From contig SVCW01000003.1 in NCBI GenBank assembly GCA_015058155.1, forward strand, positions 1-64,000: a stretch of 64,000 nt of DNA, in the 5' to 3' direction. Source of the stretch: Clostridiales bacterium. GTDB lineage: Bacteria; Bacillota; Clostridia; Peptostreptococcales; Anaerovoracaceae. Shown piece after piece: positions 1 through 64,000 of this stretch (position 1 is its first letter; every line of letters starts with the position of its first letter). The notes under the pieces are model-generated. The model made no database searches. It was not told the DNA's origin and worked only from the letters and a program-made list of their open reading frames with translations. Position numbers and translations under genes: made by a program.

Positions 1-2
1 AA

Positions 3-1196
3 TTATTCGATGATACCTGATACAACGCCTGAACCTACTGTTCTTCCACCTTCTCTGATCGCGAATCTGAGTCCTTCTTCGATTGCGATTGGTGTGATGA
101 GGTTGATTGTCATTGTGATGTTATCTCCAGGCATGCACATTTCTACGCCTTCAGGAAGCTGAAGATCGCCTGTTACGTCTGTTGTTCTGAAGTAGAACTG
201 TGGTCTGTATCCGTTGAAGAATGGTGTATGTCTTCCGCCTTCTTCCTTCTTGAGTACGTATACTTCTCCTGTGAACTTTGTGTGTGGGTTGATTGTTCCT
301 GGCTTGCAGAGTACCTGTCCTCTTTCGATTTCTGTTCTCTGTACTCCTCTTAAGAGTGCTCCGATGTTGTCTCCTGTTTCTGCCTGATCGAGGAGCTTTC
401 TGAACATTTCTACGCCTGTTACAACTACCTTTCTCTTTTCTTCTGTAAGTCCGATGATTTCTACTTCATCTCCTACCTTGAGGACTCCTCTTTCTACTCT
501 TCCTGTTGCTACTGTTCCTCTTCCTGTGATTGAGAATACGTCTTCTACTGGCATGATGAATGGCTTGTCGTTATCTCTTTCTGGTTCTGGAATGTATGTG
601 TCTACTGCTTCGAAGAGTTCAATAATCTTGTCTCCCCATGGTCCTTCTGGATTATTTAATGCTTCAAGAGCTGATCCTCTGATGATTGGTGTGTCATCTC
701 CAGGGAATTCGTACTGGTCAAGGAGTTCTCTTACTTCCATTTCAACGAGGTCGAGAAGTTCGTCGTCGTCTACCATGTCGCACTTATTAAGGAATACGAT
801 GATGTAAGGTACGCCTACCTGTCTTGAGAGAAGGATGTGTTCTCTTGTCTGTGGCATAGGTCCATCTGTTGCAGCACATACGAGGATAGCTCCGTCCATC
901 TGTGCAGCACCTGTGATCATGTTCTTTACATAGTCAGCATGTCCTGGGCAGTCTACGTGTGCGTAGTGTCTGTTTGGTGTTTCGTATTCTACGTGAGCTG
1001 TAGCGATTGTGATACCTCTTTCTCTTTCTTCTGGAGCCTTGTCGATCATGTCGAAGTCTACCTTTTCACCGAGACCGTATCTCTGGTTAAGAGTCTTTGT
1101 GATCGCTGCTGTAAGAGTTGTCTTACCGTGGTCAACGTGACCGATTGTTCCGATATTAACGTGTGGCTTATTTCTTTCGAATTTCTGCTTTGCCAT
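3..1196 (-). CDS. tuf: Translation elongation factor Tu
   Basis: Full-length 397-residue EF-Tu, the GTPase that delivers aminoacyl-tRNA to the ribosomal A site. The G1 loop GHVDHGKT is at residues 19-26, followed by DCPGH (G3), NKCD (G4) and SALE (G5); domains 2 and 3 are complete to the terminal ...SGIIE. The ATG has a GGAGG site about 9 nt upstream. It lies downstream of sigH but has its own strong promoter and is separated from sigH by a terminator. In many Clostridia the next gene would be rpmG, which here would lie outside the window. Identification is certain. Confidence 0.99.
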
Positions 1197-1275
1197 TTTT
1201 CTGGGACCTCCATAAATTTAATACTTAATTTTGAGATCAGGCCACGCCTGACGCTTTTACTAAACATACATATTA

Positions 1276-1304
1276 ATGATACTCCTTTTGCAATTCAATG
1301 TCAA
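1276..1304 (-). promoter_or_regulatory. tuf promoter (-35 TTGACA, -10 TATCAT)
   Basis: On the minus strand TTGACA (1299-1304) is followed after exactly 17 nt by TATCAT (1276-1281). This is a near-consensus housekeeping sigma promoter and gives a leader of roughly 70 nt before tuf. Confidence 0.8.
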
Positions 1305-1327
1305 TAATTGCAATGCTTTTAAGCACT

Positions 1328-1356
1328 AAAAAAGCGTCTCTTACTGACGCTTTTTT
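1328..1356 (-). terminator. Terminator after sigH
   Basis: AAAAAAGCGTC and GACGCTTTTTT form an 11-bp inverted repeat with a 7-nt loop, T-rich on both sides. It sits just after the sigH stop and before the tuf promoter, so sigH and tuf are probably separate transcripts. Confidence 0.85.
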
Positions 1357-1360
1357 CTTT

Positions 1361-1969
1361 TTATTCAAGCACGTATTTCTCTACTTTCTTTTTTATACGC
1401 TGAATCGCATTATCAATCGACTTCGGTGTTTTTCCGAGGTCTTCTGCGATGACATTGTAGTTCTTTCCCGAAAGATATGCGCTCCAGACTTTCTGCTCGA
1501 AACTGCTAAGGAACTGAGGTGTATTGATTATAATCTGTTCAATCATATCACGGACGAGCATAAGTTCCTCCGGGCTTCCTTCCGAAGAAGCAAGTATGTT
1601 TTCCATCTTTTCGCTGTCTTCCTTGTCACCCGCCGGAATATCGAGTGAAACCGAGCTGTTGAGCGGAAAATGTTTGTTGCGGCTTGCTGTCTTGATTGCA
1701 CTGATTATCTGCCTGTTTACGCAGAGACTTGCAAAAGTCCTGAACGAAGCATTTTTTCCTTCTTCATATCCCTTTACGGCCTTGAACAGTCCTATCATGC
1801 CTTCCTGCATCACATCTTCATTGTCAGCGCCTGCAATAAAATAAAGATGAGCTCTGCTTTTTACAAGGTCCTTGTATCTGCTTATAAGGGCCTCTTCAGC
1901 AGTATGGTCACCCTGCTGTGCTTTGATGACAAGTTCTTCATCCGAAACTCCGTCATATTTTCTGAACAT
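1361..1969 (-). CDS. sigH: RNA polymerase sigma-H factor
   Basis: 202-residue sigma-70 family protein (region 2 near the N-terminus including DVMQEGMIGLFKAV, region 4 at the C-terminus with a helix-turn-helix ending in KVEKY). The sequence and its place next to rlmB match SigH, which in Bacillus and Clostridium drives early stationary-phase and sporulation genes; whether this organism sporulates cannot be judged here. The ATG at 1969 (MFRKYDG) is chosen because GGAAGGAGG lies 7-8 nt upstream. A TTG six codons further upstream would place that site inside the gene. Confidence 0.93.
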   Translation of the reverse strand: MFRKYDGVSDEELVIKAQQGDHTAEEALISRYKDLVKSRAHLYFIAGADNEDVMQEGMIGLFKAVKGYEEGKNASFRTFASLCVNRQIISAIKTASRNKHFPLNSSVSLDIPAGDKEDSEKMENILASSEGSPEELMLVRDMIEQIIINTPQFLSSFEQKVWSAYLSGKNYNVIAEDLGKTPKSIDNAIQRIKKKVEKYVLE

Positions 1970-2008
1970 CAGGGCACCTCCTTCCAAAACTCATCTTTCA
2001 TTCAGATT

Positions 2009-2770
2009 TTACTTTAACTTAGCTTTTAAATCTCTCTGGCGACGCACTTCATAAAGAAGGATTGCCGCTGCATTTGATGCATTGAGCGAATTAATCTTAC
2101 CCATCATCGGCATCGATACCGTGAAATCACACTTTTCGCTTACGAGTCTGCTGATTCCGAATCCTTCCGAACCTACAACCACAGCAATTCCGCCTGTGAG
2201 GTCAGCTTCGTAATAAAGCGTATCTCCCATATCGCATGCTGCAATCCAGAGGCCTGCCTCCTTAAGTTCTTCAATCGTCCTTGCGATATTTGTAACTCTT
2301 GCTACAGGCATATACTCTACAGCTCCTGCCGAAGCCTTTGCTGCAACTTCAGTAAGTCCCACACTTCTTCTTTTCGGAATGATAACTCCATGGGCACCTG
2401 CGCCCTCAGCAGAACGCATGATAGCTCCAAGATTATGAGGATCTTCAAGCCCGTCAAGAATTATGATAAAAGGATCTTCCCCTCTTTCTTTTGCAAGCGC
2501 CAGGATGTCATCAACTTCCTTGTATTCGTACGCTGATGCGTAAGCGATTACTCCCTGATGATTAGTCGCTCCTGCGATTCTGTCGAGTGCAGTCTTTTCG
2601 GAATTCACAATCATGATTCCTCTGTCTTTTGCCATTCCGATAATCTTCTTGATTGAGCCTTCCTGTCCGGGACCTACAAGAATCTTATCGATGTCTCGAC
2701 CTGAGCGAAGTGCTTCGGTAACAGGATTTCTTCCTATGATGATGTTGTTATTAGTCTTTTTATTTTCCAT
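2009..2770 (-). CDS. rlmB: 23S rRNA 2'-O-methyltransferase RlmB (SpoU family)
   Basis: 253-residue SpoU/TrmH family methyltransferase, expected to 2'-O-methylate a guanosine in the 23S rRNA peptidyl-transferase region using S-adenosylmethionine. A short N-terminal substrate-binding domain is followed by the three SPOUT motifs: DPHNLGAIMRSAE, VVVGSEGFGIS, and SLNASNAAAILLYE. The ATG at 2770 follows the DHFR stop by 7 nt. Longer readings would overlap the DHFR gene by over 60 nt and add unrelated sequence. Part of the cysS-mrnC-thyA-folA-rlmB operon. Confidence 0.93.
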   Translation of the reverse strand: MENKKTNNNIIIGRNPVTEALRSGRDIDKILVGPGQEGSIKKIIGMAKDRGIMIVNSEKTALDRIAGATNHQGVIAYASAYEYKEVDDILALAKERGEDPFIIILDGLEDPHNLGAIMRSAEGAGAHGVIIPKRRSVGLTEVAAKASAGAVEYMPVARVTNIARTIEELKEAGLWIAACDMGDTLYYEADLTGGIAVVVGSEGFGISRLVSEKCDFTVSMPMMGKINSLNASNAAAILLYEVRRQRDLKAKLK

Positions 2771-2777
2771 AACAGCC

Positions 2778-3308
2778 CTATCTTGTATACTTTGTAAATT
2801 TGTAGGATATACCGTTTTCAGTCTGAGTCTCGCTTTCCCACACAAGCTTCATAACACCGGCAGAAACAAGCTCGTCGAGATCTTCAAAATGCTTGTCTGC
2901 CTCATACTCTCCGTCAATCTTTGTAACAAGAAACTCAGTACAGTACGGAAGGAAAATATTATATATGTTTTCACCGCCTGCTACTATAACATCTTCGTCA
3001 ATGTCAATTCCTTCTGAAAATTCGAGAGTCAGGAGTATTGTCATAAGATGGTCGAAGTTGTTTGCTACAAGTACTCTTCCGCCTTCTTTTGCTTCAGCTT
3101 CATAATTCTCATCACTTGACATTACAACTGTAGTTCTTCCCGGAAGAGCCTTGCCGCCTGGAAGTGATTCGAGTGTCTTTCTTCCCATGATGAGAACCTT
3201 GCCGAGTGTCTGTTCCTTGAAATACTTGAGATCGCCGGGAATGTGGACAAGAAGTGCATTATCCTTACCTATTCCCCAGTTCTTGTCAACTGCTACGATT
3301 GTCTTCAT
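2778..3308 (-). CDS. folA: Dihydrofolate reductase
   Basis: 176-residue DHFR, which reduces dihydrofolate to tetrahydrofolate with NADPH. Visible motifs are NWGIG (10-14), the substrate aspartate D26 in IPGDLKYF, MGRKT (41-45, NADPH binding) and the Gly-Gly of AGGENIY (111-112). The tryptophan usual before the catalytic loop is replaced by His (VHIPGD), a variation I believe occurs in Clostridia. It follows thyA directly (12 nt), which makes biochemical sense because ThyA produces dihydrofolate. Confidence 0.95.
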   Translation of the reverse strand: MKTIVAVDKNWGIGKDNALLVHIPGDLKYFKEQTLGKVLIMGRKTLESLPGGKALPGRTTVVMSSDENYEAEAKEGGRVLVANNFDHLMTILLTLEFSEGIDIDEDVIVAGGENIYNIFLPYCTEFLVTKIDGEYEADKHFEDLDELVSAGVMKLVWESETQTENGISYKFTKYTR

Positions 3309-3320
3309 ATAATCACCTTC

Positions 3321-4151
3321 TTAAATTGCGATTGGAATTCCTGTTATCTGAGGATTCTTCTGATAGTCTATGATTTCTATGTCATCAGTTGTAAATTTGT
3401 AGAAGTCCTTAACATCAGGATTGAGTCTGAATTTAGGTGCAGGGAACTGTGGTCTTTCGATAAGTTCCTTTACAATCTCAATATGTCTGTCATAAATATG
3501 TGCATCCGCAATTACATGAACCAGTTCACCAGGTTCAAGTCCTGAAACCTGTGCCATCATGTGAACGAGTACTGAATACTGCACAACATTCCAGTTGTTT
3601 GCTGCAAGCACATCCTGTGAACGCTGGTTTAGGATTGCGTTGAGCTTGTTTCCTGTAACGTTGAATGTCACGCTGTAAGCACAAGGTTCAAGGTTCATTT
3701 CATGAAGATCCTGGAAGTTGAAGATATTTGTCATGATTCTTCTTGAATATGGTGTATTCTTGAGGCACCAGAGTACGTTGTCAACCTGGTCCATTTCACC
3801 CTGGGCGAACTTGTATTTAACACCCATCTGATAGCCATATGCCTTTCCGATTGAACCGTCTTCATCAGCCCATTCATCCCAGATATGAGGCTTTAAATCA
3901 TGGATATTGTTTGACTTTCTCTGCCATATCCAGAGGAGTTCATCAACAGCCGACTTCACAAATGTTGGACGGAGAGTGAGAGCCGGAAATTCTTCCTGAA
4001 GGTCATATCTGTTGATTACGCCAAATCTCTTGATAGTGTGCGCCGGTGTACCGTCTTCCCATTTTGCTCTTACTATCTGGCCTTCAGATGAGTAACCGTT
4101 GTCAATGATATCGCGACACATGTTTACAAATAATACGTCTGCTTTACTCAT
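3321..4151 (-). CDS. thyA: Thymidylate synthase (ThyA type)
   Basis: 276-residue classical thymidylate synthase, converting dUMP to dTMP with methylene-THF and leaving dihydrofolate. The catalytic cysteine is C157 in LEPCAYSV (the usual motif is PPCH), followed by QRSQD with the phosphate-binding Arg and DAHIYDRH. Its ATG overlaps the mrnC stop by one nucleotide (TAATG), so translation is probably coupled. In several clostridial genomes the same slot holds the unrelated enzyme thyX; here thyA plus folA occupy it. Confidence 0.96.
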   Translation of the reverse strand: MSKADVLFVNMCRDIIDNGYSSEGQIVRAKWEDGTPAHTIKRFGVINRYDLQEEFPALTLRPTFVKSAVDELLWIWQRKSNNIHDLKPHIWDEWADEDGSIGKAYGYQMGVKYKFAQGEMDQVDNVLWCLKNTPYSRRIMTNIFNFQDLHEMNLEPCAYSVTFNVTGNKLNAILNQRSQDVLAANNWNVVQYSVLVHMMAQVSGLEPGELVHVIADAHIYDRHIEIVKELIERPQFPAPKFRLNPDVKDFYKFTTDDIEIIDYQKNPQITGIPIAI

Positions 4152-4582
4152 TATTTTTGACTCCTTTCTTTTTCTATGGCGGAAATTGCCGTATTTATCA
4201 TTAATTCAAGTCGTTCCTTTTCTTCAAGAAGATAAAGGTATCCGACAAGTGCTTCAAACGCTGTTGCCCATTTATATGTCATGGCGTCTGCATTTTTGGC
4301 TTTTGATGATATCTTGTGATTTCTTGCTCTTCTTACGATTGCAGCTTCATCATCAGTTAATCGAAAAGCTCCTTCAGAAGGAGCTTCGATATCTTCTTTT
4401 TCACGTACAAATTTCTTTATGGCAAATGCCTGTCCGTCAGCCCTTACGAATGCCACGGCTCTTTTGTGGAGCACATCAACATTCGAGGCATTGTCATGCA
4501 TGACATACTGTCTTACGTATGTTTCATATACGGCATCGCCGATGTAAGCAAGAGCAGTTGTATTCATCTGCCTTACATCCAT
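4151..4582 (-). CDS. mrnC: Mini-ribonuclease 3
   Basis: 143-residue RNase III-like protein lacking the double-stranded RNA-binding domain, as expected for Mini-III, which matures 23S rRNA in Bacillus. The catalytic signature is GDAVYE (15-20) and the second acidic helix is ATAFEALVGYLYLL. It follows cysS by 3 nt and overlaps thyA by 1 nt. The cysS-mrnC-rlmB neighbourhood is a conserved Firmicutes arrangement and supports the name. Confidence 0.93.
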   Translation of the reverse strand: MDVRQMNTTALAYIGDAVYETYVRQYVMHDNASNVDVLHKRAVAFVRADGQAFAIKKFVREKEDIEAPSEGAFRLTDDEAAIVRRARNHKISSKAKNADAMTYKWATAFEALVGYLYLLEEKERLELMINTAISAIEKERSQK

Positions 4583-4585
4583 AAT

Positions 4586-5983
4586 TTATCCCTTAATAAT
4601 CTGTACGCCCTGTGGTGTATCCTTTAATGTGATTCCCTTTTCCTTGAGAATGTCTCTGATTTCGTCAGCTCTTGCAAAGTTCTTATCTTTTCTTGCCTGC
4701 TGTCTTTCGTCAACGAGAGCCTGGATTTCAGCGTCGATTCCGTCATCTTCATTGTCCTGAAGAAGTCCGAGAACGTTTGTGAGTTCGAGGAGGAGGTCAA
4801 GTGCAGCCTTTGCGAATTCCTTGCTTGCTCCGTCCTTTGTCTGTGTATTGATTGCTGTTACGAGTTCAAAGATAGCTGTAATTGCGTCTGCAGTGTTGAG
4901 GTCGTCGTCCATCTTTTCGATGAAGTCAGCCTTGTACTTTCCGAGGTCTTCGAGCGCTTCCTTTTCTGCATCAGTCATTCCGTCAGTTCCTGCACCTGCG
5001 AGATACTTGAGGTTGTCTCTTGCATTCTGCATTCTTGCAAGTCCGTTCTTTGACTGTTCCATAAGAGCATCTGAGAAGTTGATAGGGTTTCTGTAGTGAC
5101 CTGAAAGGAGGAAGAATCTCATTACTTCTCCGCTGTAATCCTTTAAGATGTCACGAACTGTAAAGAAGTTACCCTTTGACTTACTCATCTTTTCATTATC
5201 AATTGTGATGTATCCGTTGTGCATCCAGTAGTTAGCAAACGGAACGCCGTTGCAGCATTCTGACTGGGCAATTTCGTTTTCATGATGAGGGAACTGGAGA
5301 TCCTGTCCGCCTGCATGGATATCGATTGTGTTTCCAAGGTGCTTCTTTGACATTGCTGAACATTCGATATGCCAGCCTGGTCTTCCCATGCCCCAAGGAG
5401 TTTCCCATGCGATTTCATCATCAGTCTTTCTTGCCTTCCAGAGAGCAAAGTCGAGAGGGTCATTTTTGATTTCACCTACTTCGATTCTTGCACCTGCTTC
5501 GAGGTCATCGATGTTCTGCTTTGAAAGCTTGCCGTATTCGTCAAACTTACGAGTTGAGAAATATACATCTCCGTTTACTTCATATGCATAACCCTTATCG
5601 ATAAGTGTCTGTACGAACTCGATGATTTCAGTGATATGTTCTGATACTTTCGGATGAACGTCTGCAACCTTTACATTGAGAGCACCTGCATCCTTGTAGT
5701 ATTCCTGAATGTACTTTTCTGATACTTCAGGAGCGCTGATTCCTTCTTCCTTCGCACGGTTGATGATCTTATCGTCAACGTCAGTGAAGTTCTGAACGAA
5801 TTTTACCTTGTATCCTGTATATTCCAAATATCTTCTGAGTGTATCAAACGTAACAAAAGGTCTTGCGTTTCCGATATGGAAGAAGTTATATACTGTAGGT
5901 CCACAGACATAGATCTTTACTTCATTCGGATCTATTGGGACAAATTCTTCTTTCTTTCTGGTTAATGTGTTGTATACCTTCAT
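4586..5983 (-). CDS. cysS: Cysteinyl-tRNA synthetase
   Basis: 465-residue class I aminoacyl-tRNA synthetase. The HIGH-type motif is HIGN (36-39) and the KMSKS motif is intact. Likely zinc ligands are C27 (VCGPT), the Cys of WHIECS and the His pair of PHHENEIAQSE. The C-terminal helical anticodon-binding region ends in GVQIIKG. No T-box leader is visible in the short upstream space. Confidence 0.97.
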   Translation of the reverse strand: MKVYNTLTRKKEEFVPIDPNEVKIYVCGPTVYNFFHIGNARPFVTFDTLRRYLEYTGYKVKFVQNFTDVDDKIINRAKEEGISAPEVSEKYIQEYYKDAGALNVKVADVHPKVSEHITEIIEFVQTLIDKGYAYEVNGDVYFSTRKFDEYGKLSKQNIDDLEAGARIEVGEIKNDPLDFALWKARKTDDEIAWETPWGMGRPGWHIECSAMSKKHLGNTIDIHAGGQDLQFPHHENEIAQSECCNGVPFANYWMHNGYITIDNEKMSKSKGNFFTVRDILKDYSGEVMRFFLLSGHYRNPINFSDALMEQSKNGLARMQNARDNLKYLAGAGTDGMTDAEKEALEDLGKYKADFIEKMDDDLNTADAITAIFELVTAINTQTKDGASKEFAKAALDLLLELTNVLGLLQDNEDDGIDAEIQALVDERQQARKDKNFARADEIRDILKEKGITLKDTPQGVQIIKG

Positions 5984-6002
5984 ATGCTTTACCTCTTAAA
6001 TC

Positions 6003-6044
6003 AAAAAATAAATATTAGGCAAGTGAATATACCTGCCTAATATT
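6003..6044 (-). terminator. Terminator after the M23 peptidase gene
   Basis: AATATTAGGCA / TGCCTAATATT, an 11-bp perfect stem with a 12-nt loop, is followed on the minus strand by a T-rich run (TATTTTTT). It separates the upstream M23 gene from cysS. Confidence 0.75.
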
Positions 6045-6075
6045 ATATACCTTTTCCGTTAGTTTTTCAAACACA

Positions 6076-7341
6076 TTATAGATAGTTCATAGGGTTTTTA
6101 GCTACGCCATTTTCAATTACTTCAAAATGGAGATGATATCCTGTAGCATTGCCGGTAATGCCTACCGCTCCTATTACTTCACCCTTCTGTACATCCTGAC
6201 CGATTGTAACACCGATAGATTCACAATGTGCATACTTCGTAACCATTCCGTTACCGTGATCAACAACTATAAGAAGTCCGTATGTTCCTTCCCAGCCAGC
6301 CTTGATAACTGTTCCGTCATCCGCAGCCATGATATCTGTTCCTCTAGGAGCTCTTAAATCAACAGCTCTGTGGAATCCACCACCTCTTGAACCGTAAGGT
6401 GATGATATTTCAATATACGCAAGCGGGAACTGAAGCTGTCCTGAACCTGTCTGAACAGCGATTGTTGATGTACCTGCGAGCGCAATCTGTGTCACAGGTT
6501 CCGAAAGTACTGTTTCACTTAAAACGTTGTTTGCGATTTCAACACCGTTTTTCTTAGTGATTTCTGCTGTAACTTCCTTACTACCAGTCTGTCCTACACT
6601 CTGAACCTGTACCTGTCCCTTATAGAGGTCTTCAGTATAAGTATAAGCGATGTCGTAAGGTATAGACTTGATATCAGTAACCTTTTCCTTGATTGTGAGA
6701 TGCACAAAAGGATTTGTCTGATACAGGTTAATCTGCTGTCCTACTGCGAGGAACTTGCTTGCACCCGGATTCATCTCTTCAAGTTCGTAAACCGACATAT
6801 CATGTGCGATTGCGATGTCCCAGAGAGTATCTCCGCCCTGTACAGTGTATGTGAGAGGAACGGCAGTACCATTGATGATATAATTGATAGCTTCATCAAC
6901 CTTACAGAGATATGTTTCTGTTACTGTCTTATCTTCTTCCGCTTCCTCAGCTGTTATGATATCTAATTCTTCATAAGTTACTTCTTCATCAAATGCATAT
7001 TCAATGATTTCTGAGCCAGGTGTCTGATAATGGCTTATAATACCATCTATAACTGCCTGTGCTTCTTCTTCAGTCGCAAGATATACAAGGTCATCACCAT
7101 TAATCATAATAGCATAACCTGTTGAATCATCGATAAATGCTTTTCTTTCTTCTCCCTTTAATTCTAATCCTTCAAAATCCTCTATTGCTGTAAAGTCAAT
7201 ATTACGCAGATCCCCTATTGCTTCGGCAGTCATAGTAACGAAACCATTGCTACCACCGCTTTCGCCTGCTGTCGCATACACAGTTACTCCTGCAAGAAGT
7301 ACTGCGAGTACGATACAGCACGTTTTCATAAGTTTAATCAT
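6076..7341 (-). CDS. LysM-G5-M23 cell wall endopeptidase
   Basis: 421-residue exported or membrane-anchored protein. An N-terminal hydrophobic segment (about 5-25) is followed by an unassigned region, a LysM peptidoglycan-binding domain (about 164-207, TYTVQGGDTLWDIA), a G5-type domain (about 213-290) and a C-terminal M23 peptidase domain (about 320-420). The LytM zinc ligands are present: H324 and D328 in FHRAVDL, and H405 in YHLHF. It probably cleaves peptide crosslinks in peptidoglycan. SpoIIQ-like or general wall-remodelling roles are both possible. Confidence 0.9.
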   Translation of the reverse strand: MIKLMKTCCIVLAVLLAGVTVYATAGESGGSNGFVTMTAEAIGDLRNIDFTAIEDFEGLELKGEERKAFIDDSTGYAIMINGDDLVYLATEEEAQAVIDGIISHYQTPGSEIIEYAFDEEVTYEELDIITAEEAEEDKTVTETYLCKVDEAINYIINGTAVPLTYTVQGGDTLWDIAIAHDMSVYELEEMNPGASKFLAVGQQINLYQTNPFVHLTIKEKVTDIKSIPYDIAYTYTEDLYKGQVQVQSVGQTGSKEVTAEITKKNGVEIANNVLSETVLSEPVTQIALAGTSTIAVQTGSGQLQFPLAYIEISSPYGSRGGGFHRAVDLRAPRGTDIMAADDGTVIKAGWEGTYGLLIVVDHGNGMVTKYAHCESIGVTIGQDVQKGEVIGAVGITGNATGYHLHFEVIENGVAKNPMNYL

Positions 7342-7469
7342 GCCTTTCTTTCCTCACATTTAGATTTGCAACTTTTGAGTTGCCCGTTTATTGTTACATA
7401 AATATTACAATTATGTCAACCCAAAACGGAATTTTTTCACATAACCTTCAAATTGGTAATATGCGGAAA

Positions 7470-7952
7470 TTAGCCTTCAAATACTGTTACTTTCACCATT
7501 TTCTGGTCTTCGAGAGGCTTATCCATCATGTTTCTCTTAGTATTTACAATTCTATCTGCAGCATCCATACCTTCTGTAATCTTTCCGAATGCAGCATACT
7601 GTCCGTCGAGATGAGGAGCATCTTCTACCATGATAAAGAACTGTGAACCGGCTGAATCAGGATGCATTGCTCTTGCCATTGAAAGTACGCCTCTTGTATG
7701 CTTGAGATCGTTCTTAACGCCGTTTGCAGCAAATTCGCCCTTGATGTTGTGTCCAGGACCGCCAGTTCCTCTTCCTTCAGGACATCCACCCTGAATCATA
7801 AAGCCAGGAATAACTCTGTGGAAAATAAGACCGTCATAAAATCCCTTTTCAGCGAGATCCTTGAAATTAGCTACTGTGATAGGTGCGATTTCAGGATAAA
7901 GCTCACCCTTCATGATATCGCCGTTTTCCATTTCAATCTGTACATATAACAT
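7470..7952 (-). CDS. Cyclophilin-type peptidyl-prolyl isomerase
   Basis: 160-residue single-domain cyclophilin with no signal peptide, expected to be a cytoplasmic prolyl isomerase. The active-site signatures FHRVIPGFMIQGG and SQFFIM are intact, as is HLDGQYAAFGK. The ATG at 7952 (MLYVQIE) is chosen because GGAGG lies 8 nt upstream; the ATG five codons further up overlaps that site. Confidence 0.95.
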   Translation of the reverse strand: MLYVQIEMENGDIMKGELYPEIAPITVANFKDLAEKGFYDGLIFHRVIPGFMIQGGCPEGRGTGGPGHNIKGEFAANGVKNDLKHTRGVLSMARAMHPDSAGSQFFIMVEDAPHLDGQYAAFGKITEGMDAADRIVNTKRNMMDKPLEDQKMVKVTVFEG

Positions 7953-8065
7953 TTCGTTTACCTCCATTACTATTAAAACTTAACATTTACCAGCGTGCGA
8001 GTGGTCCTCGCTCACAAGAAAAATTGTTCGATCGAAGCACACCGCGCGCTCACACGAACCATAAT

Positions 8066-8617
8066 TTAAAAAGAAACTGCAGGTAGAAGCGGTAACGCCG
8101 CTCCGACTGCTGCCATAAGAAGCGTAATCTTTATCGGGCTGAGCTTCGTTTTTGAAATCAGTAAAAACGATACTACGAAGATTGCTGCAGGCACGGGGTT
8201 AAGATGTGTGCCTGTCCAGAGAACAGTCTGTCCGATTACGATTACAGCTGAAGCTATAAGTCCTGCAGTTACAGGTCTTATACCAGTAAAAAGCCCCTTG
8301 ATTATGTTGCTTTCACTAAATTTTTTAAGAAATGATGAAACAATCAGAATCAGAATAAACGATGGCATTCCAACACCGAGCGTCGCAGCCGCCGCACCAA
8401 AAACTCCTGCAGTATTGAATCCTACATATGTTGCCGCATTAACTGCAATAGGACCAGGTGTAACCTGTGAAAGCGGTACAAGCATTGCAAGCTCTTCCGC
8501 ACTCATAAATCCTGCATCTTCAACAGTTTTGAAAATCAGAGGAAGCATCGCATATCCGCCACCGAAACTGAAAGCTCCTATTTTAAAGAAAATCATGAAA
8601 AGGTGTAGTAAATCCAT
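8066..8617 (-). CDS. Chromate transporter (ChrA) family protein, half 2
   Basis: 183-residue membrane protein made of one CHR domain. It carries the family signatures FKIGAFSFGGGYAMLPL near the N-terminus and SQVTPGPIAVNAATYVG. Short ChrA proteins occur as pairs and probably act as heterodimers. Some move chromate, others have unknown substrates. The start is 2 nt after the stop of its partner, in the same direction as proS. Confidence 0.88.
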   Translation of the reverse strand: MDLLHLFMIFFKIGAFSFGGGYAMLPLIFKTVEDAGFMSAEELAMLVPLSQVTPGPIAVNAATYVGFNTAGVFGAAAATLGVGMPSFILILIVSSFLKKFSESNIIKGLFTGIRPVTAGLIASAVIVIGQTVLWTGTHLNPVPAAIFVVSFLLISKTKLSPIKITLLMAAVGAALPLLPAVSF

Positions 8618-8619
8618 AG

Positions 8620-9189
8620 CTATAAATCCCCCTTTTCAGTTTTTTCTTTTATTCTTTTTGAATTCATGCCCGCATATATGATTCCCGCAATACCGCCTCC
8701 GATAATTACAGGAACAACTCCGACCTCAAGAATTCCTACAAGGAAGAAGCTGAGTGCTGCGAGCACAGCTCCGAAAGCGCCCTTAATTACCTGCTTTCCG
8801 AGCTTTATTGCCGAATACATAATAAGTGCACATGATGATGCGGTAATCGCAGTGAACGCACTATCAACATACTTGTTCTCCCCAATCGTCGAAAGAAGAA
8901 GAACTGCACATATTATAATCATAAACGAAGGGAGAATTACTCCCAGCGTAGAAAAAAGGGCTCCGGCAAAGCCCCTTCTCTTATAACCTATATAAGTAGC
9001 AGTATTTATGGCGATAACTCCCGGCATGGCCTGTGTTACGGCAACACAATCAACCATTTCCTCTTCAGTCAGCCACTTGTAATCATCAACCGCCATCTTC
9101 TGAATCAGCGGGAGCATCGCAAGGCCCCCGCCAAATGTGAACATTCCGATTTTAAAGAAGCCGGTAAACATTCTGAATAGTTCTTTCAT
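8620..9189 (-). CDS. Chromate transporter (ChrA) family protein, half 1
   Basis: 189-residue partner of the next gene with one CHR domain: FKIGMFTFGGGLAMLPLI, then TQAMPGVIAINTATYIG. About five hydrophobic segments are visible. It follows proS by 6 nt, so the pair is probably co-transcribed with the synthetase. Such placement is opportunistic and gives no clue to the substrate. Confidence 0.88.
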   Translation of the reverse strand: MKELFRMFTGFFKIGMFTFGGGLAMLPLIQKMAVDDYKWLTEEEMVDCVAVTQAMPGVIAINTATYIGYKRRGFAGALFSTLGVILPSFMIIICAVLLLSTIGENKYVDSAFTAITASSCALIMYSAIKLGKQVIKGAFGAVLAALSFFLVGILEVGVVPVIIGGGIAGIIYAGMNSKRIKEKTEKGDL

Positions 9190-9195
9190 TCTTTG

Positions 9196-10932
9196 CTATC
9201 TTCCTGTCTTTTCTTCGTTTACAATCGTGATTGCTGCTTCGATTGCTGCTTCGATTGTCATATCAGTTTTTTCTGCATCTCTTCTGAGCTTGTATTCAAC
9301 ATTTCCTGATGCAGCGCCTCTTCCTACTGTAATTCTTACAGGAATACCGAGGAGGTCTGCGTCCTTGAACTTAACTCCAGGTCTTTCGTCTCTGTCATCA
9401 AGGAGAACTTCAACGCCTGCCTTCTGAAGTGCAGCGTAGATATCTTCAGCAACCTTTGACTGAGTTTCGTCAGCTGCATTGACAAGTGTCACGATTACAT
9501 GGTATGGAGCTACTGACATCGGCCAGATAATACCGTTTTCATCATGGTGCTGTTCAACGATAGCTGAAAGTGTACGAGTTACTCCGATTCCGTAGCAACC
9601 CATAACGATAAGCTTGTCTTCCTGATTTTCATCCTTGTAGTAAGCACCCATTGAAGCTGAGTACTTAGTTCCGAGCTTGAATACCTGTCCTACTTCGATA
9701 CCGCGTGCATGCTTTACAGGAGCGCCGCATACTGGACATGGATCGCCTTCCTTGAGAGTCTTGAGGTCGCAAACGATGTCACCCTTGTAATCTCTTCCGT
9801 AGTTAACGTTCTTGATATGGTGGTCAACCTTGCAAGCTCCTGCGCAGAGGTTCTTCATGCCAGTAAGTTCGCTGTCAACAACAACGATACAGTCGTGAAG
9901 TCCGACAGGACCTGTGAATCCGCCAACACAGCCAGTTGCTGCAGACATCTTTTCTTCGTCAGCAAATGCGATTGCGTGTTCCGGAATATCAAGTGCGTTT
10001 ACGAGCTTGATCATGTTGAGTTCTCTGTCGCCTCTTACGAATGCTGCTACGTATCCGTCTTCTTTTCCTTCCTTGTCATACTTTACAAAGAGGAGAGCCT
10101 TGATAGTCTGCTTTGTATCAAGTTCGAGGTAGTTTGCTACTTCTTCGATTGTCTTAGTTCCAGGAGTATAAACTTCTTCCATTGGAAGCATTTCTGCATC
10201 ACATGGAGCGTCATCTCTTGTTTCTGCTCTTTCTGTTGTAGCTGCCATGCTGCAGTGTTCGCAGTAAGCGATTTCTGATTCACCTACTTCAGCAAGTGCA
10301 GTGAATTCATGTGAGTTATTTCCTCCGATTGCTCCTGAGTCAGCTTCTACAGGTCTGAACATGAGTCCGCATCTGCTGAAAACGTTTGTGTATGCATCGT
10401 ACATATCATCGTAACTCTTGTCGAGTCCTGCTTCGTCCTTATCAAATGAATAGCTGTCCTTCATGATGAATTCTCTGCTTCTCATAAGTCCGAATCTTGG
10501 ACGAGCTTCGTCTCTGTACTTTGTCTGGATCTGATAGAGGTTCTGAGGAAGCTGTCTGTATGAGCTGATGTCGTTTCTTACGATATCAGTAAAAACTTCT
10601 TCGTGTGTTGGTCCGAGGCAGAAGTCTCTTCCGTTTCTGTCTTTGATTCTCCAGAGTTCAGGACCGTACGCATACCATCTTCCTGATTCTTCCCAGAGTT
10701 CTGAAGGCTGAACGGCTGACATGTGAATTTCCTGTGCTCCCTTGGCATCCATTTCTTCACGAACGATATCTTCAATCTTTCTGATTGAGCGCCAACCGAA
10801 AGGCATGAATCCGTAAACACCTGAAGCAAGCTTTCTGATCATTCCTGTTCTTAAAAGAAGAATATGGCTTGCGATTTCTGCTTCGTTTGGTACTTCTCTT
10901 AAAGTCTTTAAGTGCATCTTTGAAAGTCTCAT
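9196..10932 (-). CDS. proS: Prolyl-tRNA synthetase (bacterial type with editing domain)
   Basis: 578-residue class II synthetase. The N-terminal catalytic core has motif 2 around RDEARPRFGLMRSREF, an insertion (editing) domain spans about 220-400, and the C-terminal anticodon-binding domain begins near VAPYHVIVTLV. Two Cys-rich patches (CEHC in the insertion and CPVCG before the last core segment) look like zinc knuckles. Its place after ispDF is conserved in clostridia. It charges tRNA-Pro and clears mischarged alanyl-tRNA-Pro. Confidence 0.97.
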   Translation of the reverse strand: MRLSKMHLKTLREVPNEAEIASHILLLRTGMIRKLASGVYGFMPFGWRSIRKIEDIVREEMDAKGAQEIHMSAVQPSELWEESGRWYAYGPELWRIKDRNGRDFCLGPTHEEVFTDIVRNDISSYRQLPQNLYQIQTKYRDEARPRFGLMRSREFIMKDSYSFDKDEAGLDKSYDDMYDAYTNVFSRCGLMFRPVEADSGAIGGNNSHEFTALAEVGESEIAYCEHCSMAATTERAETRDDAPCDAEMLPMEEVYTPGTKTIEEVANYLELDTKQTIKALLFVKYDKEGKEDGYVAAFVRGDRELNMIKLVNALDIPEHAIAFADEEKMSAATGCVGGFTGPVGLHDCIVVVDSELTGMKNLCAGACKVDHHIKNVNYGRDYKGDIVCDLKTLKEGDPCPVCGAPVKHARGIEVGQVFKLGTKYSASMGAYYKDENQEDKLIVMGCYGIGVTRTLSAIVEQHHDENGIIWPMSVAPYHVIVTLVNAADETQSKVAEDIYAALQKAGVEVLLDDRDERPGVKFKDADLLGIPVRITVGRGAASGNVEYKLRRDAEKTDMTIEAAIEAAITIVNEEKTGR

Positions 10933-10959
10933 TTTATATTATCTCCTTGTTTAATAATC

Positions 10960-12096
10960 TTAGTTTTTCTGTAATGTGCACACTGCCTGCGCAGCAATGC
11001 CTTCGCCCCGGCCCGTAAAGCCAAGACCTTCTTCAGTTGTAGCCTTTACACTTACCCTTTCGGGAGCTATCGAAAGTGCTTCGGCTATATGATGTTTCAT
11101 TCTCTCTTTATAAGGAGAAATTTTCGGTCGTTCAGCTATGAGCGTTGCATCGATATTGCCGATTTCATAGCCGTTTGAGCGAAGAAGTTCGCCTACATGA
11201 GCAAGCAGTTTAAGACTTGATATGCCCTTGTAGCGAGGATCGCTGTCCGGAAAGTGCTGTCCGATATCACCAAGCGCAGCAGCGCCAAGAAGTGCATCAG
11301 AGATTGCGTGCAGTAGCACATCTGCGTCAGAATGACCGAGGAGGCCTTTTTCATACTCGATTTCAACGCCGCCAAGTATCAGTTTGCGTCCCGGGACAAG
11401 TCTGTGAACATCATACCCTGTGCCTATTCTTGTTTCCATAGGAAGGTCCTCTCTTGTTGTAATCTTGAAATTCGAATAGCTTCCCGGAATCATTGCTACC
11501 GGAAGTCCGAGTCTTTCCACAAGACTTCCGTCATCTGTTCCGTAATAACCATCCGACCATGCTCTGTTATATGCTTCAGTAATAATATTTCTTTCGAAAG
11601 TCTGAGGTGTCTGTACGATGAAAAGATTGTCTCGTTCAAGCGTAATTCCGCCGTTTCTAATTGTATCTTTAACCGGAACCGCCGCAGTACATGCATTGTG
11701 TTTCATAACACCTTCAAGTGATGCTTCGATGATTTCATCCGTAACATAAGGTCTTGCACAATCATGAATCATGACGTAGTCAAATCCGCTGACCTTCGAC
11801 AATTCTCTCAGGCCTGCACCGACTGACTCCTGTCTCTCCTTCCCGCCCGGAACCATACATCTTATCTTTTTGAATCCGCCGAGAAGTTCTTCATAAGTCC
11901 TCCAGTACTTTCCGTTTATAACTACGCATATATCGTCAACATACTCGTTTTCTTCGAATATTGCGAGTGTTTTTTTTACCATCGGGACTCCGCCGATTGT
12001 CATGAACTGCTTCGGAAGTCCTTCCTTCCCGCCATTCATTCGGGTACCCGAACCCGCGGCTGCTATAATAACGCCTACGGTCTTTCCTTTGTACAT
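10960..12096 (-). CDS. ispDF: Bifunctional IspD/IspF (MEP isoprenoid pathway)
   Basis: 378-residue fusion. Residues 1 to about 215 are the IspD cytidylyltransferase (AAAGSGTRM nucleotide-binding start, [13 protein letters not shown]). Residues from about 220 are IspF, the 2-C-methyl-D-erythritol 2,4-cyclodiphosphate synthase ([11 protein letters not shown] with metal ligands, [13 protein letters not shown]). It covers steps 3 and 5 of the non-mevalonate pathway. The fusion occurs in various bacteria; many Firmicutes keep two adjacent genes at this locus. Confidence 0.96.
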
Positions 12097-12111
12097 GGTA
12101 TTCCTCCGCTA

Positions 12112-13218
12112 TTATTTCTTCGGTTTTGCAAAAATCATACGTCCGGCAGCAGTCTGAAGTACACTTGTGACATTTACATCAATTGTCTGTCCGATAAACT
12201 TTCTTCCGTCTTCAACTACAATCATTGTTCCGTCATCGAGGTACGCAACAGCCTGATCGTATTCCTTACCTTCCTTCACAAGGAAGAGCTGCATTGTTTC
12301 TCCCGGAAGCACTACAGGCTTAAGTGTGTTTGCAAGTTCATTGATGTTGAGAACTTCAACACCCTTGATTGCTGCAACTTTGTTGAGATTGAAATCGTTT
12401 GTTACAACCTTTCCGTTCATGATCTGAGCAAGCTTGAGAAGCTTTACATCAACTTCCGGAATCTCATCAAGTGCTTTTTCACCTGTCGTATTATAAATTT
12501 CTATTCCGTAATCAATCTGGATTCTGTTTAAAATATCAAGACCTCTTCTGCCGCGCTGACGCTTGAGCGAATCTGATGAATCGGCAATATGGCGAAGTTC
12601 CACAAGTACAAACTCCGGAATAACTATCTTGCCTTCAATAAAGCCTGTCTTCATGATATCTGCGATTCTTCCGTCAATGATAACTGAAGTATCAAGAATC
12701 TTCGGAGTCGCGTCATTTGATTTCTTGCTCTTACCGCCTACAGTCTGTGTTCTTCTGTATGAAAGAAGAGTAGTAATGAGGTCCGGTCCTTTCTTAGTCG
12801 CGATAACGATTCCAAGATATGCAAGGAGCAGATATGTTCCGAGCGTAAGCACAAGTGAAAGCCACGGAATCTGGAATGTTTCGTAGATTCTTACGATAAG
12901 GCTTGCTATCAGAAGTGCTATTACAAGACCTACAAGTCCGCTTATCATATCAGTACTCGAAACACCTTTGAGCTCTGTTTCAATAGTTGCTGCAGCAATC
13001 TTTCCCTGCTTCTTGAAAACCGGTGTCATTGTAATGAATAATAATCCAAAAATAATAGCAAAAACAGCGGCCACTCCGAACATTTCCATTTCGTTCAGGC
13101 CAATCCCGAATCCATCATTCCCTGTAAGGCTTAAGACAAAGTCCAACAGTCTGAAAACTCCGTATCCTACAACGCCACCAAGTATCGCAGTAAGAAGCTT
13201 TATAAGTTTCTTTATCAT
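12112..13218 (-). CDS. PIN/TRAM domain membrane protein (YacL-like)
   Basis: 368 residues: four predicted membrane helices in the first 145 residues, then a PIN nuclease-like domain starting at KILDTSVIIDGRI with conserved acidic residues, and a C-terminal TRAM-like beta domain. This is the YacL family, found beside radA in Firmicutes; its function is not well established and RNA cleavage is inferred from the PIN fold. The ATG has GGAGG 7 nt upstream. A long leader precedes it. Confidence 0.9.
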   Translation of the reverse strand: MIKKLIKLLTAILGGVVGYGVFRLLDFVLSLTGNDGFGIGLNEMEMFGVAAVFAIIFGLLFITMTPVFKKQGKIAAATIETELKGVSSTDMISGLVGLVIALLIASLIVRIYETFQIPWLSLVLTLGTYLLLAYLGIVIATKKGPDLITTLLSYRRTQTVGGKSKKSNDATPKILDTSVIIDGRIADIMKTGFIEGKIVIPEFVLVELRHIADSSDSLKRQRGRRGLDILNRIQIDYGIEIYNTTGEKALDEIPEVDVKLLKLAQIMNGKVVTNDFNLNKVAAIKGVEVLNINELANTLKPVVLPGETMQLFLVKEGKEYDQAVAYLDDGTMIVVEDGRKFIGQTIDVNVTSVLQTAAGRMIFAKPKK

Positions 13219-13377
13219 ATTTTTTCCTCCTTTCCTTAAATATTCAACCGGCGCAGATTTCCCCTCATCTGCGCTAAGGGATACAGGCCTTCCTCTGATA
13301 CCGAAAATTGAATGATATCAGGCTCTTCTGCCGGTATGCGCTTGCCTAAAAGTGGCCAAACTCCCCCAGTCTATACA
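13219..13377 (-). promoter_or_regulatory. Long potentially structured 5' leader of the PIN/TRAM gene
   Basis: From the predicted start site to the ATG there are about 160 nt. The leader contains a strong 8-bp hairpin (13251-13258 with 13267-13274, GCGCAGAT/ATCTGCGC). It also has two mutually exclusive pairings around the segment CGGTATCA: ATACCG with CGGTAT, or TGATA with TATCA. I match it to no known riboswitch class. The remaining 13413-13553 up to the response regulator holds no gene I can see. Confidence 0.4.
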
Positions 13378-13383
13378 TAGTAA

Positions 13384-13412
13384 ATTATACTCCCAATTGC
13401 ATCCATATGCAA
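13384..13412 (-). promoter_or_regulatory. Promoter of the PIN/TRAM gene
   Basis: Minus-strand TTGCAT (13407-13412), 17-nt spacer, TATAAT (13384-13389). Likely starts the operon running through ispDF and proS. Confidence 0.65.
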
Positions 13413-13553
13413 TACGAAAAGCATGCATGAACACTATCTTTAAATGCTGCCCGCCATCCTCTTTCCATCACTTTTTCACGAAAAAAACACAATAAGTCGC
13501 TATTATAATGTATAATTAAGATAATTACTATCGCCAGCTAAGGAGGAAATATA

Positions 13554-14228
13554 ATGTACAAACTTCTTATAGTAGATGACGAACAGAAAATACGCGAAGT
13601 TATACGTGAATATTCAGAGTTCAACGGTTATGCCGTTGACGAAGCAGAAGACGGCATGAGCGCAGTCGGCCTTGTGAAACTAAACGACTATGATCTTATC
13701 ATCATGGACATCATGATGCCTAAACTTGATGGTTTTACAGCCTGCAAGGAAATCAGAAAAATCAAGAATATACCTATAATAATGCTCAGCGCAAGAGGTG
13801 AGGAATACGACAAGCTATTCGGTTTCGAACTCGGTATCGATGATTATGTAGTGAAACCTTTCAGCCCTAAGGAACTTATGGCCCGCATCAATGCTGTTAT
13901 TTCAAGAACCAAGGCTTCTTCGGAAGAGATAAGCGACGAGCTCGTCTTTGATGGTCTTGTAATCAACATCCCTGCAAGAACAGTTACTGTAGACGGAGAA
14001 AAAGTTGATCTTACTCCAAAGGAATACGATTTACTCTTTTATCTTGTAAAGAATAAGAACCTTGCTCTTTCAAGGGACAAGCTTCTTCAGGATATATGGG
14101 GATACGATTTCTTCGGTGACGACAGAACAATCGATACGCACATAAAGAATCTTCGTAACAATCTCGGACCTTACAGAGACTTCATCGTTACATTAAGAGG
14201 GGTGGGTTATAAGTTTGAGTCCGAATAA
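13554..14228 (+). CDS. OmpR-family response regulator
   Basis: 224 residues: receiver domain (1-118) with acidic pocket D8/D9, phosphoacceptor D52 in IMDIMMPK and the conserved Lys in VVKPFSP, then a winged-helix DNA-binding domain (about 125-224, with LTPKEYDLL and RTIDTHIKNLR). An AAGGAGG site lies 6 nt before the ATG, and TATAAT-like hexamers lie at 13504-13516. It overlaps the histidine kinase, its evident partner. The signal sensed is unknown. Confidence 0.95.
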   Translation: MYKLLIVDDEQKIREVIREYSEFNGYAVDEAEDGMSAVGLVKLNDYDLIIMDIMMPKLDGFTACKEIRKIKNIPIIMLSARGEEYDKLFGFELGIDDYVVKPFSPKELMARINAVISRTKASSEEISDELVFDGLVINIPARTVTVDGEKVDLTPKEYDLLFYLVKNKNLALSRDKLLQDIWGYDFFGDDRTIDTHIKNLRNNLGPYRDFIVTLRGVGYKFESE

Positions 14229-15666
14229 TAACTACTATCCGGGAAAAACTTCATATTCATTTACGCCCGACCTAAAAAGCCTGAAGTTCAAATTGTGGCT
14301 TCATTTTTTCCTGTTTACGGTACTCATCCTCGGGCTCCTCTGGTTCCTTCAGATTTTCTTCCTGAACAACTACTATGAAGAAATGAAAATCAAGGATACA
14401 AACACTATAGCCCACGAGATTACACTGATGTACGGTGAAGAAGGATTCATCGAAGAAATATCCGATTTATCGTCAAATAACGATATGTACATTCATATCG
14501 AGGCGAGCGACGGTTCAATCATATTCGAACCGACAACATATGGTAGCAAACATATGGGATACGCCACATATCTCAAGGAAGTGGAGCGTGTAAAAGCAGA
14601 ACTCGCAGTTTCACCGCAGCCAAGTGTTGCTCTGACAATTCCGGTGGAAGATACGAACTATAAGGTACTGGCATACGGAACATTTCTTGATACGACTCCG
14701 GGGCGTGAAATAGTACTTTACCTTTTCTCGCCGCTCTATCCGGTTGAATCGACAATATCGATTTTAAGGAGCCAGCTTTTCACCGTTACAGCGCTTTCGC
14801 TTCTTTTTGCATCACTCATCGGCATATACCTTGCAATGCGTATCGTAAAACCGATTGAAAGCATCAATAAAAATGCAAAGAGACTTGCCAAAGGTGAATA
14901 CGGAATCAGGTTCCAGGGAGGTCATTACTCTGAAATCATAGATCTTGCCGATACTCTCACATATACTTCATTAGAACTTGAAAAAGCAAGCAATCTTCAG
15001 ATGGACCTCATAGCAAACGTTTCTCACGACATAAGAACTCCGCTTACCATGGTCAAGTCCTATGCTGAAATGATCCGCGATCTTTCAGGCGATAACCCCG
15101 AAAAGAGAAATGCTCACCTTCAGGTAATAATTGATGAAGCAGACAGACTCAATGTTCTTGTTTCCGATATGCTTGCTATGTCAAAGATGCAGTCAGGAGT
15201 TTCTGCAATAGAAAAAACAACTTTCTCTATTAAGGAAGCAACCGAATCAATCCTTCAGTCTTACGGCGTACTTATAGAACAGGATGGATATACTATTGTG
15301 TTTAACTGTCCTGAAGATATAAGAGTATACGCTGACGAAGCCAAAATCAAACAGGTTATCTCAAACCTTATAAACAATGCAGTAAAGTATTGCGGTGAAG
15401 ATAAGACCGTAAGTGTAAACATCGCAAAGAAACACGGAAAGATGCGTTTTGAAGTTACTGATAATGGCATGGGTATAGATCCTTCAGAGCTCGAACACAT
15501 CTGGGACAGATACTACAAAGCTAGTACCAACCACGTAAGATATACTTCGGGAAGCGGACTTGGTTTGTCAATCGTAAAGAATCTTCTTGTACTTCATAAA
15601 GCCGAATTCGGCGTGAACAGCGAAATCGGACACGGAAGCACATTCTGGTTTGAATTACGTATATAA
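14215..15666 (+). CDS. Sensor histidine kinase
   Basis: 483-residue membrane kinase starting at TTG, supported by AAGAGGGG about 9 nt upstream; it overlaps the response regulator by 14 nt. Membrane helices lie at about 28-50 and 187-210 and bracket an extracellular sensor of about 135 residues. A HAMP linker follows, then HisKA with the phosphorylated H271 in NVSHDIRTPL, and an HATPase_c domain with the N box (NLINNAVKY), DNGMGI and GSGLGLSIV. All catalytic boxes are intact. Confidence 0.94.
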   Translation: MSPNNNYYPGKTSYSFTPDLKSLKFKLWLHFFLFTVLILGLLWFLQIFFLNNYYEEMKIKDTNTIAHEITLMYGEEGFIEEISDLSSNNDMYIHIEASDGSIIFEPTTYGSKHMGYATYLKEVERVKAELAVSPQPSVALTIPVEDTNYKVLAYGTFLDTTPGREIVLYLFSPLYPVESTISILRSQLFTVTALSLLFASLIGIYLAMRIVKPIESINKNAKRLAKGEYGIRFQGGHYSEIIDLADTLTYTSLELEKASNLQMDLIANVSHDIRTPLTMVKSYAEMIRDLSGDNPEKRNAHLQVIIDEADRLNVLVSDMLAMSKMQSGVSAIEKTTFSIKEATESILQSYGVLIEQDGYTIVFNCPEDIRVYADEAKIKQVISNLINNAVKYCGEDKTVSVNIAKKHGKMRFEVTDNGMGIDPSELEHIWDRYYKASTNHVRYTSGSGLGLSIVKNLLVLHKAEFGVNSEIGHGSTFWFELRI

Positions 15667-15683
15667 AAACACTTCGAAATCAC

Positions 15684-15749
15684 AGAGCGGGTATATATCA
15701 GACTGAGAATGAAATTTGTGACATTCTCAGTCTGATATATACCCGCTCT
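15684..15749. repeat. 28-bp perfect inverted repeat between convergent genes
   Basis: Positions 15684-15711 are the exact reverse complement of 15722-15749, with a 10-nt loop. It lies between the ends of the histidine kinase (+) and radA (-), so it probably acts as a bidirectional terminator. Only short T-runs follow on either side, and the stem is much longer than usual for an intrinsic terminator. Confidence 0.85.
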
Positions 15750-15792
15750 TTAAAATAGAATTGTTGTTAAAACTAAATTACAAATCCAGTAA

Positions 15793-17202
15793 TCAGAGAG
15801 ACTGGATTGCGTCGCTCAGGTTTCTGACACCGATGATACGGATTCCTGCAGGAATATCGTCTTTTTTCTCAGTGAGCCTTGAAGCATTTCTTGCAGGCAT
15901 GAGAACTCTGTTGAATCCCATACGTGCTGCTTCTTTTATGATTTTGTCGGCACTCTTTACATTTCTGAGTTCTCCTGTAAGCCCTATTTCTCCGAGAATC
16001 AGCGTCTTAGAATCGATTGCAATACGCTTGTATGCAGAATATATAGCAAGTGCAACCGCAAGATCTATCGACGTATCTTCAGGTCTTAATCCACCTACAA
16101 TGTTAACATACACATCATGGTTTATAAGCGATACGCCTGCTTTTCTGTCGAGCACAGCAAGTATCATATTGAGTCTTGAAAGATCAACACCGATGCAGCT
16201 TCTTCTTGCGAAACCGATATTTGCCGGCGCCGCCAGAGCCTGTATCTCAAGGAGCAGCGGACGCGTACCTTCATAAATAGCGCTTACTGCGGCGCCCTCA
16301 GTACCTGCATCCATATCTTCAAGGAAGCTTTCTGAAAGATTTTCTACTTCCTTAAGTCCCTCTTCAACCATTTCAAACGCACCTATCTCGCTTGTTGTGC
16401 CGAAACGATTCTTTACAGAACGAAGAATCCTGAGTTCTCTGCTTCTTTCTCCTGTGAAATTAAGCACGCAGTCTACAAGATGTTCAACGATCTTCGGTCC
16501 TGCAAGTTCGCCGCTTTTTGTAACGTGCGCTACTATGAAAATTGGTACTCCCGTAACTTTTCCGACTCTCATAAGCATATTTCCGCATGCTCTTACCTGC
16601 GAAACACTTCCTGGAGCCGAATCTATATCAGCAGTATACATAGTCTGTATTGAGTCTATAATTACAAAAGCAGGCTGAAGAGTCTTGCAGACTTCTTCAA
16701 CATTTTCCATGTTTGTCTCTGAAAGAATGAAAAGGTTTTCAAGTCCTGCAGTACTGCATACTCTGTCCGCCCTCATTTTTATCTGCTCTTCTGATTCCTC
16801 CCCTGATACATAAAGAACCTTGCCATACTTCGCAGCAATATTTGATGCAGCCTGAATGATGAGCGTGGATTTTCCTATACCTGGTTCACCGGAAATAAGC
16901 GTAAGAGAACCTTTGACGAGGCCTCCTCCAAGCACGCGGTTGAGTTCACCTATTCCCGTATCAATACGGGTGTATACACCGGAACTGACTTCCTTAAGCG
17001 GCATAGCCTTTGCCTTTTTGAGACCGCCTGCTGCGTTTCCGTATGTGCCCATACTGCGACTGCGCTTATCGTCTTCATTTGTATCTATGATCTTTTCTTC
17101 TACAAAACTGTTCCATGCGCCGCAGATACACTGCCCCATCCATTTGGGACTTTCATAACCGCACTCCTGACACACAAACACCGTCTTAGCTTTCTTTGCC
17201 AT
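15793..17202 (-). CDS. radA: DNA repair protein RadA
   Basis: 469-residue RadA/Sms, the RecA-like helicase that helps branch migration in recombination. The N-terminal zinc finger has C11, C14, C25 and C27; the Walker A is GEPGIGKST; KNRFG is present; and a Lon-like C-terminal domain follows. AAAGGAGG precedes the ATG. In many Firmicutes disA and yacL follow radA. Here a two-component pair sits between radA and the yacL-like gene and no disA is present in the window. Confidence 0.97.
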   Translation of the reverse strand: MAKKAKTVFVCQECGYESPKWMGQCICGAWNSFVEEKIIDTNEDDKRSRSMGTYGNAAGGLKKAKAMPLKEVSSGVYTRIDTGIGELNRVLGGGLVKGSLTLISGEPGIGKSTLIIQAASNIAAKYGKVLYVSGEESEEQIKMRADRVCSTAGLENLFILSETNMENVEEVCKTLQPAFVIIDSIQTMYTADIDSAPGSVSQVRACGNMLMRVGKVTGVPIFIVAHVTKSGELAGPKIVEHLVDCVLNFTGERSRELRILRSVKNRFGTTSEIGAFEMVEEGLKEVENLSESFLEDMDAGTEGAAVSAIYEGTRPLLLEIQALAAPANIGFARRSCIGVDLSRLNMILAVLDRKAGVSLINHDVYVNIVGGLRPEDTSIDLAVALAIYSAYKRIAIDSKTLILGEIGLTGELRNVKSADKIIKEAARMGFNRVLMPARNASRLTEKKDDIPAGIRIIGVRNLSDAIQSL

Positions 17203-17281
17203 ATTTCCTCCTTTAATCCCAGATACGCAAACATTTGTTCTTTTCTATACTATATCACTATGGCAACGATTTGTCCATAAA

Positions 17282-17307
17282 AAAAGACCGTGCGAACACG
17301 GTCTTTT
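17282..17307. terminator. Bidirectional terminator between the EF-G-like gene and radA
   Basis: AAAAGACCGTG and CACGGTCTTTT form an 11-bp stem with a CGAA tetraloop and T-runs on both strands. It ends the EF-G-like transcript, so radA is probably transcribed separately. Confidence 0.9.
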
Positions 17308-17327
17308 GAATACTTTTGTATTTCGAT

Positions 17328-19256
17328 TTATGCTTCTTCTTCTTCCTTGTGAGCAGCAATAATCTTTTCTGCAAGATGTGCAGGAACTTCTTCGTATCTT
17401 TCGAATGCCATTGTGAAGCTTCCTCTTGCCTGAGTCATTGAACGGAGTACGATAGCATAGTCGAAGAGTTCAGCCTGTGGAGCTTCAGCCATGAGCTTCT
17501 GTCCGCCACCGATCTGTGGTTCCATACCGAGGATCTTACCTCTTCTCTTGTTCATATCGCCCATTACGTCTCCCATGTATTCGTCAGGAACAACGATTTC
17601 GAGCTTCATAACTGGTTCGAGTAAGCATGGCTTAGCTTCTACGATACCCTTCTTGAATGCGAGTGAAGCAGCGATCTTGAACGCCATTTCGTTTGAGTCT
17701 ACATCGTGGTATGAACCATCGTAGAGAACTGCCTTAACGTTTACTACCTTGCATCCAGCAAGAGGACCCTTGTTCATGCATTCGAGGAGTCCCTTTTCTA
17801 CAGCAGGAACGTAGTTCTTTGGAATTGATCCGCCGAAGAGTTCTTCTGAGAATTCGAATTCTGTAGCTGCAGGTGAGAATCTGATATGAACGTCACCGTA
17901 CTGACCTGATCCGCCTGACTGCTTCTTATGCTTACCCTGTACGTCTGATGATCCCTTGATTGTTTCTCTGTAAGCGATCTTCTGTGGTACAGTTACTACT
18001 TCTACACCAAACTTATCCTTGAGCTTTGAAGTGATGATGTTGAGCTGGATTTCGCCCTGTCCGCCAAGGAGAGTCTGCTTAGTTTCAACGTTTCTTTCAA
18101 GTCTGAATGATGGGTCTTCTTCCATGAGCTTGTTGAGACCTGTTCCAACCTTTTCATCTTCGCCCTTAGTCTTAGGTTCTACAGCGAGGAAGAGTGATGG
18201 TTCTGGGAAGTCTACCTTTGGAAGTTCTACTGCTGAAGCCTTTTCTGAGAGAGTATCTCCAGTCTGAGCATACTGGAGCTTAGCGATAGCTACGATATCA
18301 CCAGCAACTGCTGCAGGACATTCGCCCTGGTTCTTTCCTCTCATGTAGAAGATTGAAGCGATCTTTTCAGCCTTTTCCGCTCTTGAGTTGTAGAGTTCAA
18401 GACCGTTTGAAAGCTTACCTGAAATTACCTTTACGAGGTTGATCTTGCCGAGGAATGGGTCAGCGATTGTCTTGAATACGAATCCAACTGGCTTTCCATT
18501 TGCGTCGCAAGCGATTTCTTCACCGTCAACTGTCTTGTATGCAGCGTGATCTCCTGCCTTTGGAACGTACTTGATAGCAGCATCGAGGATTTCCTTAACG
18601 CCTTCGCCCTTAGTTGAACTGCAAGTAAGTACAGGAACGATGTCTCCGCTTGCAATACCGTTCATGAGACCCTTTGAAAATTCTTCGTCAGTGAATTCTT
18701 CTCCGCCGAAGTACTTTTCCATGAGTTCTTCATCTGTTTCTGCGATTGCTTCTGTAAGAGCATCCTTATCGTCAAGAGTTACTACTGAAGTACCGAACTT
18801 AGCCTTGAGTTCATCGATAGTAGCAGCAACGTCTACGTTTTCCTTATCAGTCTTTGAAATAACGAACATCTTAGGCATGTTGTACTTCTTGCATGAATTC
18901 CATGCCTTTTCAGTACCAACCTGGATACCTGATGATGCGTCAACGAGGATCATAGCAGCATCAACTGCTCTCATAGCTGAGTCAACTTCTCCTACGAAGT
19001 CGAAGAATCCTGGTGTGTCAACGAAGTTGATCTTTGTCTTGTTGTATTCTACTGGAACGATTGAAAGTGAGATTGAATATCCCTTTTCGATTTCCATCTT
19101 GTCGTAGTCAGAAACTGTATTTCCGTCTTCAACTTTTCCGAGTCTGTTAATGACACCTGTTGCAAGAAGTGCAGCTTCGAGGAATGTAGTCTTTCCGCAA
19201 CCACCATGTCCGAGAAGAGCAACGTTTCTTATTGTGTCGCCAGTATAGCCTTTCAT
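17328..19256 (-). CDS. EF-G-like translation GTPase (EF-G2 type)
   Basis: 642-residue paralogue of EF-G, with the GTPase domain at the N-terminus and EF-G domains II-V after it. The G1 loop is GHGGCGKT (16-23) rather than the AHIDAGKT of canonical EF-G, and the G4 motif is SKTD instead of NKxD. Both changes, and the shorter length, fit the EF-G-like family rather than fusA. Its exact role is not established. The ATG at 19256 is chosen because GGAGG sits about 10 nt upstream. Confidence 0.88.
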   Translation of the reverse strand: MKGYTGDTIRNVALLGHGGCGKTTFLEAALLATGVINRLGKVEDGNTVSDYDKMEIEKGYSISLSIVPVEYNKTKINFVDTPGFFDFVGEVDSAMRAVDAAMILVDASSGIQVGTEKAWNSCKKYNMPKMFVISKTDKENVDVAATIDELKAKFGTSVVTLDDKDALTEAIAETDEELMEKYFGGEEFTDEEFSKGLMNGIASGDIVPVLTCSSTKGEGVKEILDAAIKYVPKAGDHAAYKTVDGEEIACDANGKPVGFVFKTIADPFLGKINLVKVISGKLSNGLELYNSRAEKAEKIASIFYMRGKNQGECPAAVAGDIVAIAKLQYAQTGDTLSEKASAVELPKVDFPEPSLFLAVEPKTKGEDEKVGTGLNKLMEEDPSFRLERNVETKQTLLGGQGEIQLNIITSKLKDKFGVEVVTVPQKIAYRETIKGSSDVQGKHKKQSGGSGQYGDVHIRFSPAATEFEFSEELFGGSIPKNYVPAVEKGLLECMNKGPLAGCKVVNVKAVLYDGSYHDVDSNEMAFKIAASLAFKKGIVEAKPCLLEPVMKLEIVVPDEYMGDVMGDMNKRRGKILGMEPQIGGGQKLMAEAPQAELFDYAIVLRSMTQARGSFTMAFERYEEVPAHLAEKIIAAHKEEEEA

Positions 19257-19485
19257 ATATGTAGGACCTCCCAAAATATTAATTCAATTGTGCACCATGC
19301 ATCCGTGCACACATAGTGCCTACATTATATCACTTAACAGTAAATATGTAAACAACAAAAACGGACACAAAACTACACCAAATTTACATTTTCTCCGCTT
19401 TATTACCATACAAAAGAGTACTACTGGAAAAAGGATACGGCGTGTGTTAGAATTAGGCCATATCATACATTTTAAGGAACTGATT

Positions 19486-20844
19486 ATGAAGAACGATCTC
19501 ACAACCGGTAGTATCACAATCAAATTGCTTGCTTTTGCGTTTCCGCTCATGCTGGGAAATCTTTTCCAGCAGTTTTATAATCTGGCGGATACTTTCATAG
19601 TGGGAAAATTCATCGGTAACAACGCACTCGCTGCGGTGGGATCGGCTTACACTCTCATGACATTCATCACATCAATCATCCTCGGACTTGCAATGGGAAG
19701 CGGAGCATATTTTTCAATTCAGTTCGGTCGCGGCGATTACGATTCCATGAAACGCGGCATATTCCAGTCATTTATTTTCATCGGTATTCTTACGCTTATA
19801 ATCAACATCGGTGTGTACATCTTCATGTTTCCGATTATAAGATTCCTTAATATTCCTCCGGAAGTTTCCGACTATATAAGAACATATCTCACTGTAATAT
19901 ATCTCGGACTTTTTGCAACATTTTTATATAACTTTTTTGCAAGCCTTCTCCGGGCAGTCGGAAACTCAAAAGTACCGCTCATGTTTCTTTCTGCCTCGGT
20001 GATTCTCAATGTCGTACTCGACATCCTTTTTGTTGCTGTAATTCGTCTCGGAGTACACGGTGCCGCACTTGCAACGATTGTATCGCAGTATGTCTCAGGT
20101 ATAGGCCTTACAGTATATACGCTTAAAAAGTTCCCTGAACTCAAACCGCAGGCCCGTCATATGGACCTCGATTTATCGGCTCTCGCATCAATTTTAAGCC
20201 TTTCACTACTTACATGCCTGCAGCAGTCAATCATGAATTTCGGGATTCTGATGGTGCAGGGACTCGTAAACAGTTTCGGACCTGCAGTCATGGCCGCGTT
20301 CACTATTGCGGTCAAGATTGACACTCTTGCATATATGCCGGTTCAGGATTTCGGTAATGCTTTTTCAACTTTTGTCGCACAGAATTACGGTGCCGGAAAA
20401 TTTGATCGTATCAGGCGCGGATTCATCAGCTCCGCTATTCTCGTTCTTGTCTTCTGCATCATAGTGAGTCTGCTTGTCGTAGCCTTCTCCGAGCCTCTGA
20501 TGGCCGTTTTTACAGACAAAACCGAAGATCCTGACAGAACAGCCGAAGTTATACAAATAGGCGCCGAATATCTGAAAATAGAGGGTTCATTCTACTTCGG
20601 AATAGGATTCCTCTTCATGTTCTACGGATACTACAGAGCAATTAATCGCCCTGGAATATCGGTAATACTCACAATTGCATCACTCGGCACAAGAGTTGCT
20701 CTCGCTTACTATCTTTCAGGACTTTCACTCATCGGAGTTTTCGGAATCTGGGTATCAATTCCAATCGGCTGGATTCTTGCAGACATTATCGGTGTCCTCT
20801 TCCTCTTTATCACACGTCGATCAGCAGAGCACTCATATGCGTAG
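19486..20844 (+). CDS. MATE family efflux transporter
   Basis: 452-residue integral membrane protein with about twelve hydrophobic segments and the repeated MATE signature (AFPLMLGNLFQQFYNLADTF near the N-terminus). It probably exports drugs or metabolites in exchange for Na+ or H+. The ATG at 19486 has AAGGAAC about 7 nt upstream. The in-frame stretch further upstream is poor in coding character. Confidence 0.93.
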   Translation: MKNDLTTGSITIKLLAFAFPLMLGNLFQQFYNLADTFIVGKFIGNNALAAVGSAYTLMTFITSIILGLAMGSGAYFSIQFGRGDYDSMKRGIFQSFIFIGILTLIINIGVYIFMFPIIRFLNIPPEVSDYIRTYLTVIYLGLFATFLYNFFASLLRAVGNSKVPLMFLSASVILNVVLDILFVAVIRLGVHGAALATIVSQYVSGIGLTVYTLKKFPELKPQARHMDLDLSALASILSLSLLTCLQQSIMNFGILMVQGLVNSFGPAVMAAFTIAVKIDTLAYMPVQDFGNAFSTFVAQNYGAGKFDRIRRGFISSAILVLVFCIIVSLLVVAFSEPLMAVFTDKTEDPDRTAEVIQIGAEYLKIEGSFYFGIGFLFMFYGYYRAINRPGISVILTIASLGTRVALAYYLSGLSLIGVFGIWVSIPIGWILADIIGVLFLFITRRSAEHSYA

Positions 20845-20886
20845 TCAGAGCCTTTTCCTCTTAAGTTGTCTGAATCTCAGAGGCAG

Positions 20887-20912
20887 GAGGAATTTGACAA
20901 GTCAAATTCCTC
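20887..20912 (+). terminator. Hairpin downstream of the MATE gene
   Basis: GAGGAATTTGAC and GTCAAATTCCTC form a perfect 12-bp stem with a 2-nt loop 43 nt after the stop. No T-run follows directly, so it could be an RNA stabiliser or part of a compound terminator with the next hairpin. Confidence 0.45.
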
Positions 20913-21008
20913 GCACATGATGCGAAACACATATACAAGAAGATTTCAGGCCTTTTCTCCCTTGAAAAACACCTGAAATCTCACAAATCTACCGTTCTCA
21001 AATGAAAA

Positions 21009-21057
21009 ATTCCTCTTGATGAGCCTTTTTCGGCTCTCCAAGAGGAATCCTTATTTT
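21009..21057. terminator. Bidirectional terminator between MATE and CoA-transferase genes
   Basis: ATTCCTCTT (21009-21017) pairs with AAGAGGAAT (21040-21048), with inner pairing GAGCC/GGCTC, followed by TTATTTTTT on the plus strand. On the minus strand the stem is followed by TTTTTCATTT. It serves the two convergent genes. Confidence 0.85.
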
Positions 21058-21067
21058 TTGATTAATT

Positions 21068-21790
21068 CTATTCTTCAGGAATTATCATTTCCTTGATTTC
21101 GTCTGCGAATGTGAGAGGTGCTTCTGTCTTCGCCTGAAGTTCTTCCTTTGTAACGCCCGGCGCCATTCCTGTAACGATGAACTTTCCTTCCTTGCATTCG
21201 ATAATGCAAAGCTCAGTAACAACAGTACTTACACATTTCATAGCTGTGAGAGGGAATGTACACTTGTTGAGAAGTTTCGGTGTACCGTCCTTTGAGCAGT
21301 GTTCCATAGCAACGATAACCTTCTTGGCTCCGCTTACGAGGTCCATAGCTCCGCCCATACCTGTCATCTTCTTTCCGGGCACAATCCAGTTTGCAAGGTT
21401 TCCTTCGATATCTACCTGGAGGCCGCCAAGTACTGTAGCGTCAAGATGTCCGCCTCTTGCCATTGCAAATGAAATTGATGAGTCGAAGCAGCATCCGCCA
21501 GGAATGAGTGTAACGTTTGTGTTTCCTGCGTTACAGAGATCCTTGTGGCCGATCTTCCAGTCTCCGTCTTCTCCGGCATGCTTCTTTTCCCATGCTGCCA
21601 TTTCAGGTCTTGTGCCTGAGATAGTTCTGTCCTGACCTACCTGTCCGTTTTCTCCGTGAAGAAGTACTGTAATATCCTTTGGAATGTAGTTACTTGCCAT
21701 TGTCGGAATGCCTACTCCGAGATTTACAAAGTCTCCGTTTTTGAACATCTGAGCGATGTTGCATGCAATTATAGCTCTGTTATCTGCCAT
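21068..21790 (-). CDS. CoA-transferase beta subunit (acetate/butyrate-acetoacetate type)
   Basis: 240-residue family I CoA-transferase beta subunit. The catalytic glutamate is E47 in LLHGENGQ, which forms the glutamyl-CoA thioester intermediate; GVGIPTMAS precedes it. The ATG overlaps the alpha-subunit stop (TAATG). Sequence alone does not settle which acyl-CoA is used. Confidence 0.93.
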   Translation of the reverse strand: MADNRAIIACNIAQMFKNGDFVNLGVGIPTMASNYIPKDITVLLHGENGQVGQDRTISGTRPEMAAWEKKHAGEDGDWKIGHKDLCNAGNTNVTLIPGGCCFDSSISFAMARGGHLDATVLGGLQVDIEGNLANWIVPGKKMTGMGGAMDLVSGAKKVIVAMEHCSKDGTPKLLNKCTFPLTAMKCVSTVVTELCIIECKEGKFIVTGMAPGVTKEELQAKTEAPLTFADEIKEMIIPEE

Positions 21791-22467
21791 TACAGAATCA
21801 CCTCCTCAGGTCTTACTACGTAGTCTACGAATACGCCTGGAAGCTTAACGTCTTCCGGATTGATTTCGCCTGTTTCAACGAGTTCTTCGCATTCGAGGAT
21901 TACAACGTCAGCTGCCATAGCCATGAGCGGATTGAAGTTTGCTGCTGAATACTTGAATATTGCGTTACCCATGTGGTCAGCCTTCCAAGCCTTTACGAGT
22001 GCAACGTTTGCATGAAGAGGAAGTTCGAGGAGATATTCCTTGCCATCAACTTCGATAACACGCTTACCTTCCTGAGCTACAGTACCAACGCCTGTAGGAG
22101 TAAGGATGCCGCCGAGACCTGAACCGCCTGCTCTGATTCTTTCAGCGAGTGTGCCCTGTGGTACGAGTTCATACTGAAGTTCTCCTGAACTGATCATATC
22201 GTTTACAATCTTTGCCCCACCTACGAATGACACGATAATCTTGCTAATCTTCTTCTTTTCAAGAAGGTTTGCTGAATTTTCATAGAAAGTCTGGTGAGCA
22301 AATCCAACGTCCTCCGAAATCGTTGTAAGGTTATTAACATCCATATCTTCAAGGTAATGAAGAAGTGTGAGTGGTGCGCCCGACACTGTAAAACCGCCGA
22401 CCATTACTGTATCGCCGCTTTTAATATGCGCCATAGCGTCTTCAATCTTTGTTACTTTATCGATCAT
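21790..22467 (-). CDS. CoA-transferase alpha subunit
   Basis: 225-residue alpha subunit of the family I CoA-transferase, with the CoA-binding glycine motif VMVGGFTVSGAP (22-32) and the family hallmark GILTPTGVGT. It partners with the beta subunit immediately downstream. It lies 16 nt after the flavin-reductase stop, so the three probably form one operon. This enzyme type ends amino-acid or butyrate fermentation by exchanging CoA with acetate or another acid. Confidence 0.93.
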   Translation of the reverse strand: MIDKVTKIEDAMAHIKSGDTVMVGGFTVSGAPLTLLHYLEDMDVNNLTTISEDVGFAHQTFYENSANLLEKKKISKIIVSFVGGAKIVNDMISSGELQYELVPQGTLAERIRAGGSGLGGILTPTGVGTVAQEGKRVIEVDGKEYLLELPLHANVALVKAWKADHMGNAIFKYSAANFNPLMAMAADVVILECEELVETGEINPEDVKLPGVFVDYVVRPEEVIL

Positions 22468-22483
22468 AGTTCCTCCTTATAAT

Positions 22484-23032
22484 TTATATTGAAGCGAGTC
22501 TCTTTCCGAGTTCATACGCCTCTTCATACGCCTTTGTATTTCTCGAATCTCCTGGAAGCCACGCACTATTGCCATATACCCGTCCCTCTTCAGAAGCATC
22601 AGGAAAGCAGTCAAGAAGTCCGTTCATGGCTCCAAAAGTTTTTTCCAGGAGTTCAGGTTCATCGCCGGACACGGTTGCAATAAAAGCAAATTTCTTACCC
22701 GGCATACTTTTATATACCGGCCTGAATCTGTCAATTGTCATTTTGAGTTGTGCTGAAACCGAGAAAAAATATGATGGTGTCGACAAGACAATAACATCAG
22801 CTTCCTTCATCTTTTCCCAGATTTCCGGCATGTCGTCATCTATCGAACAGGTCCAGGGATTACTCCTGCACAGATCGCATGCGATGCAGCAGTTAATCTT
22901 CTTTTCTCTTAAACTTACTTTTACGCATGTTGCGCCATTTGCCTGTGCGCCTTCTATAAGTCTGTCACAAAGTGTTTCTGAATTTCCGCCTTTGCGAGGA
23001 CTTGAATTGATTACTAATATATTGTTTCCCAT
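22484..23032 (-). CDS. NAD(P)H-dependent FMN reductase / iron-sulfur flavoprotein family
   Basis: 182-residue flavodoxin-fold protein. The FMN phosphate-binding loop is INSSPRKGGNSETL near the N-terminus. A cluster of cysteines (CCIACDLC, then C about 8 residues later) may hold an Fe-S cluster as in archaeal-type iron-sulfur flavoproteins. STPSYFFSVSAQLK is the second flavin contact. Substrate unknown. It leads the CoA-transferase operon. Confidence 0.85.
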   Translation of the reverse strand: MGNNILVINSSPRKGGNSETLCDRLIEGAQANGATCVKVSLREKKINCCIACDLCRSNPWTCSIDDDMPEIWEKMKEADVIVLSTPSYFFSVSAQLKMTIDRFRPVYKSMPGKKFAFIATVSGDEPELLEKTFGAMNGLLDCFPDASEEGRVYGNSAWLPGDSRNTKAYEEAYELGKRLASI

Positions 23033-23159
23033 ACCATGGTCTCCAAATCAATGAAATATCGTATTAATCACAGAATAAACCATATATCAGGAAAGGGCAA
23101 GGAATATCCTCGCCCTTTCTACGATAGTTTAAAAGGAGTGTTTATTATGTAAAAATCCC

Positions 23160-23881
23160 TTACTTTCCCATTGCTGTGAGATCTGCATCAGCCTGGTGAA
23201 GAAGCTTACAAGCTTCTACGATGTCTTCCATTGATGAAGCATATGAAATTCTTACGAAGCCTTCGCCTTCCTGACCAAACACTGCACCACTTACAAATGC
23301 AATGCCATAGTTTTCAATGAGCCAGTCAACGCATTCAGCTGAAGTCATGCCAGTCTTCTTAATATTCATGAAGATATAGAATGCGCCCTTTGGAATCTTT
23401 GCTGAGAAATGCTGAGTCTTGTTGATTTCTTCAACGAAGTAATTTCTTCTTTCTTCAAAAGCCTTTCTCATTGTTTCTACAGTATCATATTTTGCTTCAT
23501 CATTAAGCGCAACTGTTGCAGCTTCGAGAACGAATGCAGGAATACCTGAAACCTGGAATCCAGTATGGAGATAAAGCTTCATCTGATATTCCATTGGAGT
23601 AATTACGTAACCAACTCTCCATCCTGTCATTGAGAATGCCTTTGAGAAACCATTGATGATAACAGTCTTTTCTCTGAGTGATGGGATTGATGCTGGTGAT
23701 ACAGGAACAAATCCATCGTATGTAAGTCTTTCATAGATTTCATCTGAACAGATGAGGATTTCCTTATCTGCGATAAGTTCTGCAAGTCCTTCGAGGTTTT
23801 CTTTAGTAAGAACTCCGCATAGCCGCAGCCCTTACAGCGAGTTTTTTCAATGTGTAACTTGCTCAATTTCAATTCCTCCAT
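23160..23881 (-). pseudogene. Broken fusion: ferredoxin-subunit N-terminus joined out of frame to an aminotransferase C-terminus
   Basis: Reading from the ATG at 23881 (AGGAG-like context), the first 20 or so residues end in IEKTRCKGCGY. This looks like the start of a [4Fe-4S] subunit of a 2-oxoacid:ferredoxin oxidoreductase. Near 23813-23822 the sequence switches to a class I aminotransferase in another frame: GVLTKENLEGLAEL, SDEIYERLTYDG, the PLP-lysine motif NGFSKAFSMTGWR and the C-terminal GFVRISYASS, ending at 23160. About 218 of the usual ~390 residues remain, with no start of their own before an ATG at 23630. I infer a deletion that removed the rest of the ferredoxin subunit, probably the other oxidoreductase subunits, and the aminotransferase N-terminus. 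An assembly error is the alternative. Confidence 0.85.
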
Positions 23882-23962
23882 TCTTTTTAACTAGTTTTAG
23901 AGAAGTACGGTATACTTCCATGTTTTACGATTTGATGTCTTTATTTTTGTATTCTATCACAA

Positions 23963-23970
23963 TGTATACA
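23963..23970. promoter_or_regulatory. Possible GntR-type operator TGTATACA
   Basis: A palindromic TGTATACA lies about 80 bp upstream of the broken ferredoxin start and faces the GntR gene. FCD-type GntR proteins often bind short GT-N-AC palindromes. The link to the adjacent regulator is inference. Confidence 0.35.
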
Positions 23971-24011
23971 ATATGTAAATCACTTTTTCGAATTGTCCGA
24001 CAAATTTCGTC

Positions 24012-24045
24012 AAAAAAATAATGCAGCACGCCTGATGCGTGCTGC
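24012..24045 (-). terminator. Terminator of the GntR regulator gene
   Basis: GCAGCACGC / GCGTGCTGC 9-bp stem with a 5-nt loop, followed on the minus strand by ATTATTTTTTT. Confidence 0.9.
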
Positions 24046-24065
24046 AAATTCTTATATCAGTTTAT

Positions 24066-24695
24066 TTATCTGTTGTATTTTCCACCTATCCAGTGGTTCT
24101 CAAGAAGTCTCTTTGCCTTTTCAATATTTTTTTCTTTGATGGCATCAAGAATGTCCTCGTGCTCCTTGTTATACTGCGCTGACACTTCAAACAGCTGGTC
24201 TTCTTCACCCAGGAGATATGTTGAACTTATAATCTTCTTAAGCAGATACTCGATAGTATCATTGATTTCATCATTTCCGGTTACTTCTCTGTAAACTTCG
24301 TGGAATCTCTTCTGCCACTGTTCATAAACTTCGTATACCTTGAGACCGATAGCAAGATTCATCTTTTCTATGCATTCTTCCATTTCGGCAATTTCCTTGT
24401 CTCCGATATTATCCATTGCAAGTTCAATAGCATAACTGTCTAGAAGATATACAAGTTCATATACTTTATTGAGAGCATCATTATTGATTCCCTTTACATA
24501 AAAGCCTTTTCTCGGTACATTTTCAAGAATGTTGTCTGATGCAAGCTGGATAAGAGCTTCCCTGATAGGTGTACGGCTGATTCCGATTCTTTCAACCAGG
24601 AAGACTTCACCAACCTTATCCCCTTCTTTTAATTCGCCGGTCTGAATCATTCTTACTACATGATCATATACCTGTTCTGCGAGTGATTTTATCAT
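24066..24695 (-). CDS. GntR family transcriptional regulator (FCD subfamily)
   Basis: 209 residues: an N-terminal winged helix (about 5-70, with GISRTPIREALIQLASD) and an all-helical FCD effector domain (about 75-200) that normally binds a small carboxylic acid. It lies upstream of the broken ferredoxin/aminotransferase locus in the same direction and is divergent from the 2-hydroxyacid dehydrogenase. Either may be its target. The effector is unknown. Confidence 0.92.
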   Translation of the reverse strand: MIKSLAEQVYDHVVRMIQTGELKEGDKVGEVFLVERIGISRTPIREALIQLASDNILENVPRKGFYVKGINNDALNKVYELVYLLDSYAIELAMDNIGDKEIAEMEECIEKMNLAIGLKVYEVYEQWQKRFHEVYREVTGNDEINDTIEYLLKKIISSTYLLGEEDQLFEVSAQYNKEHEDILDAIKEKNIEKAKRLLENHWIGGKYNR

Positions 24696-24956
24696 TCTGT
24701 TCTCCTGTCTTTATATGAGTGTCTGCGCACTACTCCCCGTTATAATCAAATATGTTACATTTTACGCAAAAAGTATTGTTGTATAAAATATACTCTGTAC
24801 ACAGTTTACGGGAATTTTCAGTTATTGTCAAACATAATATTGGTCAAACGTTTCCCGGCCTCGCACATCTTGTATGATATCCTATATTTTCTGGACTGAT
24901 TGTTCATATTTTGTGTTGATTTTTTCATCCAAATGATGTAGAATGTTTTCAGAATA

Positions 24957-25013
24957 TTCTGATATGACGTACGACGACTATACTGCCCATAGCGTTAAAC
25001 TGTCATATCAGAA
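24957..25013 (+). promoter_or_regulatory. 12-bp inverted repeat upstream of the 2-hydroxyacid dehydrogenase
   Basis: TTCTGATATGAC (24957-24968) is the perfect reverse complement of GTCATATCAGAA (25002-25013), with 33 nt between, ending 33 nt before the ATG. It could be a two-half-site operator or a long leader hairpin. The rest of the 350-bp divergent region 24696-25046 is AT-rich, with a GTAC palindrome near 24800 and no gene I can see. Confidence 0.5.
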
Positions 25014-25046
25014 ATTCAAGATTATTGATTTCAAGGGGGTGTCATA

Positions 25047-26021
25047 ATGAAACTTATTATTTATGGAGCTGACTACGTTTGTGCTAAACAGGAAGATGAT
25101 TTCAGGGAGGCCGGAATAGAACTTCTCAGAAGTAAAGATCCTGATACAATTATCAGCTGGTCAAAGGACAGCCCTGTTATGTTGATCTACGGTTATCCTG
25201 TAGATAAAGAATTTGTAGATAGACTTGATCCTTCATTCAAATGTATCATTACTATGTTTGTGGGATATGATGACATAGATATTGAAGCATGCAGCAAGCG
25301 CGGAATTATGGTCTGCAACAATCCTCTTTATGGTTCGGAAGAAGTTGCTGCGCTTGCGATTACGCTGATGCTTGACCTTAACAGAAAAGTATATTACTTC
25401 AATAAGAAACTTCATGAAGAAGTCTGGGAATCAAGTGCTTACTCTGATCACATGCCGTATCCGAGCCGCAGGCTTTCATGCATGACACTCGGAGTTATCG
25501 GAATCGGAAACATCGGTACTTATACCGCAAAGATGGCAAGAGGTCTCGGTATGGATGTCATTGCATGCGACCCTTATGTTCCCGATGAAAAGTTCGAAAG
25601 TCTCGGAATAAGGAAAGGAACTCTTGATGATGTTCTTATGCAATCAGACGCAATTACGCTTCACGTCCCTCTGAATGAAGAAACTTACCATATGATTGAT
25701 TCCGAAGCAATATCAAAAATGAAAGACGGTGTCCTTTTTATAAATGATGCAAGAGGTCCTGTTGCTGACGAAGACGCTCTTATTGAAGCTCTGAAATCCG
25801 GCAAAATTGCTGCTGCAGGACTTGATGTTTTCTCACCGGAACCTTTCCCGGAAGATCACATTTTCAGAACTATGGACAATGTTATTCTCACACCACACAC
25901 AGCATGGCTCACAGCGGAGTCCGATGCTGACGTTGACAGACTGGCAGCAGAGCTGGCTATCATGGCACTTAAGGGCGAGATACCTTACAGCTGTATAAAC
26001 AGAAAAGCTCTCGGAATATAG
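25047..26021 (+). CDS. D-isomer-specific 2-hydroxyacid dehydrogenase
   Basis: 324-residue NAD-dependent dehydrogenase of the D-lactate/phosphoglycerate dehydrogenase family. The Rossmann motif is GIGNIG (152-157), and the catalytic triad is R236 (NDARG), E265 (SPEPF) and H284 (LTPHTAW). AAGGGGGTG precedes the ATG. Substrate unknown; it would interconvert a 2-oxoacid and its D-hydroxyacid. Divergent from the GntR gene. Confidence 0.93.
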   Translation: MKLIIYGADYVCAKQEDDFREAGIELLRSKDPDTIISWSKDSPVMLIYGYPVDKEFVDRLDPSFKCIITMFVGYDDIDIEACSKRGIMVCNNPLYGSEEVAALAITLMLDLNRKVYYFNKKLHEEVWESSAYSDHMPYPSRRLSCMTLGVIGIGNIGTYTAKMARGLGMDVIACDPYVPDEKFESLGIRKGTLDDVLMQSDAITLHVPLNEETYHMIDSEAISKMKDGVLFINDARGPVADEDALIEALKSGKIAAAGLDVFSPEPFPEDHIFRTMDNVILTPHTAWLTAESDADVDRLAAELAIMALKGEIPYSCINRKALGI

Positions 26022-26124
26022 ATACTAATAGAGAAATCACTCTTTCTCATTTCTCATAAACCTCCTTTCTGTTCTTAAAACTCGGTTCATAGAATAACTC
26101 CTTTTCTATGAACATATCATGTGA

Positions 26125-26160
26125 ATTGAAAACCACCTCGCGCGTGAGGTGGTTTTCAAT
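26125..26160. terminator. Bidirectional terminator, 15-bp stem
   Basis: ATTGAAAACCACCTC pairs perfectly with GAGGTGGTTTTCAAT across a 6-nt loop, between the convergent dehydrogenase and UroD-like genes. A second hairpin (GTTCATAGAA/TTCTATGAAC, about 26084-26112) precedes it. Confidence 0.9.
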
Positions 26161-26169
26161 TTGTTATCA

Positions 26170-27195
26170 TTATTTCTGTCCGTATTTTGATGTTGCGATG
26201 CGAGCTGCAAGGAAATTTTCAAGCGGTGTGTCTTCATAGTTTGTGCAGCCGGGGCCTACCATGATACCTGTATCTGGTGCTGCATCGAGAGCTTCCTTAA
26301 TATGACCGTAAACTTCACCGAATGTCATGCTGTTATGGTGGAGTTCTTCATTGATGCCGCCGATGAGACACTTGTCTGTAATTTTTCTCGCTTCGGCAAA
26401 AGTCGGGCCAGCCCATCTGTCATGCCAGTTGATGCAGTTACCAGGGTAGTTCACGAGTCTCTGGAACATTGACTTTTCTTTTTCAGGTGTGAAGCTGTGA
26501 ATATGGATAACATTGAACCATGTGTCGTCAATGTATGCATTCATTACTTCAAGGTCGTACTTTTCGCCAAACTCGTCATATGTTTCATCGTTCATGAAAC
26601 GATAGTTTGCAAGCTGTGTAGCAAAGAAGAAACCGTCTACTCCTACTTCGAGATTCTTCTTCACATAATCGATAGTGTTTGCTGTAATTGTTGCAAGCGC
26701 CTTGTGGACTACTTCAGGTTTTTCTTTGATTGCATCCATAAGACATGATTCGCCTACAAGCTTGAAAAGTGTAGTAAGCGGGCTGAATACTGTCTGAATA
26801 ACAGGTGCTACATCGTCAGCTTCCTTCATCTTTTCAATCATTTTCTTAGCGTAAATCACCTGATTACCGAGAGTTCCCTTGCTTGCATCAAGCGGGATAA
26901 TCTTGTCCCAGTCGCTGTCTTCTTTGATAAATGGCTCTGTGATTACAGGCACGATATCAGGCTTGTAATACTTCTCCATTACAGGTCCGTAGTCTTCAAC
27001 AGAATGAAGGCCAAAAGGCATAAGTTTTACAAAATCAAGATCAAGATATGTATAGAATTTGAAATGCATTTCTGCAAGAAGATCAGGGTCCTGATCGTAT
27101 GGTGTAAGATGCGGCCAGAGTGCAAATGGTATTCTGTCTACCGGTTCGTGATTGATTGCAGCCTTTACACGTTCTGTTTTTGTCATGTGCTTCAT
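26170..27195 (-). CDS. Uroporphyrinogen decarboxylase (UroD) family protein
   Basis: 341-residue TIM-barrel protein of the UroD/MtaA/CmuA family: RIPFALWPH near the N-terminus, then GVDGFFFATQ, INWHDRWAGPTF, GGINEELHH and MVGPGCTNYEDTPLENF. No other heme genes are nearby, so a corrinoid or other methyltransferase role is more likely than heme synthesis. It follows a YfcC-type carrier by 79 nt in the same direction, which hints that the carrier imports its substrate. Confidence 0.85.
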   Translation of the reverse strand: MKHMTKTERVKAAINHEPVDRIPFALWPHLTPYDQDPDLLAEMHFKFYTYLDLDFVKLMPFGLHSVEDYGPVMEKYYKPDIVPVITEPFIKEDSDWDKIIPLDASKGTLGNQVIYAKKMIEKMKEADDVAPVIQTVFSPLTTLFKLVGESCLMDAIKEKPEVVHKALATITANTIDYVKKNLEVGVDGFFFATQLANYRFMNDETYDEFGEKYDLEVMNAYIDDTWFNVIHIHSFTPEKEKSMFQRLVNYPGNCINWHDRWAGPTFAEARKITDKCLIGGINEELHHNSMTFGEVYGHIKEALDAAPDTGIMVGPGCTNYEDTPLENFLAARIATSKYGQK

Positions 27196-27274
27196 CTTAA
27201 TACCTCCTTGGTTACTTTATATTATATATAAAGCGCGGCGAAATCCATAGACTCCGCCGCATTGAAATCATAAT

Positions 27275-28684
27275 TTAGAATGGGCCGTAATTAATTGCAT
27301 TTGCAAATACGAGGAATACTGCACCGAGCACTACCCAGATTGTAAAGAGCGGCCATAAGAACTTAACCCACTTTTCAAAAGGAATCTTTGCAACCGCAAG
27401 ATATGAAAGAGTTACTGATGAAGTAGGGATGATTGAATTTGAGAAACCGTCAGCAAACTGGAAGCAAAGTACTGCTGTCTGTCTTGTGATACCTACGATA
27501 TCTGCGATTGGAGTTACGATAGGCATTACAGTAGCAGCCTGTCCTGTTGAACTTGGAATTACGATTGAAATAAGAATCTGTACAACATACATACCAAGCA
27601 CGGCAATAGCTTCAGGTAAAACAAGTACTACGCTGCTGAGTCCGTGAATGATTGTATCAAGAATCTGACCATCTTCCATAACGATTACGATAGCCTTCGC
27701 AAAACCTGTTGAGAGAGCACCAAATGTAAGTCCTGCACATCCGTCAACAAACTTTTCTGCGATTGTATCGAGGTTGAGCTTTCCGATAAGACCACCGATA
27801 ACGCCCATAGCAAGGAATACACCTGTCATTTCATCAATATACCATCCCCATACGAAGAGACCATATACCATAAGCAAGATTCCGCCAACGAATACGAGAA
27901 GAACGCCCTTATCTCTTCCAGTCATCTTGTCGAGTGCTGATACGTCGAGGTCCTGTCTTTCAGTTTCACACTTACAATCCTTAACGATACTCTTTGAAGG
28001 ATCCTTCTTGACTTTCTTCGCATAACGAACGATAAACCAAACTGTTATAACATAATATACTGCGAAGATGACAAGTCTGAGCCAGATACCTGAGTACATT
28101 GGAAGACCTGAAATAGCCTGTGCGATACCTGTTGAGAACGGATTAAGGAATCCGGCATTGAATCCTACTGCAGCACCGAGTACTGTTGCAGCAAGACCAA
28201 CAAGCGCATCATATCCGAGCGCATGTGCAATTGCGATACCTATAGGTACAAATACTACGAGTTCGTCTGACATACCGTATGTAGCTCCGCCCATACCGAA
28301 TACGAAGCAGAATACAGGTACGAATGCCTTTGCAATGAACTTACTGTTTGCGAGTGATGCAACACCTCTGTCGATCGCGCCTGTGGCATTTAATATTTCC
28401 ATCATACCACCAGTTACGAATACGCAGAAGATAACGTCAGCAACGCCCTGCATACCTAAAGTAAATGAAGTAAGGAACTGGATAAATGTAACCGGTGTTC
28501 TTTCAACAGTTGTGAATGAGTCCGGATTTACAAGTTCTCTACCTGTTGCCTCATCATAGAATCTTTCGTATGAACCCGCAGGAATTACGTAAGTAAGGAT
28601 AGCCATTACCATTACGAACAATGCGAGAAGGACGAAAGTATGAGGCACTTTAAAGCCTTTTTTCTTGTCGTTTAATGTTTCCAT
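27275..28684 (-). CDS. YfcC family anion/amino-acid carrier
   Basis: 469-residue membrane protein with about 12 hydrophobic segments, starting with KVPHTFVLLALFVMVMAILTY-type helix 1. Glycine-rich stretches such as FGMGGATYGMSDE and SSTGQAATVMPI are typical of the YfcC/ArcD branch of the ion-transporter superfamily. Members carry amino acids or dicarboxylates, but the substrate cannot be predicted here. Upstream of the UroD-like gene in the same unit. Confidence 0.87.
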   Translation of the reverse strand: METLNDKKKGFKVPHTFVLLALFVMVMAILTYVIPAGSYERFYDEATGRELVNPDSFTTVERTPVTFIQFLTSFTLGMQGVADVIFCVFVTGGMMEILNATGAIDRGVASLANSKFIAKAFVPVFCFVFGMGGATYGMSDELVVFVPIGIAIAHALGYDALVGLAATVLGAAVGFNAGFLNPFSTGIAQAISGLPMYSGIWLRLVIFAVYYVITVWFIVRYAKKVKKDPSKSIVKDCKCETERQDLDVSALDKMTGRDKGVLLVFVGGILLMVYGLFVWGWYIDEMTGVFLAMGVIGGLIGKLNLDTIAEKFVDGCAGLTFGALSTGFAKAIVIVMEDGQILDTIIHGLSSVVLVLPEAIAVLGMYVVQILISIVIPSSTGQAATVMPIVTPIADIVGITRQTAVLCFQFADGFSNSIIPTSSVTLSYLAVAKIPFEKWVKFLWPLFTIWVVLGAVFLVFANAINYGPF

Positions 28685-28753
28685 TACACTTTCCTCCTTA
28701 TAAACTGCAATAACAAACCATGTTATTAGTGCGTTAAAAAATAAAACATGGCG

Positions 28754-28775
28754 AAGTGTCCTTTACGAGACACTT
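28754..28775 (-). promoter_or_regulatory. Leader hairpin upstream of the YfcC gene
   Basis: AAGTGTC/GACACTT, a 7-bp stem with an 8-nt loop, lies about 70 nt before the start codon. A TTTTATTTTTT run follows a few nucleotides downstream on the minus strand. It may be an attenuator or a second terminator for the asnS transcript. Confidence 0.35.
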
Positions 28776-28855
28776 TCACCAATATGTGACATTTTATCAT
28801 CCTTTTCGCAATAAGTAAAGTGTATATTTATAAAAAATGATGAATTTTCATAATT

Positions 28856-28887
28856 GCAAAAAAGCGGCACGCATGAGCGAACCGCTT
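28856..28887 (-). terminator. Terminator of the asnS transcript
   Basis: AAGCGG/CCGCTT stem followed by TTTTTT on the minus strand. It lies about 175 nt after the asnS stop, so the structured repeat between them would be in the asnS 3' UTR. The lysS terminator has a similar sequence. Confidence 0.75.
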
Positions 28888-28917
28888 GGAATACTAATTC
28901 ATACAAATGTGCAGGTA

Positions 28918-29047
28918 AATCCTGCCCCTTGTTCTTAAGGCGCAGGATTTTTTGTTCGTAGCGAGGAAAACTAGGCATGAGGAGCGGAGCATACTTGAAG
29001 TATGTGAGCACCGAATGCCGACGTTTGACAAAGCTACGGGCAAAAAA
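28918..29047 (-). ncRNA. Structured repeat element copy 1, 3' of asnS
   Basis: A ~130-nt element found again at 36301-36426. Nested pairing in plus coordinates: TTTTTT with AAAAAA, CGTAGC (28957-28962) with GCTACG (29033-29038), AAAC..GGCAT with ATGCC..GTTT, CGG with CCG, and ATAC (28991-28994) with GTAT (29000-29003). Shared unpaired blocks include TGAGG, GGAGC, GTGAG and TGACAAAG. A hairpin 28918-28949 abuts it. Stem sequences differ from copy 2 while pairing is kept. The strand is assigned from the asnS direction; it could be the other. I cannot name a family. Confidence 0.6.
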
Positions 29048-29060
29048 GACAAGTCTTACC

Positions 29061-30455
29061 TTAGAAATCTGCTGAGTTTGGAGTTCTTGGGAACGGAAGC
29101 ACATCTCTGATGTTTGAAACGCCAGTGATGTACATGATGATTCTTTCGAATCCGAGTCCGTAACCTGCGTGCTTAACTCCGCCGTACTTTCTTAAATCGA
29201 GATACCACCAGTAATCTTCTTCCTTGAGACCCATTTCTGCCATTCTTTCTGTGAGAACGTCAAGTCTTTCTTCTCTCTGTGATCCACCGATGATTTCACC
29301 AACGCCAGGAACAAGAAGGTCGCATGCTGCTACTGTCTTGCCGTCGTCATTAAGGCGCATGTAGAATGCCTTGATATCCTTTGGATAGTCAGTTACGAAA
29401 ATAGGCTTTTTGAATACCTGTTCTGTTAAGTATCTTTCGTGTTCTGTCTGAAGGTCGATACCCCATTCTACAGGATACTGGAATTCAGCACCGCTCTTTA
29501 AGAGAATATCAACTGCTTCTGTATATGAAACCTTACCGAAGTCTGCATTTACGATATTGTTGAGTCTTTCGATGAGGCCCTTGTCTACGAATGAATTGAA
29601 GAATTCCATTTCTTCAGGAGCATTTTCAAGAACGTATCTGATGATGTGCTTGATCATTGCTTCTGCGAGTTCCATATTGTCATTGAGGTCTGCAAAAGCA
29701 ACTTCAGGTTCGATCATCCAGAATTCTGATGCGTGTCTTGCTGTGTGTGAATTTTCAGCTCTGAATGTAGGTCCGAAAGTATAAATCTTTCCGAAAGCCA
29801 TAGCGAATGTTTCGCCGTTTAACTGACCTGATACTGTGAGTGATGCTTCCTTGCCGAAGAAATCTTCTGTATAGTCGATTGTTCCGTCTTCGTTCTTTGG
29901 AAGGTTGTCCATGTCAAGAGTTGTAATTCTGAACATTTCGCCTGCACCTTCACAGTCACTTCCTGTGATGATAGGAGTATGAGTGTAAACAAATCCTCTT
30001 TCCTGGAAGAACTGGTGGATAGCATATGCAACGAGTGATCTTACTCTGAATACAGCTGAGAACATGTTTGTTCTTGGTCTTAAGTGAGCGATTTCTCTTA
30101 AGAATTCCATTGAATGTCTCTTTGGCTGAAGCGGATAATCAGGAGTTGATGGTGCTTCGATTAATACTTCGTGTGCCTTGAGTTCAAAAGGCTGCTTAGC
30201 TTCCGGAGTAAGCACAACTGTACCTGTTACATAAAGAGCTGTTGCGATGTATGCTCTTGAAACTTCTTCAAAATTATTAATAAATTCTTCTTCATATACA
30301 ACCTGTACTGACTTGAAGAATGAACCGTCATTTAATTCGATAAATCCGAACTTGTTTGAGCTACGATTATTTCTGATCCAGCCCTTGATTGTAATTTCTT
30401 TTCCTGCATATTCGGCAGTGTTTCTAAAAAGTTCTCTGATTTCTACGCTTTTCAT
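29061..30455 (-). CDS. asnS: Asparaginyl-tRNA synthetase
   Basis: 464-residue class IIb synthetase with an N-terminal OB-fold anticodon-binding domain ([15 protein letters not shown]) and a catalytic core (motif 2 [21 protein letters not shown]; motif 3 [15 protein letters not shown]). The ATG at 30455 (MKSVEIR) is chosen because AAGGA lies about 11 nt upstream; an earlier ATG touches that site. It has its own promoter and no T-box. A structured repeat follows the stop. Confidence 0.96.
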
Positions 30456-30499
30456 TTTAAACATCTTCCTTTTCAATGTTTTATTTAATACATCTTGTT

Positions 30500-30528
30500 A
30501 TTATATCAAATCGCACATTTTTAAGCAA
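30500..30528 (-). promoter_or_regulatory. asnS promoter
   Basis: Minus-strand TTGCTT (30523-30528), 17-nt spacer, TATAAT (30500-30505), about 45 nt before the asnS start. Confidence 0.7.
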
Positions 30529-30623
30529 TATGCTTTGTGCAAAGAATTCGTCTAAAGATTCAAAGCAAGAATGTTTTTTCTATTCACACGCAAAGTGTCA
30601 TGCTCTTTTGTCACATTATGCTA

Positions 30624-31517
30624 TTAATATAGCAATTTTGCCTTCAGCTCTGCTGTAATGGCATTTATGTCTATGTTTCCGTCCTCATCATCGTACGTTG
30701 CTATAAAATTGTCCCACGGTACAATTCCTGCCTGTTCATATGCCTCAAGCTTTTCGCGCCGTCTTTTCATGTATTCCGGATCAAACGTTCGGCCGAAATG
30801 CTCGATAAATATTACTTTCCCGTGTACATCCAGTACTGTAAAGTCCGGCACGAATACCCGCCCGTTTATTCTTATGACTTCTTCATAATGCAGAGGCCTG
30901 TTAATATTGTCAAGTATTCCCGTAAGGAGAACCTCTGATTTCGAACGTACTTTAAACCCTTTTGCTGTCATATGTTTCAGTTCGTTTTCCATATATGTGC
31001 TTTTTTCGTATGGTGAGTTCTCCCATCTTTTCTGAATATCGATATTTTCAAGAAGATATCGTTCATCGCTATTCCAGAGTCTGATTAATTCTCCTGTTGT
31101 TATATTTTCGTTTTCATCTTTCCTTTTCATTACACCCGAACCGATGTCGGTTGTCTTAAAGAAATCCTCCGGCAGCGACCTGATATTTTTATTAACAAGG
31201 CTCATCGCCGTTTTTTCGCAATTTGCGATGTAATTCCCTTTAAAATTTCTTAGCGCTTTCAAATTTGCTTCCAGAACTTTAATTTCTTTTTCCAGGAACT
31301 CCTTTCTTGCTAGTCTTTTAATTGTCGTCTTGTCCTTTGTTATCCCTTTTCGGATTCGTTTTCCATTATCATCTGTACTAACATGTAGAAATTCATACTT
31401 ATTGCGTCTTGCTACTCTGCGGACATGGCCATCCGGCATTTTTTTGAATTCACGGCGGTTCGCTTTGATTCGTGCCTTTGTCCTGCTAATCTCTTTATCC
31501 ACAAAACTGATTAACAT
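30624..31517 (-). CDS. Hypothetical protein with PD-(D/E)XK nuclease-like C-terminus
   Basis: 297 residues. The N-terminal half is basic and helical, probably coiled coil. The C-terminal half has RSKSEVLLTGIL, then VFVPDFTVLD and KVIFIEHFGR, the order (E, PD, xExH) of the PD-(D/E)XK fold. I believe a similar Clostridia family of unknown function exists but cannot name it. The ATG at 31517 has GAAGGAGG 4 nt upstream. It is monocistronic between asnS and pssA with a long AT-rich upstream region; there are no restriction or toxin genes next to it. Confidence 0.7.
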   Translation of the reverse strand: MLISFVDKEISRTKARIKANRREFKKMPDGHVRRVARRNKYEFLHVSTDDNGKRIRKGITKDKTTIKRLARKEFLEKEIKVLEANLKALRNFKGNYIANCEKTAMSLVNKNIRSLPEDFFKTTDIGSGVMKRKDENENITTGELIRLWNSDERYLLENIDIQKRWENSPYEKSTYMENELKHMTAKGFKVRSKSEVLLTGILDNINRPLHYEEVIRINGRVFVPDFTVLDVHGKVIFIEHFGRTFDPEYMKRRREKLEAYEQAGIVPWDNFIATYDDEDGNIDINAITAELKAKLLY

Positions 31518-31876
31518 CTTTCCTCCTTCGATACCGGTTCCATGCAAATGCTGTCATTATTAATTTATACTGTCATTTTGCCACCAGATTTATCACCTGC
31601 TTCGGCAAGATCACACATATAACACTTTCAGTGTTGTCATTTTTTTAATACCGTCAAGAATTGGCAGCAATAACGGCCATTGTAATTGTCATAAACCCTA
31701 ATAAAGCGATTATTTCATCAGTACCGTTGTGATTTATCACATTTCAAGTGAATATTTGCTGTCGATTTTTCGTTAAAACCGAATAGTGACTGCAATTGGC
31801 TGGAACCACACTGAAAACCCTTTATTTTTTAACATATTATACTTTATTTGGTATTTTTTTACAATAACAAACCGCT
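31518..31876. other. AT-rich intergenic stretch without a recognisable gene
   Basis: About 360 bp between the nuclease-like gene and pssA. No coding frame of note on either strand. It contains several TGTCAT/TTGTCAT words (31551-31700) and a small palindrome GTGATTTATCAC near 31728, possibly control sites for the nuclease-like gene. It could also be decayed sequence. Confidence 0.4.
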
Positions 31877-31913
31877 AAAAACCTCCCTGATTTGATAAAT
31901 AATCACGGGAGGT
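31877..31913 (-). terminator. Terminator of pssA
   Basis: ACCTCCC (31881-31887) pairs with GGGAGGT (31907-31913), followed on the minus strand by TTTTTAGC. Directly after the pssA stop. Confidence 0.8.
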
Positions 31914-31919
31914 CTATTA

Positions 31920-32510
31920 CTACTTTTTCAGACGAAGTATCTTAAGCCAGTCAGGCTTTTTAACTTTGATATCAAGCACGAATAAGAATGCTGTGAGACC
32001 GAGCATTATATGAAGAATCACGATAAAGGCATTCTCAGGCACAAAGAACTTCGAAATATACACAATCGGCATAATTATCGAAATCGAAGTTACAGGAAGT
32101 CCGCGATAATACTTCGCGATTCCTCCGCCTTCCTGCTTCTGGCGATTCATTTCAAGGGCATTGAAAAACGCAAGTCTGCATACGGCGCACATCGCGAGAA
32201 GAAACTCAAGCGCAATTCCGACAAACCCGTTCACTCCGATGAAATAGCAGATCACGCCAGGTGTAACACCGAATGCGATCACATCAACAAGTGAATCGAG
32301 CTGAATTCCGAAATTCTTCTCGTCTTCTGTCCTGTTCTTTTTTGTACGTGCCACGATACCATCGAAAGCGTCGAGAAAACCCGAAATGAACACGCACATT
32401 ACTGCGAGTGTGAACATTTCTTTCTGCGCCAGCACCATTCCAGAAACAGCCGAAGCAAGGCTCAGATAAGTAAGTATAACAGTGTAGTCATAAACACCAA
32501 TCAGCTTCAA
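31920..32510 (-). CDS. pssA: CDP-diacylglycerol-serine O-phosphatidyltransferase
   Basis: 196-residue CDP-alcohol phosphatidyltransferase with several membrane helices. The signature appears as GFLDAFDGIVAR and then GIQLDSLVD, giving the D-G-A-R-G-D-D spacing of the metal site. It makes phosphatidylserine from CDP-diacylglycerol and serine; the PssA subfamily call rests on overall similarity. DUF368 precedes it by 25 nt in the same direction. Confidence 0.88.
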   Translation of the reverse strand: MKLIGVYDYTVILTYLSLASAVSGMVLAQKEMFTLAVMCVFISGFLDAFDGIVARTKKNRTEDEKNFGIQLDSLVDVIAFGVTPGVICYFIGVNGFVGIALEFLLAMCAVCRLAFFNALEMNRQKQEGGGIAKYYRGLPVTSISIIMPIVYISKFFVPENAFIVILHIMLGLTAFLFVLDIKVKKPDWLKILRLKK

Positions 32511-32535
32511 AAAAACACCTTCCTTTTAAGTCGAG

Positions 32536-33372
32536 TTAATAATCTTTTCTGTTTTTTAGTTTATTCTTGATTGCTCCCTTATCTTCAATCACTCCAAGAT
32601 AAAAAGAAACGGCAAATCCGATAATCATAAGCACAATCGCCACAGCCGACTGTACATTAAAAGCGAGCACACACGTCTCATTAAGGATATTCGGTATCAT
32701 TGACAGGAAGAGCCCGAATACAATTGAAAATGTTGCTGTGTAATATCTCGAAAATAACTTGCTCATAAGATAGGAAATTACCATGCCGCCGCCGGCAACA
32801 CCTATCACCATAGGCGCAAGAACCGAAACATCGAAATCCGCTAGTGAACTGATATATACTTCATAATATCCAAGGCTTGATAACACTACTGCAGGATCAA
32901 GTCCCGGAACGATCGCCGTAGCAACTACTGCAACACCAAGGAAAACTGACTGCGGAACAGAAGGATTTACAATCTGCTCAAAGTTTTCCGTATTTACAGT
33001 AAACATCCATGCACCGACAGCAGCTGCTGCTGCAATTACAAAATAATACTTTAGTGAAAAACCTTCCTTCTTCGCTTCCTTGTAAAAAATCGGTATGGTT
33101 CCGAGAATCAGCCCGAGAAAACAGAAACGTGTAGGCATTTCATGATTATTGAGAAGATAATCAAGCACCTTGCTGAATGCCAGTACACCTATAAGCATCC
33201 CCGATACTATCGGAATAAGAAACTTTACATTATTTCTGAAATTAGTAAAAAGTGTTCCGATTGCATGAAGCGTCTTTTGATAAAGACCGAAAATTATCAG
33301 AAGTACGCTTCCCGAAAGTCCCGGCGAAATACCTCCGAACCCAACAATTATCCCTTTTAAAAAGTTTTTCAT
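32536..33372 (-). CDS. DUF368 family membrane protein
   Basis: 278-residue polytopic membrane protein with the DUF368 start KGIIVGFGGISPGLSGSVLL and the second glycine-rich repeat VATAIVPGLDPAVVLSSLGYY. I recall proposals that this family flips or transports undecaprenyl phosphate, but that cannot be tested here. Likely co-transcribed with pssA. Confidence 0.85.
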   Translation of the reverse strand: MKNFLKGIIVGFGGISPGLSGSVLLIIFGLYQKTLHAIGTLFTNFRNNVKFLIPIVSGMLIGVLAFSKVLDYLLNNHEMPTRFCFLGLILGTIPIFYKEAKKEGFSLKYYFVIAAAAAVGAWMFTVNTENFEQIVNPSVPQSVFLGVAVVATAIVPGLDPAVVLSSLGYYEVYISSLADFDVSVLAPMVIGVAGGGMVISYLMSKLFSRYYTATFSIVFGLFLSMIPNILNETCVLAFNVQSAVAIVLMIIGFAVSFYLGVIEDKGAIKNKLKNRKDY

Positions 33373-33470
33373 TTTATTCCCCTGTAAACCTCCTGAAATA
33401 GCTGATTATTATAATTTTAATACTAAAGGCGCCCTTAATCAATCAGTTGTTGGAAAACATTCTTAGAAAA

Positions 33471-33623
33471 ATGACACCTTTTTCAATAATCACTTCTGTT
33501 GCCGTTGACAACTATCATCTTTTCAAAAACGCAGAATTGAGACTCGCAAGAAATGCGACTGAAAAAGAGCGTCACCGCTTCCACCCTGCAGGCTGGACTG
33601 CAGTTGCTGACAAAGAACAGTAA
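33471..33623 (+). CDS. Possible 50-residue protein or gene remnant
   Basis: ATG-to-TAA frame of 50 codons. The last 30 residues (NAELRLARNATEKERHRF, then HPAGW) have protein-like composition and codon use. There is no clear ribosome binding site, but a strong terminator starts 10 nt after the stop and a TATAAT-like hexamer lies near 33410. It may be a small gene or the tail of a lost one. I recognise no family. The rest of 33373-33694 holds nothing else. Confidence 0.35.
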   Translation: MTPFSIITSVAVDNYHLFKNAELRLARNATEKERHRFHPAGWTAVADKEQ

Positions 33624-33632
33624 TACTCACAT

Positions 33633-33676
33633 AAAAAGTGCAGGTATCAGAAATTCTTCTGAGGCCTGCACTTTTT
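33633..33676. terminator. Bidirectional terminator
   Basis: AAAAAGTGCAGG pairs with CCTGCACTTTTT, with an inner TCAGAA/TTCTGA helix. It lies between the small plus-strand frame and the MBL gene, T-runs on both strands. Confidence 0.9.
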
Positions 33677-33694
33677 ATTTTCAAAATATGTAAT

Positions 33695-34540
33695 TTAAAA
33701 CTCCATTACAAGCCCGCAGCAGAGTTTATTCATTATTCCGGGAAGCTCACTATCGAGAATATCGTAGGCCCTGTCACCTGTGCAGTGGCCTGTGTACATA
33801 CACTTGACACCTGCGTTTCTGATTTCAGCAGCAACTGCTTTTACCTCTTCATCAGTCTTGTTGAAGAGATGAAAGCCTCCGATATATGCATAAATTTCCT
33901 TATTGTTTAAATTCTTTGCAAGTGCTCTGCTCCCGAGAGCTTCCCTGACCTCGTTTATTATATTCACAACGCCGCCATGTGAACATGAATTGAAGATCAC
34001 AAGTCCTTTATCAGTATCAAAAACGAGACTCTGTTCGTGGTAGAAGTTATCGAAAATCATTTCGCCGTCCACCTTGAGATACATCTTTTCTCTTTCACCG
34101 ATTTTTTCAAGTCCAGGCGTTGAATGCGGAACAGTGTAAACACCTTCACAGATTTCATATACTCCGTTTGTATATATAATTCTGTCCTTGTACTTTTCAA
34201 GCATACCTACTGGAACACCGGCATATTCAAGCGATTTAGTACTGTCATAATATGAATAAAGGTTTTCTTCCGTTCCTTCCTGAAGATAAAGCGGCGCCTT
34301 CTTATTGATTTCAAAGAATGCCGGATACCCGTTTGAATGATCGTAATGAGCATGTGAAAGCACAGTAAACTCAACCTTTTCAATCGATTTTCCGAGTTTC
34401 TCTGCGTTTTCAGCAAATAGTGGCGAATCGCCGGTGTCGAGAAGTATTCTCCTGTCACCATACTCTATATAAACCGAAAGTCCCCACTCACCGCAGAGTT
34501 CTTCAGTAGCAATATTATCTACAAGCACAGTTCCTATCAT
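33695..34540 (-). CDS. Metallo-beta-lactamase fold hydrolase
   Basis: 281-residue MBL-fold protein. The dinuclear metal motif is LSHAHYDHSNG, with further ligands in NSCSHGG and GGFHLF. It resembles the branch annotated as dihydropterin-RFA-P synthase-like hydrolases; substrate unknown. The ATG at 34540 (MIGTVLV) is preferred because AAAGGAG lies about 9 nt upstream. Confidence 0.88.
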   Translation of the reverse strand: MIGTVLVDNIATEELCGEWGLSVYIEYGDRRILLDTGDSPLFAENAEKLGKSIEKVEFTVLSHAHYDHSNGYPAFFEINKKAPLYLQEGTEENLYSYYDSTKSLEYAGVPVGMLEKYKDRIIYTNGVYEICEGVYTVPHSTPGLEKIGEREKMYLKVDGEMIFDNFYHEQSLVFDTDKGLVIFNSCSHGGVVNIINEVREALGSRALAKNLNNKEIYAYIGGFHLFNKTDEEVKAVAAEIRNAGVKCMYTGHCTGDRAYDILDSELPGIMNKLCCGLVMEF

Positions 34541-34647
34541 CTTAAAGGCTCCTTTCCGCAAACAATTCTAAAAGTCAACTTCATCATATCATGCTTACAA
34601 ATTGTTGTACATTGTTTTTCAATTTCCGGCTGCATTATTCCATACAC

Positions 34648-34678
34648 ATAAAAGCCTGAACTTTTGCAAAGTCCGGGC
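34648..34678 (-). terminator. Terminator of the AGCS symporter gene
   Basis: GCCCGGACTTTGC pairs imperfectly with AAAAGTTCAGGC on the minus strand, followed by TTTTATG. Confidence 0.65.
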
Positions 34679-34700
34679 ATGTCATGTTCATAAGCTCAAA

Positions 34701-36119
34701 TTATTTAGTTGAAACTTCGCCTCTCTTAACTCTGTCAAAGTACCTCTTTGTTTCCTTTGCAACAACACCTGAAAGTGCAACGAGAGCTACAAGGTTAGGG
34801 AATGCCATGAGACCGTTGAAGATATCAGCGATTGTCCATACAGCTGATACTGTGAGGAACGGACCTACAAATACAGCTGCGATATAGAGCCATCTGTAAA
34901 CCTTAACTGCCTTCATGTTTCCGCCTGTTAAGTATTCAAGACATCTTTCAGCATAGTAGTCCCAGCCGAGGATTGTAGTGAATGCGAAGAAAGCAAGTGC
35001 AAGCATAAGGATTGTTGAACCGATATGCGGATCCCAAGGGAGACCATTCTGGAATGCGAAGCTTGTAATGTCAGCACCTTCAAGGTGTGCATTGTAAGCG
35101 TCAGTTACCATGATAGTCATGCCTGTCATTGAGCAAACGATAATTGTATCGATGAATGTACCTGTCATTGATACGAGACCCTGTCTTACAGGTTCGTTAG
35201 TTCTTGCAGCCGCCGCCGCGATAGGTGCACTACCAAGACCTGATTCATTTGAGAAGATACCTCTTGCTACACCCTTCTGCATAGCAATCATCATAGCACC
35301 GAGTGCACCTCCTGCCATAGCTCTTAAGCCGAATGCTCCTTCAATGATAGCCTTGAAAGCTGCAGGAATTTCTGATGCGTGGTAAATAAGAATTGATACA
35401 CAAACTGCTACATATGCAACAGCCATGAAAGGAACTACGATTGTAGTAACGCTTGCGATTCTCTGGATACCACCGATGATTACGAGAGCAGCACAAGCTG
35501 CAACTACAACAGCAGTAATTACGATAGCCCATGAATAATTATTTTCACCGATAGCAAAAGCAATGTGCTGGCTCTTCGGGTCAAATACGCCCTTTACAGC
35601 GTTTGCAATACCATTTACCTGAGTGATTGTACCGATACCGAGAAGACCTGCAAGAGCTCCGAATAAAGCAAACATCTTACCGAGCCACTTCCAGTTCTTA
35701 CCCATACCGTTTTCGATATAGTAGAAAGGTCCGCCAAGTGCATGACCTTCATTGTCAATAACTCTGTACTTAACCGCAAGGAGTGCTTCTGAATACTTAG
35801 TAGCCATACCGAAGCATGCTGCAACTACCATCCAGAAGAGAGCTCCCGGACCGCCGGCTGTAATAGCGCTTGCAACACCTACGATGTTACCAGTACCGAT
35901 TGTAGCAGCCATAGCTGTACAGAAAGCACCGAAACTTGATACTTCACCTTCAGCTCCTTCTTCGTTCTTGATGAGGAACTTGAGTGCGAGTGGTAATTTT
36001 CTGAACTGGAGTACTCCAGTACGACATGTAAGTAAGAGACCTGTACCCATGATAAGAACGATCATAGGGATGCCCCAGACCATGTCATCAATTTTCACTA
36101 AGAATTCTGTAAAAGTCAT
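34701..36119 (-). CDS. Sodium:alanine symporter (AGCS family)
   Basis: 472-residue transporter with about 10-11 membrane helices and clear AGCS signatures: VSSFGAFCTAMAATIGTGNI in the first third and GVARGIFSNESGLGSAPIAAA. It takes up alanine or glycine with Na+. Monocistronic, with its own promoter and terminator. Confidence 0.95.
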   Translation of the reverse strand: MTFTEFLVKIDDMVWGIPMIVLIMGTGLLLTCRTGVLQFRKLPLALKFLIKNEEGAEGEVSSFGAFCTAMAATIGTGNIVGVASAITAGGPGALFWMVVAACFGMATKYSEALLAVKYRVIDNEGHALGGPFYYIENGMGKNWKWLGKMFALFGALAGLLGIGTITQVNGIANAVKGVFDPKSQHIAFAIGENNYSWAIVITAVVVAACAALVIIGGIQRIASVTTIVVPFMAVAYVAVCVSILIYHASEIPAAFKAIIEGAFGLRAMAGGALGAMMIAMQKGVARGIFSNESGLGSAPIAAAAARTNEPVRQGLVSMTGTFIDTIIVCSMTGMTIMVTDAYNAHLEGADITSFAFQNGLPWDPHIGSTILMLALAFFAFTTILGWDYYAERCLEYLTGGNMKAVKVYRWLYIAAVFVGPFLTVSAVWTIADIFNGLMAFPNLVALVALSGVVAKETKRYFDRVKRGEVSTK

Positions 36120-36178
36120 AATATCTTTCCTCTTACTTTCAAAAAATGTAGTATATATTTCTTTAAACTAATAGGAGA

Positions 36179-36207
36179 AAACTACCATATACAGTTACAT
36201 GTGTCAA
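36179..36207 (-). promoter_or_regulatory. Promoter of the AGCS symporter gene
   Basis: Minus-strand TTGACA (36202-36207), 17-nt spacer, TAGTTT (36179-36184). Confidence 0.55.
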
Positions 36208-36254
36208 CGGATTTCGACATTTCTTTACGCTATATTAACATCACTCTGTCGCAT

Positions 36255-36286
36255 TAAAAAAAGCGACCTGCATGTGCAAGTCGCTT
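36255..36286 (-). terminator. Terminator of the lysS transcript
   Basis: AAGCGAC/GTCGCTT stem followed by TTTTTTT on the minus strand, about 157 nt after the lysS stop. It resembles the asnS terminator. Confidence 0.85.
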
Positions 36287-36300
36287 AATTGTAACGTATT

Positions 36301-36426
36301 TCGCCAATTCTCAAGGCGACGGATTTTTTGCGAATGACGCGAAAGGAGCCAGTGTGAGGCACGGAGCTTACTCGACGTAAGTGAGTACCGAACACTGGCT
36401 CCTGACAAAGTCATTCGTAAAAAAGA
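36301..36426 (-). ncRNA. Structured repeat element copy 2, 3' of lysS
   Basis: Homologue of the element at 28918-29047. Pairings in plus coordinates: CGAATGAC (36331-36338) with GTCATTCG (36410-36417); AGGAGCCAGTGT (36344-36355) with ACACTGGCTCCT (36392-36403), 12 bp perfect; CGG with CCG; TTAC (36368-36371) with GTAA (36377-36380). TTTTTT and AAAAAA flank it. The innermost base pair is A-T in copy 1 and T-A here, a compensatory change. A small hairpin (TCGCC/GGCGA, 36301-36319) adjoins. Confidence 0.62.
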
Positions 36427-36442
36427 CTAGCCGACTAGCCGA

Positions 36443-37981
36443 TTAGTCGATTGGCTTCATAGTAGGGAACAACATAATATCCCTGATTGACGGTGCATTT
36501 GTAACGAGCATGATTACTCTGTCGATACCGATGCCGAGTCCGCCTGTTGGTGGGAGACCAACTTCGAGAGCGTTTACGAAGTCCATATCCATTGGATGTG
36601 CTTCATCGTCTTCGCCTGATTCAAGCTGTGCCTGCTGTTCTGCGAATCTTTCGTACTGATCGATAGGGTCGTTTAATTCTGAGAATGCGTTTGCGATTTC
36701 CCAGCAGTTAACGTATGCTTCGAATCTTCTTGTGATTCTTGGGTCCTGAGGGTCTCTCTTTGCGAGAGGTGAAATTTCTACCGGATGTCCTACGATGAAT
36801 ACAGGGCCGTCGAGGTAACCTGGAACGTCTTCTACGTATTCTTCGAACATTTCAGCAAGAATCTTTCCTCTTGTCCACTTGTTAACATCTTCAGGATCCA
36901 TGCCGTAAGCGATAGCTGCTGCTCTTGCTTCTTCGTCAGTAACGATTGTAGCGAAGTCAACACCTGTGATTTCCTTTACGGCGTCGTCCATTCTGAGTCT
37001 TCTCCATGGAGGAGTGAGGTCGAATTCCTTACCCTGGTAGTTGATGATATATGAACCGTTTGCCTTGAGAGCAGCCTGTGATACTACTCTTTCAGTAACT
37101 TCCATAACGAATTCCATGTTTGTATATGCTGCATAGCATTCCATTGATGTGAATTCAGGGTTGTGGTTTCTGTCCATACCTTCGTTACGGAACATCTTAC
37201 CCATTTCATATACTCTGTCAAGACCACCTACTACGCATCTCTTTAAGAAGAGTTCGTTTGATATTCTCATCTTCATGTCGATGTCGAGAGTGTTGTGGTG
37301 AGTGTTGAATGGTCTAGCGTTTGCTCCGCCTGCGATTGTTGTAAGGATAGGAGTATCTACTTCGAGATATCCGAATTCATCTTCAAGAACTCTCTTGATT
37401 TCCTTGATGATAGCTGCTCTCTTATAGAACATATTTCTAACTTCAGGATTGATGATGAGGTCTACATATCTCTGTCTGTATCTCTGGTCGATGTCCTTTA
37501 AGCCATGCCACTTGTTAGGGAGTACCTGGAGTGACTTTGAGAGAAGAACGATCTTTTCAACTTCGATTGAGATTTCGCCTCTCTTTGTCTTGAAAACATT
37601 ACCTTCAACACCGATGATATCACCGATATCATATGTGAGGAAGATTTCATATTCTTCAGGAGTGATTCCGTCCTGAGTGATATGGAGCTGGATTCTTCCG
37701 TCCTTGTCCTGAATATCTACGAATGAAGCCTTACCCATATGTCTGTTAGCCATGATACGACCAGCCATTGATACGTGCTTGCCTTCCCATTCTTCGAAGT
37801 TTTCCTTGATCTGTACACTGTACGCTTCAACATTCCAAGTTTCTACGAGGAAAGGATTTCTTCCCATTTCCTGGAGCTTCTTAAGCTTTTCACGTCTGAT
37901 CTGTCTCTGTTCAGTTAACTGGGCTTCTGATACTTCTTCTTCTACTTCTGGATTTACGTTTACGTTTCTTTCTTCTGTCAT
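36443..37981 (-). CDS. lysS: Lysyl-tRNA synthetase (class II)
   Basis: 512-residue class IIb synthetase: N-terminal OB-fold anticodon domain (VSMAGRIMANRHMGKASF), catalytic core with motif 2 (KMFRNEGMDRNHNPEFTSME) and motif 3 (GLPPTGGLGIGIDRVIML). greA lies upstream by 87 nt in the same direction, a common Firmicutes pairing. No T-box. Confidence 0.97.
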   Translation of the reverse strand: MTEERNVNVNPEVEEEVSEAQLTEQRQIRREKLKKLQEMGRNPFLVETWNVEAYSVQIKENFEEWEGKHVSMAGRIMANRHMGKASFVDIQDKDGRIQLHITQDGITPEEYEIFLTYDIGDIIGVEGNVFKTKRGEISIEVEKIVLLSKSLQVLPNKWHGLKDIDQRYRQRYVDLIINPEVRNMFYKRAAIIKEIKRVLEDEFGYLEVDTPILTTIAGGANARPFNTHHNTLDIDMKMRISNELFLKRCVVGGLDRVYEMGKMFRNEGMDRNHNPEFTSMECYAAYTNMEFVMEVTERVVSQAALKANGSYIINYQGKEFDLTPPWRRLRMDDAVKEITGVDFATIVTDEEARAAAIAYGMDPEDVNKWTRGKILAEMFEEYVEDVPGYLDGPVFIVGHPVEISPLAKRDPQDPRITRRFEAYVNCWEIANAFSELNDPIDQYERFAEQQAQLESGEDDEAHPMDMDFVNALEVGLPPTGGLGIGIDRVIMLVTNAPSIRDIMLFPTMKPID

Positions 37982-38068
37982 TGTATTTTACCTCACTAAA
38001 ATTTTTTAATTTTTAGTAGGCTCTCTAGCTGATACTTGATAGTCAACTGCGCTACATTGCGCAAATAT

Positions 38069-38539
38069 TTAACCGATTGATACTATCTGATAGTTTACGA
38101 TTCCGTCAGGAACCACGATTTCTACGGTTTCTCCTACAGCTCTGCCAAGGAGTGCCGCGCCTACAAGCGATTCATTTGAAATTTTTCCCTCAAAAGGATC
38201 AGCCTCTGTGGAGCCTACGATAACAAAGTCTGCTTCGTCGCCTGTGGCCATATTTTTGACTTTAACTTTGATACCTACGGAAACTTTGTCTCCTGCTACC
38301 TCCGCGTCGTCAATTATTTTAGCCTTACGAATCATATTCTCGAGCTTGTGAATTCTTTCTTCGAGTTCAGCCTGCTCGTTTTTAGCAGCATCGTATTCTG
38401 CGTTTTCTGAGATATCGCCATATGATAGAGCTTCTTTGAGTCTATCGGCGACCTCTTTTCGTCTTACTGCTACGAGTTCTTCGTGTTCGGCCACAATTTT
38501 ATCGTATCCTTCTTTGGTCAATAAAATTTCTTCTGCCAT
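38069..38539 (-). CDS. greA: Transcription elongation factor GreA
   Basis: 156 residues: N-terminal coiled-coil finger (about 1-75, with acidic tip residues in GDISENAEYDAAK) and a C-terminal FKBP-like domain. GreA enters the RNA polymerase secondary channel and rescues backtracked complexes by stimulating transcript cleavage. Upstream of lysS. Confidence 0.95.
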   Translation of the reverse strand: MAEEILLTKEGYDKIVAEHEELVAVRRKEVADRLKEALSYGDISENAEYDAAKNEQAELEERIHKLENMIRKAKIIDDAEVAGDKVSVGIKVKVKNMATGDEADFVIVGSTEADPFEGKISNESLVGAALLGRAVGETVEIVVPDGIVNYQIVSIG

Positions 38540-38703
38540 TACTGACTCTCCTTTCAGCGTTAAAATTCTTATATTCCAGGCTTTTTGTGCCTATATCACA
38601 TTTGCCTTATATATCCTATAATTATACACGCAAGTGCATTATTTTGTCAATTTGAAATAACTTCTCATATCTTTTTTATTTCCAAATAACAGAAAAGTTA
38701 TAA

Positions 38704-39525
38704 TCATTTGAGCATTATTACTGCGGCGAGTGACCCCCTTGCAGTTCCCATTTTTCTGTGTGACCAGAAAACATCTGTCTCACATGCAGTACAATGAGGC
38801 GAAATTTCGATATTTTCATCTCTCACTCCGCTTCTTTTCAGGAGCTCTTTATTTATTAATTTAAGATCTACGAAGAATTTTTCTTCTGCTGATCCATCAG
38901 ACATTACTTCCGGAGTTTTCCTATCTATCGCACTTAAAGCTGCGTCTCCAAGAAGCTTTATCATGGCATCAGGAACATCTTTATGTGTTTCAAAACAGCA
39001 TCTGCTTATACACGGGCCTATTGCTGCATGCATATCTTTAGGCAGGCATCCGTAATCTCTTTTCATTTTTTCGACAGTCTTTCCTGCTATATCAAGCGCT
39101 GTGCTTTTCCAGCCGGCATGTACCGCAGCTACAACCTTTTTCACCGGATCACAGATAAGTATCGGTGTACAGTCAGCTGTAAAAATTGTAAGCGCTACAC
39201 CGGGAGCATCGGTAACGAGTGCGTCAGCACACACTTCTATCGGTCTTATAATACCGGTTCCCGCTTCTTCACGCGAAACGCTTTTTACAGAATCTCCGTG
39301 AACCTGATTAATCATATACATGTTCTCAGGCTTGAAACCTGCTGCCATTCCCAGAGTTTCTGCATTTTTCTTAACTATTTCAAATGGCCATGGTCTTCTC
39401 GGATCAGGATTCATGCCTTCGTATTCACCGCTGCCTATTCCCCCAAGCCTTGTCGAGAAGCAAGTAAGTACATCATCAGGAAAGTTTTCTGCTTTTATAA
39501 ATATCTCGCCTTTTCTTAATCTCAT
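38704..39525 (-). CDS. pgeF: Peptidoglycan editing factor PgeF / laccase-domain protein (YfiH family)
   Basis: 273-residue DUF152/YfiH protein with the zinc-site residues in NQVHGDSV, FTADCTPIL and AVHAGWKST, and GPCISRCCFE after them. E. coli YfiH removes wrongly incorporated peptidoglycan precursors, and homologues act on purine nucleosides. It follows the racemase gene by 54 nt, although a hairpin lies between. Confidence 0.9.
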   Translation of the reverse strand: MRLRKGEIFIKAENFPDDVLTCFSTRLGGIGSGEYEGMNPDPRRPWPFEIVKKNAETLGMAAGFKPENMYMINQVHGDSVKSVSREEAGTGIIRPIEVCADALVTDAPGVALTIFTADCTPILICDPVKKVVAAVHAGWKSTALDIAGKTVEKMKRDYGCLPKDMHAAIGPCISRCCFETHKDVPDAMIKLLGDAALSAIDRKTPEVMSDGSAEEKFFVDLKLINKELLKRSGVRDENIEISPHCTACETDVFWSHRKMGTARGSLAAVIMLK

Positions 39526-39542
39526 ACCGTTCCTTCCGTTAT

Positions 39543-39571
39543 ATAAAACTGCGGACTTTACGTCCGCAGTT
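39543..39571 (-). terminator. Terminator after the racemase gene
   Basis: AACTGCGGAC/GTCCGCAGTT 10-bp stem with a 5-nt loop, followed by TTTTATAT on the minus strand. Confidence 0.8.
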
Positions 39572-39579
39572 ACAGTCTT

Positions 39580-40668
39580 TTAATAGAATACGTATCTTAC
39601 ATTTGGTGAGTTTGTAAGGTATACGCTTGATGAATATCTGATACCGAATTCGATGACATCGCCCACCTTGATTTCACGACCTGCATCTTCGATATCGAGG
39701 ATTGTGTGGTCACTCGAAGCTCCGAGCACCTTGATTCCCTCTTCAACAGGTTCGATATCAAACGGATCACCATAGTCAACCCTTCCGATTGCAACGAGTG
39801 CTCTGTTTCTTATACCTCTGTCTTCATAAACAGGCTTGTTACCGAAAGCGTCAACAACAAGTTCACCGATAGGATGTGTCGGCTTTCTCTTAACTTCTAC
39901 AACTTCAGCCTTGAGGATGAATACGTCCTTGTTTATTCCTTCAATATCATAGAAATAGTAGTCAGGCATATCCTTACCAAAAGCAATACCTTCACCTACA
40001 CGGAGCATATTAACTCTTTCAGGCATATCTCCGTCAAGAATACGAGGAAGTGATGATGTTCCGCCACCTGAAAGTATATCAAGCTTTCTTCCGATAGCCT
40101 TTTCAACGAGTTCAGCCTTATCAACAAATTCCTGAAGCTTTGCGTTTGTAGCATTTACTGAACCATAGCATCCTACGTTTACACCTACGCCAGCAAGATA
40201 GAGGTTCGGAAGATCATTTTCTACAAGGAGAGCCGCTTCTACAAGCTCTTCTTCGCTCCAGAATCCTTCTCTTAAGTCTCCGCACTCAACCATGAGGATA
40301 ACATTGTGGATTGTTCCCTTTCTTCCTGCAGCCTTATCGAGAGCCTTAAGAACTTCTATTTCACTCTGGAGTGAGTATTCAGCTGCATGAACAAGTCTTT
40401 CGAGTTCTGACAGCATTGCGATTCTTATGCACATGCAAGGAGTCTTGACTCCACCCGCCTTTACCTGTTCGAGCTGTTCAAGTCTTGATGATGCGATAAA
40501 ATCAACTCCCGCATCTTCATACATCTTGGCTGCCTCTGCAAATCCGCTGAAGCCCTTGATTACACCTGCAAGCTTGATTCCGTTTTTATCGCACATATTC
40601 TTAACGATTGTAATATTTTCTCTGAGCTTAAATAAGTTCACTTCAAGACATGGATATCTGCTTTTCAT
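39580..40668 (-). CDS. PLP-dependent alanine/ornithine racemase family protein
   Basis: 362-residue fold-type III PLP enzyme. The PLP lysine lies in LAGVIKGFSG near residue 38, and the glycine-rich phosphate loop in DILSGGGTSSLPRI. It matches the branch containing clostridial ornithine racemase, which converts L- to D-ornithine in ornithine fermentation, more than Alr. The substrate is inferred, and no other ornithine-pathway genes are adjacent. Confidence 0.82.
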   Translation of the reverse strand: MKSRYPCLEVNLFKLRENITIVKNMCDKNGIKLAGVIKGFSGFAEAAKMYEDAGVDFIASSRLEQLEQVKAGGVKTPCMCIRIAMLSELERLVHAAEYSLQSEIEVLKALDKAAGRKGTIHNVILMVECGDLREGFWSEEELVEAALLVENDLPNLYLAGVGVNVGCYGSVNATNAKLQEFVDKAELVEKAIGRKLDILSGGGTSSLPRILDGDMPERVNMLRVGEGIAFGKDMPDYYFYDIEGINKDVFILKAEVVEVKRKPTHPIGELVVDAFGNKPVYEDRGIRNRALVAIGRVDYGDPFDIEPVEEGIKVLGASSDHTILDIEDAGREIKVGDVIEFGIRYSSSVYLTNSPNVRYVFY

Positions 40669-40700
40669 ACTCTATCCTCCATTCAATAATCATGATTACA

Positions 40701-40740
40701 TAAAAAAATAGAACTTTCTGATAATTATATCAGAAAGTTC
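40701..40740 (-). terminator. Terminator of the acyl-CoA synthetase pair
   Basis: GAACTTTCTGATA/TATCAGAAAGTTC 13-bp perfect stem with a 4-nt loop, then TATTTTTTTATG on the minus strand. Confidence 0.93.
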
Positions 40741-40765
40741 CGTTCAATACTATACTTTTTAAATT

Positions 40766-42565
40766 TTAGTTTTTATTTCCTTCGGCAAAACGTTTTATTT
40801 TCTTCGTACTGTTTTTTTCGAACTCTTCCTTACGAAGGACGATTGCCTTGATTCTCTTGAAGAAAGGAAGTTCTTCATTAATTTTATCTACTTCCTTCCA
40901 GAGTTCTGAAACGATTTCTTCATCGCTCATGTAGATATCTCCGAATTTTTCAGTCATGGCATCGCTGTCAACTCTTATGGAAGCAACAATTATAGTATCC
41001 TCACCATCCTCAGACTCTCTCTCCCATACCATTGATTCAGCAATAAACGGAATGTTTGAGAGGTAGTTTTCAAGTTCTTCAGGATATACATTTTTGCCGT
41101 TTTTTGTGATTATTACGTTTTTGGCTCTTCCTGTTATAAAGACGTAGCCTTCTTCGTCAATATACCCGAGGTCGCCTGTATAGAACCAGCCATCCTTTAT
41201 AACTTCGGCTGTGAGGTCCGGACGTTTATAATAACCGAGCATTATATTATCGCCCTTGATTATGATTTCACCGATTCCATCATCACCCTTGTTTGCAATT
41301 GCGATATCACCATTCGGGATTCTTCTTCCGATTGAAGCATTCTTTGGCCTTGTATCAGGATTAAGTGCTCCGATAGGTGAAGCCTCAGTAAGACCATAAC
41401 CCTGGAAAGCATTGAGTCCGAAGTCACGAAGTCCCTGTATAACATCAGGATTTATTGCAGCTCCACCGCTTATTGCAATACGGAGTCTGCCACCGAAAAG
41501 TGCATGAATATCTTTCAGGAAAAGATTTCCTATGTTGAGTTTGAATTTCTTCGTAGTTCTGTTAACACGGATAACTTTTTTGAGAGTTCCTTCCTTGCCC
41601 TTCTTTCTTACGCCCTGCCAGATTTTCTTGTACAGGCTTTCGAATACTGCAGGCACGCCAAGGAATACCGTAGGGCTTACTTCGCTTAAGTTCTTTACGA
41701 TATATTTGAGTCCTTCACAATATGCTATTGTAAGTCCGCAGTAAATCGGTGTAAGAAATCCGCATGTACATTCATACGTATGATGAAGAGGCAGGAATGA
41801 GAAAAAGATCTCGTCTTCATTAAGATGTACAAGAGAACACATCGACATTACATTTGATACGATGTTCTTATGGGAAAGCATTACTCCCTTTGAAACACCT
41901 GTTGTGCCTGATGTAAAGAGAATGATACTCATTTCATCATTATCGATTTCTGCATCAAGATAACTCCTGTCCCCGCATGCAACCATATTCTTTCCTGCTT
42001 CAACAAGATCCTTGTATGCGAGTACTTCTGCAGTGCTTTCGAGAGCTTCCATTGAAACAACAGCTTCGAGAGTAGTGTCTCCATCTGCTTTCATCTTTGC
42101 AAAATCGTTAAGATGCTTTTTGTCTGTGATTACGCAGCTGATTTCGCCCATCTGTACGAGCTGTTTGAGTTCACCTGCCGAAAGTTCCTTATCAAGCGGT
42201 ACAATAACGCCTACTCCGCAAACTACAGCAAGATAAGTTACTGCCCACTTATATGAGTTGTCGCCACAGACAGAAATCTTCTTTCCTTTGAAACCGCCTG
42301 CGATAAGCGCCGTACCAAGTCCGTTTACATCATCAAATGCTTCTTTGTAAGTAATCGGTTCGTACTTTTTTGTGGCCTTGCTCTTTTCAAGGAATGCAGT
42401 CTTATCTGCGTAGAACTCAACCGATGTTACGAGCATATCCTTGATATCGGTTATTGCACGTCTTCCTCTGTATTTTACAAGCGGATCATCGGAGTTTCTG
42501 ATGTTCTCCATATACTGCTCCGCCCATATTTTTTTATTTGTCACCATTACATTATTCTCCGGCAT
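40766..42565 (-). CDS. AMP-forming acyl-CoA synthetase, copy 1
   Basis: 599-residue ANL-superfamily ligase that activates a (probably long-chain) carboxylic acid with ATP and CoA. The P-loop is ILFTSGTTGVSKGVMLSH, with FQGYGLTEASP, YTGDLGYIDEEGY and the C-terminal lysine region ITKNGKNVYPEE. The ATG at 42565 is favoured by GGTGG 7 nt upstream; an ATG 5 codons earlier directly abuts its AAGGA. It is a tandem paralogue of the next gene upstream. Confidence 0.9.
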   Translation of the reverse strand: MPENNVMVTNKKIWAEQYMENIRNSDDPLVKYRGRRAITDIKDMLVTSVEFYADKTAFLEKSKATKKYEPITYKEAFDDVNGLGTALIAGGFKGKKISVCGDNSYKWAVTYLAVVCGVGVIVPLDKELSAGELKQLVQMGEISCVITDKKHLNDFAKMKADGDTTLEAVVSMEALESTAEVLAYKDLVEAGKNMVACGDRSYLDAEIDNDEMSIILFTSGTTGVSKGVMLSHKNIVSNVMSMCSLVHLNEDEIFFSFLPLHHTYECTCGFLTPIYCGLTIAYCEGLKYIVKNLSEVSPTVFLGVPAVFESLYKKIWQGVRKKGKEGTLKKVIRVNRTTKKFKLNIGNLFLKDIHALFGGRLRIAISGGAAINPDVIQGLRDFGLNAFQGYGLTEASPIGALNPDTRPKNASIGRRIPNGDIAIANKGDDGIGEIIIKGDNIMLGYYKRPDLTAEVIKDGWFYTGDLGYIDEEGYVFITGRAKNVIITKNGKNVYPEELENYLSNIPFIAESMVWERESEDGEDTIIVASIRVDSDAMTEKFGDIYMSDEEIVSELWKEVDKINEELPFFKRIKAIVLRKEEFEKNSTKKIKRFAEGNKN

Positions 42566-42599
42566 AATTACACCACCCATTTCCTTTTAGCAAACACTT

Positions 42600-44339
42600 C
42601 TAGCTTTCTTTGTAATTGCCTTCTTCATTTCTTCTGATTTTTCTTGAACTGTTCTTTATGAATTCAGTTCTTCTGATGCCTATTCTCATTACACGCTTAT
42701 AGCCCGGCATCGAGTCATTTACTTCTTCCACAATCTTCTTTATGAATCTTTCAAGCTCAATATCTTCAAGTTCTCCTACATCTTCCTTTATCTGAGCATA
42801 ATCAGGATAAATCTCAGCCTTCACCACTGTATCGCCTGACTTTTCGTCGATGATACCATGAACCAGTGACTCTGAAATATATACTGATTCATTAAGCTGA
42901 TGTTCGATTTCTTCAGGGAAGATATTCTTACCGTTCTTTGTAACGATAACGTTTTTCTTTCTTCCAGAAATATAGAGGAACCCGTCATTGTCGAAGTATC
43001 CGTAGTCTCCTGTGTAGAGCCAGTCTCCGCGGATTGCTTCTTTTGTTGCTTCTTCATTTTCGAAGTATCCGATCATGACTGATGGTCCGCGCACAACGAT
43101 TTCACCAACTCCGTCAGGCGCCATGTCAACAATCTTGACTTCAGTCCCCGGCATCGGGAATCCCGCTGCCGACGGCTTGCTGTATCTGTCACGATTTACT
43201 GCAATAATCGGTGAGTTTTCACTCATTCCGTATCCCTGAATCATAGGAATTCCCATAGCCTGGAAATCTTCGATGATTTTAGGATTTATAGGCGCTCCTC
43301 CTACAATCAGGAGCTCCATCTTACCGCCGAATGCAGCATGAACATCCTTGAAAATCTTCTTTACAACCTTTGGCTTATTATAAAGCTTGTACTTCTTCGA
43401 GAGTTCAATCATCTGTCTCATTGTATCGTACTTGCCCTTTGCCTCGGCATTTTTCATTATCTTCTTGTGAGCATTTTCAAATATGAGCGGAACTCCGAGC
43501 ATTACTGTAGCTCCTGCCTCATTCATATTTTTCATGATGTACTTGAGTCCTTCACAGACCGCAACTGTAACACCCTGATAAAACGCCGTGAATATATGGC
43601 ATGTCATTTCATATGCGTGATGCATAGGAAGAACTGAAAGCCCTACTCCTCCTTCGCGTATGTGTACATACTTTGACATGTTATATACATTTGCCGCAAG
43701 ATTTCTGTGTGAGAGCATAACGCCCTTTGACATTCCTGTAGTTCCCGATGTGAACATAAGAGTGCAGAGTGCTTCATCATCAATTTCCGAATCGATGTAA
43801 CTTCTGTCTCCGCTTTCAAGAGATTTTCTTCCGGCTTCAATAACATCACTGAGTGACTTGCTGTCTTCATGATGCTCATCTTTCATACAGATGAGATGTT
43901 CGATTCTTTCACCTTCAGGAAGGTCCGAAATCGCCTCGAGGACGAGCTTTTCGCACTTCTTTGAGTATACTATCGCTCCGAGATGAGCTCTCTCGATAAG
44001 GTTCCTCATTTCGCCGGGCGGAAGTTCCTTGTCGAGAGGAACTACTACGCCTACACCGTTTACAACTGCAAAATAAGTCATAACCCATTCGTAGCTGTTT
44101 TCACCGACGATAGCAATTTTCTTACCCTTAAGACCGAGATTCACAAGGCCGGTTCCTAAACTGTCTACATCTTTTCTTACTTTTGCATAGGAAACAGGAA
44201 CGTATTTTCCACCGGGACGTTCCTTGACAAGATATGCAGTTCTATCCGCAAACATTTCTGTTGAGCCGAGAAACATATCGCGGATACTACTTATCTGTCT
44301 TACTTCATAGAAACTATTTCTATATTTTTTGCTATTCAT
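42600..44339 (-). CDS. AMP-forming acyl-CoA synthetase, copy 2
   Basis: 579-residue ANL ligase with LMFTSGTTGMSKGVMLSH, IQGYGMSENSP, YTGDYGYFDNDGF and VTKNGKNIFPEE. The whole length aligns with copy 1, including the shared motif GVVVPLDKEL, so the pair arose by tandem duplication. Copy 1 starts 34 nt downstream, so they form one operon. Fatty-acid activation for lipid synthesis is likely; exact substrates are unknown. Confidence 0.9.
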   Translation of the reverse strand: MNSKKYRNSFYEVRQISSIRDMFLGSTEMFADRTAYLVKERPGGKYVPVSYAKVRKDVDSLGTGLVNLGLKGKKIAIVGENSYEWVMTYFAVVNGVGVVVPLDKELPPGEMRNLIERAHLGAIVYSKKCEKLVLEAISDLPEGERIEHLICMKDEHHEDSKSLSDVIEAGRKSLESGDRSYIDSEIDDEALCTLMFTSGTTGMSKGVMLSHRNLAANVYNMSKYVHIREGGVGLSVLPMHHAYEMTCHIFTAFYQGVTVAVCEGLKYIMKNMNEAGATVMLGVPLIFENAHKKIMKNAEAKGKYDTMRQMIELSKKYKLYNKPKVVKKIFKDVHAAFGGKMELLIVGGAPINPKIIEDFQAMGIPMIQGYGMSENSPIIAVNRDRYSKPSAAGFPMPGTEVKIVDMAPDGVGEIVVRGPSVMIGYFENEEATKEAIRGDWLYTGDYGYFDNDGFLYISGRKKNVIVTKNGKNIFPEEIEHQLNESVYISESLVHGIIDEKSGDTVVKAEIYPDYAQIKEDVGELEDIELERFIKKIVEEVNDSMPGYKRVMRIGIRRTEFIKNSSRKIRRNEEGNYKES

Positions 44340-44483
44340 TAATTATCCCCAATCTATATGTCAGCAATTAATAAACAAAATACATTATTCACCACATTAT
44401 ATTTTACCATTTTCAGTTTCATAGTCAACAGATAAAGATGTTGATTTGTCAATTTCTATGTGACAATTTGGTGAAGAATGGCA

Positions 44484-44519
44484 AAAAATAAAACACAGAC
44501 CGGTTTCTGTACCGGTCTG
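44484..44519 (-). terminator. Terminator of the transglutaminase lipoprotein gene
   Basis: CAGACCGGT/ACCGGTCTG 9-bp stem, followed by TTTTATTTTTT on the minus strand. Confidence 0.9.
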
Positions 44520-44538
44520 CGCATACATTTTGTCGTTA

Positions 44539-45543
44539 CTAGTAGAAATATTTTGATGTATAATTTGTGCCGTCTCCTATGTATTTCATGATTTCAGCAC
44601 TTTCCTTCGCACTTGATGCAAATGTCGGATCCATTCTCTGCCATGCAGAACCATTGAAGTAAATCACGCCGTCAACCCAGCCTGTCTCTTCTGAATATAC
44701 GCTTATCCATGCGTGATAAGCCGATCCTGCATAACCTACTACAAGTTTACAAGGCACACCCTGGCTTCTCAACATTCCTGTCATGAGAGCTGCATAGTCA
44801 AAACAGATTCCGCTCTTCTTTTCAAGAACGCTGTCGAGCACAGGAAGGTATCCGCTCTTTACAGTAGCTGCAAGCTGCTTATCGTATGTTGTATTTCTTA
44901 CAACATAATTATATACAGCCTCTACCTTCTTCAGATTATCATCGAGTCCGTAAGTAAGTTCTGCCGCTTTCTTCACTGTATTCGGTGCTGCATCATAATC
45001 AACATACTGATTTGAGTGAAGGAATGGTGCAAATTCATCAGTGAGTGTAACGTTTGCAGTTACTGAAAGGACTGAAGAATACTTTGTTCCTGAAACATTT
45101 TCATATACTACAACCTGATAGCTGCCGTTACCGTCAGAAAGAGGAAAAGCATCCCATTCGCCGGCTGTAAGGTTATATGTATATGTTGTCACAGGACCCT
45201 TTACCTGAGCCTTGAGTCTCTTGCTTGTTTCCTGCGTATACTTGATCATGATGTATCCGTCAGCTGTATTTGAATAGTCAATACGTGCTTTTGAATTCTC
45301 TTTCACAAGGATTCCCGGTGCAGTTACTGAAAGTACGCTTGGTAAAGCTGCCGGAGCTTCCGAAAGTGCCACAGCCTCTTCTTCAATATTCACTTCTGCA
45401 ATTTCAACCGTATCCGCTACAAGATACTCAGGCCCCTGCTGCTCTCCGCCGATGTCACCGCCGCCTCCGCAACCTGTTGTAATGCCCGAAAGCATCATGC
45501 AAACAAGTATCCATGCACAGATTTTTCTTTTGTTTTTCTGCAT
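44539..45543 (-). CDS. Transglutaminase-like domain lipoprotein
   Basis: 334 residues with a lipoprotein signal peptide (Lys/Arg start, hydrophobic core, lipobox ITTGC with C25), an Ig-like middle region and a C-terminal transglutaminase-like domain. The probable Cys-His-Asp triad is C247 (GICFDYA), H277 (YHAWISVY) and D305 (RMDPTF). It could act as a protease or crosslinking enzyme at the cell surface. Divergent from the SARP gene and next to the sortase/adhesin module, but it has no TGTRACC box. Confidence 0.88.
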   Translation of the reverse strand: MQKNKRKICAWILVCMMLSGITTGCGGGGDIGGEQQGPEYLVADTVEIAEVNIEEEAVALSEAPAALPSVLSVTAPGILVKENSKARIDYSNTADGYIMIKYTQETSKRLKAQVKGPVTTYTYNLTAGEWDAFPLSDGNGSYQVVVYENVSGTKYSSVLSVTANVTLTDEFAPFLHSNQYVDYDAAPNTVKKAAELTYGLDDNLKKVEAVYNYVVRNTTYDKQLAATVKSGYLPVLDSVLEKKSGICFDYAALMTGMLRSQGVPCKLVVGYAGSAYHAWISVYSEETGWVDGVIYFNGSAWQRMDPTFASSAKESAEIMKYIGDGTNYTSKYFY

Positions 45544-45616
45544 CAGATCACCTCTTTCAAAAATAATATATCATTCAAAATTATATAATCAAATAAAAAT
45601 ATTTCACTTAAGTCGA

Positions 45617-45645
45617 TTGAATCATTACGGATATAGTGCTACACT
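45617..45645 (+). promoter_or_regulatory. Possible promoter of the SARP-type regulator
   Basis: TTGAAT (45617-45622), 17-nt spacer, TACACT (45640-45645), ending 22 nt before the ATG. No TGTRACC pair here, so autoregulation by the same box is not indicated. Confidence 0.45.
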
Positions 45646-45667
45646 AAAACGTGAAAGGAGCGTAACC

Positions 45668-46879
45668 ATGAACAAAACCGATGAAATCATAGTAAATATG
45701 CTCGGCGATTTTTCAATCAGCTGGCACGGAAACACTATATACGACACTGACAACCGTATGCGTAAGATATGGCTTCTTACTGCGTATTTTATTTATAGAA
45801 GAAATAACCGCATCACGCAGAACGCTCTTCTCGATCTTCTCTGGGACGGAGATGATGACCGTGCAAACCCTCAGGGAGCACTCAAAACCATGCTATACCG
45901 CACAAGAAATATGCTCGGTAAACTTGAGGATAATGCAGGCTATGAGCTCATTCTCAGCAAAGACGGGAACTACTCATGGAACACTTCGCTTCCTCTCGTT
46001 CTTGATGTTGAGGAATTCGAAAAAGCATATCAGAAGGGACTTTCCGCACAGAATCAGGATGAAAAGCTCGCATACTTATCAGAGGCCCTCGACCTCTACA
46101 ATGGAGATTTTCTTCCGAGACTCTCTATGGAATCATGGGTTGTTCCGATTTCAGCACACTACCACAAGGTATTTCTTGAAATCACTGACATGGTTCTCGA
46201 TATTCTTCTCAAAAATGAAGAATGGGAAAAAGCTTCCGAAATCTGTAATCGCTCACTTAAAATCGAACCTTATTCCGAAAACCTCTATGCTGCACTTATG
46301 AAGTGCCAGATTTCGCTCGACAACAAGGAAGCCGCTATCTCGACTTATGAAACACTCAGCGAAATGCTTTATTCAAATTTCGGAGTACTTCCTTCTGACG
46401 AGACACGTGCGCTCTACAGAGAAGCCAGCAAATCAGGTAATAAGCAGGCTGTAAGCCTTGACACCATAAGAGACCAGCTTCGCGAAGACAATATAGCTTC
46501 GGGTGCTCTTTTCTGCGATTATGACTTTTTCAAGGTTCTTTACCGCTCTCAGGCGAGAACTATCGCAAGAAGCGGAGATACTATACATATCGCTCTTATT
46601 TCAGTCAATCATCCCGGAAACAAAGAACTTTCCAAAAAGAGCTTTGACAAGGCCGTTGACAATCTTAAAGAGCAGATTGTTTCAAATCTTCGTCAGGGAG
46701 ATATTGTTTCACAGTGCAGCGGATCACAATTCATCATCATGCTCCCTCATGCCAACTATGAAAACAGTTGCATGGTCTGCGGACGAATCCTGCGTGCTTT
46801 CTTCAGGAAGTATCCTCATTCACCGGCTGATATCCGTTTCAATGTGCTTCCTCTTGAGCCACGCGACATCTCATTCTGA
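45668..46879 (+). CDS. SARP/BTAD transcriptional activator with degenerate GGDEF C-terminus
   Basis: 403 residues. An OmpR-like winged helix (about 7-105) is followed by a bacterial transcriptional activator domain (about 112-253, TPR-like), together the SARP layout. The C-terminal ~120 residues look like a degenerate GGDEF domain: RQGDIVSQCSGSQF (342-355) lines up with RAKDIVSRVGGDEF of the diguanylate cyclase at 56439. The catalytic GGDEF is thus SGSQF, while the inhibitory-site RxxD (R342, D345) keeps its exact spacing. I infer a c-di-GMP-binding activator without cyclase activity. The ATG has AAAGGAG upstream. Its stop directly abuts the stop of the sortase gene. It is the best candidate to bind the TGTRACC boxes. 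Confidence 0.85.
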   Translation: MNKTDEIIVNMLGDFSISWHGNTIYDTDNRMRKIWLLTAYFIYRRNNRITQNALLDLLWDGDDDRANPQGALKTMLYRTRNMLGKLEDNAGYELILSKDGNYSWNTSLPLVLDVEEFEKAYQKGLSAQNQDEKLAYLSEALDLYNGDFLPRLSMESWVVPISAHYHKVFLEITDMVLDILLKNEEWEKASEICNRSLKIEPYSENLYAALMKCQISLDNKEAAISTYETLSEMLYSNFGVLPSDETRALYREASKSGNKQAVSLDTIRDQLREDNIASGALFCDYDFFKVLYRSQARTIARSGDTIHIALISVNHPGNKELSKKSFDKAVDNLKEQIVSNLRQGDIVSQCSGSQFIIMLPHANYENSCMVCGRILRAFFRKYPHSPADIRFNVLPLEPRDISF

Positions 46880-47683
46880 CTATAAATCAACACGTACTGC
46901 CTGAACTACCCATCTTGTGTCGGATTTCACACTTGCTCCTATACAAGTTGATAAAGTAAGGATTTTACTTCCTTCACCAGGCACGATACCTGTATCAATT
47001 ACTGAACTGTTAACAGCATGATCTATAAGGTCCTGCTGTTCTTTTTTGTTTTCAAATTTAATTCTGAATGTATCCGAAGTCACATCTGTTTCATAAGCCG
47101 CAAATATCAGATATGAGTAACTACCCTCTTCATTTGATACATTTACAATCGGATTAGCTTCCCAGTAACTGATATCCTTATATTTCGCAAGGCTTCCGAA
47201 CATAGTGTTGTTGCCCATTCTGTGACCGTAGATTATCGTATTGATATCATTAAGTGTAAAACTGTTTCTGCACTCCATAAAAATTGATCCGGATGCATTT
47301 TTTGTGCCATTCCATGCTCTGTCGAGATAATAATCATTATCCGGTGACTGGAGGAGCGGGTATGACAGTTTCGTTCCCGGAATGTTTATCCAGCCGATTA
47401 CTTCGTCGTTCACTTCTCTTAATGCTTCGAAATCCATACTCGCGAATTCATCCGCATAAGGATTCACATATACTGCAGCTTCGCTTACAGCGCTGCCTGT
47501 TACTGCTGCTTCCTCAGCCTCTTCAGGAACGATTACCTCAGGCGTCATAGCAAGAGCTACTGCTTCGTCATAGATTTCTGTGGCTTCATTATATTCTGAC
47601 ACTCTATGCCATAAAACTGCTGCACTGAAGACAAAAGTCATGCAGACAAACATCAATACTGTCTTTCTGATTTTCTTTTTCAT
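46880..47683 (-). CDS. srtB: Class B sortase
   Basis: 267 residues with an N-terminal membrane anchor (about 8-27) and a sortase B domain: GWINIPGTKLSYPLLQ, H154 in IYGHRMG, catalytic C247 in LSTCIG and R257 in DTRWVVQ. It should cleave an LPXTG-like signal and attach the protein to peptidoglycan. The obvious substrate is the adjacent VPATG surface protein. AAAGGAGG precedes the ATG, and a TGTRACC-box promoter lies 25-60 nt upstream. Confidence 0.93.
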   Translation of the reverse strand: MKKKIRKTVLMFVCMTFVFSAAVLWHRVSEYNEATEIYDEAVALAMTPEVIVPEEAEEAAVTGSAVSEAAVYVNPYADEFASMDFEALREVNDEVIGWINIPGTKLSYPLLQSPDNDYYLDRAWNGTKNASGSIFMECRNSFTLNDINTIIYGHRMGNNTMFGSLAKYKDISYWEANPIVNVSNEEGSYSYLIFAAYETDVTSDTFRIKFENKKEQQDLIDHAVNSSVIDTGIVPGEGSKILTLSTCIGASVKSDTRWVVQAVRVDL

Positions 47684-47707
47684 AGCCTGTTCCTCCTTTC
47701 TAATAAT

Positions 47708-47751
47708 AAAATATCAGAAAGAGGTTACAAAACAGGTCACATTTTGAAAAA
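47708..47751 (-). promoter_or_regulatory. TGTRACC direct-repeat promoter, sortase gene (site B)
   Basis: Minus strand: TGTGACC (47735-47741), 5 nt, TGTAACC (47723-47729), 9 nt, TATTTT (47708-47713). It is preceded by TTTTTCAAAA. No -35 hexamer at the usual distance. Same layout as sites A (51931) and C (56292). Confidence 0.75.
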
Positions 47752-47778
47752 GTAGAGACAAAATTTTAACCATTAAAC

Positions 47779-47813
47779 GAGAATTCCCCCGGCAGTTTCC
47801 CGCCGGGGATCTC
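47779..47813 (-). terminator. Terminator of the surface protein gene
   Basis: CCCCGGC (47787-47793) pairs with GCCGGGG (47802-47808), extended by GAGA/TCTC-type pairs. The T-run is poor, so termination may be partial, leaving some read-through into the sortase gene. Confidence 0.6.
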
Positions 47814-47858
47814 TTACTTGCTATTTGTGTTTAGTAATATGTTTCAAGGTTTATCTTA

Positions 47859-50800
47859 CTACTGCTCATTTTCATTTTTGCGGCCTGTGAGATTGAGCCA
47901 GAGTAATGATACGCCTGATACTAACGCTACAAGTGCATAGTATGTTGTATTGTCACCTGTTGCAGGTACGTCTGCGAGAGGTACATCTTCATCGAAGAGG
48001 TCGATATCTCCGCCTCCGTCACCACCCGGAGGTGTGATTCCAGGAGTTGTTGTGATTCCAGGAGGAGTTGTTTCTTCGATTACTTCTTCGTAAGTATTAG
48101 TTACTACGATTGTTGTTCCTGAATTTCTTATGCTTGATTCATATCCGTCTGGTACGTCAACTTCCTTTACGCTCCAGTTACCGCTTCTTGAAAGCTGTGT
48201 CCAAGTGTATGTCCAGCCTTTTTCATCGCTTAATTCAACTTCCTGTCCGTACGGTCTGTTTCCGTCGTAAAGCTGAACTTCGATGCTTTCAGGTCTTACG
48301 TCAAGGCCTTCATCGCCCTGCCATACCTTTTCAACTGTTCTTGAAGTGTATCTTGGTGCTCCAGGAGGATTGTAAGTATTAACTACTACCCAGCTGTTTT
48401 CCCAGTCAAAGTTCATATTTGAATCTCTGCCATCTGCCCACTCGTTGTCATATGATACTGACCATCTTGATCCGAGTGAAAGTTCTACTACTTCGTACTT
48501 GATTGCTTCTCCAACTCCGCCTTCTCTGTTCTTGAAGAGTTCGTTGTTTTCTGCGTCAGTTGTGAATACAAACTTCCAAGGATTTTCAAGGAGTACTGAT
48601 GATCCTGTGATTCCAGGAACTGATACGTATACTGCATTTGCTTCTGCCTCTTCCTTTGTGAGGACGTATCTGTTGATTTCCTTACCATCAGCCTTGAGGA
48701 TAAATGTTACGTCTGTTTCCTTACCTTCAGTATCTGCACCCCAGATTTTTTCTACAGGGATTACTACTGTTTCAGCAAAGTGAACATTTTCAAGTCCAAG
48801 GAGTGCTCCTGTTGAAGTATCTGTTACTTCTCCTGCCTCATTGTATCCAGGTACTGCGTATTCATTTCTTCCGAACATATTGATACCGGAAGCATCTCTG
48901 TATCCGAGTTCCTTAACGTATACTCCGCCAGGGTACTTATTTGAGTCGTATGTGAATGTAGCTGTGTAGATGTCGCCTGTTTCGTCAACTGTTACGTCGA
49001 GCTTGTCAGGACCTACTTCCATTTCCTTTATGTACTTATTGCTGCCTTCTTCATAGAGTCCGAAGATTACGCTATCAGGACGAACACCATCTCTGTTGCT
49101 TTCATCTACCCAGAACTTGCTGAATGTTACAGGGATAATGCTTGGTGAATAGTTGTAGTGGTTAGTAACCATTGCCCATTCTTCTGAACCGCCACCTACT
49201 GTTACTGCTGCACCTGTAGGCTGATCAGTAGTTGAGTAGCTTGTGATTCTTTCATATCCGAGTCCGTGACCAGGAAGTTCAGCATAGATTTCTTCGATTG
49301 TGTATGTTCCAGGCTGGAGATTTTCTACAGTGTATTCGTATACGAGTTCACCGTTAACTCTCTGAGGGAGATCGATAGTTTCAACTTCTTCTCCTGCAGC
49401 ATCTCTTAATACGATTCTGAAAGCACCACGCTCAAATTCTTCTTCTGAAGCTGCGCCTGTTACGTCCTTCTTAACTGTAATCTTGTTTAATGGTGTGTTT
49501 TCTACCTTTGAGAATGATCCTTCAGGGATTTCAGGATATACATCAATTACCTGATATTCATAAAGTCCAGGAGGTAACTGAGGAGGATTTTCACCCTGTG
49601 GTACATTCATTACGATTGCTGAGTCTGTCGGTACTGTTTCGCCAGGACCAGGTTCGATTGCAACGATTGTTGTAGTTGCTACCGGTACGAAATCATCAGC
49701 TGTTAATGCTGCTTTGCCTTCTACTGTTGTCACATCGTAAGCTACCTTAACCTTGTATGTGTCGCTGTTATCTTCGTATCCGAATGCAGGTGCTTCTTCA
49801 CTTAAGATGAAGTCATGGCCTGAAGGGATGTCTGTAAATTCTACGATACCTTCTTCGTCTGAAATACTAGTCTGGCTCCATGATACTGTAGCCTTTACGT
49901 CCTTGTGGCTGCATACGCTGCATCTGTCACTGTGTTCGAGTACGAACTTTGCTCCGCAGATTGGTTCACCAGTCTTTGATGAAACTTTCTGGAATGCGAA
50001 TTCTCCGAGGAAACCGTGAACTGCAGGTACTTCAAATTCGAGTTCCTTGATATCTGAAAGCTTACCGTCAACGTTTTCCTTATAAGCGAAAGTAGTCTTG
50101 CCGTTTGTTTCGTAAACACCAGTGCTGTTTACGCCTGGTTCATCTACTGTTACTTCTTTGAAGTTGTCGATTTCATTTGCGAGTCTTACTCTGTACTTAA
50201 GTGTGTATGTATATGTTCCGCTGTTGGCATTGCCTTCGAGGACATATCCTGAATCCTTAAGATCCCAGCTGATTGATTCAACGCCATTGTTTGCTGTTGT
50301 AACTAAAGCTGTGTTTTCTTCACCGTCTGCGTACTTACCGTTTAATGAAGTCTTTCCAACCTTGAGGTTGCCATCCTTGTCATAGAAACCGAGGAAGTCT
50401 ACAGTAGCCGGTGACTTAACGCTCATAGGGTCAGTTACTACCCATGAACTTTCGATTGACTGCTGGTTGATTACTTCAATCTGAGTCTTGATTGCCTTGA
50501 ATGCATCTGTAAGATTCTGAGGGTTGTCGCCATCCCAGTAGTAATTTGATGCGATTCCGAATGCGAGCCACTTCTTGAAGTTTGTGTCAGGGTTAGTTCC
50601 CTTTACAAGAGCGCCGTTTTTGATTGAATCGATCTCATACTTTTCAGTGTTTGTATCAACTACACTGAATCCAGGGTTTGTGTTGCCGTTTCTCTGAAGC
50701 TTGCTGATGTCACCTACTTCACCTACATTGATACCGATTGAGAAGATACTGATGTCTCCGCTCTTATCGCCAGCCTTGAGTGAAAGTGCGATATCTCTTG

Positions 50801-51779
50801 CTTTCTGTGCACCCTTATCACTGTAAGTTGTGCCGTACCAGCATGCATTTCCAGTCTTGCTGTCGTAGAAATATCCGTCGATAGCGCTGTTTGAAGCGAT
50901 GATTTCTACGTTACCGCTTGTCTGTGACATTCTTGAATCCATTCTTGGGTTCCAGCCTGCAACCTTGCTTGTATTGCCATCGCCGTTTGCGTATGTTGTT
51001 GGAAGACCGTCACTGATGAAGATTACATACTGGCTCATTCCGTTTACTGTGCTCTGAGCAAGAAGGTTCTGAGCGAGCTTGAGTCCGCCTTCAATGTTTG
51101 TAAAGATCTGGCTCTGTCTCTTCTGATAATATTCACCTGCTTCAGTGTAAGTTCCTGTTCTAGGATTTACAATTCCGTCGTTTGCCTTACCGAAAACATC
51201 ATTTGCTTCCTTAGCAAGAGCATCCTTTAAACTCTTTGCACTATTTGCATCTGCTGCGTCTGTCCAGCCACTGATTCTTTCAGCATCTGTGTTGAAACGA
51301 ACAATTGAGAGCATTCTCTTTGCCTGAGGATTTGCTGCTGCATCTGCGCAGAACTGATCAATAAATGCGTTTGCTGCATCTTCAGCCATCTTGTACTGTG
51401 TTCCGCCGTTGATGTTGTTATCTGAGTCAACCATTGAGTATGACATATCCATTACGATAACAACTGCTGCCGGAAGAGCCTTGTAAAGTTCTTCGATGCT
51501 GTAAGGTGCTGTTGCTGTGAGTGTGATATCGAATACATTTTCGTGGTCAGTTCCTTCGATTGTCTTACTGATTTCGACACCACCCTTTGATGTTACCCCG
51601 CCCTGATATACTATCTGGTGCTGATTAAGGGGCACTGCCGGAGCCTGAGGTTCCGGATTTGCCGGAGCTACTTCACCTGTCGCAAATACACTCATGCCTG
51701 AGAGGCTGAATAAGAGTGTAAGCGTAAGGATGAATGATAATACTTTTCTTGCTCCTTCCTTTCTTTTTTTGTTACCCAT
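47859..51779 (-). CDS. Large vWA / Cna-B sortase-anchored surface protein
   Basis: 1306 residues. A signal peptide (about 1-35) precedes a von Willebrand A domain (about 104-460) with an intact MIDAS motif (D111-x-S113-x-S115). Several Cna-B/SpaA-like beta-sandwich repeats follow (around KVSSKTGEP, ITVKKDVTG, VTFSKFWVD, IPVEKIWG, RTVEKVWQG), then a short Pro/Gly/Thr-rich stretch. The C-terminus has sorting signal VPATG (1271-1275), a hydrophobic helix and charged tail GRKNENEQ. It resembles pilus-tip or MSCRAMM-type adhesins. The ATG at 51779 has AAAGGAG 8 nt upstream. Upstream are a c-di-GMP-I riboswitch and a TGTRACC-box promoter. Confidence 0.92.
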   Translation of the reverse strand: MGNKKRKEGARKVLSFILTLTLLFSLSGMSVFATGEVAPANPEPQAPAVPLNQHQIVYQGGVTSKGGVEISKTIEGTDHENVFDITLTATAPYSIEELYKALPAAVVIVMDMSYSMVDSDNNINGGTQYKMAEDAANAFIDQFCADAAANPQAKRMLSIVRFNTDAERISGWTDAADANSAKSLKDALAKEANDVFGKANDGIVNPRTGTYTEAGEYYQKRQSQIFTNIEGGLKLAQNLLAQSTVNGMSQYVIFISDGLPTTYANGDGNTSKVAGWNPRMDSRMSQTSGNVEIIASNSAIDGYFYDSKTGNACWYGTTYSDKGAQKARDIALSLKAGDKSGDISIFSIGINVGEVGDISKLQRNGNTNPGFSVVDTNTEKYEIDSIKNGALVKGTNPDTNFKKWLAFGIASNYYWDGDNPQNLTDAFKAIKTQIEVINQQSIESSWVVTDPMSVKSPATVDFLGFYDKDGNLKVGKTSLNGKYADGEENTALVTTANNGVESISWDLKDSGYVLEGNANSGTYTYTLKYRVRLANEIDNFKEVTVDEPGVNSTGVYETNGKTTFAYKENVDGKLSDIKELEFEVPAVHGFLGEFAFQKVSSKTGEPICGAKFVLEHSDRCSVCSHKDVKATVSWSQTSISDEEGIVEFTDIPSGHDFILSEEAPAFGYEDNSDTYKVKVAYDVTTVEGKAALTADDFVPVATTTIVAIEPGPGETVPTDSAIVMNVPQGENPPQLPPGLYEYQVIDVYPEIPEGSFSKVENTPLNKITVKKDVTGAASEEEFERGAFRIVLRDAAGEEVETIDLPQRVNGELVYEYTVENLQPGTYTIEEIYAELPGHGLGYERITSYSTTDQPTGAAVTVGGGSEEWAMVTNHYNYSPSIIPVTFSKFWVDESNRDGVRPDSVIFGLYEEGSNKYIKEMEVGPDKLDVTVDETGDIYTATFTYDSNKYPGGVYVKELGYRDASGINMFGRNEYAVPGYNEAGEVTDTSTGALLGLENVHFAETVVIPVEKIWGADTEGKETDVTFILKADGKEINRYVLTKEEAEANAVYVSVPGITGSSVLLENPWKFVFTTDAENNELFKNREGGVGEAIKYEVVELSLGSRWSVSYDNEWADGRDSNMNFDWENSWVVVNTYNPPGAPRYTSRTVEKVWQGDEGLDVRPESIEVQLYDGNRPYGQEVELSDEKGWTYTWTQLSRSGNWSVKEVDVPDGYESSIRNSGTTIVVTNTYEEVIEETTPPGITTTPGITPPGGDGGGDIDLFDEDVPLADVPATGDNTTYYALVALVSGVSLLWLNLTGRKNENEQ

Positions 51780-51820
51780 ATTTCGTTCTCCTTTCAAAAT
51801 CGAAGCGAAAACAAAATACT

Positions 51821-51896
51821 GGCAGCCGGGCTGACATGGTTTCTTCTGAAACTTTAGTCCCCTAGCTTTGCGTCCTGCCCTTTCGGACAGTTTGCC
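51821..51896 (-). ncRNA. Cyclic di-GMP-I riboswitch (GEMM-I)
   Basis: The minus strand carries the class I hallmarks in order: GGCAAAC start, a stem capped by a CGAAAG (GNRA) tetraloop, GGACGCAAAGC, a CTAAAG tetraloop receptor, then CAGCCCGGCTGCC closing P1 with GGCA/TGCC. It starts about 30 nt after the predicted transcription start and ends 41 nt before the adhesin ATG. I see no strong terminator hairpin between aptamer and gene, so ON/OFF direction and mechanism are open. Confidence 0.93.
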
Positions 51897-51930
51897 ATTT
51901 TCAGACCGCTGTTTTCTTTATCTTGGCTTT

Positions 51931-51975
51931 ATTATATTTTCATACGGTTACATTACCGGTTACAGTTTGAAAAAA
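51931..51975 (-). promoter_or_regulatory. TGTRACC direct-repeat promoter, surface protein gene (site A)
   Basis: Minus strand: TGTAACC (51958-51964), 5 nt, TGTAACC (51946-51952), 9 nt, TATAAT (51931-51936). Preceded by TTTTTTCAAAC. No -35 element 17 nt upstream of the -10. The transcript would carry the c-di-GMP riboswitch. Confidence 0.8.
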
Positions 51976-51980
51976 TTTCT

Positions 51981-52019
51981 TCAAAAAATAACAAAATGCG
52001 ATTTTTTTGAAACCGCATT
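51981..52019 (-). terminator. Terminator of the pilus-like operon
   Basis: AATGCG (51995-52000) pairs with CGCATT (52014-52019), followed by TTGTTATTTTTT on the minus strand, just after the pilT stop and just before site A. Confidence 0.75.
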
Positions 52020-52029
52020 CTGTAACTTA

Positions 52030-53085
52030 TTATAAAATTCTGTCGAGCTGCGCGGGATTGTCTGCATACTCAAGCGCAACTTCTTTTGTAATTTTGCCTT
52101 CCCTGTATAAGCCTGCGATGGACTGATCCATCGATATCATTCCTTCGGCTGCACCTGTTGAAATTGCAACGTTTATCTGGTGTCCTTTGTTATCACGAAT
52201 CATGTTCTTGATTGCACCGTTTACATGCATTATTTCAAACGCAGGCACAAGTTCCCCGTCTGTTCCAGGAAGCAACTGCTGCGATACAACAGTGCGAAGC
52301 ACTGACGCGAGCTGAACTCTTATCTGATCCTGCTGAAATGCCGGAAACTCATCGATGATTCTGTCGATTGCATTGACTGCACCTTTTGTATGAAGTGTCG
52401 CAAAAATCAGATGACCTGTCTCTGCTGCCGTCATTGCAGTTCTCGTTGTCTCAAGATCTCGCATTTCACCAAGCTGTATTACATTTGGTGCCTGGCGCAG
52501 GCATGCTCTCAAAGCCGAAAGATAATCTCCTGTGTCGAGCTCGATTTCTCTCTGACTCACGATACTTTTTTTGTTTCTATGTAAATACTCAATCGGATTT
52601 TCAAGCGTGATTATGTGAAAACTTTCGTTTTCATTAATTCTGTCCACAAGACACGCCTGTGTCGTTGACTTGCCGCTTCCTGCAGTTCCTGTAAAGAGAA
52701 CCATTCCGTGTGTGAGTTCCGATAACTTCATAACTTCTTCAGGAATCATGTATTCTCTGTAATCAGGAATATCAAAAGCCACGACTCTCACTACCGCAGC
52801 AAGAGAGCCTCTCTGCTTGTATGCATTTGCACGGAATCTGGCAAGCCCCGGAACAGAAAACGAAAAGTCATCGTCTCCGCTTTTTATGTACTCGTCCATG
52901 CTTCTTCCGGCCATACTGTACATTTCAGAAATAAGCGCTTCCGTTTCCTTCGGCATCACTTTTTCTTCCGAAAGTGCGTGTATTTCTCCGTCATATTTCG
53001 CGCTTACATTTCCACCGGCTACGATAAAAATATCCGATGCCTCAAGCGAAACTGCTTCTTTTAAAATATCTGTAAGAGCTATCAT
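52030..53085 (-). CDS. pilT: PilT-type twitching/retraction ATPase
   Basis: 351-residue secretion ATPase of the PilT branch. Walker A is GTAGSGKST (132-140), the Walker B region VIQLGEMRD, followed by TAAETGHLIFATLHT and the PilT-specific AFQQDQIRVQLAS. PilT normally powers pilus retraction. No PilB extension ATPase is in the window, so this enzyme may drive both directions or work with a distant PilB. Last gene of the operon. GGAGG lies 7 nt before the ATG. Confidence 0.93.
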   Translation of the reverse strand: MIALTDILKEAVSLEASDIFIVAGGNVSAKYDGEIHALSEEKVMPKETEALISEMYSMAGRSMDEYIKSGDDDFSFSVPGLARFRANAYKQRGSLAAVVRVVAFDIPDYREYMIPEEVMKLSELTHGMVLFTGTAGSGKSTTQACLVDRINENESFHIITLENPIEYLHRNKKSIVSQREIELDTGDYLSALRACLRQAPNVIQLGEMRDLETTRTAMTAAETGHLIFATLHTKGAVNAIDRIIDEFPAFQQDQIRVQLASVLRTVVSQQLLPGTDGELVPAFEIMHVNGAIKNMIRDNKGHQINVAISTGAAEGMISMDQSIAGLYREGKITKEVALEYADNPAQLDRIL

Positions 53086-53115
53086 CTCATGCCCTCCTTA
53101 TAACATATAAAGGGG

Positions 53116-53526
53116 TTATTCTCCTCCCCACACATTCATGCTTTCATCATTCTCCCAGCTTCCTGTATAAACAGTCTGCCAGCGTTCTATAAGATAATCG
53201 CTGCCGTTTACTGTAACTTCGACCCGGAGTTCTCTTGTGTCATTTATATGGCACACATATTTATACGTATCCCCTTCGCAGGTTACATTATCAGGGATAT
53301 TGCCGCTTCTTATTTCAGAAAGAATCTTTTCAGCCTCACTATCTGCTGCGTAATACTCTTTCACACTTACTGCAGTCTTCTCAGAAAGAGCACTATCCGC
53401 ACTCGCCGATGAAACTGACAATACTGCAAATACCGTGATACATAGTATTGCAAATATGACAAGAAGCGAACTCACACCCGTTCCCATTGCGAAAACAGAT
53501 TTTTCTTCATTTCTCTTTTTACTCAA
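53116..53526 (-). CDS. Uncharacterised pilus-operon membrane protein
   Basis: 136 residues. One membrane helix near the N-terminus (about 17-40) follows a short charged cytoplasmic stretch, then a soluble region with KEYYAADSEAEKIL after it and an acidic, Trp-containing C-terminus ending in NVWGGE. The N-terminus lacks a clear prepilin-peptidase site. The reading frame overlaps the upstream pilin-like gene by 8 nt. Probably an assembly or minor-subunit protein; no known family assigned. Confidence 0.7.
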   Translation of the reverse strand: MSKKRNEEKSVFAMGTGVSSLLVIFAILCITVFAVLSVSSASADSALSEKTAVSVKEYYAADSEAEKILSEIRSGNIPDNVTCEGDTYKYVCHINDTRELRVEVTVNGSDYLIERWQTVYTGSWENDESMNVWGGE

Positions 53527-53917
53527 AACTGCTCACCTCCTGCCAGGAAGTTTCAAGTGCGAAAACTTCTTTTTCCTGATCAAGGACAACTATTTCCGCA
53601 GTTCCGAGATACTGATCCATTTTGATTATTTCTGCCGTAATCTCAAGATTTCCGTTTTCAAGTTCTATAGTATAAGTGAGCGTGTCACCATCACTATCTC
53701 CCGAAAGCAGCCTTGCAGCTTCTTCAAAGTCTCCGGCTGTTGATTTTATAATCTGAGCAGTATTTTCTGCCGCAAGAACCGCCCTGTCCATCCGGAAATT
53801 AGCTTCCGTTTCGTTACGGCTCCATACAAAAGCCTTTACACAAAGGCCTGCTGCAAGTGCAAATACAAGCAGCATTACAAGCATTTCCATCATCACGAGA
53901 GGTGCCTTACTTCTCAT
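53519..53917 (-). CDS. Minor pilin-like protein
   Basis: 132 residues. A short basic N-terminus and a hydrophobic helix with an early Glu (PLVMMEMLVMLLVFALAAG) look like a type IV pilin leader helix, with a small globular domain after it. The start overlaps the preceding gene by 4 nt (ATGA). The operon position between other pilin-like genes supports a minor pilin role. Confidence 0.7.
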   Translation of the reverse strand: MRSKAPLVMMEMLVMLLVFALAAGLCVKAFVWSRNETEANFRMDRAVLAAENTAQIIKSTAGDFEEAARLLSGDSDGDTLTYTIELENGNLEITAEIIKMDQYLGTAEIVVLDQEKEVFALETSWQEVSSFE

Positions 53918-54411
53918 AAGCCGACCTCCCTTCTTCCGTAAACCGAATAGTTCACAGAAACAATATCTCCATCCGGAGTCTTTATATCAATGCTAATCAA
54001 AGCATCAGTTATCGAAGCACTCATAGACTCCGCAGGAACAAGTTTTTCTCCCGCATCAGCTTCTACCCCGCTATCGGGAATCGAAAAACACTCCATAAGC
54101 CACCCGTCATAGCAGTAAATCTTTGTAGCATATATATCGCCATCGATTTCCTCTTCAATAACGAGTGCCTGGCTTCCGTCCATTTCACCAAGATATACTC
54201 TGTCAAGATTTTCTGCCTGCTCGAGCTTTGTGAAAATATAATGCGCACACGTTCTTTCGCGATACGTTACATCGTCACGCGAAGCAATCTTCTGATATGA
54301 AGATATTCCGAGACTGAGCGTCGCTATGATACAGATTGCAAATATACCGAAAACGAGAAAAACGAACGCATCCGATATTGAGTTGTTCCTTGCGTACTCT
54401 TTTTTTCTCAT
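53914..54411 (-). CDS. Pilus-operon membrane protein (DUF4860-like)
   Basis: 165 residues with a single membrane helix (about 14-37) after RNNSISDAF, then a beta-rich soluble domain. I associate this pattern with the DUF4860 proteins of clostridial pilus clusters, but this is recall only. Its ATG directly follows the stop of the pseudopilin gene. Possibly a minor pilin. Confidence 0.65.
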   Translation of the reverse strand: MRKKEYARNNSISDAFVFLVFGIFAICIIATLSLGISSYQKIASRDDVTYRERTCAHYIFTKLEQAENLDRVYLGEMDGSQALVIEEEIDGDIYATKIYCYDGWLMECFSIPDSGVEADAGEKLVPAESMSASITDALISIDIKTPDGDIVSVNYSVYGRREVGL

Positions 54412-54726
54412 TTACTTCTCTATCACCGTAATATCGGGCATTATGTTCGAAGCAAATACATCGTAGTGAACATAAAACCTTTCTTCATCAATTCTCACAT
54501 TGTATTTTTCTACGAGATAATCAAGCGTAGGTGGATAAATTCCTTCGTTTGCATAACAAGTAACCGCTCCTTTTACAAGCGCTTCTTCAAGTCTTACGGC
54601 TGCCTGTTCTTCACCGGCACTTCCGAGACTTCCGAAAGCAGTCGTAAAAATAGCGACTACTACAATAATTACTATGACAGCAGGAACGAGTGCTGCAATT
54701 TTTCCCTTGTTTCTCGCCCTTACCAT
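54412..54726 (-). CDS. Type IV pseudopilin-like protein
   Basis: 104 residues. A basic leader precedes a hydrophobic helix (about 10-30), then an amphipathic helix with EEQAAVRLEEALVKG and CYANEGIYPPTLDYL. The latter resembles the YP(P/S)-L motif of GspG/PilE-type pilins. The canonical GFTLIE processing site is not present. Small size suggests a minor or simplified major pilin. Confidence 0.72.
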   Translation of the reverse strand: MVRARNKGKIAALVPAVIVIIVVVAIFTTAFGSLGSAGEEQAAVRLEEALVKGAVTCYANEGIYPPTLDYLVEKYNVRIDEERFYVHYDVFASNIMPDITVIEK

Positions 54727-54733
54727 AATACAC

Positions 54734-55777
54734 CTATCCGAGTGATGCCATAATCTGCACGAGCGGCATCATAACCGAAAGAAGTATCAGGCCTACAGCT
54801 CCGGCTGTAATAACAATAATGCAAGGTTCAATCCTGCTGATTTTTGAAGCCAGCGCATATTCGCTCTCTTCAAGCAGTCTTTCGGCGATGCTCTGCATTG
54901 CATCGTCACCAAGTCCGCCCCTCATTCCGACTTCAAGTAGTCTGCATTCTGTTTTCGGCAGGATTCTGTTTCTGGAAAGAGTATCTGAAAGAGTCTCGCC
55001 TCTTGACAGATCTTCGATACTTCCGAGGCATCTCTTCTGGAATGAAGGTATGTCTTCTGTAAGCTTCGCTGCCATTGTGAGCGCATCCTCAATAGCAAGG
55101 CCACTACTTACAGACATTGAAATAGCCTGCGCAGTTCTTGCGATATTGATCTTTTCCCAGACTCCCTTATCGCCGAAATTCTTTTTCCAGAATCCGAGGA
55201 AGCTGTTTCTGAAACTTCCTGAAAAAGAAATCATGATCATCAAAACAGCTGCTACTGCCACAAGTATACAAATAGCAGGCATGATGCTCTTTATAACTTT
55301 TCCAAGTGCAAGGAGAACTCCGGCAATGCCTGTAAGCGAACTTCCCATCTGTCCGTAAACTTTATCAAATAACGGTAAAACCTCCACCAGTAGTACTCCT
55401 ATTACGATAAACATAATAATGAGTAATAATGCCGGATAGAGTAGTGCCGTTTTTATTTGTCTTTCAAGTCTGAGACGATTGTCATAGAACTGTGCAAGTG
55501 CTGAAAGCGATTTTTCCAGTCTCCCCGTTTTTTCTCCCACTTCAATAAGGCTTGACATATAAGCGGGAAAAGCTTCACTCTTTTTAAGTGACTCCGAAAG
55601 CGAATAGCCTGAATCACAGTAGCCTGCAAGTTCTCTTAATAGTTCACTGTATCCGCCTTTTTCATCTTCAGCAAGCATGGTAAACCCGTCCGCCGGACTG
55701 ATTCCTGCGTGCATAAGCATCTCAAGGCTCTCGGAAATATGTCTCAGTTCTTCACCGGATAACTGCATTTTCTTCAT
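54734..55777 (-). CDS. GspF/PilC-type inner-membrane platform protein
   Basis: 347 residues with two copies of the T2SSF domain and three membrane helices (around residues 110-135, 160-185 and 320-345). Typical signatures are GYSLSESLKKSEAFP and GETLSDTLSRNRILP. It is the membrane platform for pilin assembly. It starts 60 nt after the 139-residue unknown protein. Confidence 0.92.
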   Translation of the reverse strand: MKKMQLSGEELRHISESLEMLMHAGISPADGFTMLAEDEKGGYSELLRELAGYCDSGYSLSESLKKSEAFPAYMSSLIEVGEKTGRLEKSLSALAQFYDNRLRLERQIKTALLYPALLLIIMFIVIGVLLVEVLPLFDKVYGQMGSSLTGIAGVLLALGKVIKSIMPAICILVAVAAVLMIMISFSGSFRNSFLGFWKKNFGDKGVWEKINIARTAQAISMSVSSGLAIEDALTMAAKLTEDIPSFQKRCLGSIEDLSRGETLSDTLSRNRILPKTECRLLEVGMRGGLGDDAMQSIAERLLEESEYALASKISRIEPCIIVITAGAVGLILLSVMMPLVQIMASLG

Positions 55778-55837
55778 AAATACTCCAGTTTGATATTTTA
55801 ATTACTTATTTTACCACATATTTGTGTATGTTTGCAA

Positions 55838-56257
55838 TTATTCCGAAGAAAGCGCACTATGCATAAGAATTATAAGTTCAAGAACACTTCTGAAGCTCTC
55901 CTCCTGTTTGCCTTCAAGCCACATTACAGATCCCTGCCAGCTTGCATTCTGTCTGAAAAGAATCCGAATGCTGAATGTCGCAAGTTCCCCTGTGTGTTTT
56001 TCCTCATCCGAAGACGGCGACAATTCTATAGTGGCAGGCGGTATGAAATGCCTCATTTCGTTGAATGATTGCGGTGTTTTCAGTTCTTCAAGGACTTTCT
56101 GCATCTTCAGAAGGAACTCTACTGCACTTTCAAACTCTTCCCGTTTTCCCGTCCCGGCATTAAAAAACGATCCCGTCATAACGCCATGGATATATGAATC
56201 TATACATACCAAGGTATTGCTATTTCCAATACTTTTTGAACTTTTATTATCTGCCAA
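55838..56257 (-). CDS. Unknown 139-residue protein, first gene of the pilus operon
   Basis: 139 residues beginning at TTG (MADNKSS), with AAGGAGG 9 nt upstream. No membrane helix or signal peptide, so it is probably cytoplasmic. Distinctive segments are CIDSYIHGVMTGSFF in the N-terminal part and LFRQNASWQGSVMWLEGK near the C-terminus. I recognise no known domain, although it looks well folded and its codon use matches its neighbours. Transcribed from site C ahead of gspF. Confidence 0.75.
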   Translation of the reverse strand: MADNKSSKSIGNSNTLVCIDSYIHGVMTGSFFNAGTGKREEFESAVEFLLKMQKVLEELKTPQSFNEMRHFIPPATIELSPSSDEEKHTGELATFSIRILFRQNASWQGSVMWLEGKQEESFRSVLELIILMHSALSSE

Positions 56258-56291
56258 TAGCCAGTACCTCCTTCTACATCTTTTCGCTGTC

Positions 56292-56336
56292 AGTATATCA
56301 GCCTGCGGTCACAGTATTGGTTACAGTTTCAAAAAA
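56292..56336 (-). promoter_or_regulatory. TGTRACC direct-repeat promoter, pilus operon (site C)
   Basis: Minus strand: TGTAACC (56319-56325), 5 nt, TGTGACC (56307-56313), 9 nt, TATACT (56292-56297). Preceded by TTTTTTGAAAC. The leader to the TTG start would be about 30 nt, without a riboswitch. Confidence 0.75.
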
Positions 56337-56378
56337 GGTCTTCATTATTTTGAACTTTTTAAACTGCACATTCTCTCT

Positions 56379-56407
56379 TTGACTTGTCAGGAAAAAATTG
56401 ATATTAT
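56379..56407 (+). promoter_or_regulatory. Promoter of the first HD-GYP/GGDEF gene
   Basis: TTGACT (56379-56384), 17-nt spacer, TATTAT (56402-56407). Ordinary housekeeping layout, divergent from site C. Confidence 0.65.
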
Positions 56408-56438
56408 CAGTTTATAAATGGTTTGAAAGGAAAAGAGT

Positions 56439-59315
56439 ATGCAGTTAAGAGATACTATCCTCGTTTTTTCTGATATCAGTACTGAACGCGCACGTTTCAG
56501 GGAAATATTCCGTGATCGCTACAATGTACTCGAAGCTCACAACAGAAAACAGCTCGCACTTCTTCTTAATCACAACGAAAAGTGCATAGCGGCCATAATA
56601 GTCAAGGCACCGCCTCCTGAAAACAAAAGTGAGTCGGTTATTACCATGCTGAGAGAAGCCGATCTTGTCGGTACTATTCCAGTTATACTCATACTTCCTA
56701 AAAAAAGTAAGCGTGCCGAACTTCTGGCATATGAAGACGGAGCTACTGACGTTATAACTGAACCTTGTGATGACAGAATTATCTTCAAGCGCATAGAAAA
56801 TGTTGTAAGCCTTTCAATCTACAAGAACAACCTTGAAACACTTGTGGACAAGCAGGCAAAGACTCTCAAGAATGCAAACGATAACATGGTTGACGCGCTT
56901 TCAGCGATTATCGAATACAGAAGTGCAGAATCCGGAAAACATGTCTTAAGAGTACGTCATTATGTAAAACTTCTTCTTAATGACATGGCGATTTCATTTC
57001 CGGAATACGGAATCACAGAAGACATGATTGACAAAATTTCCGGTGCATCTTCACTTCACGACATAGGTAAAGTTTCAATTCCTGACAGCATTCTTAATAA
57101 GCCGGACAAGCTTACGGAAGAAGAGTTTTCAATTATGAAACACCACACTACAAACGGTGCAAAAATGGTTGAGACTCTCGTTGGTATCGCTGATGAAGAT
57201 TATCTGAGATATGCGTATAATATCTGTCTTCATCATCATGAACGCTGGGACGGAAGAGGATATCCCGCAGGTCTTAAGGGCGATGAAATTCCGCTCTGCG
57301 CTCAGGTAACAGGAATCGCAGATGTTTACGATGTACTTACAACAGAAAGAGTATACAAAGCTCCTTATCAGCACAACGTTGCAATCAATATGATTCTCAA
57401 TGGTGAATGCGGAGCCTTCAATCCGAAAATACTCGAATCTTTCAAGAATCTCAGAAACGAGTTTATAAGTCTCGCCCGTGAGCTTTCTGATGACAGCAAT
57501 ATAAAATCTGATGAACTCCTTGAATCGCTCATGAAACCGATGCCGGCAATCACATGTGTTGGTGAAGATACAGTTCACAACGCATACCTTTCCATGCCGA
57601 AATCGGGTAAGTATCTCACTTCACAGGCACTTCAGGCAAAGTACCAGTCACTCATTCACTATACAAATGCGACGATTATCGAAGTGGATCTTGTAAATGA
57701 CTCTTACCATATAGTTTTCAATCCGTTTACAGACTTCAAGTTTCCTTCGTCAAGGTCAAGCTTCTCAGAAGCTCTTGATGAAGCTGTTGCGACTATGGTG
57801 CATCCTGAAGATCGTGGTTTTGAAAAAAATTTCTATTATGAATGTGACAAGGCATTTAATCGCGAAGGACTCAGAAGATTCGGATGGACAACAAGAATCT
57901 ACCAGCCTTCTTTCAAGCAATACTTCCCTTGGAAAACGAGCGTAATCAAGGTCGGAAACGAAAACAGCGGACAAAATGACGTACTTGTTATAATCGAACC
58001 GGTAAAAGAGCAGATTGTTCTTCACCATGACAACCAAAGTTCTCTCCAGAGAAGAGCTACAATGTATGATATTTCGGGTTCAGTAGTCTGCTATAAACAC
58101 GATGCCGAGCTCACTCTTGTTGACGGCATCAGAAATCTTTACAACCTTCTCGGCTATACCATGACTGAAGTCAAGGAGCTTTTCGATAATAAACTTATAA
58201 ATATGGTCGTTCCCGAAGACAGAGCCGAATTCACAAGAAGTGAAAAAGCACAGCTTGATCAGGGTACTATCGCCAAAATAAACCACAGAATGTTCCACAA
58301 AGACGGATCATATGTCTGGGTTCAGACAAAGGCAAAGCTCGTAGTTGAAAAGAATGGTCAGGAATATATTTATTCAACTTTAAACGATAATACCGAGGCG
58401 ATGAAGGCAATTGAAAAATTCAGAGTCGAAGCCGAAACAAACAAAATTATAATCGACCAGAGTGAAGGTATCGTTTTCGAATGGGATTCCGATACAGACT
58501 ACCTCAATTTTTCATCGAAATGGGAAAAGAGATTCGGATACATACCAATAGGTGAAAACTTCAGTACTTATCTCAAAGAATCTTCCAGATTCCACCCGGA
58601 CGATACTTCTCTTATACTCGATGCTGCAAGAGGTCTCATAGGCGGTAATCCGAAATTTGATATTGAAGTAAGAATTCTCGATTCCGAAAGCCGTTATATC
58701 TGGAATCGTGTCAGAGCTACTGCAATCCGTGACAATTCAGGAAGACTTGTCAGAATTGTAGGTATCATAACAGATATTCACAATACAAAAAGCGACGTTC
58801 AGAATCTCAAGAGGCAATCAGAAGAAGACGGACTGACAAAGCTTCTCAACAGAAATACCGCTACTTCCAGAATCAAGGTGCTTCTCGATAAGTGTACAGA
58901 AGATAGTGTCTCTGCTATGCTTCTTATTGATATTGATAACTTCAAGGCAGTAAACGACAACTTCGGCCATCTTTTCGGTGACAAACTTCTTGTAAGCGTT
59001 GCTGAAGAAATCAAAAATTGTTTCAGAGCAAAAGATATTGTCTCGAGAGTCGGCGGAGATGAATTCCTTGTTTTCATCAATAATATCAATGAAGTAAGAC
59101 GCGTTGAAAAGCGTGTGAACGAACTCCTTCTCAATCTTCGCATCCTTTTTGCAAATCAGGTTGATGATGCGGAAATTATCGGTCTTTCGGCCTCAATAGG
59201 AATCGCTCTCATACCTGAAAGCGGAACATCTTTCCTTGAACTCTACGAAAAGGCTGACAAAGCTCTATACAATGCAAAGAGAAGCGGTAAGAACCAGTAT
59301 TCCTTTGCAGAATAA
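56439..59315 (+). CDS. Pseudo-receiver / HD-GYP / PAS / GGDEF c-di-GMP enzyme 1
   Basis: 958 residues. The N-terminal receiver-like domain (about 5-125) lacks the phospho-Asp (IIVKAPPP in its place). An HD-GYP phosphodiesterase domain (about 150-345) has HD at 207-208 and HHERWDGRGYP (GYP 274-276). PAS-like regions fill about 390-785. A GGDEF domain at the C-terminus has an intact GGDEF (872-876) and I-site RAKD (863-866). Both a hydrolase and a feedback-inhibited cyclase therefore look competent. No membrane helix. Paralogue of 59391-62306. Confidence 0.93.
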   Translation: MQLRDTILVFSDISTERARFREIFRDRYNVLEAHNRKQLALLLNHNEKCIAAIIVKAPPPENKSESVITMLREADLVGTIPVILILPKKSKRAELLAYEDGATDVITEPCDDRIIFKRIENVVSLSIYKNNLETLVDKQAKTLKNANDNMVDALSAIIEYRSAESGKHVLRVRHYVKLLLNDMAISFPEYGITEDMIDKISGASSLHDIGKVSIPDSILNKPDKLTEEEFSIMKHHTTNGAKMVETLVGIADEDYLRYAYNICLHHHERWDGRGYPAGLKGDEIPLCAQVTGIADVYDVLTTERVYKAPYQHNVAINMILNGECGAFNPKILESFKNLRNEFISLARELSDDSNIKSDELLESLMKPMPAITCVGEDTVHNAYLSMPKSGKYLTSQALQAKYQSLIHYTNATIIEVDLVNDSYHIVFNPFTDFKFPSSRSSFSEALDEAVATMVHPEDRGFEKNFYYECDKAFNREGLRRFGWTTRIYQPSFKQYFPWKTSVIKVGNENSGQNDVLVIIEPVKEQIVLHHDNQSSLQRRATMYDISGSVVCYKHDAELTLVDGIRNLYNLLGYTMTEVKELFDNKLINMVVPEDRAEFTRSEKAQLDQGTIAKINHRMFHKDGSYVWVQTKAKLVVEKNGQEYIYSTLNDNTEAMKAIEKFRVEAETNKIIIDQSEGIVFEWDSDTDYLNFSSKWEKRFGYIPIGENFSTYLKESSRFHPDDTSLILDAARGLIGGNPKFDIEVRILDSESRYIWNRVRATAIRDNSGRLVRIVGIITDIHNTKSDVQNLKRQSEEDGLTKLLNRNTATSRIKVLLDKCTEDSVSAMLLIDIDNFKAVNDNFGHLFGDKLLVSVAEEIKNCFRAKDIVSRVGGDEFLVFINNINEVRRVEKRVNELLLNLRILFANQVDDAEIIGLSASIGIALIPESGTSFLELYEKADKALYNAKRSGKNQYSFAE

Positions 59316-59326
59316 ACAAATAAAAT

Positions 59327-59356
59327 ATCCCCCGGAAGACCGCAAATCCGGGGGAT
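59327..59356. terminator. Bidirectional terminator between the two HD-GYP/GGDEF genes
   Basis: ATCCCCCGGA/TCCGGGGGAT 10-bp perfect stem between the tail-to-tail paralogues. Confidence 0.85.
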
Positions 59357-59390
59357 TGATATTATTCACGCCTTTTTCAGGCAATGAATA

Positions 59391-62306
59391 TCATTTTTCA
59401 GAAAGCCATTCCCATCTTCCTGGATCATCAGAATCGATTCTCGTATTACGAGACTCAATGTCGAGACCCTCTTCAAACTTTCCTCTTGCACTGTAGATTT
59501 TGTAATCATTCTTTCCACTGTTCTTTACACTGTAAAGAGCTTCGTCCGCATGTCTGAAAACTTCAATATAAGTTTTCCCATGTGTCGGAGCAACTGCCGC
59601 TCCTATGGAACATGATAACTCTACGTCAGGTACAATCTTTTCAAACATCATTCGCATTGTATCGCGAAGAAGTTCACATCTGTTTTTCAGAACCTTTCTG
59701 TCAGGAATATCCTTTATAAGTACTACAAACTCATCTCCGCCGATTCGGCCTATAATATCCTGAGTACGGAATAATCTCTTGAGCGAAAGACCCACCTGGC
59801 TTAATAACATATCACCGAAAAGATGTCCCTTCGTGTCATTTACACTCTTGAAATTATCAAGGTCAAAAGCTATGATGCCGGCAATTTCACCTTCACCCAT
59901 AGTATGGAAATATTCGTCTATTCTGCTTTCAGTAGTTGCCTTGTTGAAAAGCCTTGTAAGTGCGTCTCTCTCCGCTTCATCCTTTAATTCCAGGGCTGCC
60001 TTTTTAAGCTCATCGATATTCTGAATCATACCGATTATCTTTATGAGCGTGTTTTTGTCATCTCTTACACCTACAGCTGTGATTTTCATCCAGAGATACT
60101 GCCCTGAAACATTTGCAATTCTTACATCAAACGAAACATTGATTTCACCTTCATGTATTTTCTTTATAGCCTCCTGAACACTTGGGAGCGAATCAGGATG
60201 GAAGTGTGTTGCGATACCAAGCTGTGAGCCGTAGTTTTCAGAAACAGGTACGTATCCGAAAACATCCTGCCATTTAGGCGAACAGTACATATTGTCTTCA
60301 ATCAGATTCCATTCGAATATTATTGCACCTGATTCTTCAATAATCATCTCACTCCTTTCAATTGACGAAAGAAGCTGCTGATGAATCATCTTATTTTTAC
60401 TGTTATCTCTTATTGCGAGATAAAAGTACTCTCTTCCATCAGCTTCAAGTCCGGCTCTGCCTTTAACAAGTACCCATAAATAACCGCTATTTTTTGTAAC
60501 AATCCTGAATTCAGCTTCCATCTTGCCTCCGAGACGTTCAGCATCGCGGATTGCCTTTTCAAAAGACTTATGATCCTCAGGCGCAATCATTTTCATAAGA
60601 CTGCCACCATAGAGATTCAGTATTTCTTCTTCTGTAAAGCCTGTTAACTGATAAAGCTCAGCCGTTCCGGCATCTATGCGCATATCTTTTCCAAGCTCGC
60701 ATCTTATTGCAGTGCTTACAAGACCGTAAAGCGCAGGACTAGAATGGAGCGAGCCTCTCGCTTTTGCCATAGTTCTCTGGTTATCTTCTCTATGCCATAC
60801 TACTGTAATAAGGTGCTGGTCAGGATTGCCGGAATCAACTCTTAAAAACACGATTTCGTATTTCTGATAATTGTCTGCAGTTGCATCATACAGCCTTACA
60901 AAAAATGAACGTCTTTTTTCATTACCGCCCCTGAATGTTTTTGATACAAACTCCTGCATTTCATCAATAACATTTTTATCTTCCGAATAAAGAAGTGATG
61001 TGCTGAGTGAATCTATTATTGTATCAAAGGAGCCTGTCGGTATAATGCTGTCGAATACCGGATTCGGATTGTATACTACATGATAGAGATCATTATCAAG
61101 GTCAAGCTCTATTACCGTATCATCAATATAGTGAAGGAGCGCCTGCTGTTTTGCCTGAATCAGCTGAAGTGTGTTTCTTGATGATGCCTGCCATTTCGGT
61201 GTAGGAAGCGGAACTGCTATGTTATCTGATTTCGGAGAATATCCGTCAGCATACTGACTCGCAAGCTCTACAAAATCACTTCTTATATGCTTGAAGCATT
61301 CAAGAAGTTTCGGTGAAAAATGTCCGCTTTCTCCGTTAAGAATCATATTGATTGCTTCTTTGTATGGATATGCCGGCTTGTATACTCTCTTTGTTGTAAG
61401 TGCGTCAAATACATCAGCAAGTCCTACAACCTGCGCACAAATAGGAATATCATCTCCCGAAAGGCCTTCCGGATATCCGTTGCCGTCCCATCTTTCGTGA
61501 TGATAAAGCGCAATATTATATGCATATCTGAGATATGTTTCATCACCCATTCCTGATAACTGACGCACAAGCGTACTTCCAACAGTAGAATGGGTCTTCA
61601 TAATTTCAAATTCTTGTTCTGTGAGGCGGCCCGGCTTATTCAGAATAGCATCCGGAACCGAAATTTTTCCGATATCATGAAGCGTCGAAGCACTTGATAT
61701 AATCTCAATAATCTCTTCCGTAAGCTCATACTCAGGACAATTCTTCATGACCTCTTCAAGAAGCATTTTTGTAAAACGTCTGATTCTGAGTACATGATTT
61801 CCGGACTCCGTACTTCTGTATTCTATGATTGCCGAAAGTGCATCGAGCATTATCTGATTAGTATTTCTTATCATAACACTCTGCTCATCGACCATCTTTT
61901 CGAGATTGTTCTTATGTGCGTAAAGATCCATGATAGTTCTGATTCTACGCTGAATCGTAAGTGGCGAAAACGGTTTCAGAATTACGTCGAGTGCACCGAA
62001 AAGAAGCGCTCGCTCTTCGAGCTCAAGTCCTGTTTTAGAATCAGCTATGAATATAATCGGTATTTCGTTATTTTTACCTGCATTTACCGCATCCGAAAGC
62101 ATCCTGATTTCATCATTCGTTACATCAGGTGCATTTATTATCAACATAGCAACATACTTCCGGTTGTTTTCAAGAAGCATCAGACACTGTGTTATATTCT
62201 GTGCTTCAAGGAGATTATAGTTTTCACTAAGAACTACCTTCAGTTCATCTCTATGTTCTTCAGTTGTTCCCAAAATGAGTAATGTGTCTTTTATTTCCGT
62301 TATCAT
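59391..62306 (-). CDS. Pseudo-receiver / HD-GYP / PAS / GGDEF c-di-GMP enzyme 2
   Basis: 971 residues with the same domain order as its convergent paralogue: receiver-like domain with Asn (IINAPD) in place of the phospho-Asp but the conserved Lys kept (LKPFSP); HD-GYP with HD 210-211 and HHERWDGNGYP; PAS-like regions; GGDEF (856-860) with I-site RTQD (847-850). A C-terminal extension of about 30 residues is charged. The ATG at 62306 (MITEIK) has GAGGAG 7 nt upstream. A LuxR-type regulator lies just upstream in the same direction. Confidence 0.93.
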   Translation of the reverse strand: MITEIKDTLLILGTTEEHRDELKVVLSENYNLLEAQNITQCLMLLENNRKYVAMLIINAPDVTNDEIRMLSDAVNAGKNNEIPIIFIADSKTGLELEERALLFGALDVILKPFSPLTIQRRIRTIMDLYAHKNNLEKMVDEQSVMIRNTNQIMLDALSAIIEYRSTESGNHVLRIRRFTKMLLEEVMKNCPEYELTEEIIEIISSASTLHDIGKISVPDAILNKPGRLTEQEFEIMKTHSTVGSTLVRQLSGMGDETYLRYAYNIALYHHERWDGNGYPEGLSGDDIPICAQVVGLADVFDALTTKRVYKPAYPYKEAINMILNGESGHFSPKLLECFKHIRSDFVELASQYADGYSPKSDNIAVPLPTPKWQASSRNTLQLIQAKQQALLHYIDDTVIELDLDNDLYHVVYNPNPVFDSIIPTGSFDTIIDSLSTSLLYSEDKNVIDEMQEFVSKTFRGGNEKRRSFFVRLYDATADNYQKYEIVFLRVDSGNPDQHLITVVWHREDNQRTMAKARGSLHSSPALYGLVSTAIRCELGKDMRIDAGTAELYQLTGFTEEEILNLYGGSLMKMIAPEDHKSFEKAIRDAERLGGKMEAEFRIVTKNSGYLWVLVKGRAGLEADGREYFYLAIRDNSKNKMIHQQLLSSIERSEMIIEESGAIIFEWNLIEDNMYCSPKWQDVFGYVPVSENYGSQLGIATHFHPDSLPSVQEAIKKIHEGEINVSFDVRIANVSGQYLWMKITAVGVRDDKNTLIKIIGMIQNIDELKKAALELKDEAERDALTRLFNKATTESRIDEYFHTMGEGEIAGIIAFDLDNFKSVNDTKGHLFGDMLLSQVGLSLKRLFRTQDIIGRIGGDEFVVLIKDIPDRKVLKNRCELLRDTMRMMFEKIVPDVELSCSIGAAVAPTHGKTYIEVFRHADEALYSVKNSGKNDYKIYSARGKFEEGLDIESRNTRIDSDDPGRWEWLSEK

Positions 62307-62350
62307 ACTATTTCTCCTCTTTTTTCGATTATCCCACAAACAAAATGAAA

Positions 62351-62387
62351 AAAAAGTAGACCTGAATGCTAAAAAGGGCTACTTTTT
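62351..62387 (-). terminator. Terminator after the 7TM-LuxR gene
   Basis: AAAAAGTAG (62351-62359) pairs with CTACTTTTT (62379-62387), followed by more T on the minus strand. It is close to the next gene, so it may also act as an attenuator. Confidence 0.65.
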
Positions 62388-62400
62388 CTAAATATCTATA

Positions 62401-63381
62401 TTAATTACATTCTTCTTTCGCTTTAGTAAAGAGCTCGTTTCTGCTTGTCACTTCAGTTTTCATGAATATGTTTGCCGTATGTTTCTTTATAGTGTGTTCT
62501 GAAACATGAAGATTTTCAGCAATATCTTTTCTTCTGTTATTAATGAGAAGCTGCTTAAGAACATCTGCTTCTCTTGATGTAAGGCTGTACTTTGCCGGCC
62601 ATTCGTTCATTACTTTTGAAATAATTTCCTCAGGAAGTTGCTCTTTCTTCTTGTTTTCATTCATTACTACTACAAGTTTTGCTTCGCCTGGAATGATTCC
62701 GTAATCCTGAAGCATACTGTAGAGCATTACGAGAAGAAGTTCACTTATAAGATATGAAATCGAAAGGAACTCAAAATTCCAGTATATAAAACGCTCTATG
62801 AACCATATCGCAATGTTAAGGAATACTATCGTAAGAAGAATAATTGCGTGTTTCGATGAGCGTATTTTCTTGCGTATGATTGCGTAGACAATCGAAAAAA
62901 CCATCGATACGAAATATGAAAGCAGGTAAAAGAGATATACAGGATGCAGAACACCGTATTCCTTTTCAAGCTTTCCCATTCCGTTTACAAAGACGAGTTC
63001 AACACTCTTATAGTAAACGTCAAGAATTCCAGGACTTGCTGCTATCAGAAACATGATAACACTTGAAACAATGAGCAGACTCTGGACATTTCTGCCTGTC
63101 TCAATATTACATGCTTTCACAATGGCCATAAACATTGAAAGTGGCAGAAAAACTGATCCTAGATATGCGATTCTGTTGGCCATAAGTGCAGACTCAAGTG
63201 TATCCGAGATTGCAATTAGATAATATCCGAGATTAACTACAGTGACTGCCGCAAAAAGAAGCATCAGCCACTTTTCTCTCTTTTTTGTTGTAAAGCGGTA
63301 TGCAATCAGTATAGCAAAAGACAGAAATGCAATAATTCCGTATATTATTGATAAATTAATAGTATCCGTATTTGTGCCCAT
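62401..63381 (-). CDS. Seven-helix membrane sensor with LuxR-type HTH
   Basis: 326 residues. The first ~225 form about seven membrane helices, similar to the 7TM input module of some histidine kinases. The C-terminal ~65 residues are a LuxR/GerE helix-turn-helix (LTSREADVLKQLLINN, then LHVSEHTIKKHTANIF). A membrane-bound one-component regulator is likely, ligand unknown. It precedes the second HD-GYP/GGDEF gene and may control it. Confidence 0.88.
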   Translation of the reverse strand: MGTNTDTINLSIIYGIIAFLSFAILIAYRFTTKKREKWLMLLFAAVTVVNLGYYLIAISDTLESALMANRIAYLGSVFLPLSMFMAIVKACNIETGRNVQSLLIVSSVIMFLIAASPGILDVYYKSVELVFVNGMGKLEKEYGVLHPVYLFYLLSYFVSMVFSIVYAIIRKKIRSSKHAIILLTIVFLNIAIWFIERFIYWNFEFLSISYLISELLLVMLYSMLQDYGIIPGEAKLVVVMNENKKKEQLPEEIISKVMNEWPAKYSLTSREADVLKQLLINNRRKDIAENLHVSEHTIKKHTANIFMKTEVTSRNELFTKAKEECN

Positions 63382-63452
63382 TACATTTCCTCCTTCCGCC
63401 TTATTATAATAAAGTATATCACCAGGAATTTAAAAAGTCCAATCTAAAACAA

Positions 63453-63482
63453 AACACCTTCCATCTCCTGATGAAAGGTGTT
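63453..63482 (-). terminator. Terminator of tRNA-Ser
   Basis: ACACCTT..CCATC pairs with GATG..AAAGGTGT, followed by TTTGTTTTAG on the minus strand, just after the tRNA 3' end. Confidence 0.85.
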
Positions 63483-63486
63483 CTTC

Positions 63487-63574
63487 TGGCGGAGGACACG
63501 GGACTCGAACCCGCGGGGCTGTTACGCCTTACTTGATTTCCAATCAAGCCCCTTAGCCACTCGGTCAATCCTCC
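63487..63574 (-). tRNA. tRNA-Ser (anticodon GGA)
   Basis: 88 nt including an encoded CCA. The acceptor stem is GGAGGAT/GTCCTCC, the anticodon stem CTTGA/TCAAG encloses TTGGAAA (GGA anticodon), a long variable arm typical of class II tRNAs follows, and the T arm has GGTTCGAGTCC. Reads UCC/UCU serine codons. Confidence 0.97.
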
Positions 63575-63635
63575 ACATATTTACCTGAACAATTAGTAAT
63601 TTAACATAAAGCAGGCGCTATTGCAAGCTTTACGT

Positions 63636-64000
63636 CTAGAAGAGCTTCACAACGAGAATTACTGCTCCTATTATCACAAGATTGAGGCCGGCCATACGAT
63701 TGAGCTTTGCTGACTCTGTATGGTTGGCAATTATAGCCGCAACCTGCGCGAAAACATACGTAGATAAAGCGCAGACCACAAGGCAGAGAGGATTCGGTGT
63801 TCCACCGATATAAAAATGTGAACCTGCTCCCGTAAGAGCTGTGAATGTCATAATGAATACACTTGTACCGACAGAAGTCTTGATTTCACATCCGAGAACA
63901 GTTGTAAGTGCAAGAAGAAGCATCATTCCGCCACCTGCTCCCATGAATCCGCAGATTGATCCTATTACTACACCTGTTGCAAGTGCAAGGCTGATCTGCT
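63636..64000 (-). CDS. Sulfite exporter TauE/SafE family permease, partial
   Basis: C-terminal ~120 residues of a membrane protein whose 5' part lies beyond the window. The frame is open to position 64000. The glycine-rich CGFMGAGGGMMLLLAL repeat, TSVGTSVFIMTFTALTGAG and the final helix are typical of TauE/SafE carriers of sulfur compounds or other anions. An internal ATG at 63944 is unlikely to be the true start because the family motif extends upstream of it. Confidence 0.85.
   Translation of the reverse strand, partial: QISLALATGVVIGSICGFMGAGGGMMLLLALTTVLGCEIKTSVGTSVFIMTFTALTGAGSHFYIGGTPNPLCLVVCALSTYVFAQVAAIIANHTESAKLNRMAGLNLVIIGAVILVVKLF

Follow-up and report, generated by a model that had tools for sequence, protein, structure and literature searches.

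In a 64,000-nucleotide stretch of DNA from a Clostridiales bacterium (contig SVCW01000003.1, positions 1 to 64,000; here called the window), a sortase gene, an adhesin gene and a pilus operon lie behind similar promoters, raising the question of whether these share the operator of a regulon and which protein would read it. A sequence-only reading had proposed a common layout, TGTRACC-N5-TGTRACC-N9 followed by the -10 element and lacking a -35 hexamer, and had tentatively connected it with a SARP-type gene in the same cluster. Here, we show that this box has a fixed geometry, is conserved in relatives together with its target genes, and is associated and co-varies with a subfamily of BTAD-GGDEF proteins.

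Three boxes and their promoters

The proposed layout was found exactly as described at all three promoters, which lie in the window with their genes as follows.

46880..47683, minus strand: class B sortase, target of box 1 (TIGR03064, 185.7 bits against a cut-off of 153.75)
47708..47741, minus strand: box 1 and -10 of the sortase promoter; TGTGACC-TGTTT-TGTAACC (47723-47741), 9 nt, TATTTT (47708-47713)
47859..51779, minus strand: LPXTG adhesin targeted by box 2; its domains are VWA, GBS104-like Ig, SpaA and Cna_B
51931..51964, minus strand: box 2 and -10 of the adhesin promoter; TGTAACC-GGTAA-TGTAACC (51946-51964), 9 nt, TATAAT (51931-51936)
52030..55777, minus strand: pilus operon encoding T2SSF/PilC, four pilin-like or small membrane proteins and a PilT-like ATPase
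55838..56257, minus strand: small139, a small conserved protein (139 aa), first gene past box 3
56292..56325, minus strand: box 3 and -10, upstream of the 139-aa gene at the head of the pilus operon; TGTAACC-AATAC-TGTGACC (56307-56325), 9 nt, TATACT (56292-56297)

The two heptamers are offset by 12 bp in each of the three boxes. Across the whole genome (1,702,308 bases), the exact TGTRACC pair matched three times, always within the window, and the reversed pattern did not match at all; allowing one mismatch in the full pattern still yielded just the same three sites. Stray genomic matches outside promoters, which the sequence-only reading had named as grounds for refuting the box, were thus not found. 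The claimed absence of a -35 hexamer also held: the best match to TTGACA at a spacing of 16 to 18 bp was 2/6 in each window promoter, and over 83 boxes the mean match (2.07) fell below that of shuffled sequence (2.58). An extended -10 (TGN), which had gone unmentioned, characterizes two of the window's three promoters and 28 of the 34 boxes of the 80-locus set described below. The lack of a -35 element and the frequent extended -10 fit a promoter that depends on an activator, activation itself being inferred. The T-run with (C/G)AAA reported beside the window boxes has a counterpart in relatives, where the 4 nt preceding the box are 80% A. Assuming a start site 7 nt past the -10, the window heptamers occupy positions -40 to -34 and -28 to -22.

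Conservation, geometry and target genes in relatives

As an unbiased sample, we used 80 named loci from Oscillibacter, Flavonifractor, Pseudoflavonifractor and many Oscillospiraceae drafts, chosen on the sole criterion that a BTAD-protein relative is encoded there, and scanned them for boxes of either period (11 or 12) with a -10 at 9 nt. In the counts over family genomes given below, too, the -10 was required, because the box alone, with one mismatch, gives a single chance match in many genomes. The scan returned 34 boxes in 30 loci, compared to 2 in the mirrored control and 0 to 1 in each of 10 Markov shuffles (about 0.4 on average). Within the DNA examined, the box was therefore seen in just 30 of the 80 loci, some of whose contigs are short. 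When the gap to the -10 was varied, the 34 boxes at 9 nt compared with 1 to 13 at gaps of 4 to 8 and 10 to 15 nt. In a scan of periods 7 to 22, period 12 stood most clearly above the mirrored control; counts at 18 and 21 were raised too, probably by repeats in coding sequence. The gap is fixed at 9 nt although the period varies by clade, with 12 bp in the clade that includes the window and the SARP value of 11 bp elsewhere. The expected conservation upstream of orthologues was strong, and the 12-bp period claimed from the window holds only for the window and its clade. Among 149 genomes of the family, some carried many period-11 boxes, such as 15 (G058), 15 (G104), 11 (G122) and 6 (G123), with 0 to 1 matches to the reversed pattern.

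The genes behind these boxes are mostly of one kind. Pooling the 34 boxes with the window's three, 22 of the 37 precede a small139 relative, 8 a sortase and 5 a secreted surface protein, so that 35 lie directly upstream of one of these classes and 2 precede unclear reading frames. In the stretches examined from box-rich genomes, boxes are followed by 43 genes that code for 200 aa or more, and 34 of these encode an N-terminal hydrophobic segment, compared to 25% of background frames; domains encoded by box-driven genes include Cna_B, LRR_5, SLH, VWA/GBS104, beta-helix and subtilase. Because its targets are mostly secreted or surface proteins, we take the box to mark a surface-protein regulon of variable size. 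The window's small139, whose relatives are the commonest target, matches nothing in Pfam or NCBIfam, and its fold has no significant match in the PDB; a structure model predicts two alike beta-beta-beta-alpha units. Of the 31 genomes that encode small139, 27 also carry the BTAD subfamily; in three genomes (G021, G076 and G131) small139 is fused to the BTAD protein.

The gene order of the pilus operon beside the BTAD gene is retained in most relatives. There, the operon (transglutaminase, T2SSF, four small genes, PilT) is divergent from the adjoining BTAD gene and has no box; therefore, small139, sortase and adhesins are the targets that are conserved, and pilus control by box 3 belongs to the window's own arrangement. 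The window has a divergent neighbor of the candidate activator gene:

44539..45543, minus strand: transglutaminase-like lipoprotein gene

No box was found in the window's BTAD/transglutaminase intergenic region. We also considered autoregulation, or pilus control in relatives, through an intergenic box; nothing rose clearly over the shuffled background except the box of one locus (L259), already counted as a small139 box. The absence of a box upstream of the BTAD gene itself and, in relatives, of the adjoining pilus operon speaks against the reading of the box that we prefer below.

The BTAD-GGDEF protein as candidate activator

The candidate for binding the box is encoded beside the sortase gene:

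45668..46879, plus strand: putative box-binding activator with a winged helix, a BTAD/TPR region and a degenerate GGDEF domain that keeps RxxD

Its BTAD domain was recognized by Pfam (PF03704; 8.7e-23, 81.7 bits), and an AfsR/EmbR architecture was indicated by a profile match (AfsR, E 5.9e-16) and by Foldseek matches to both proteins, the predicted structure being confident (mean pLDDT 93). R78, aligned to AfsR R92, is invariant in 47 relatives, and T74, aligned to AfsR T88, is the consensus residue. At the C terminus lies a GGDEF remnant with weak Pfam and NCBIfam matches and clear profile and fold matches. Its catalytic GG(D/E)EF motif is replaced (SGSQF in the window), with an invariant Gln (Q354) in place of the Glu across 47 sequences; R342 and D345 of the I-site RxxD, five residues ahead of the motif, are likewise invariant in the 47 aligned sequences. 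The earlier claim of a SARP-type gene in the cluster was therefore borne out with a qualification: winged helix and BTAD were confirmed, but the degenerate GGDEF domain makes this more than a plain SARP. Since SARPs in the strict sense are actinobacterial and belong to antibiotic clusters, we prefer to call it a SARP-like BTAD activator in Clostridia, its activating role being inferred.

The box tracks this subfamily. Of the 149 family genomes, 37 encode a relative of the BTAD-GGDEF protein and 55 any BTAD domain. Among the 31 genomes with good boxes, 20 carry the subfamily (Fisher P = 9e-8); the association with any BTAD domain is weaker (P = 9e-5), suggesting that the subfamily rather than the domain goes with the box. 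Two same-genus genomes without the BTAD subfamily (G034 and G110) also lack the period-12 box, small139, T2SSF and the riboswitch, all together. When 44 BTAD proteins were placed in a tree, one branch (98/99 support) sufficed to part 27 proteins of period 12 from 17 of period 11, whereas shuffled labels required a mean of 13.7 changes and none of 500 shuffles was equally low. Because species kinship contributes to this split, it supports the link but is neither decisive nor independent proof. Six genomes (G006, G039, G054, G055, G101 and G147), all drafts 67 to 89% complete, have convincing boxes and targets with no BTAD protein detected.

Known systems offer close but incomplete parallels. 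AfsR occupies the afs box, which spans -40 to -19 and overlaps the -35 position, as two adjacent protomers that engage both sigma region 4 and polymerase (PMC10936776); the base contacts are made by R92 and T88. SARP sites are defined as direct repeats at 11 or 22 bp whose 3' repeat lies 8 bp from the -10; here, the gap is 9 nt, and the period is 12 inside the window's clade but 11 in most relatives beyond it. Like AfsR and other SARPs of Streptomyces, the window system combines a winged helix and BTAD, equivalents of R92 and T88, direct repeats that cover the -35 region at an interval of roughly one helix turn and a set distance to the -10; with the assumed start site, the window heptamers fall within about one base of the positions contacted by AfsR. 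It differs in the heptamer (TGTRACC), the period of 12 in the window's clade, the C-terminal GGDEF remnant, the clostridial host and its targets, which are surface adhesins, sortase and pili rather than antibiotic clusters. EmbR of Mycobacterium tuberculosis (2fez), the top fold match, likewise follows winged helix and BTAD with a C-terminal signal-input domain, but that domain is FHA and not a GGDEF remnant. HilA of Salmonella, an OmpR-type winged helix with a TPR-like region, activates secretion genes via direct repeats; it has another site, lacks a GGDEF domain and belongs to other bacteria.

We consider it likely that the box serves a conserved surface-adhesion regulon as its operator and that the neighboring BTAD-GGDEF protein binds there and activates transcription, although binding, activation and control by c-di-GMP are inferred and there are no binding or expression data. 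Two protein molecules would probably lie side by side on one helix face, one per heptamer, covering about -40 to -22, where a -35 element normally sits. The bound pair would then draw in RNA polymerase at a -10 element (in many cases an extended one) whose own strength is insufficient. The output would be the sortase, the adhesin and the small139-pilus operon in the window, and small139, sortase and secreted surface proteins in relatives. This is in essence the interpretation of the sequence-only reading, which conservation, geometry, co-occurrence and co-variation support, with binding still inferred.

An alternative is that the operator is real but that the BTAD protein only coexists with the regulator that binds it, which could be an OmpR/PhoB-type response regulator or an unlinked factor. 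OmpR/PhoB-type proteins share the winged-helix fold and bind direct repeats of about 11 bp, and the six draft genomes carry boxes with no detected BTAD protein. On the other hand, the BTAD protein is the sole recognized DNA-binding protein between 44 and 57 kb, the box tracks its subfamily and not BTAD domains generally, the period follows its tree, and every exception is an incomplete draft. We therefore regard this alternative as unlikely overall, while another regulator in the six drafts remains possible and is not excluded. Repression, in which the protein would cover the promoter and block polymerase, is less plausible still: the box does overlap the core promoter, and the extended -10 of many promoters in the window's clade could work without a -35, but no -35 is present, the geometry matches the AfsR activation complex, and most BTAD proteins with an established function activate transcription. 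A chance origin of the repeats in AT-rich promoters can be all but ruled out; the heptamers are short and the three cases fall within one window, yet the pattern is unique genome-wide and conserved family-wide, and the controls are strong.

In the open-licence literature searched, we found no description of the box (which the sequence-only reading took to be undescribed), of a BTAD-GGDEF protein or of a BTAD regulon in these bacteria. The preferred reading, a box bound by the BTAD-GGDEF protein, would supply a regulator-and-box pair for adhesins, sortase and pili in a large, little-studied gut group (Oscillibacter, Flavonifractor, Pseudoflavonifractor and kin) and would carry the SARP principle of activation past actinobacteria. 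The box pattern is specific enough to enumerate the regulon in any sequenced relative, and direct binding tests are straightforward.

Connections to c-di-GMP

Two separate features tie the box to c-di-GMP, the GGDEF remnant described above and a riboswitch in the adhesin leader; an enzyme of c-di-GMP turnover lies beside the cluster as well:

51818..51906, minus strand: c-di-GMP-I riboswitch aptamer, located in the adhesin leader past box 2 and ahead of the start codon (Rfam RF01051, 84.1 bits against a gathering threshold of 35)
56439..59315, plus strand: PAS + HD-GYP + GGDEF enzyme of c-di-GMP turnover with readable GGDEF and HD-GYP motifs, adjoining box 3

Neither the riboswitch downstream of box 2 nor the link to c-di-GMP had been part of the sequence-only reading. 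At the promoter, c-di-GMP would control the BTAD protein through the I-site of its GGDEF remnant, jointly with the riboswitch. SgmT and PopA are degenerate-GGDEF receptors of c-di-GMP that have lost the catalytic motif and kept an intact RxxD I-site (PMC3509222), as in the window protein, whose binding of c-di-GMP is inferred; their domain is carried by a histidine kinase or a response regulator, not by a BTAD activator. Promoter-level control remains a hypothesis, possible but no more. A bolder reading makes BTAD-GGDEF proteins a new class of c-di-GMP-dependent activator, SARP-type with a catalytically dead GGDEF domain, in which the same adhesin genes would be gated twice (by the box at initiation and the riboswitch in the leader) in a regulon spanning Oscillospiraceae and relatives; we lean slightly against it. 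Should the remnant bind c-di-GMP, the protein would be a type of transcription factor absent from the literature searched, acting in series with a riboswitch. The remnant and the riboswitch set this system apart from known SARP-like activators, with binding, activation and ligand all inferred.

Control at the RNA level is well supported by sequence, from which alone it and its ligand are inferred. In Clostridioides difficile, c-di-GMP and riboswitches control surface adhesins and pili, including sortase substrates (PMC6200980, PMC4591827); the control described there is by riboswitch, whereas the window adds a promoter box and a candidate activator that may read c-di-GMP. Among relatives, 17 of the 23 loci scanned have the riboswitch in box-driven transcripts, in 16 directly past small139 on the same strand and in one (L261) between the box and a surface protein. 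Whole-genome data revealed box and riboswitch in tandem also in G062, G066 (twice) and G081.

Adhesin leader, pilus operon and 139-aa protein

51818-51906 (-), c-di-GMP-I riboswitch, leader of the adhesin gene
52030-55777 (-), compact operon of type IV-pilus-like genes, including a PilT-like ATPase
55838-56257 (-), 139-aa protein, core motif ASWQG

The sequence-only reading reported the three-promoter box without the riboswitch, which recurs in relatives within transcripts driven by the box. The pilus operon contains no PilB-like gene. Across Oscillospiraceae, its gene order is kept adjoining BTAD, the candidate box-binding activator. The 139-aa protein had no family match in Pfam or NCBIfam and no match in a PDB fold search; its structural model predicts two beta-beta-beta-alpha units, and in three genomes (G021, G076, and G131) it is fused to the BTAD protein.

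Regulons and candidate activator copies in other genomes

Whole-genome searches revealed enlarged regulons in G104, G058, and G122 (11 to 15 boxes each), with boxes preceding secreted LRR_5, SLH, Cna_B, and subtilase proteins. Genome G106 carries a second BTAD-GGDEF copy broken into two frames (L054, G106:C166, 6963-8163), likely a pseudogene.

Large reading frames beside the cluster

56439-59315 (+), frame 1, PAS + HD-GYP + GGDEF (Pfam)
59391-62339 (-), frame 2, related to frame 1 and found with the same profile

These big related frames are arranged end to end. Frame 2 appears to be a paralogue of frame 1.
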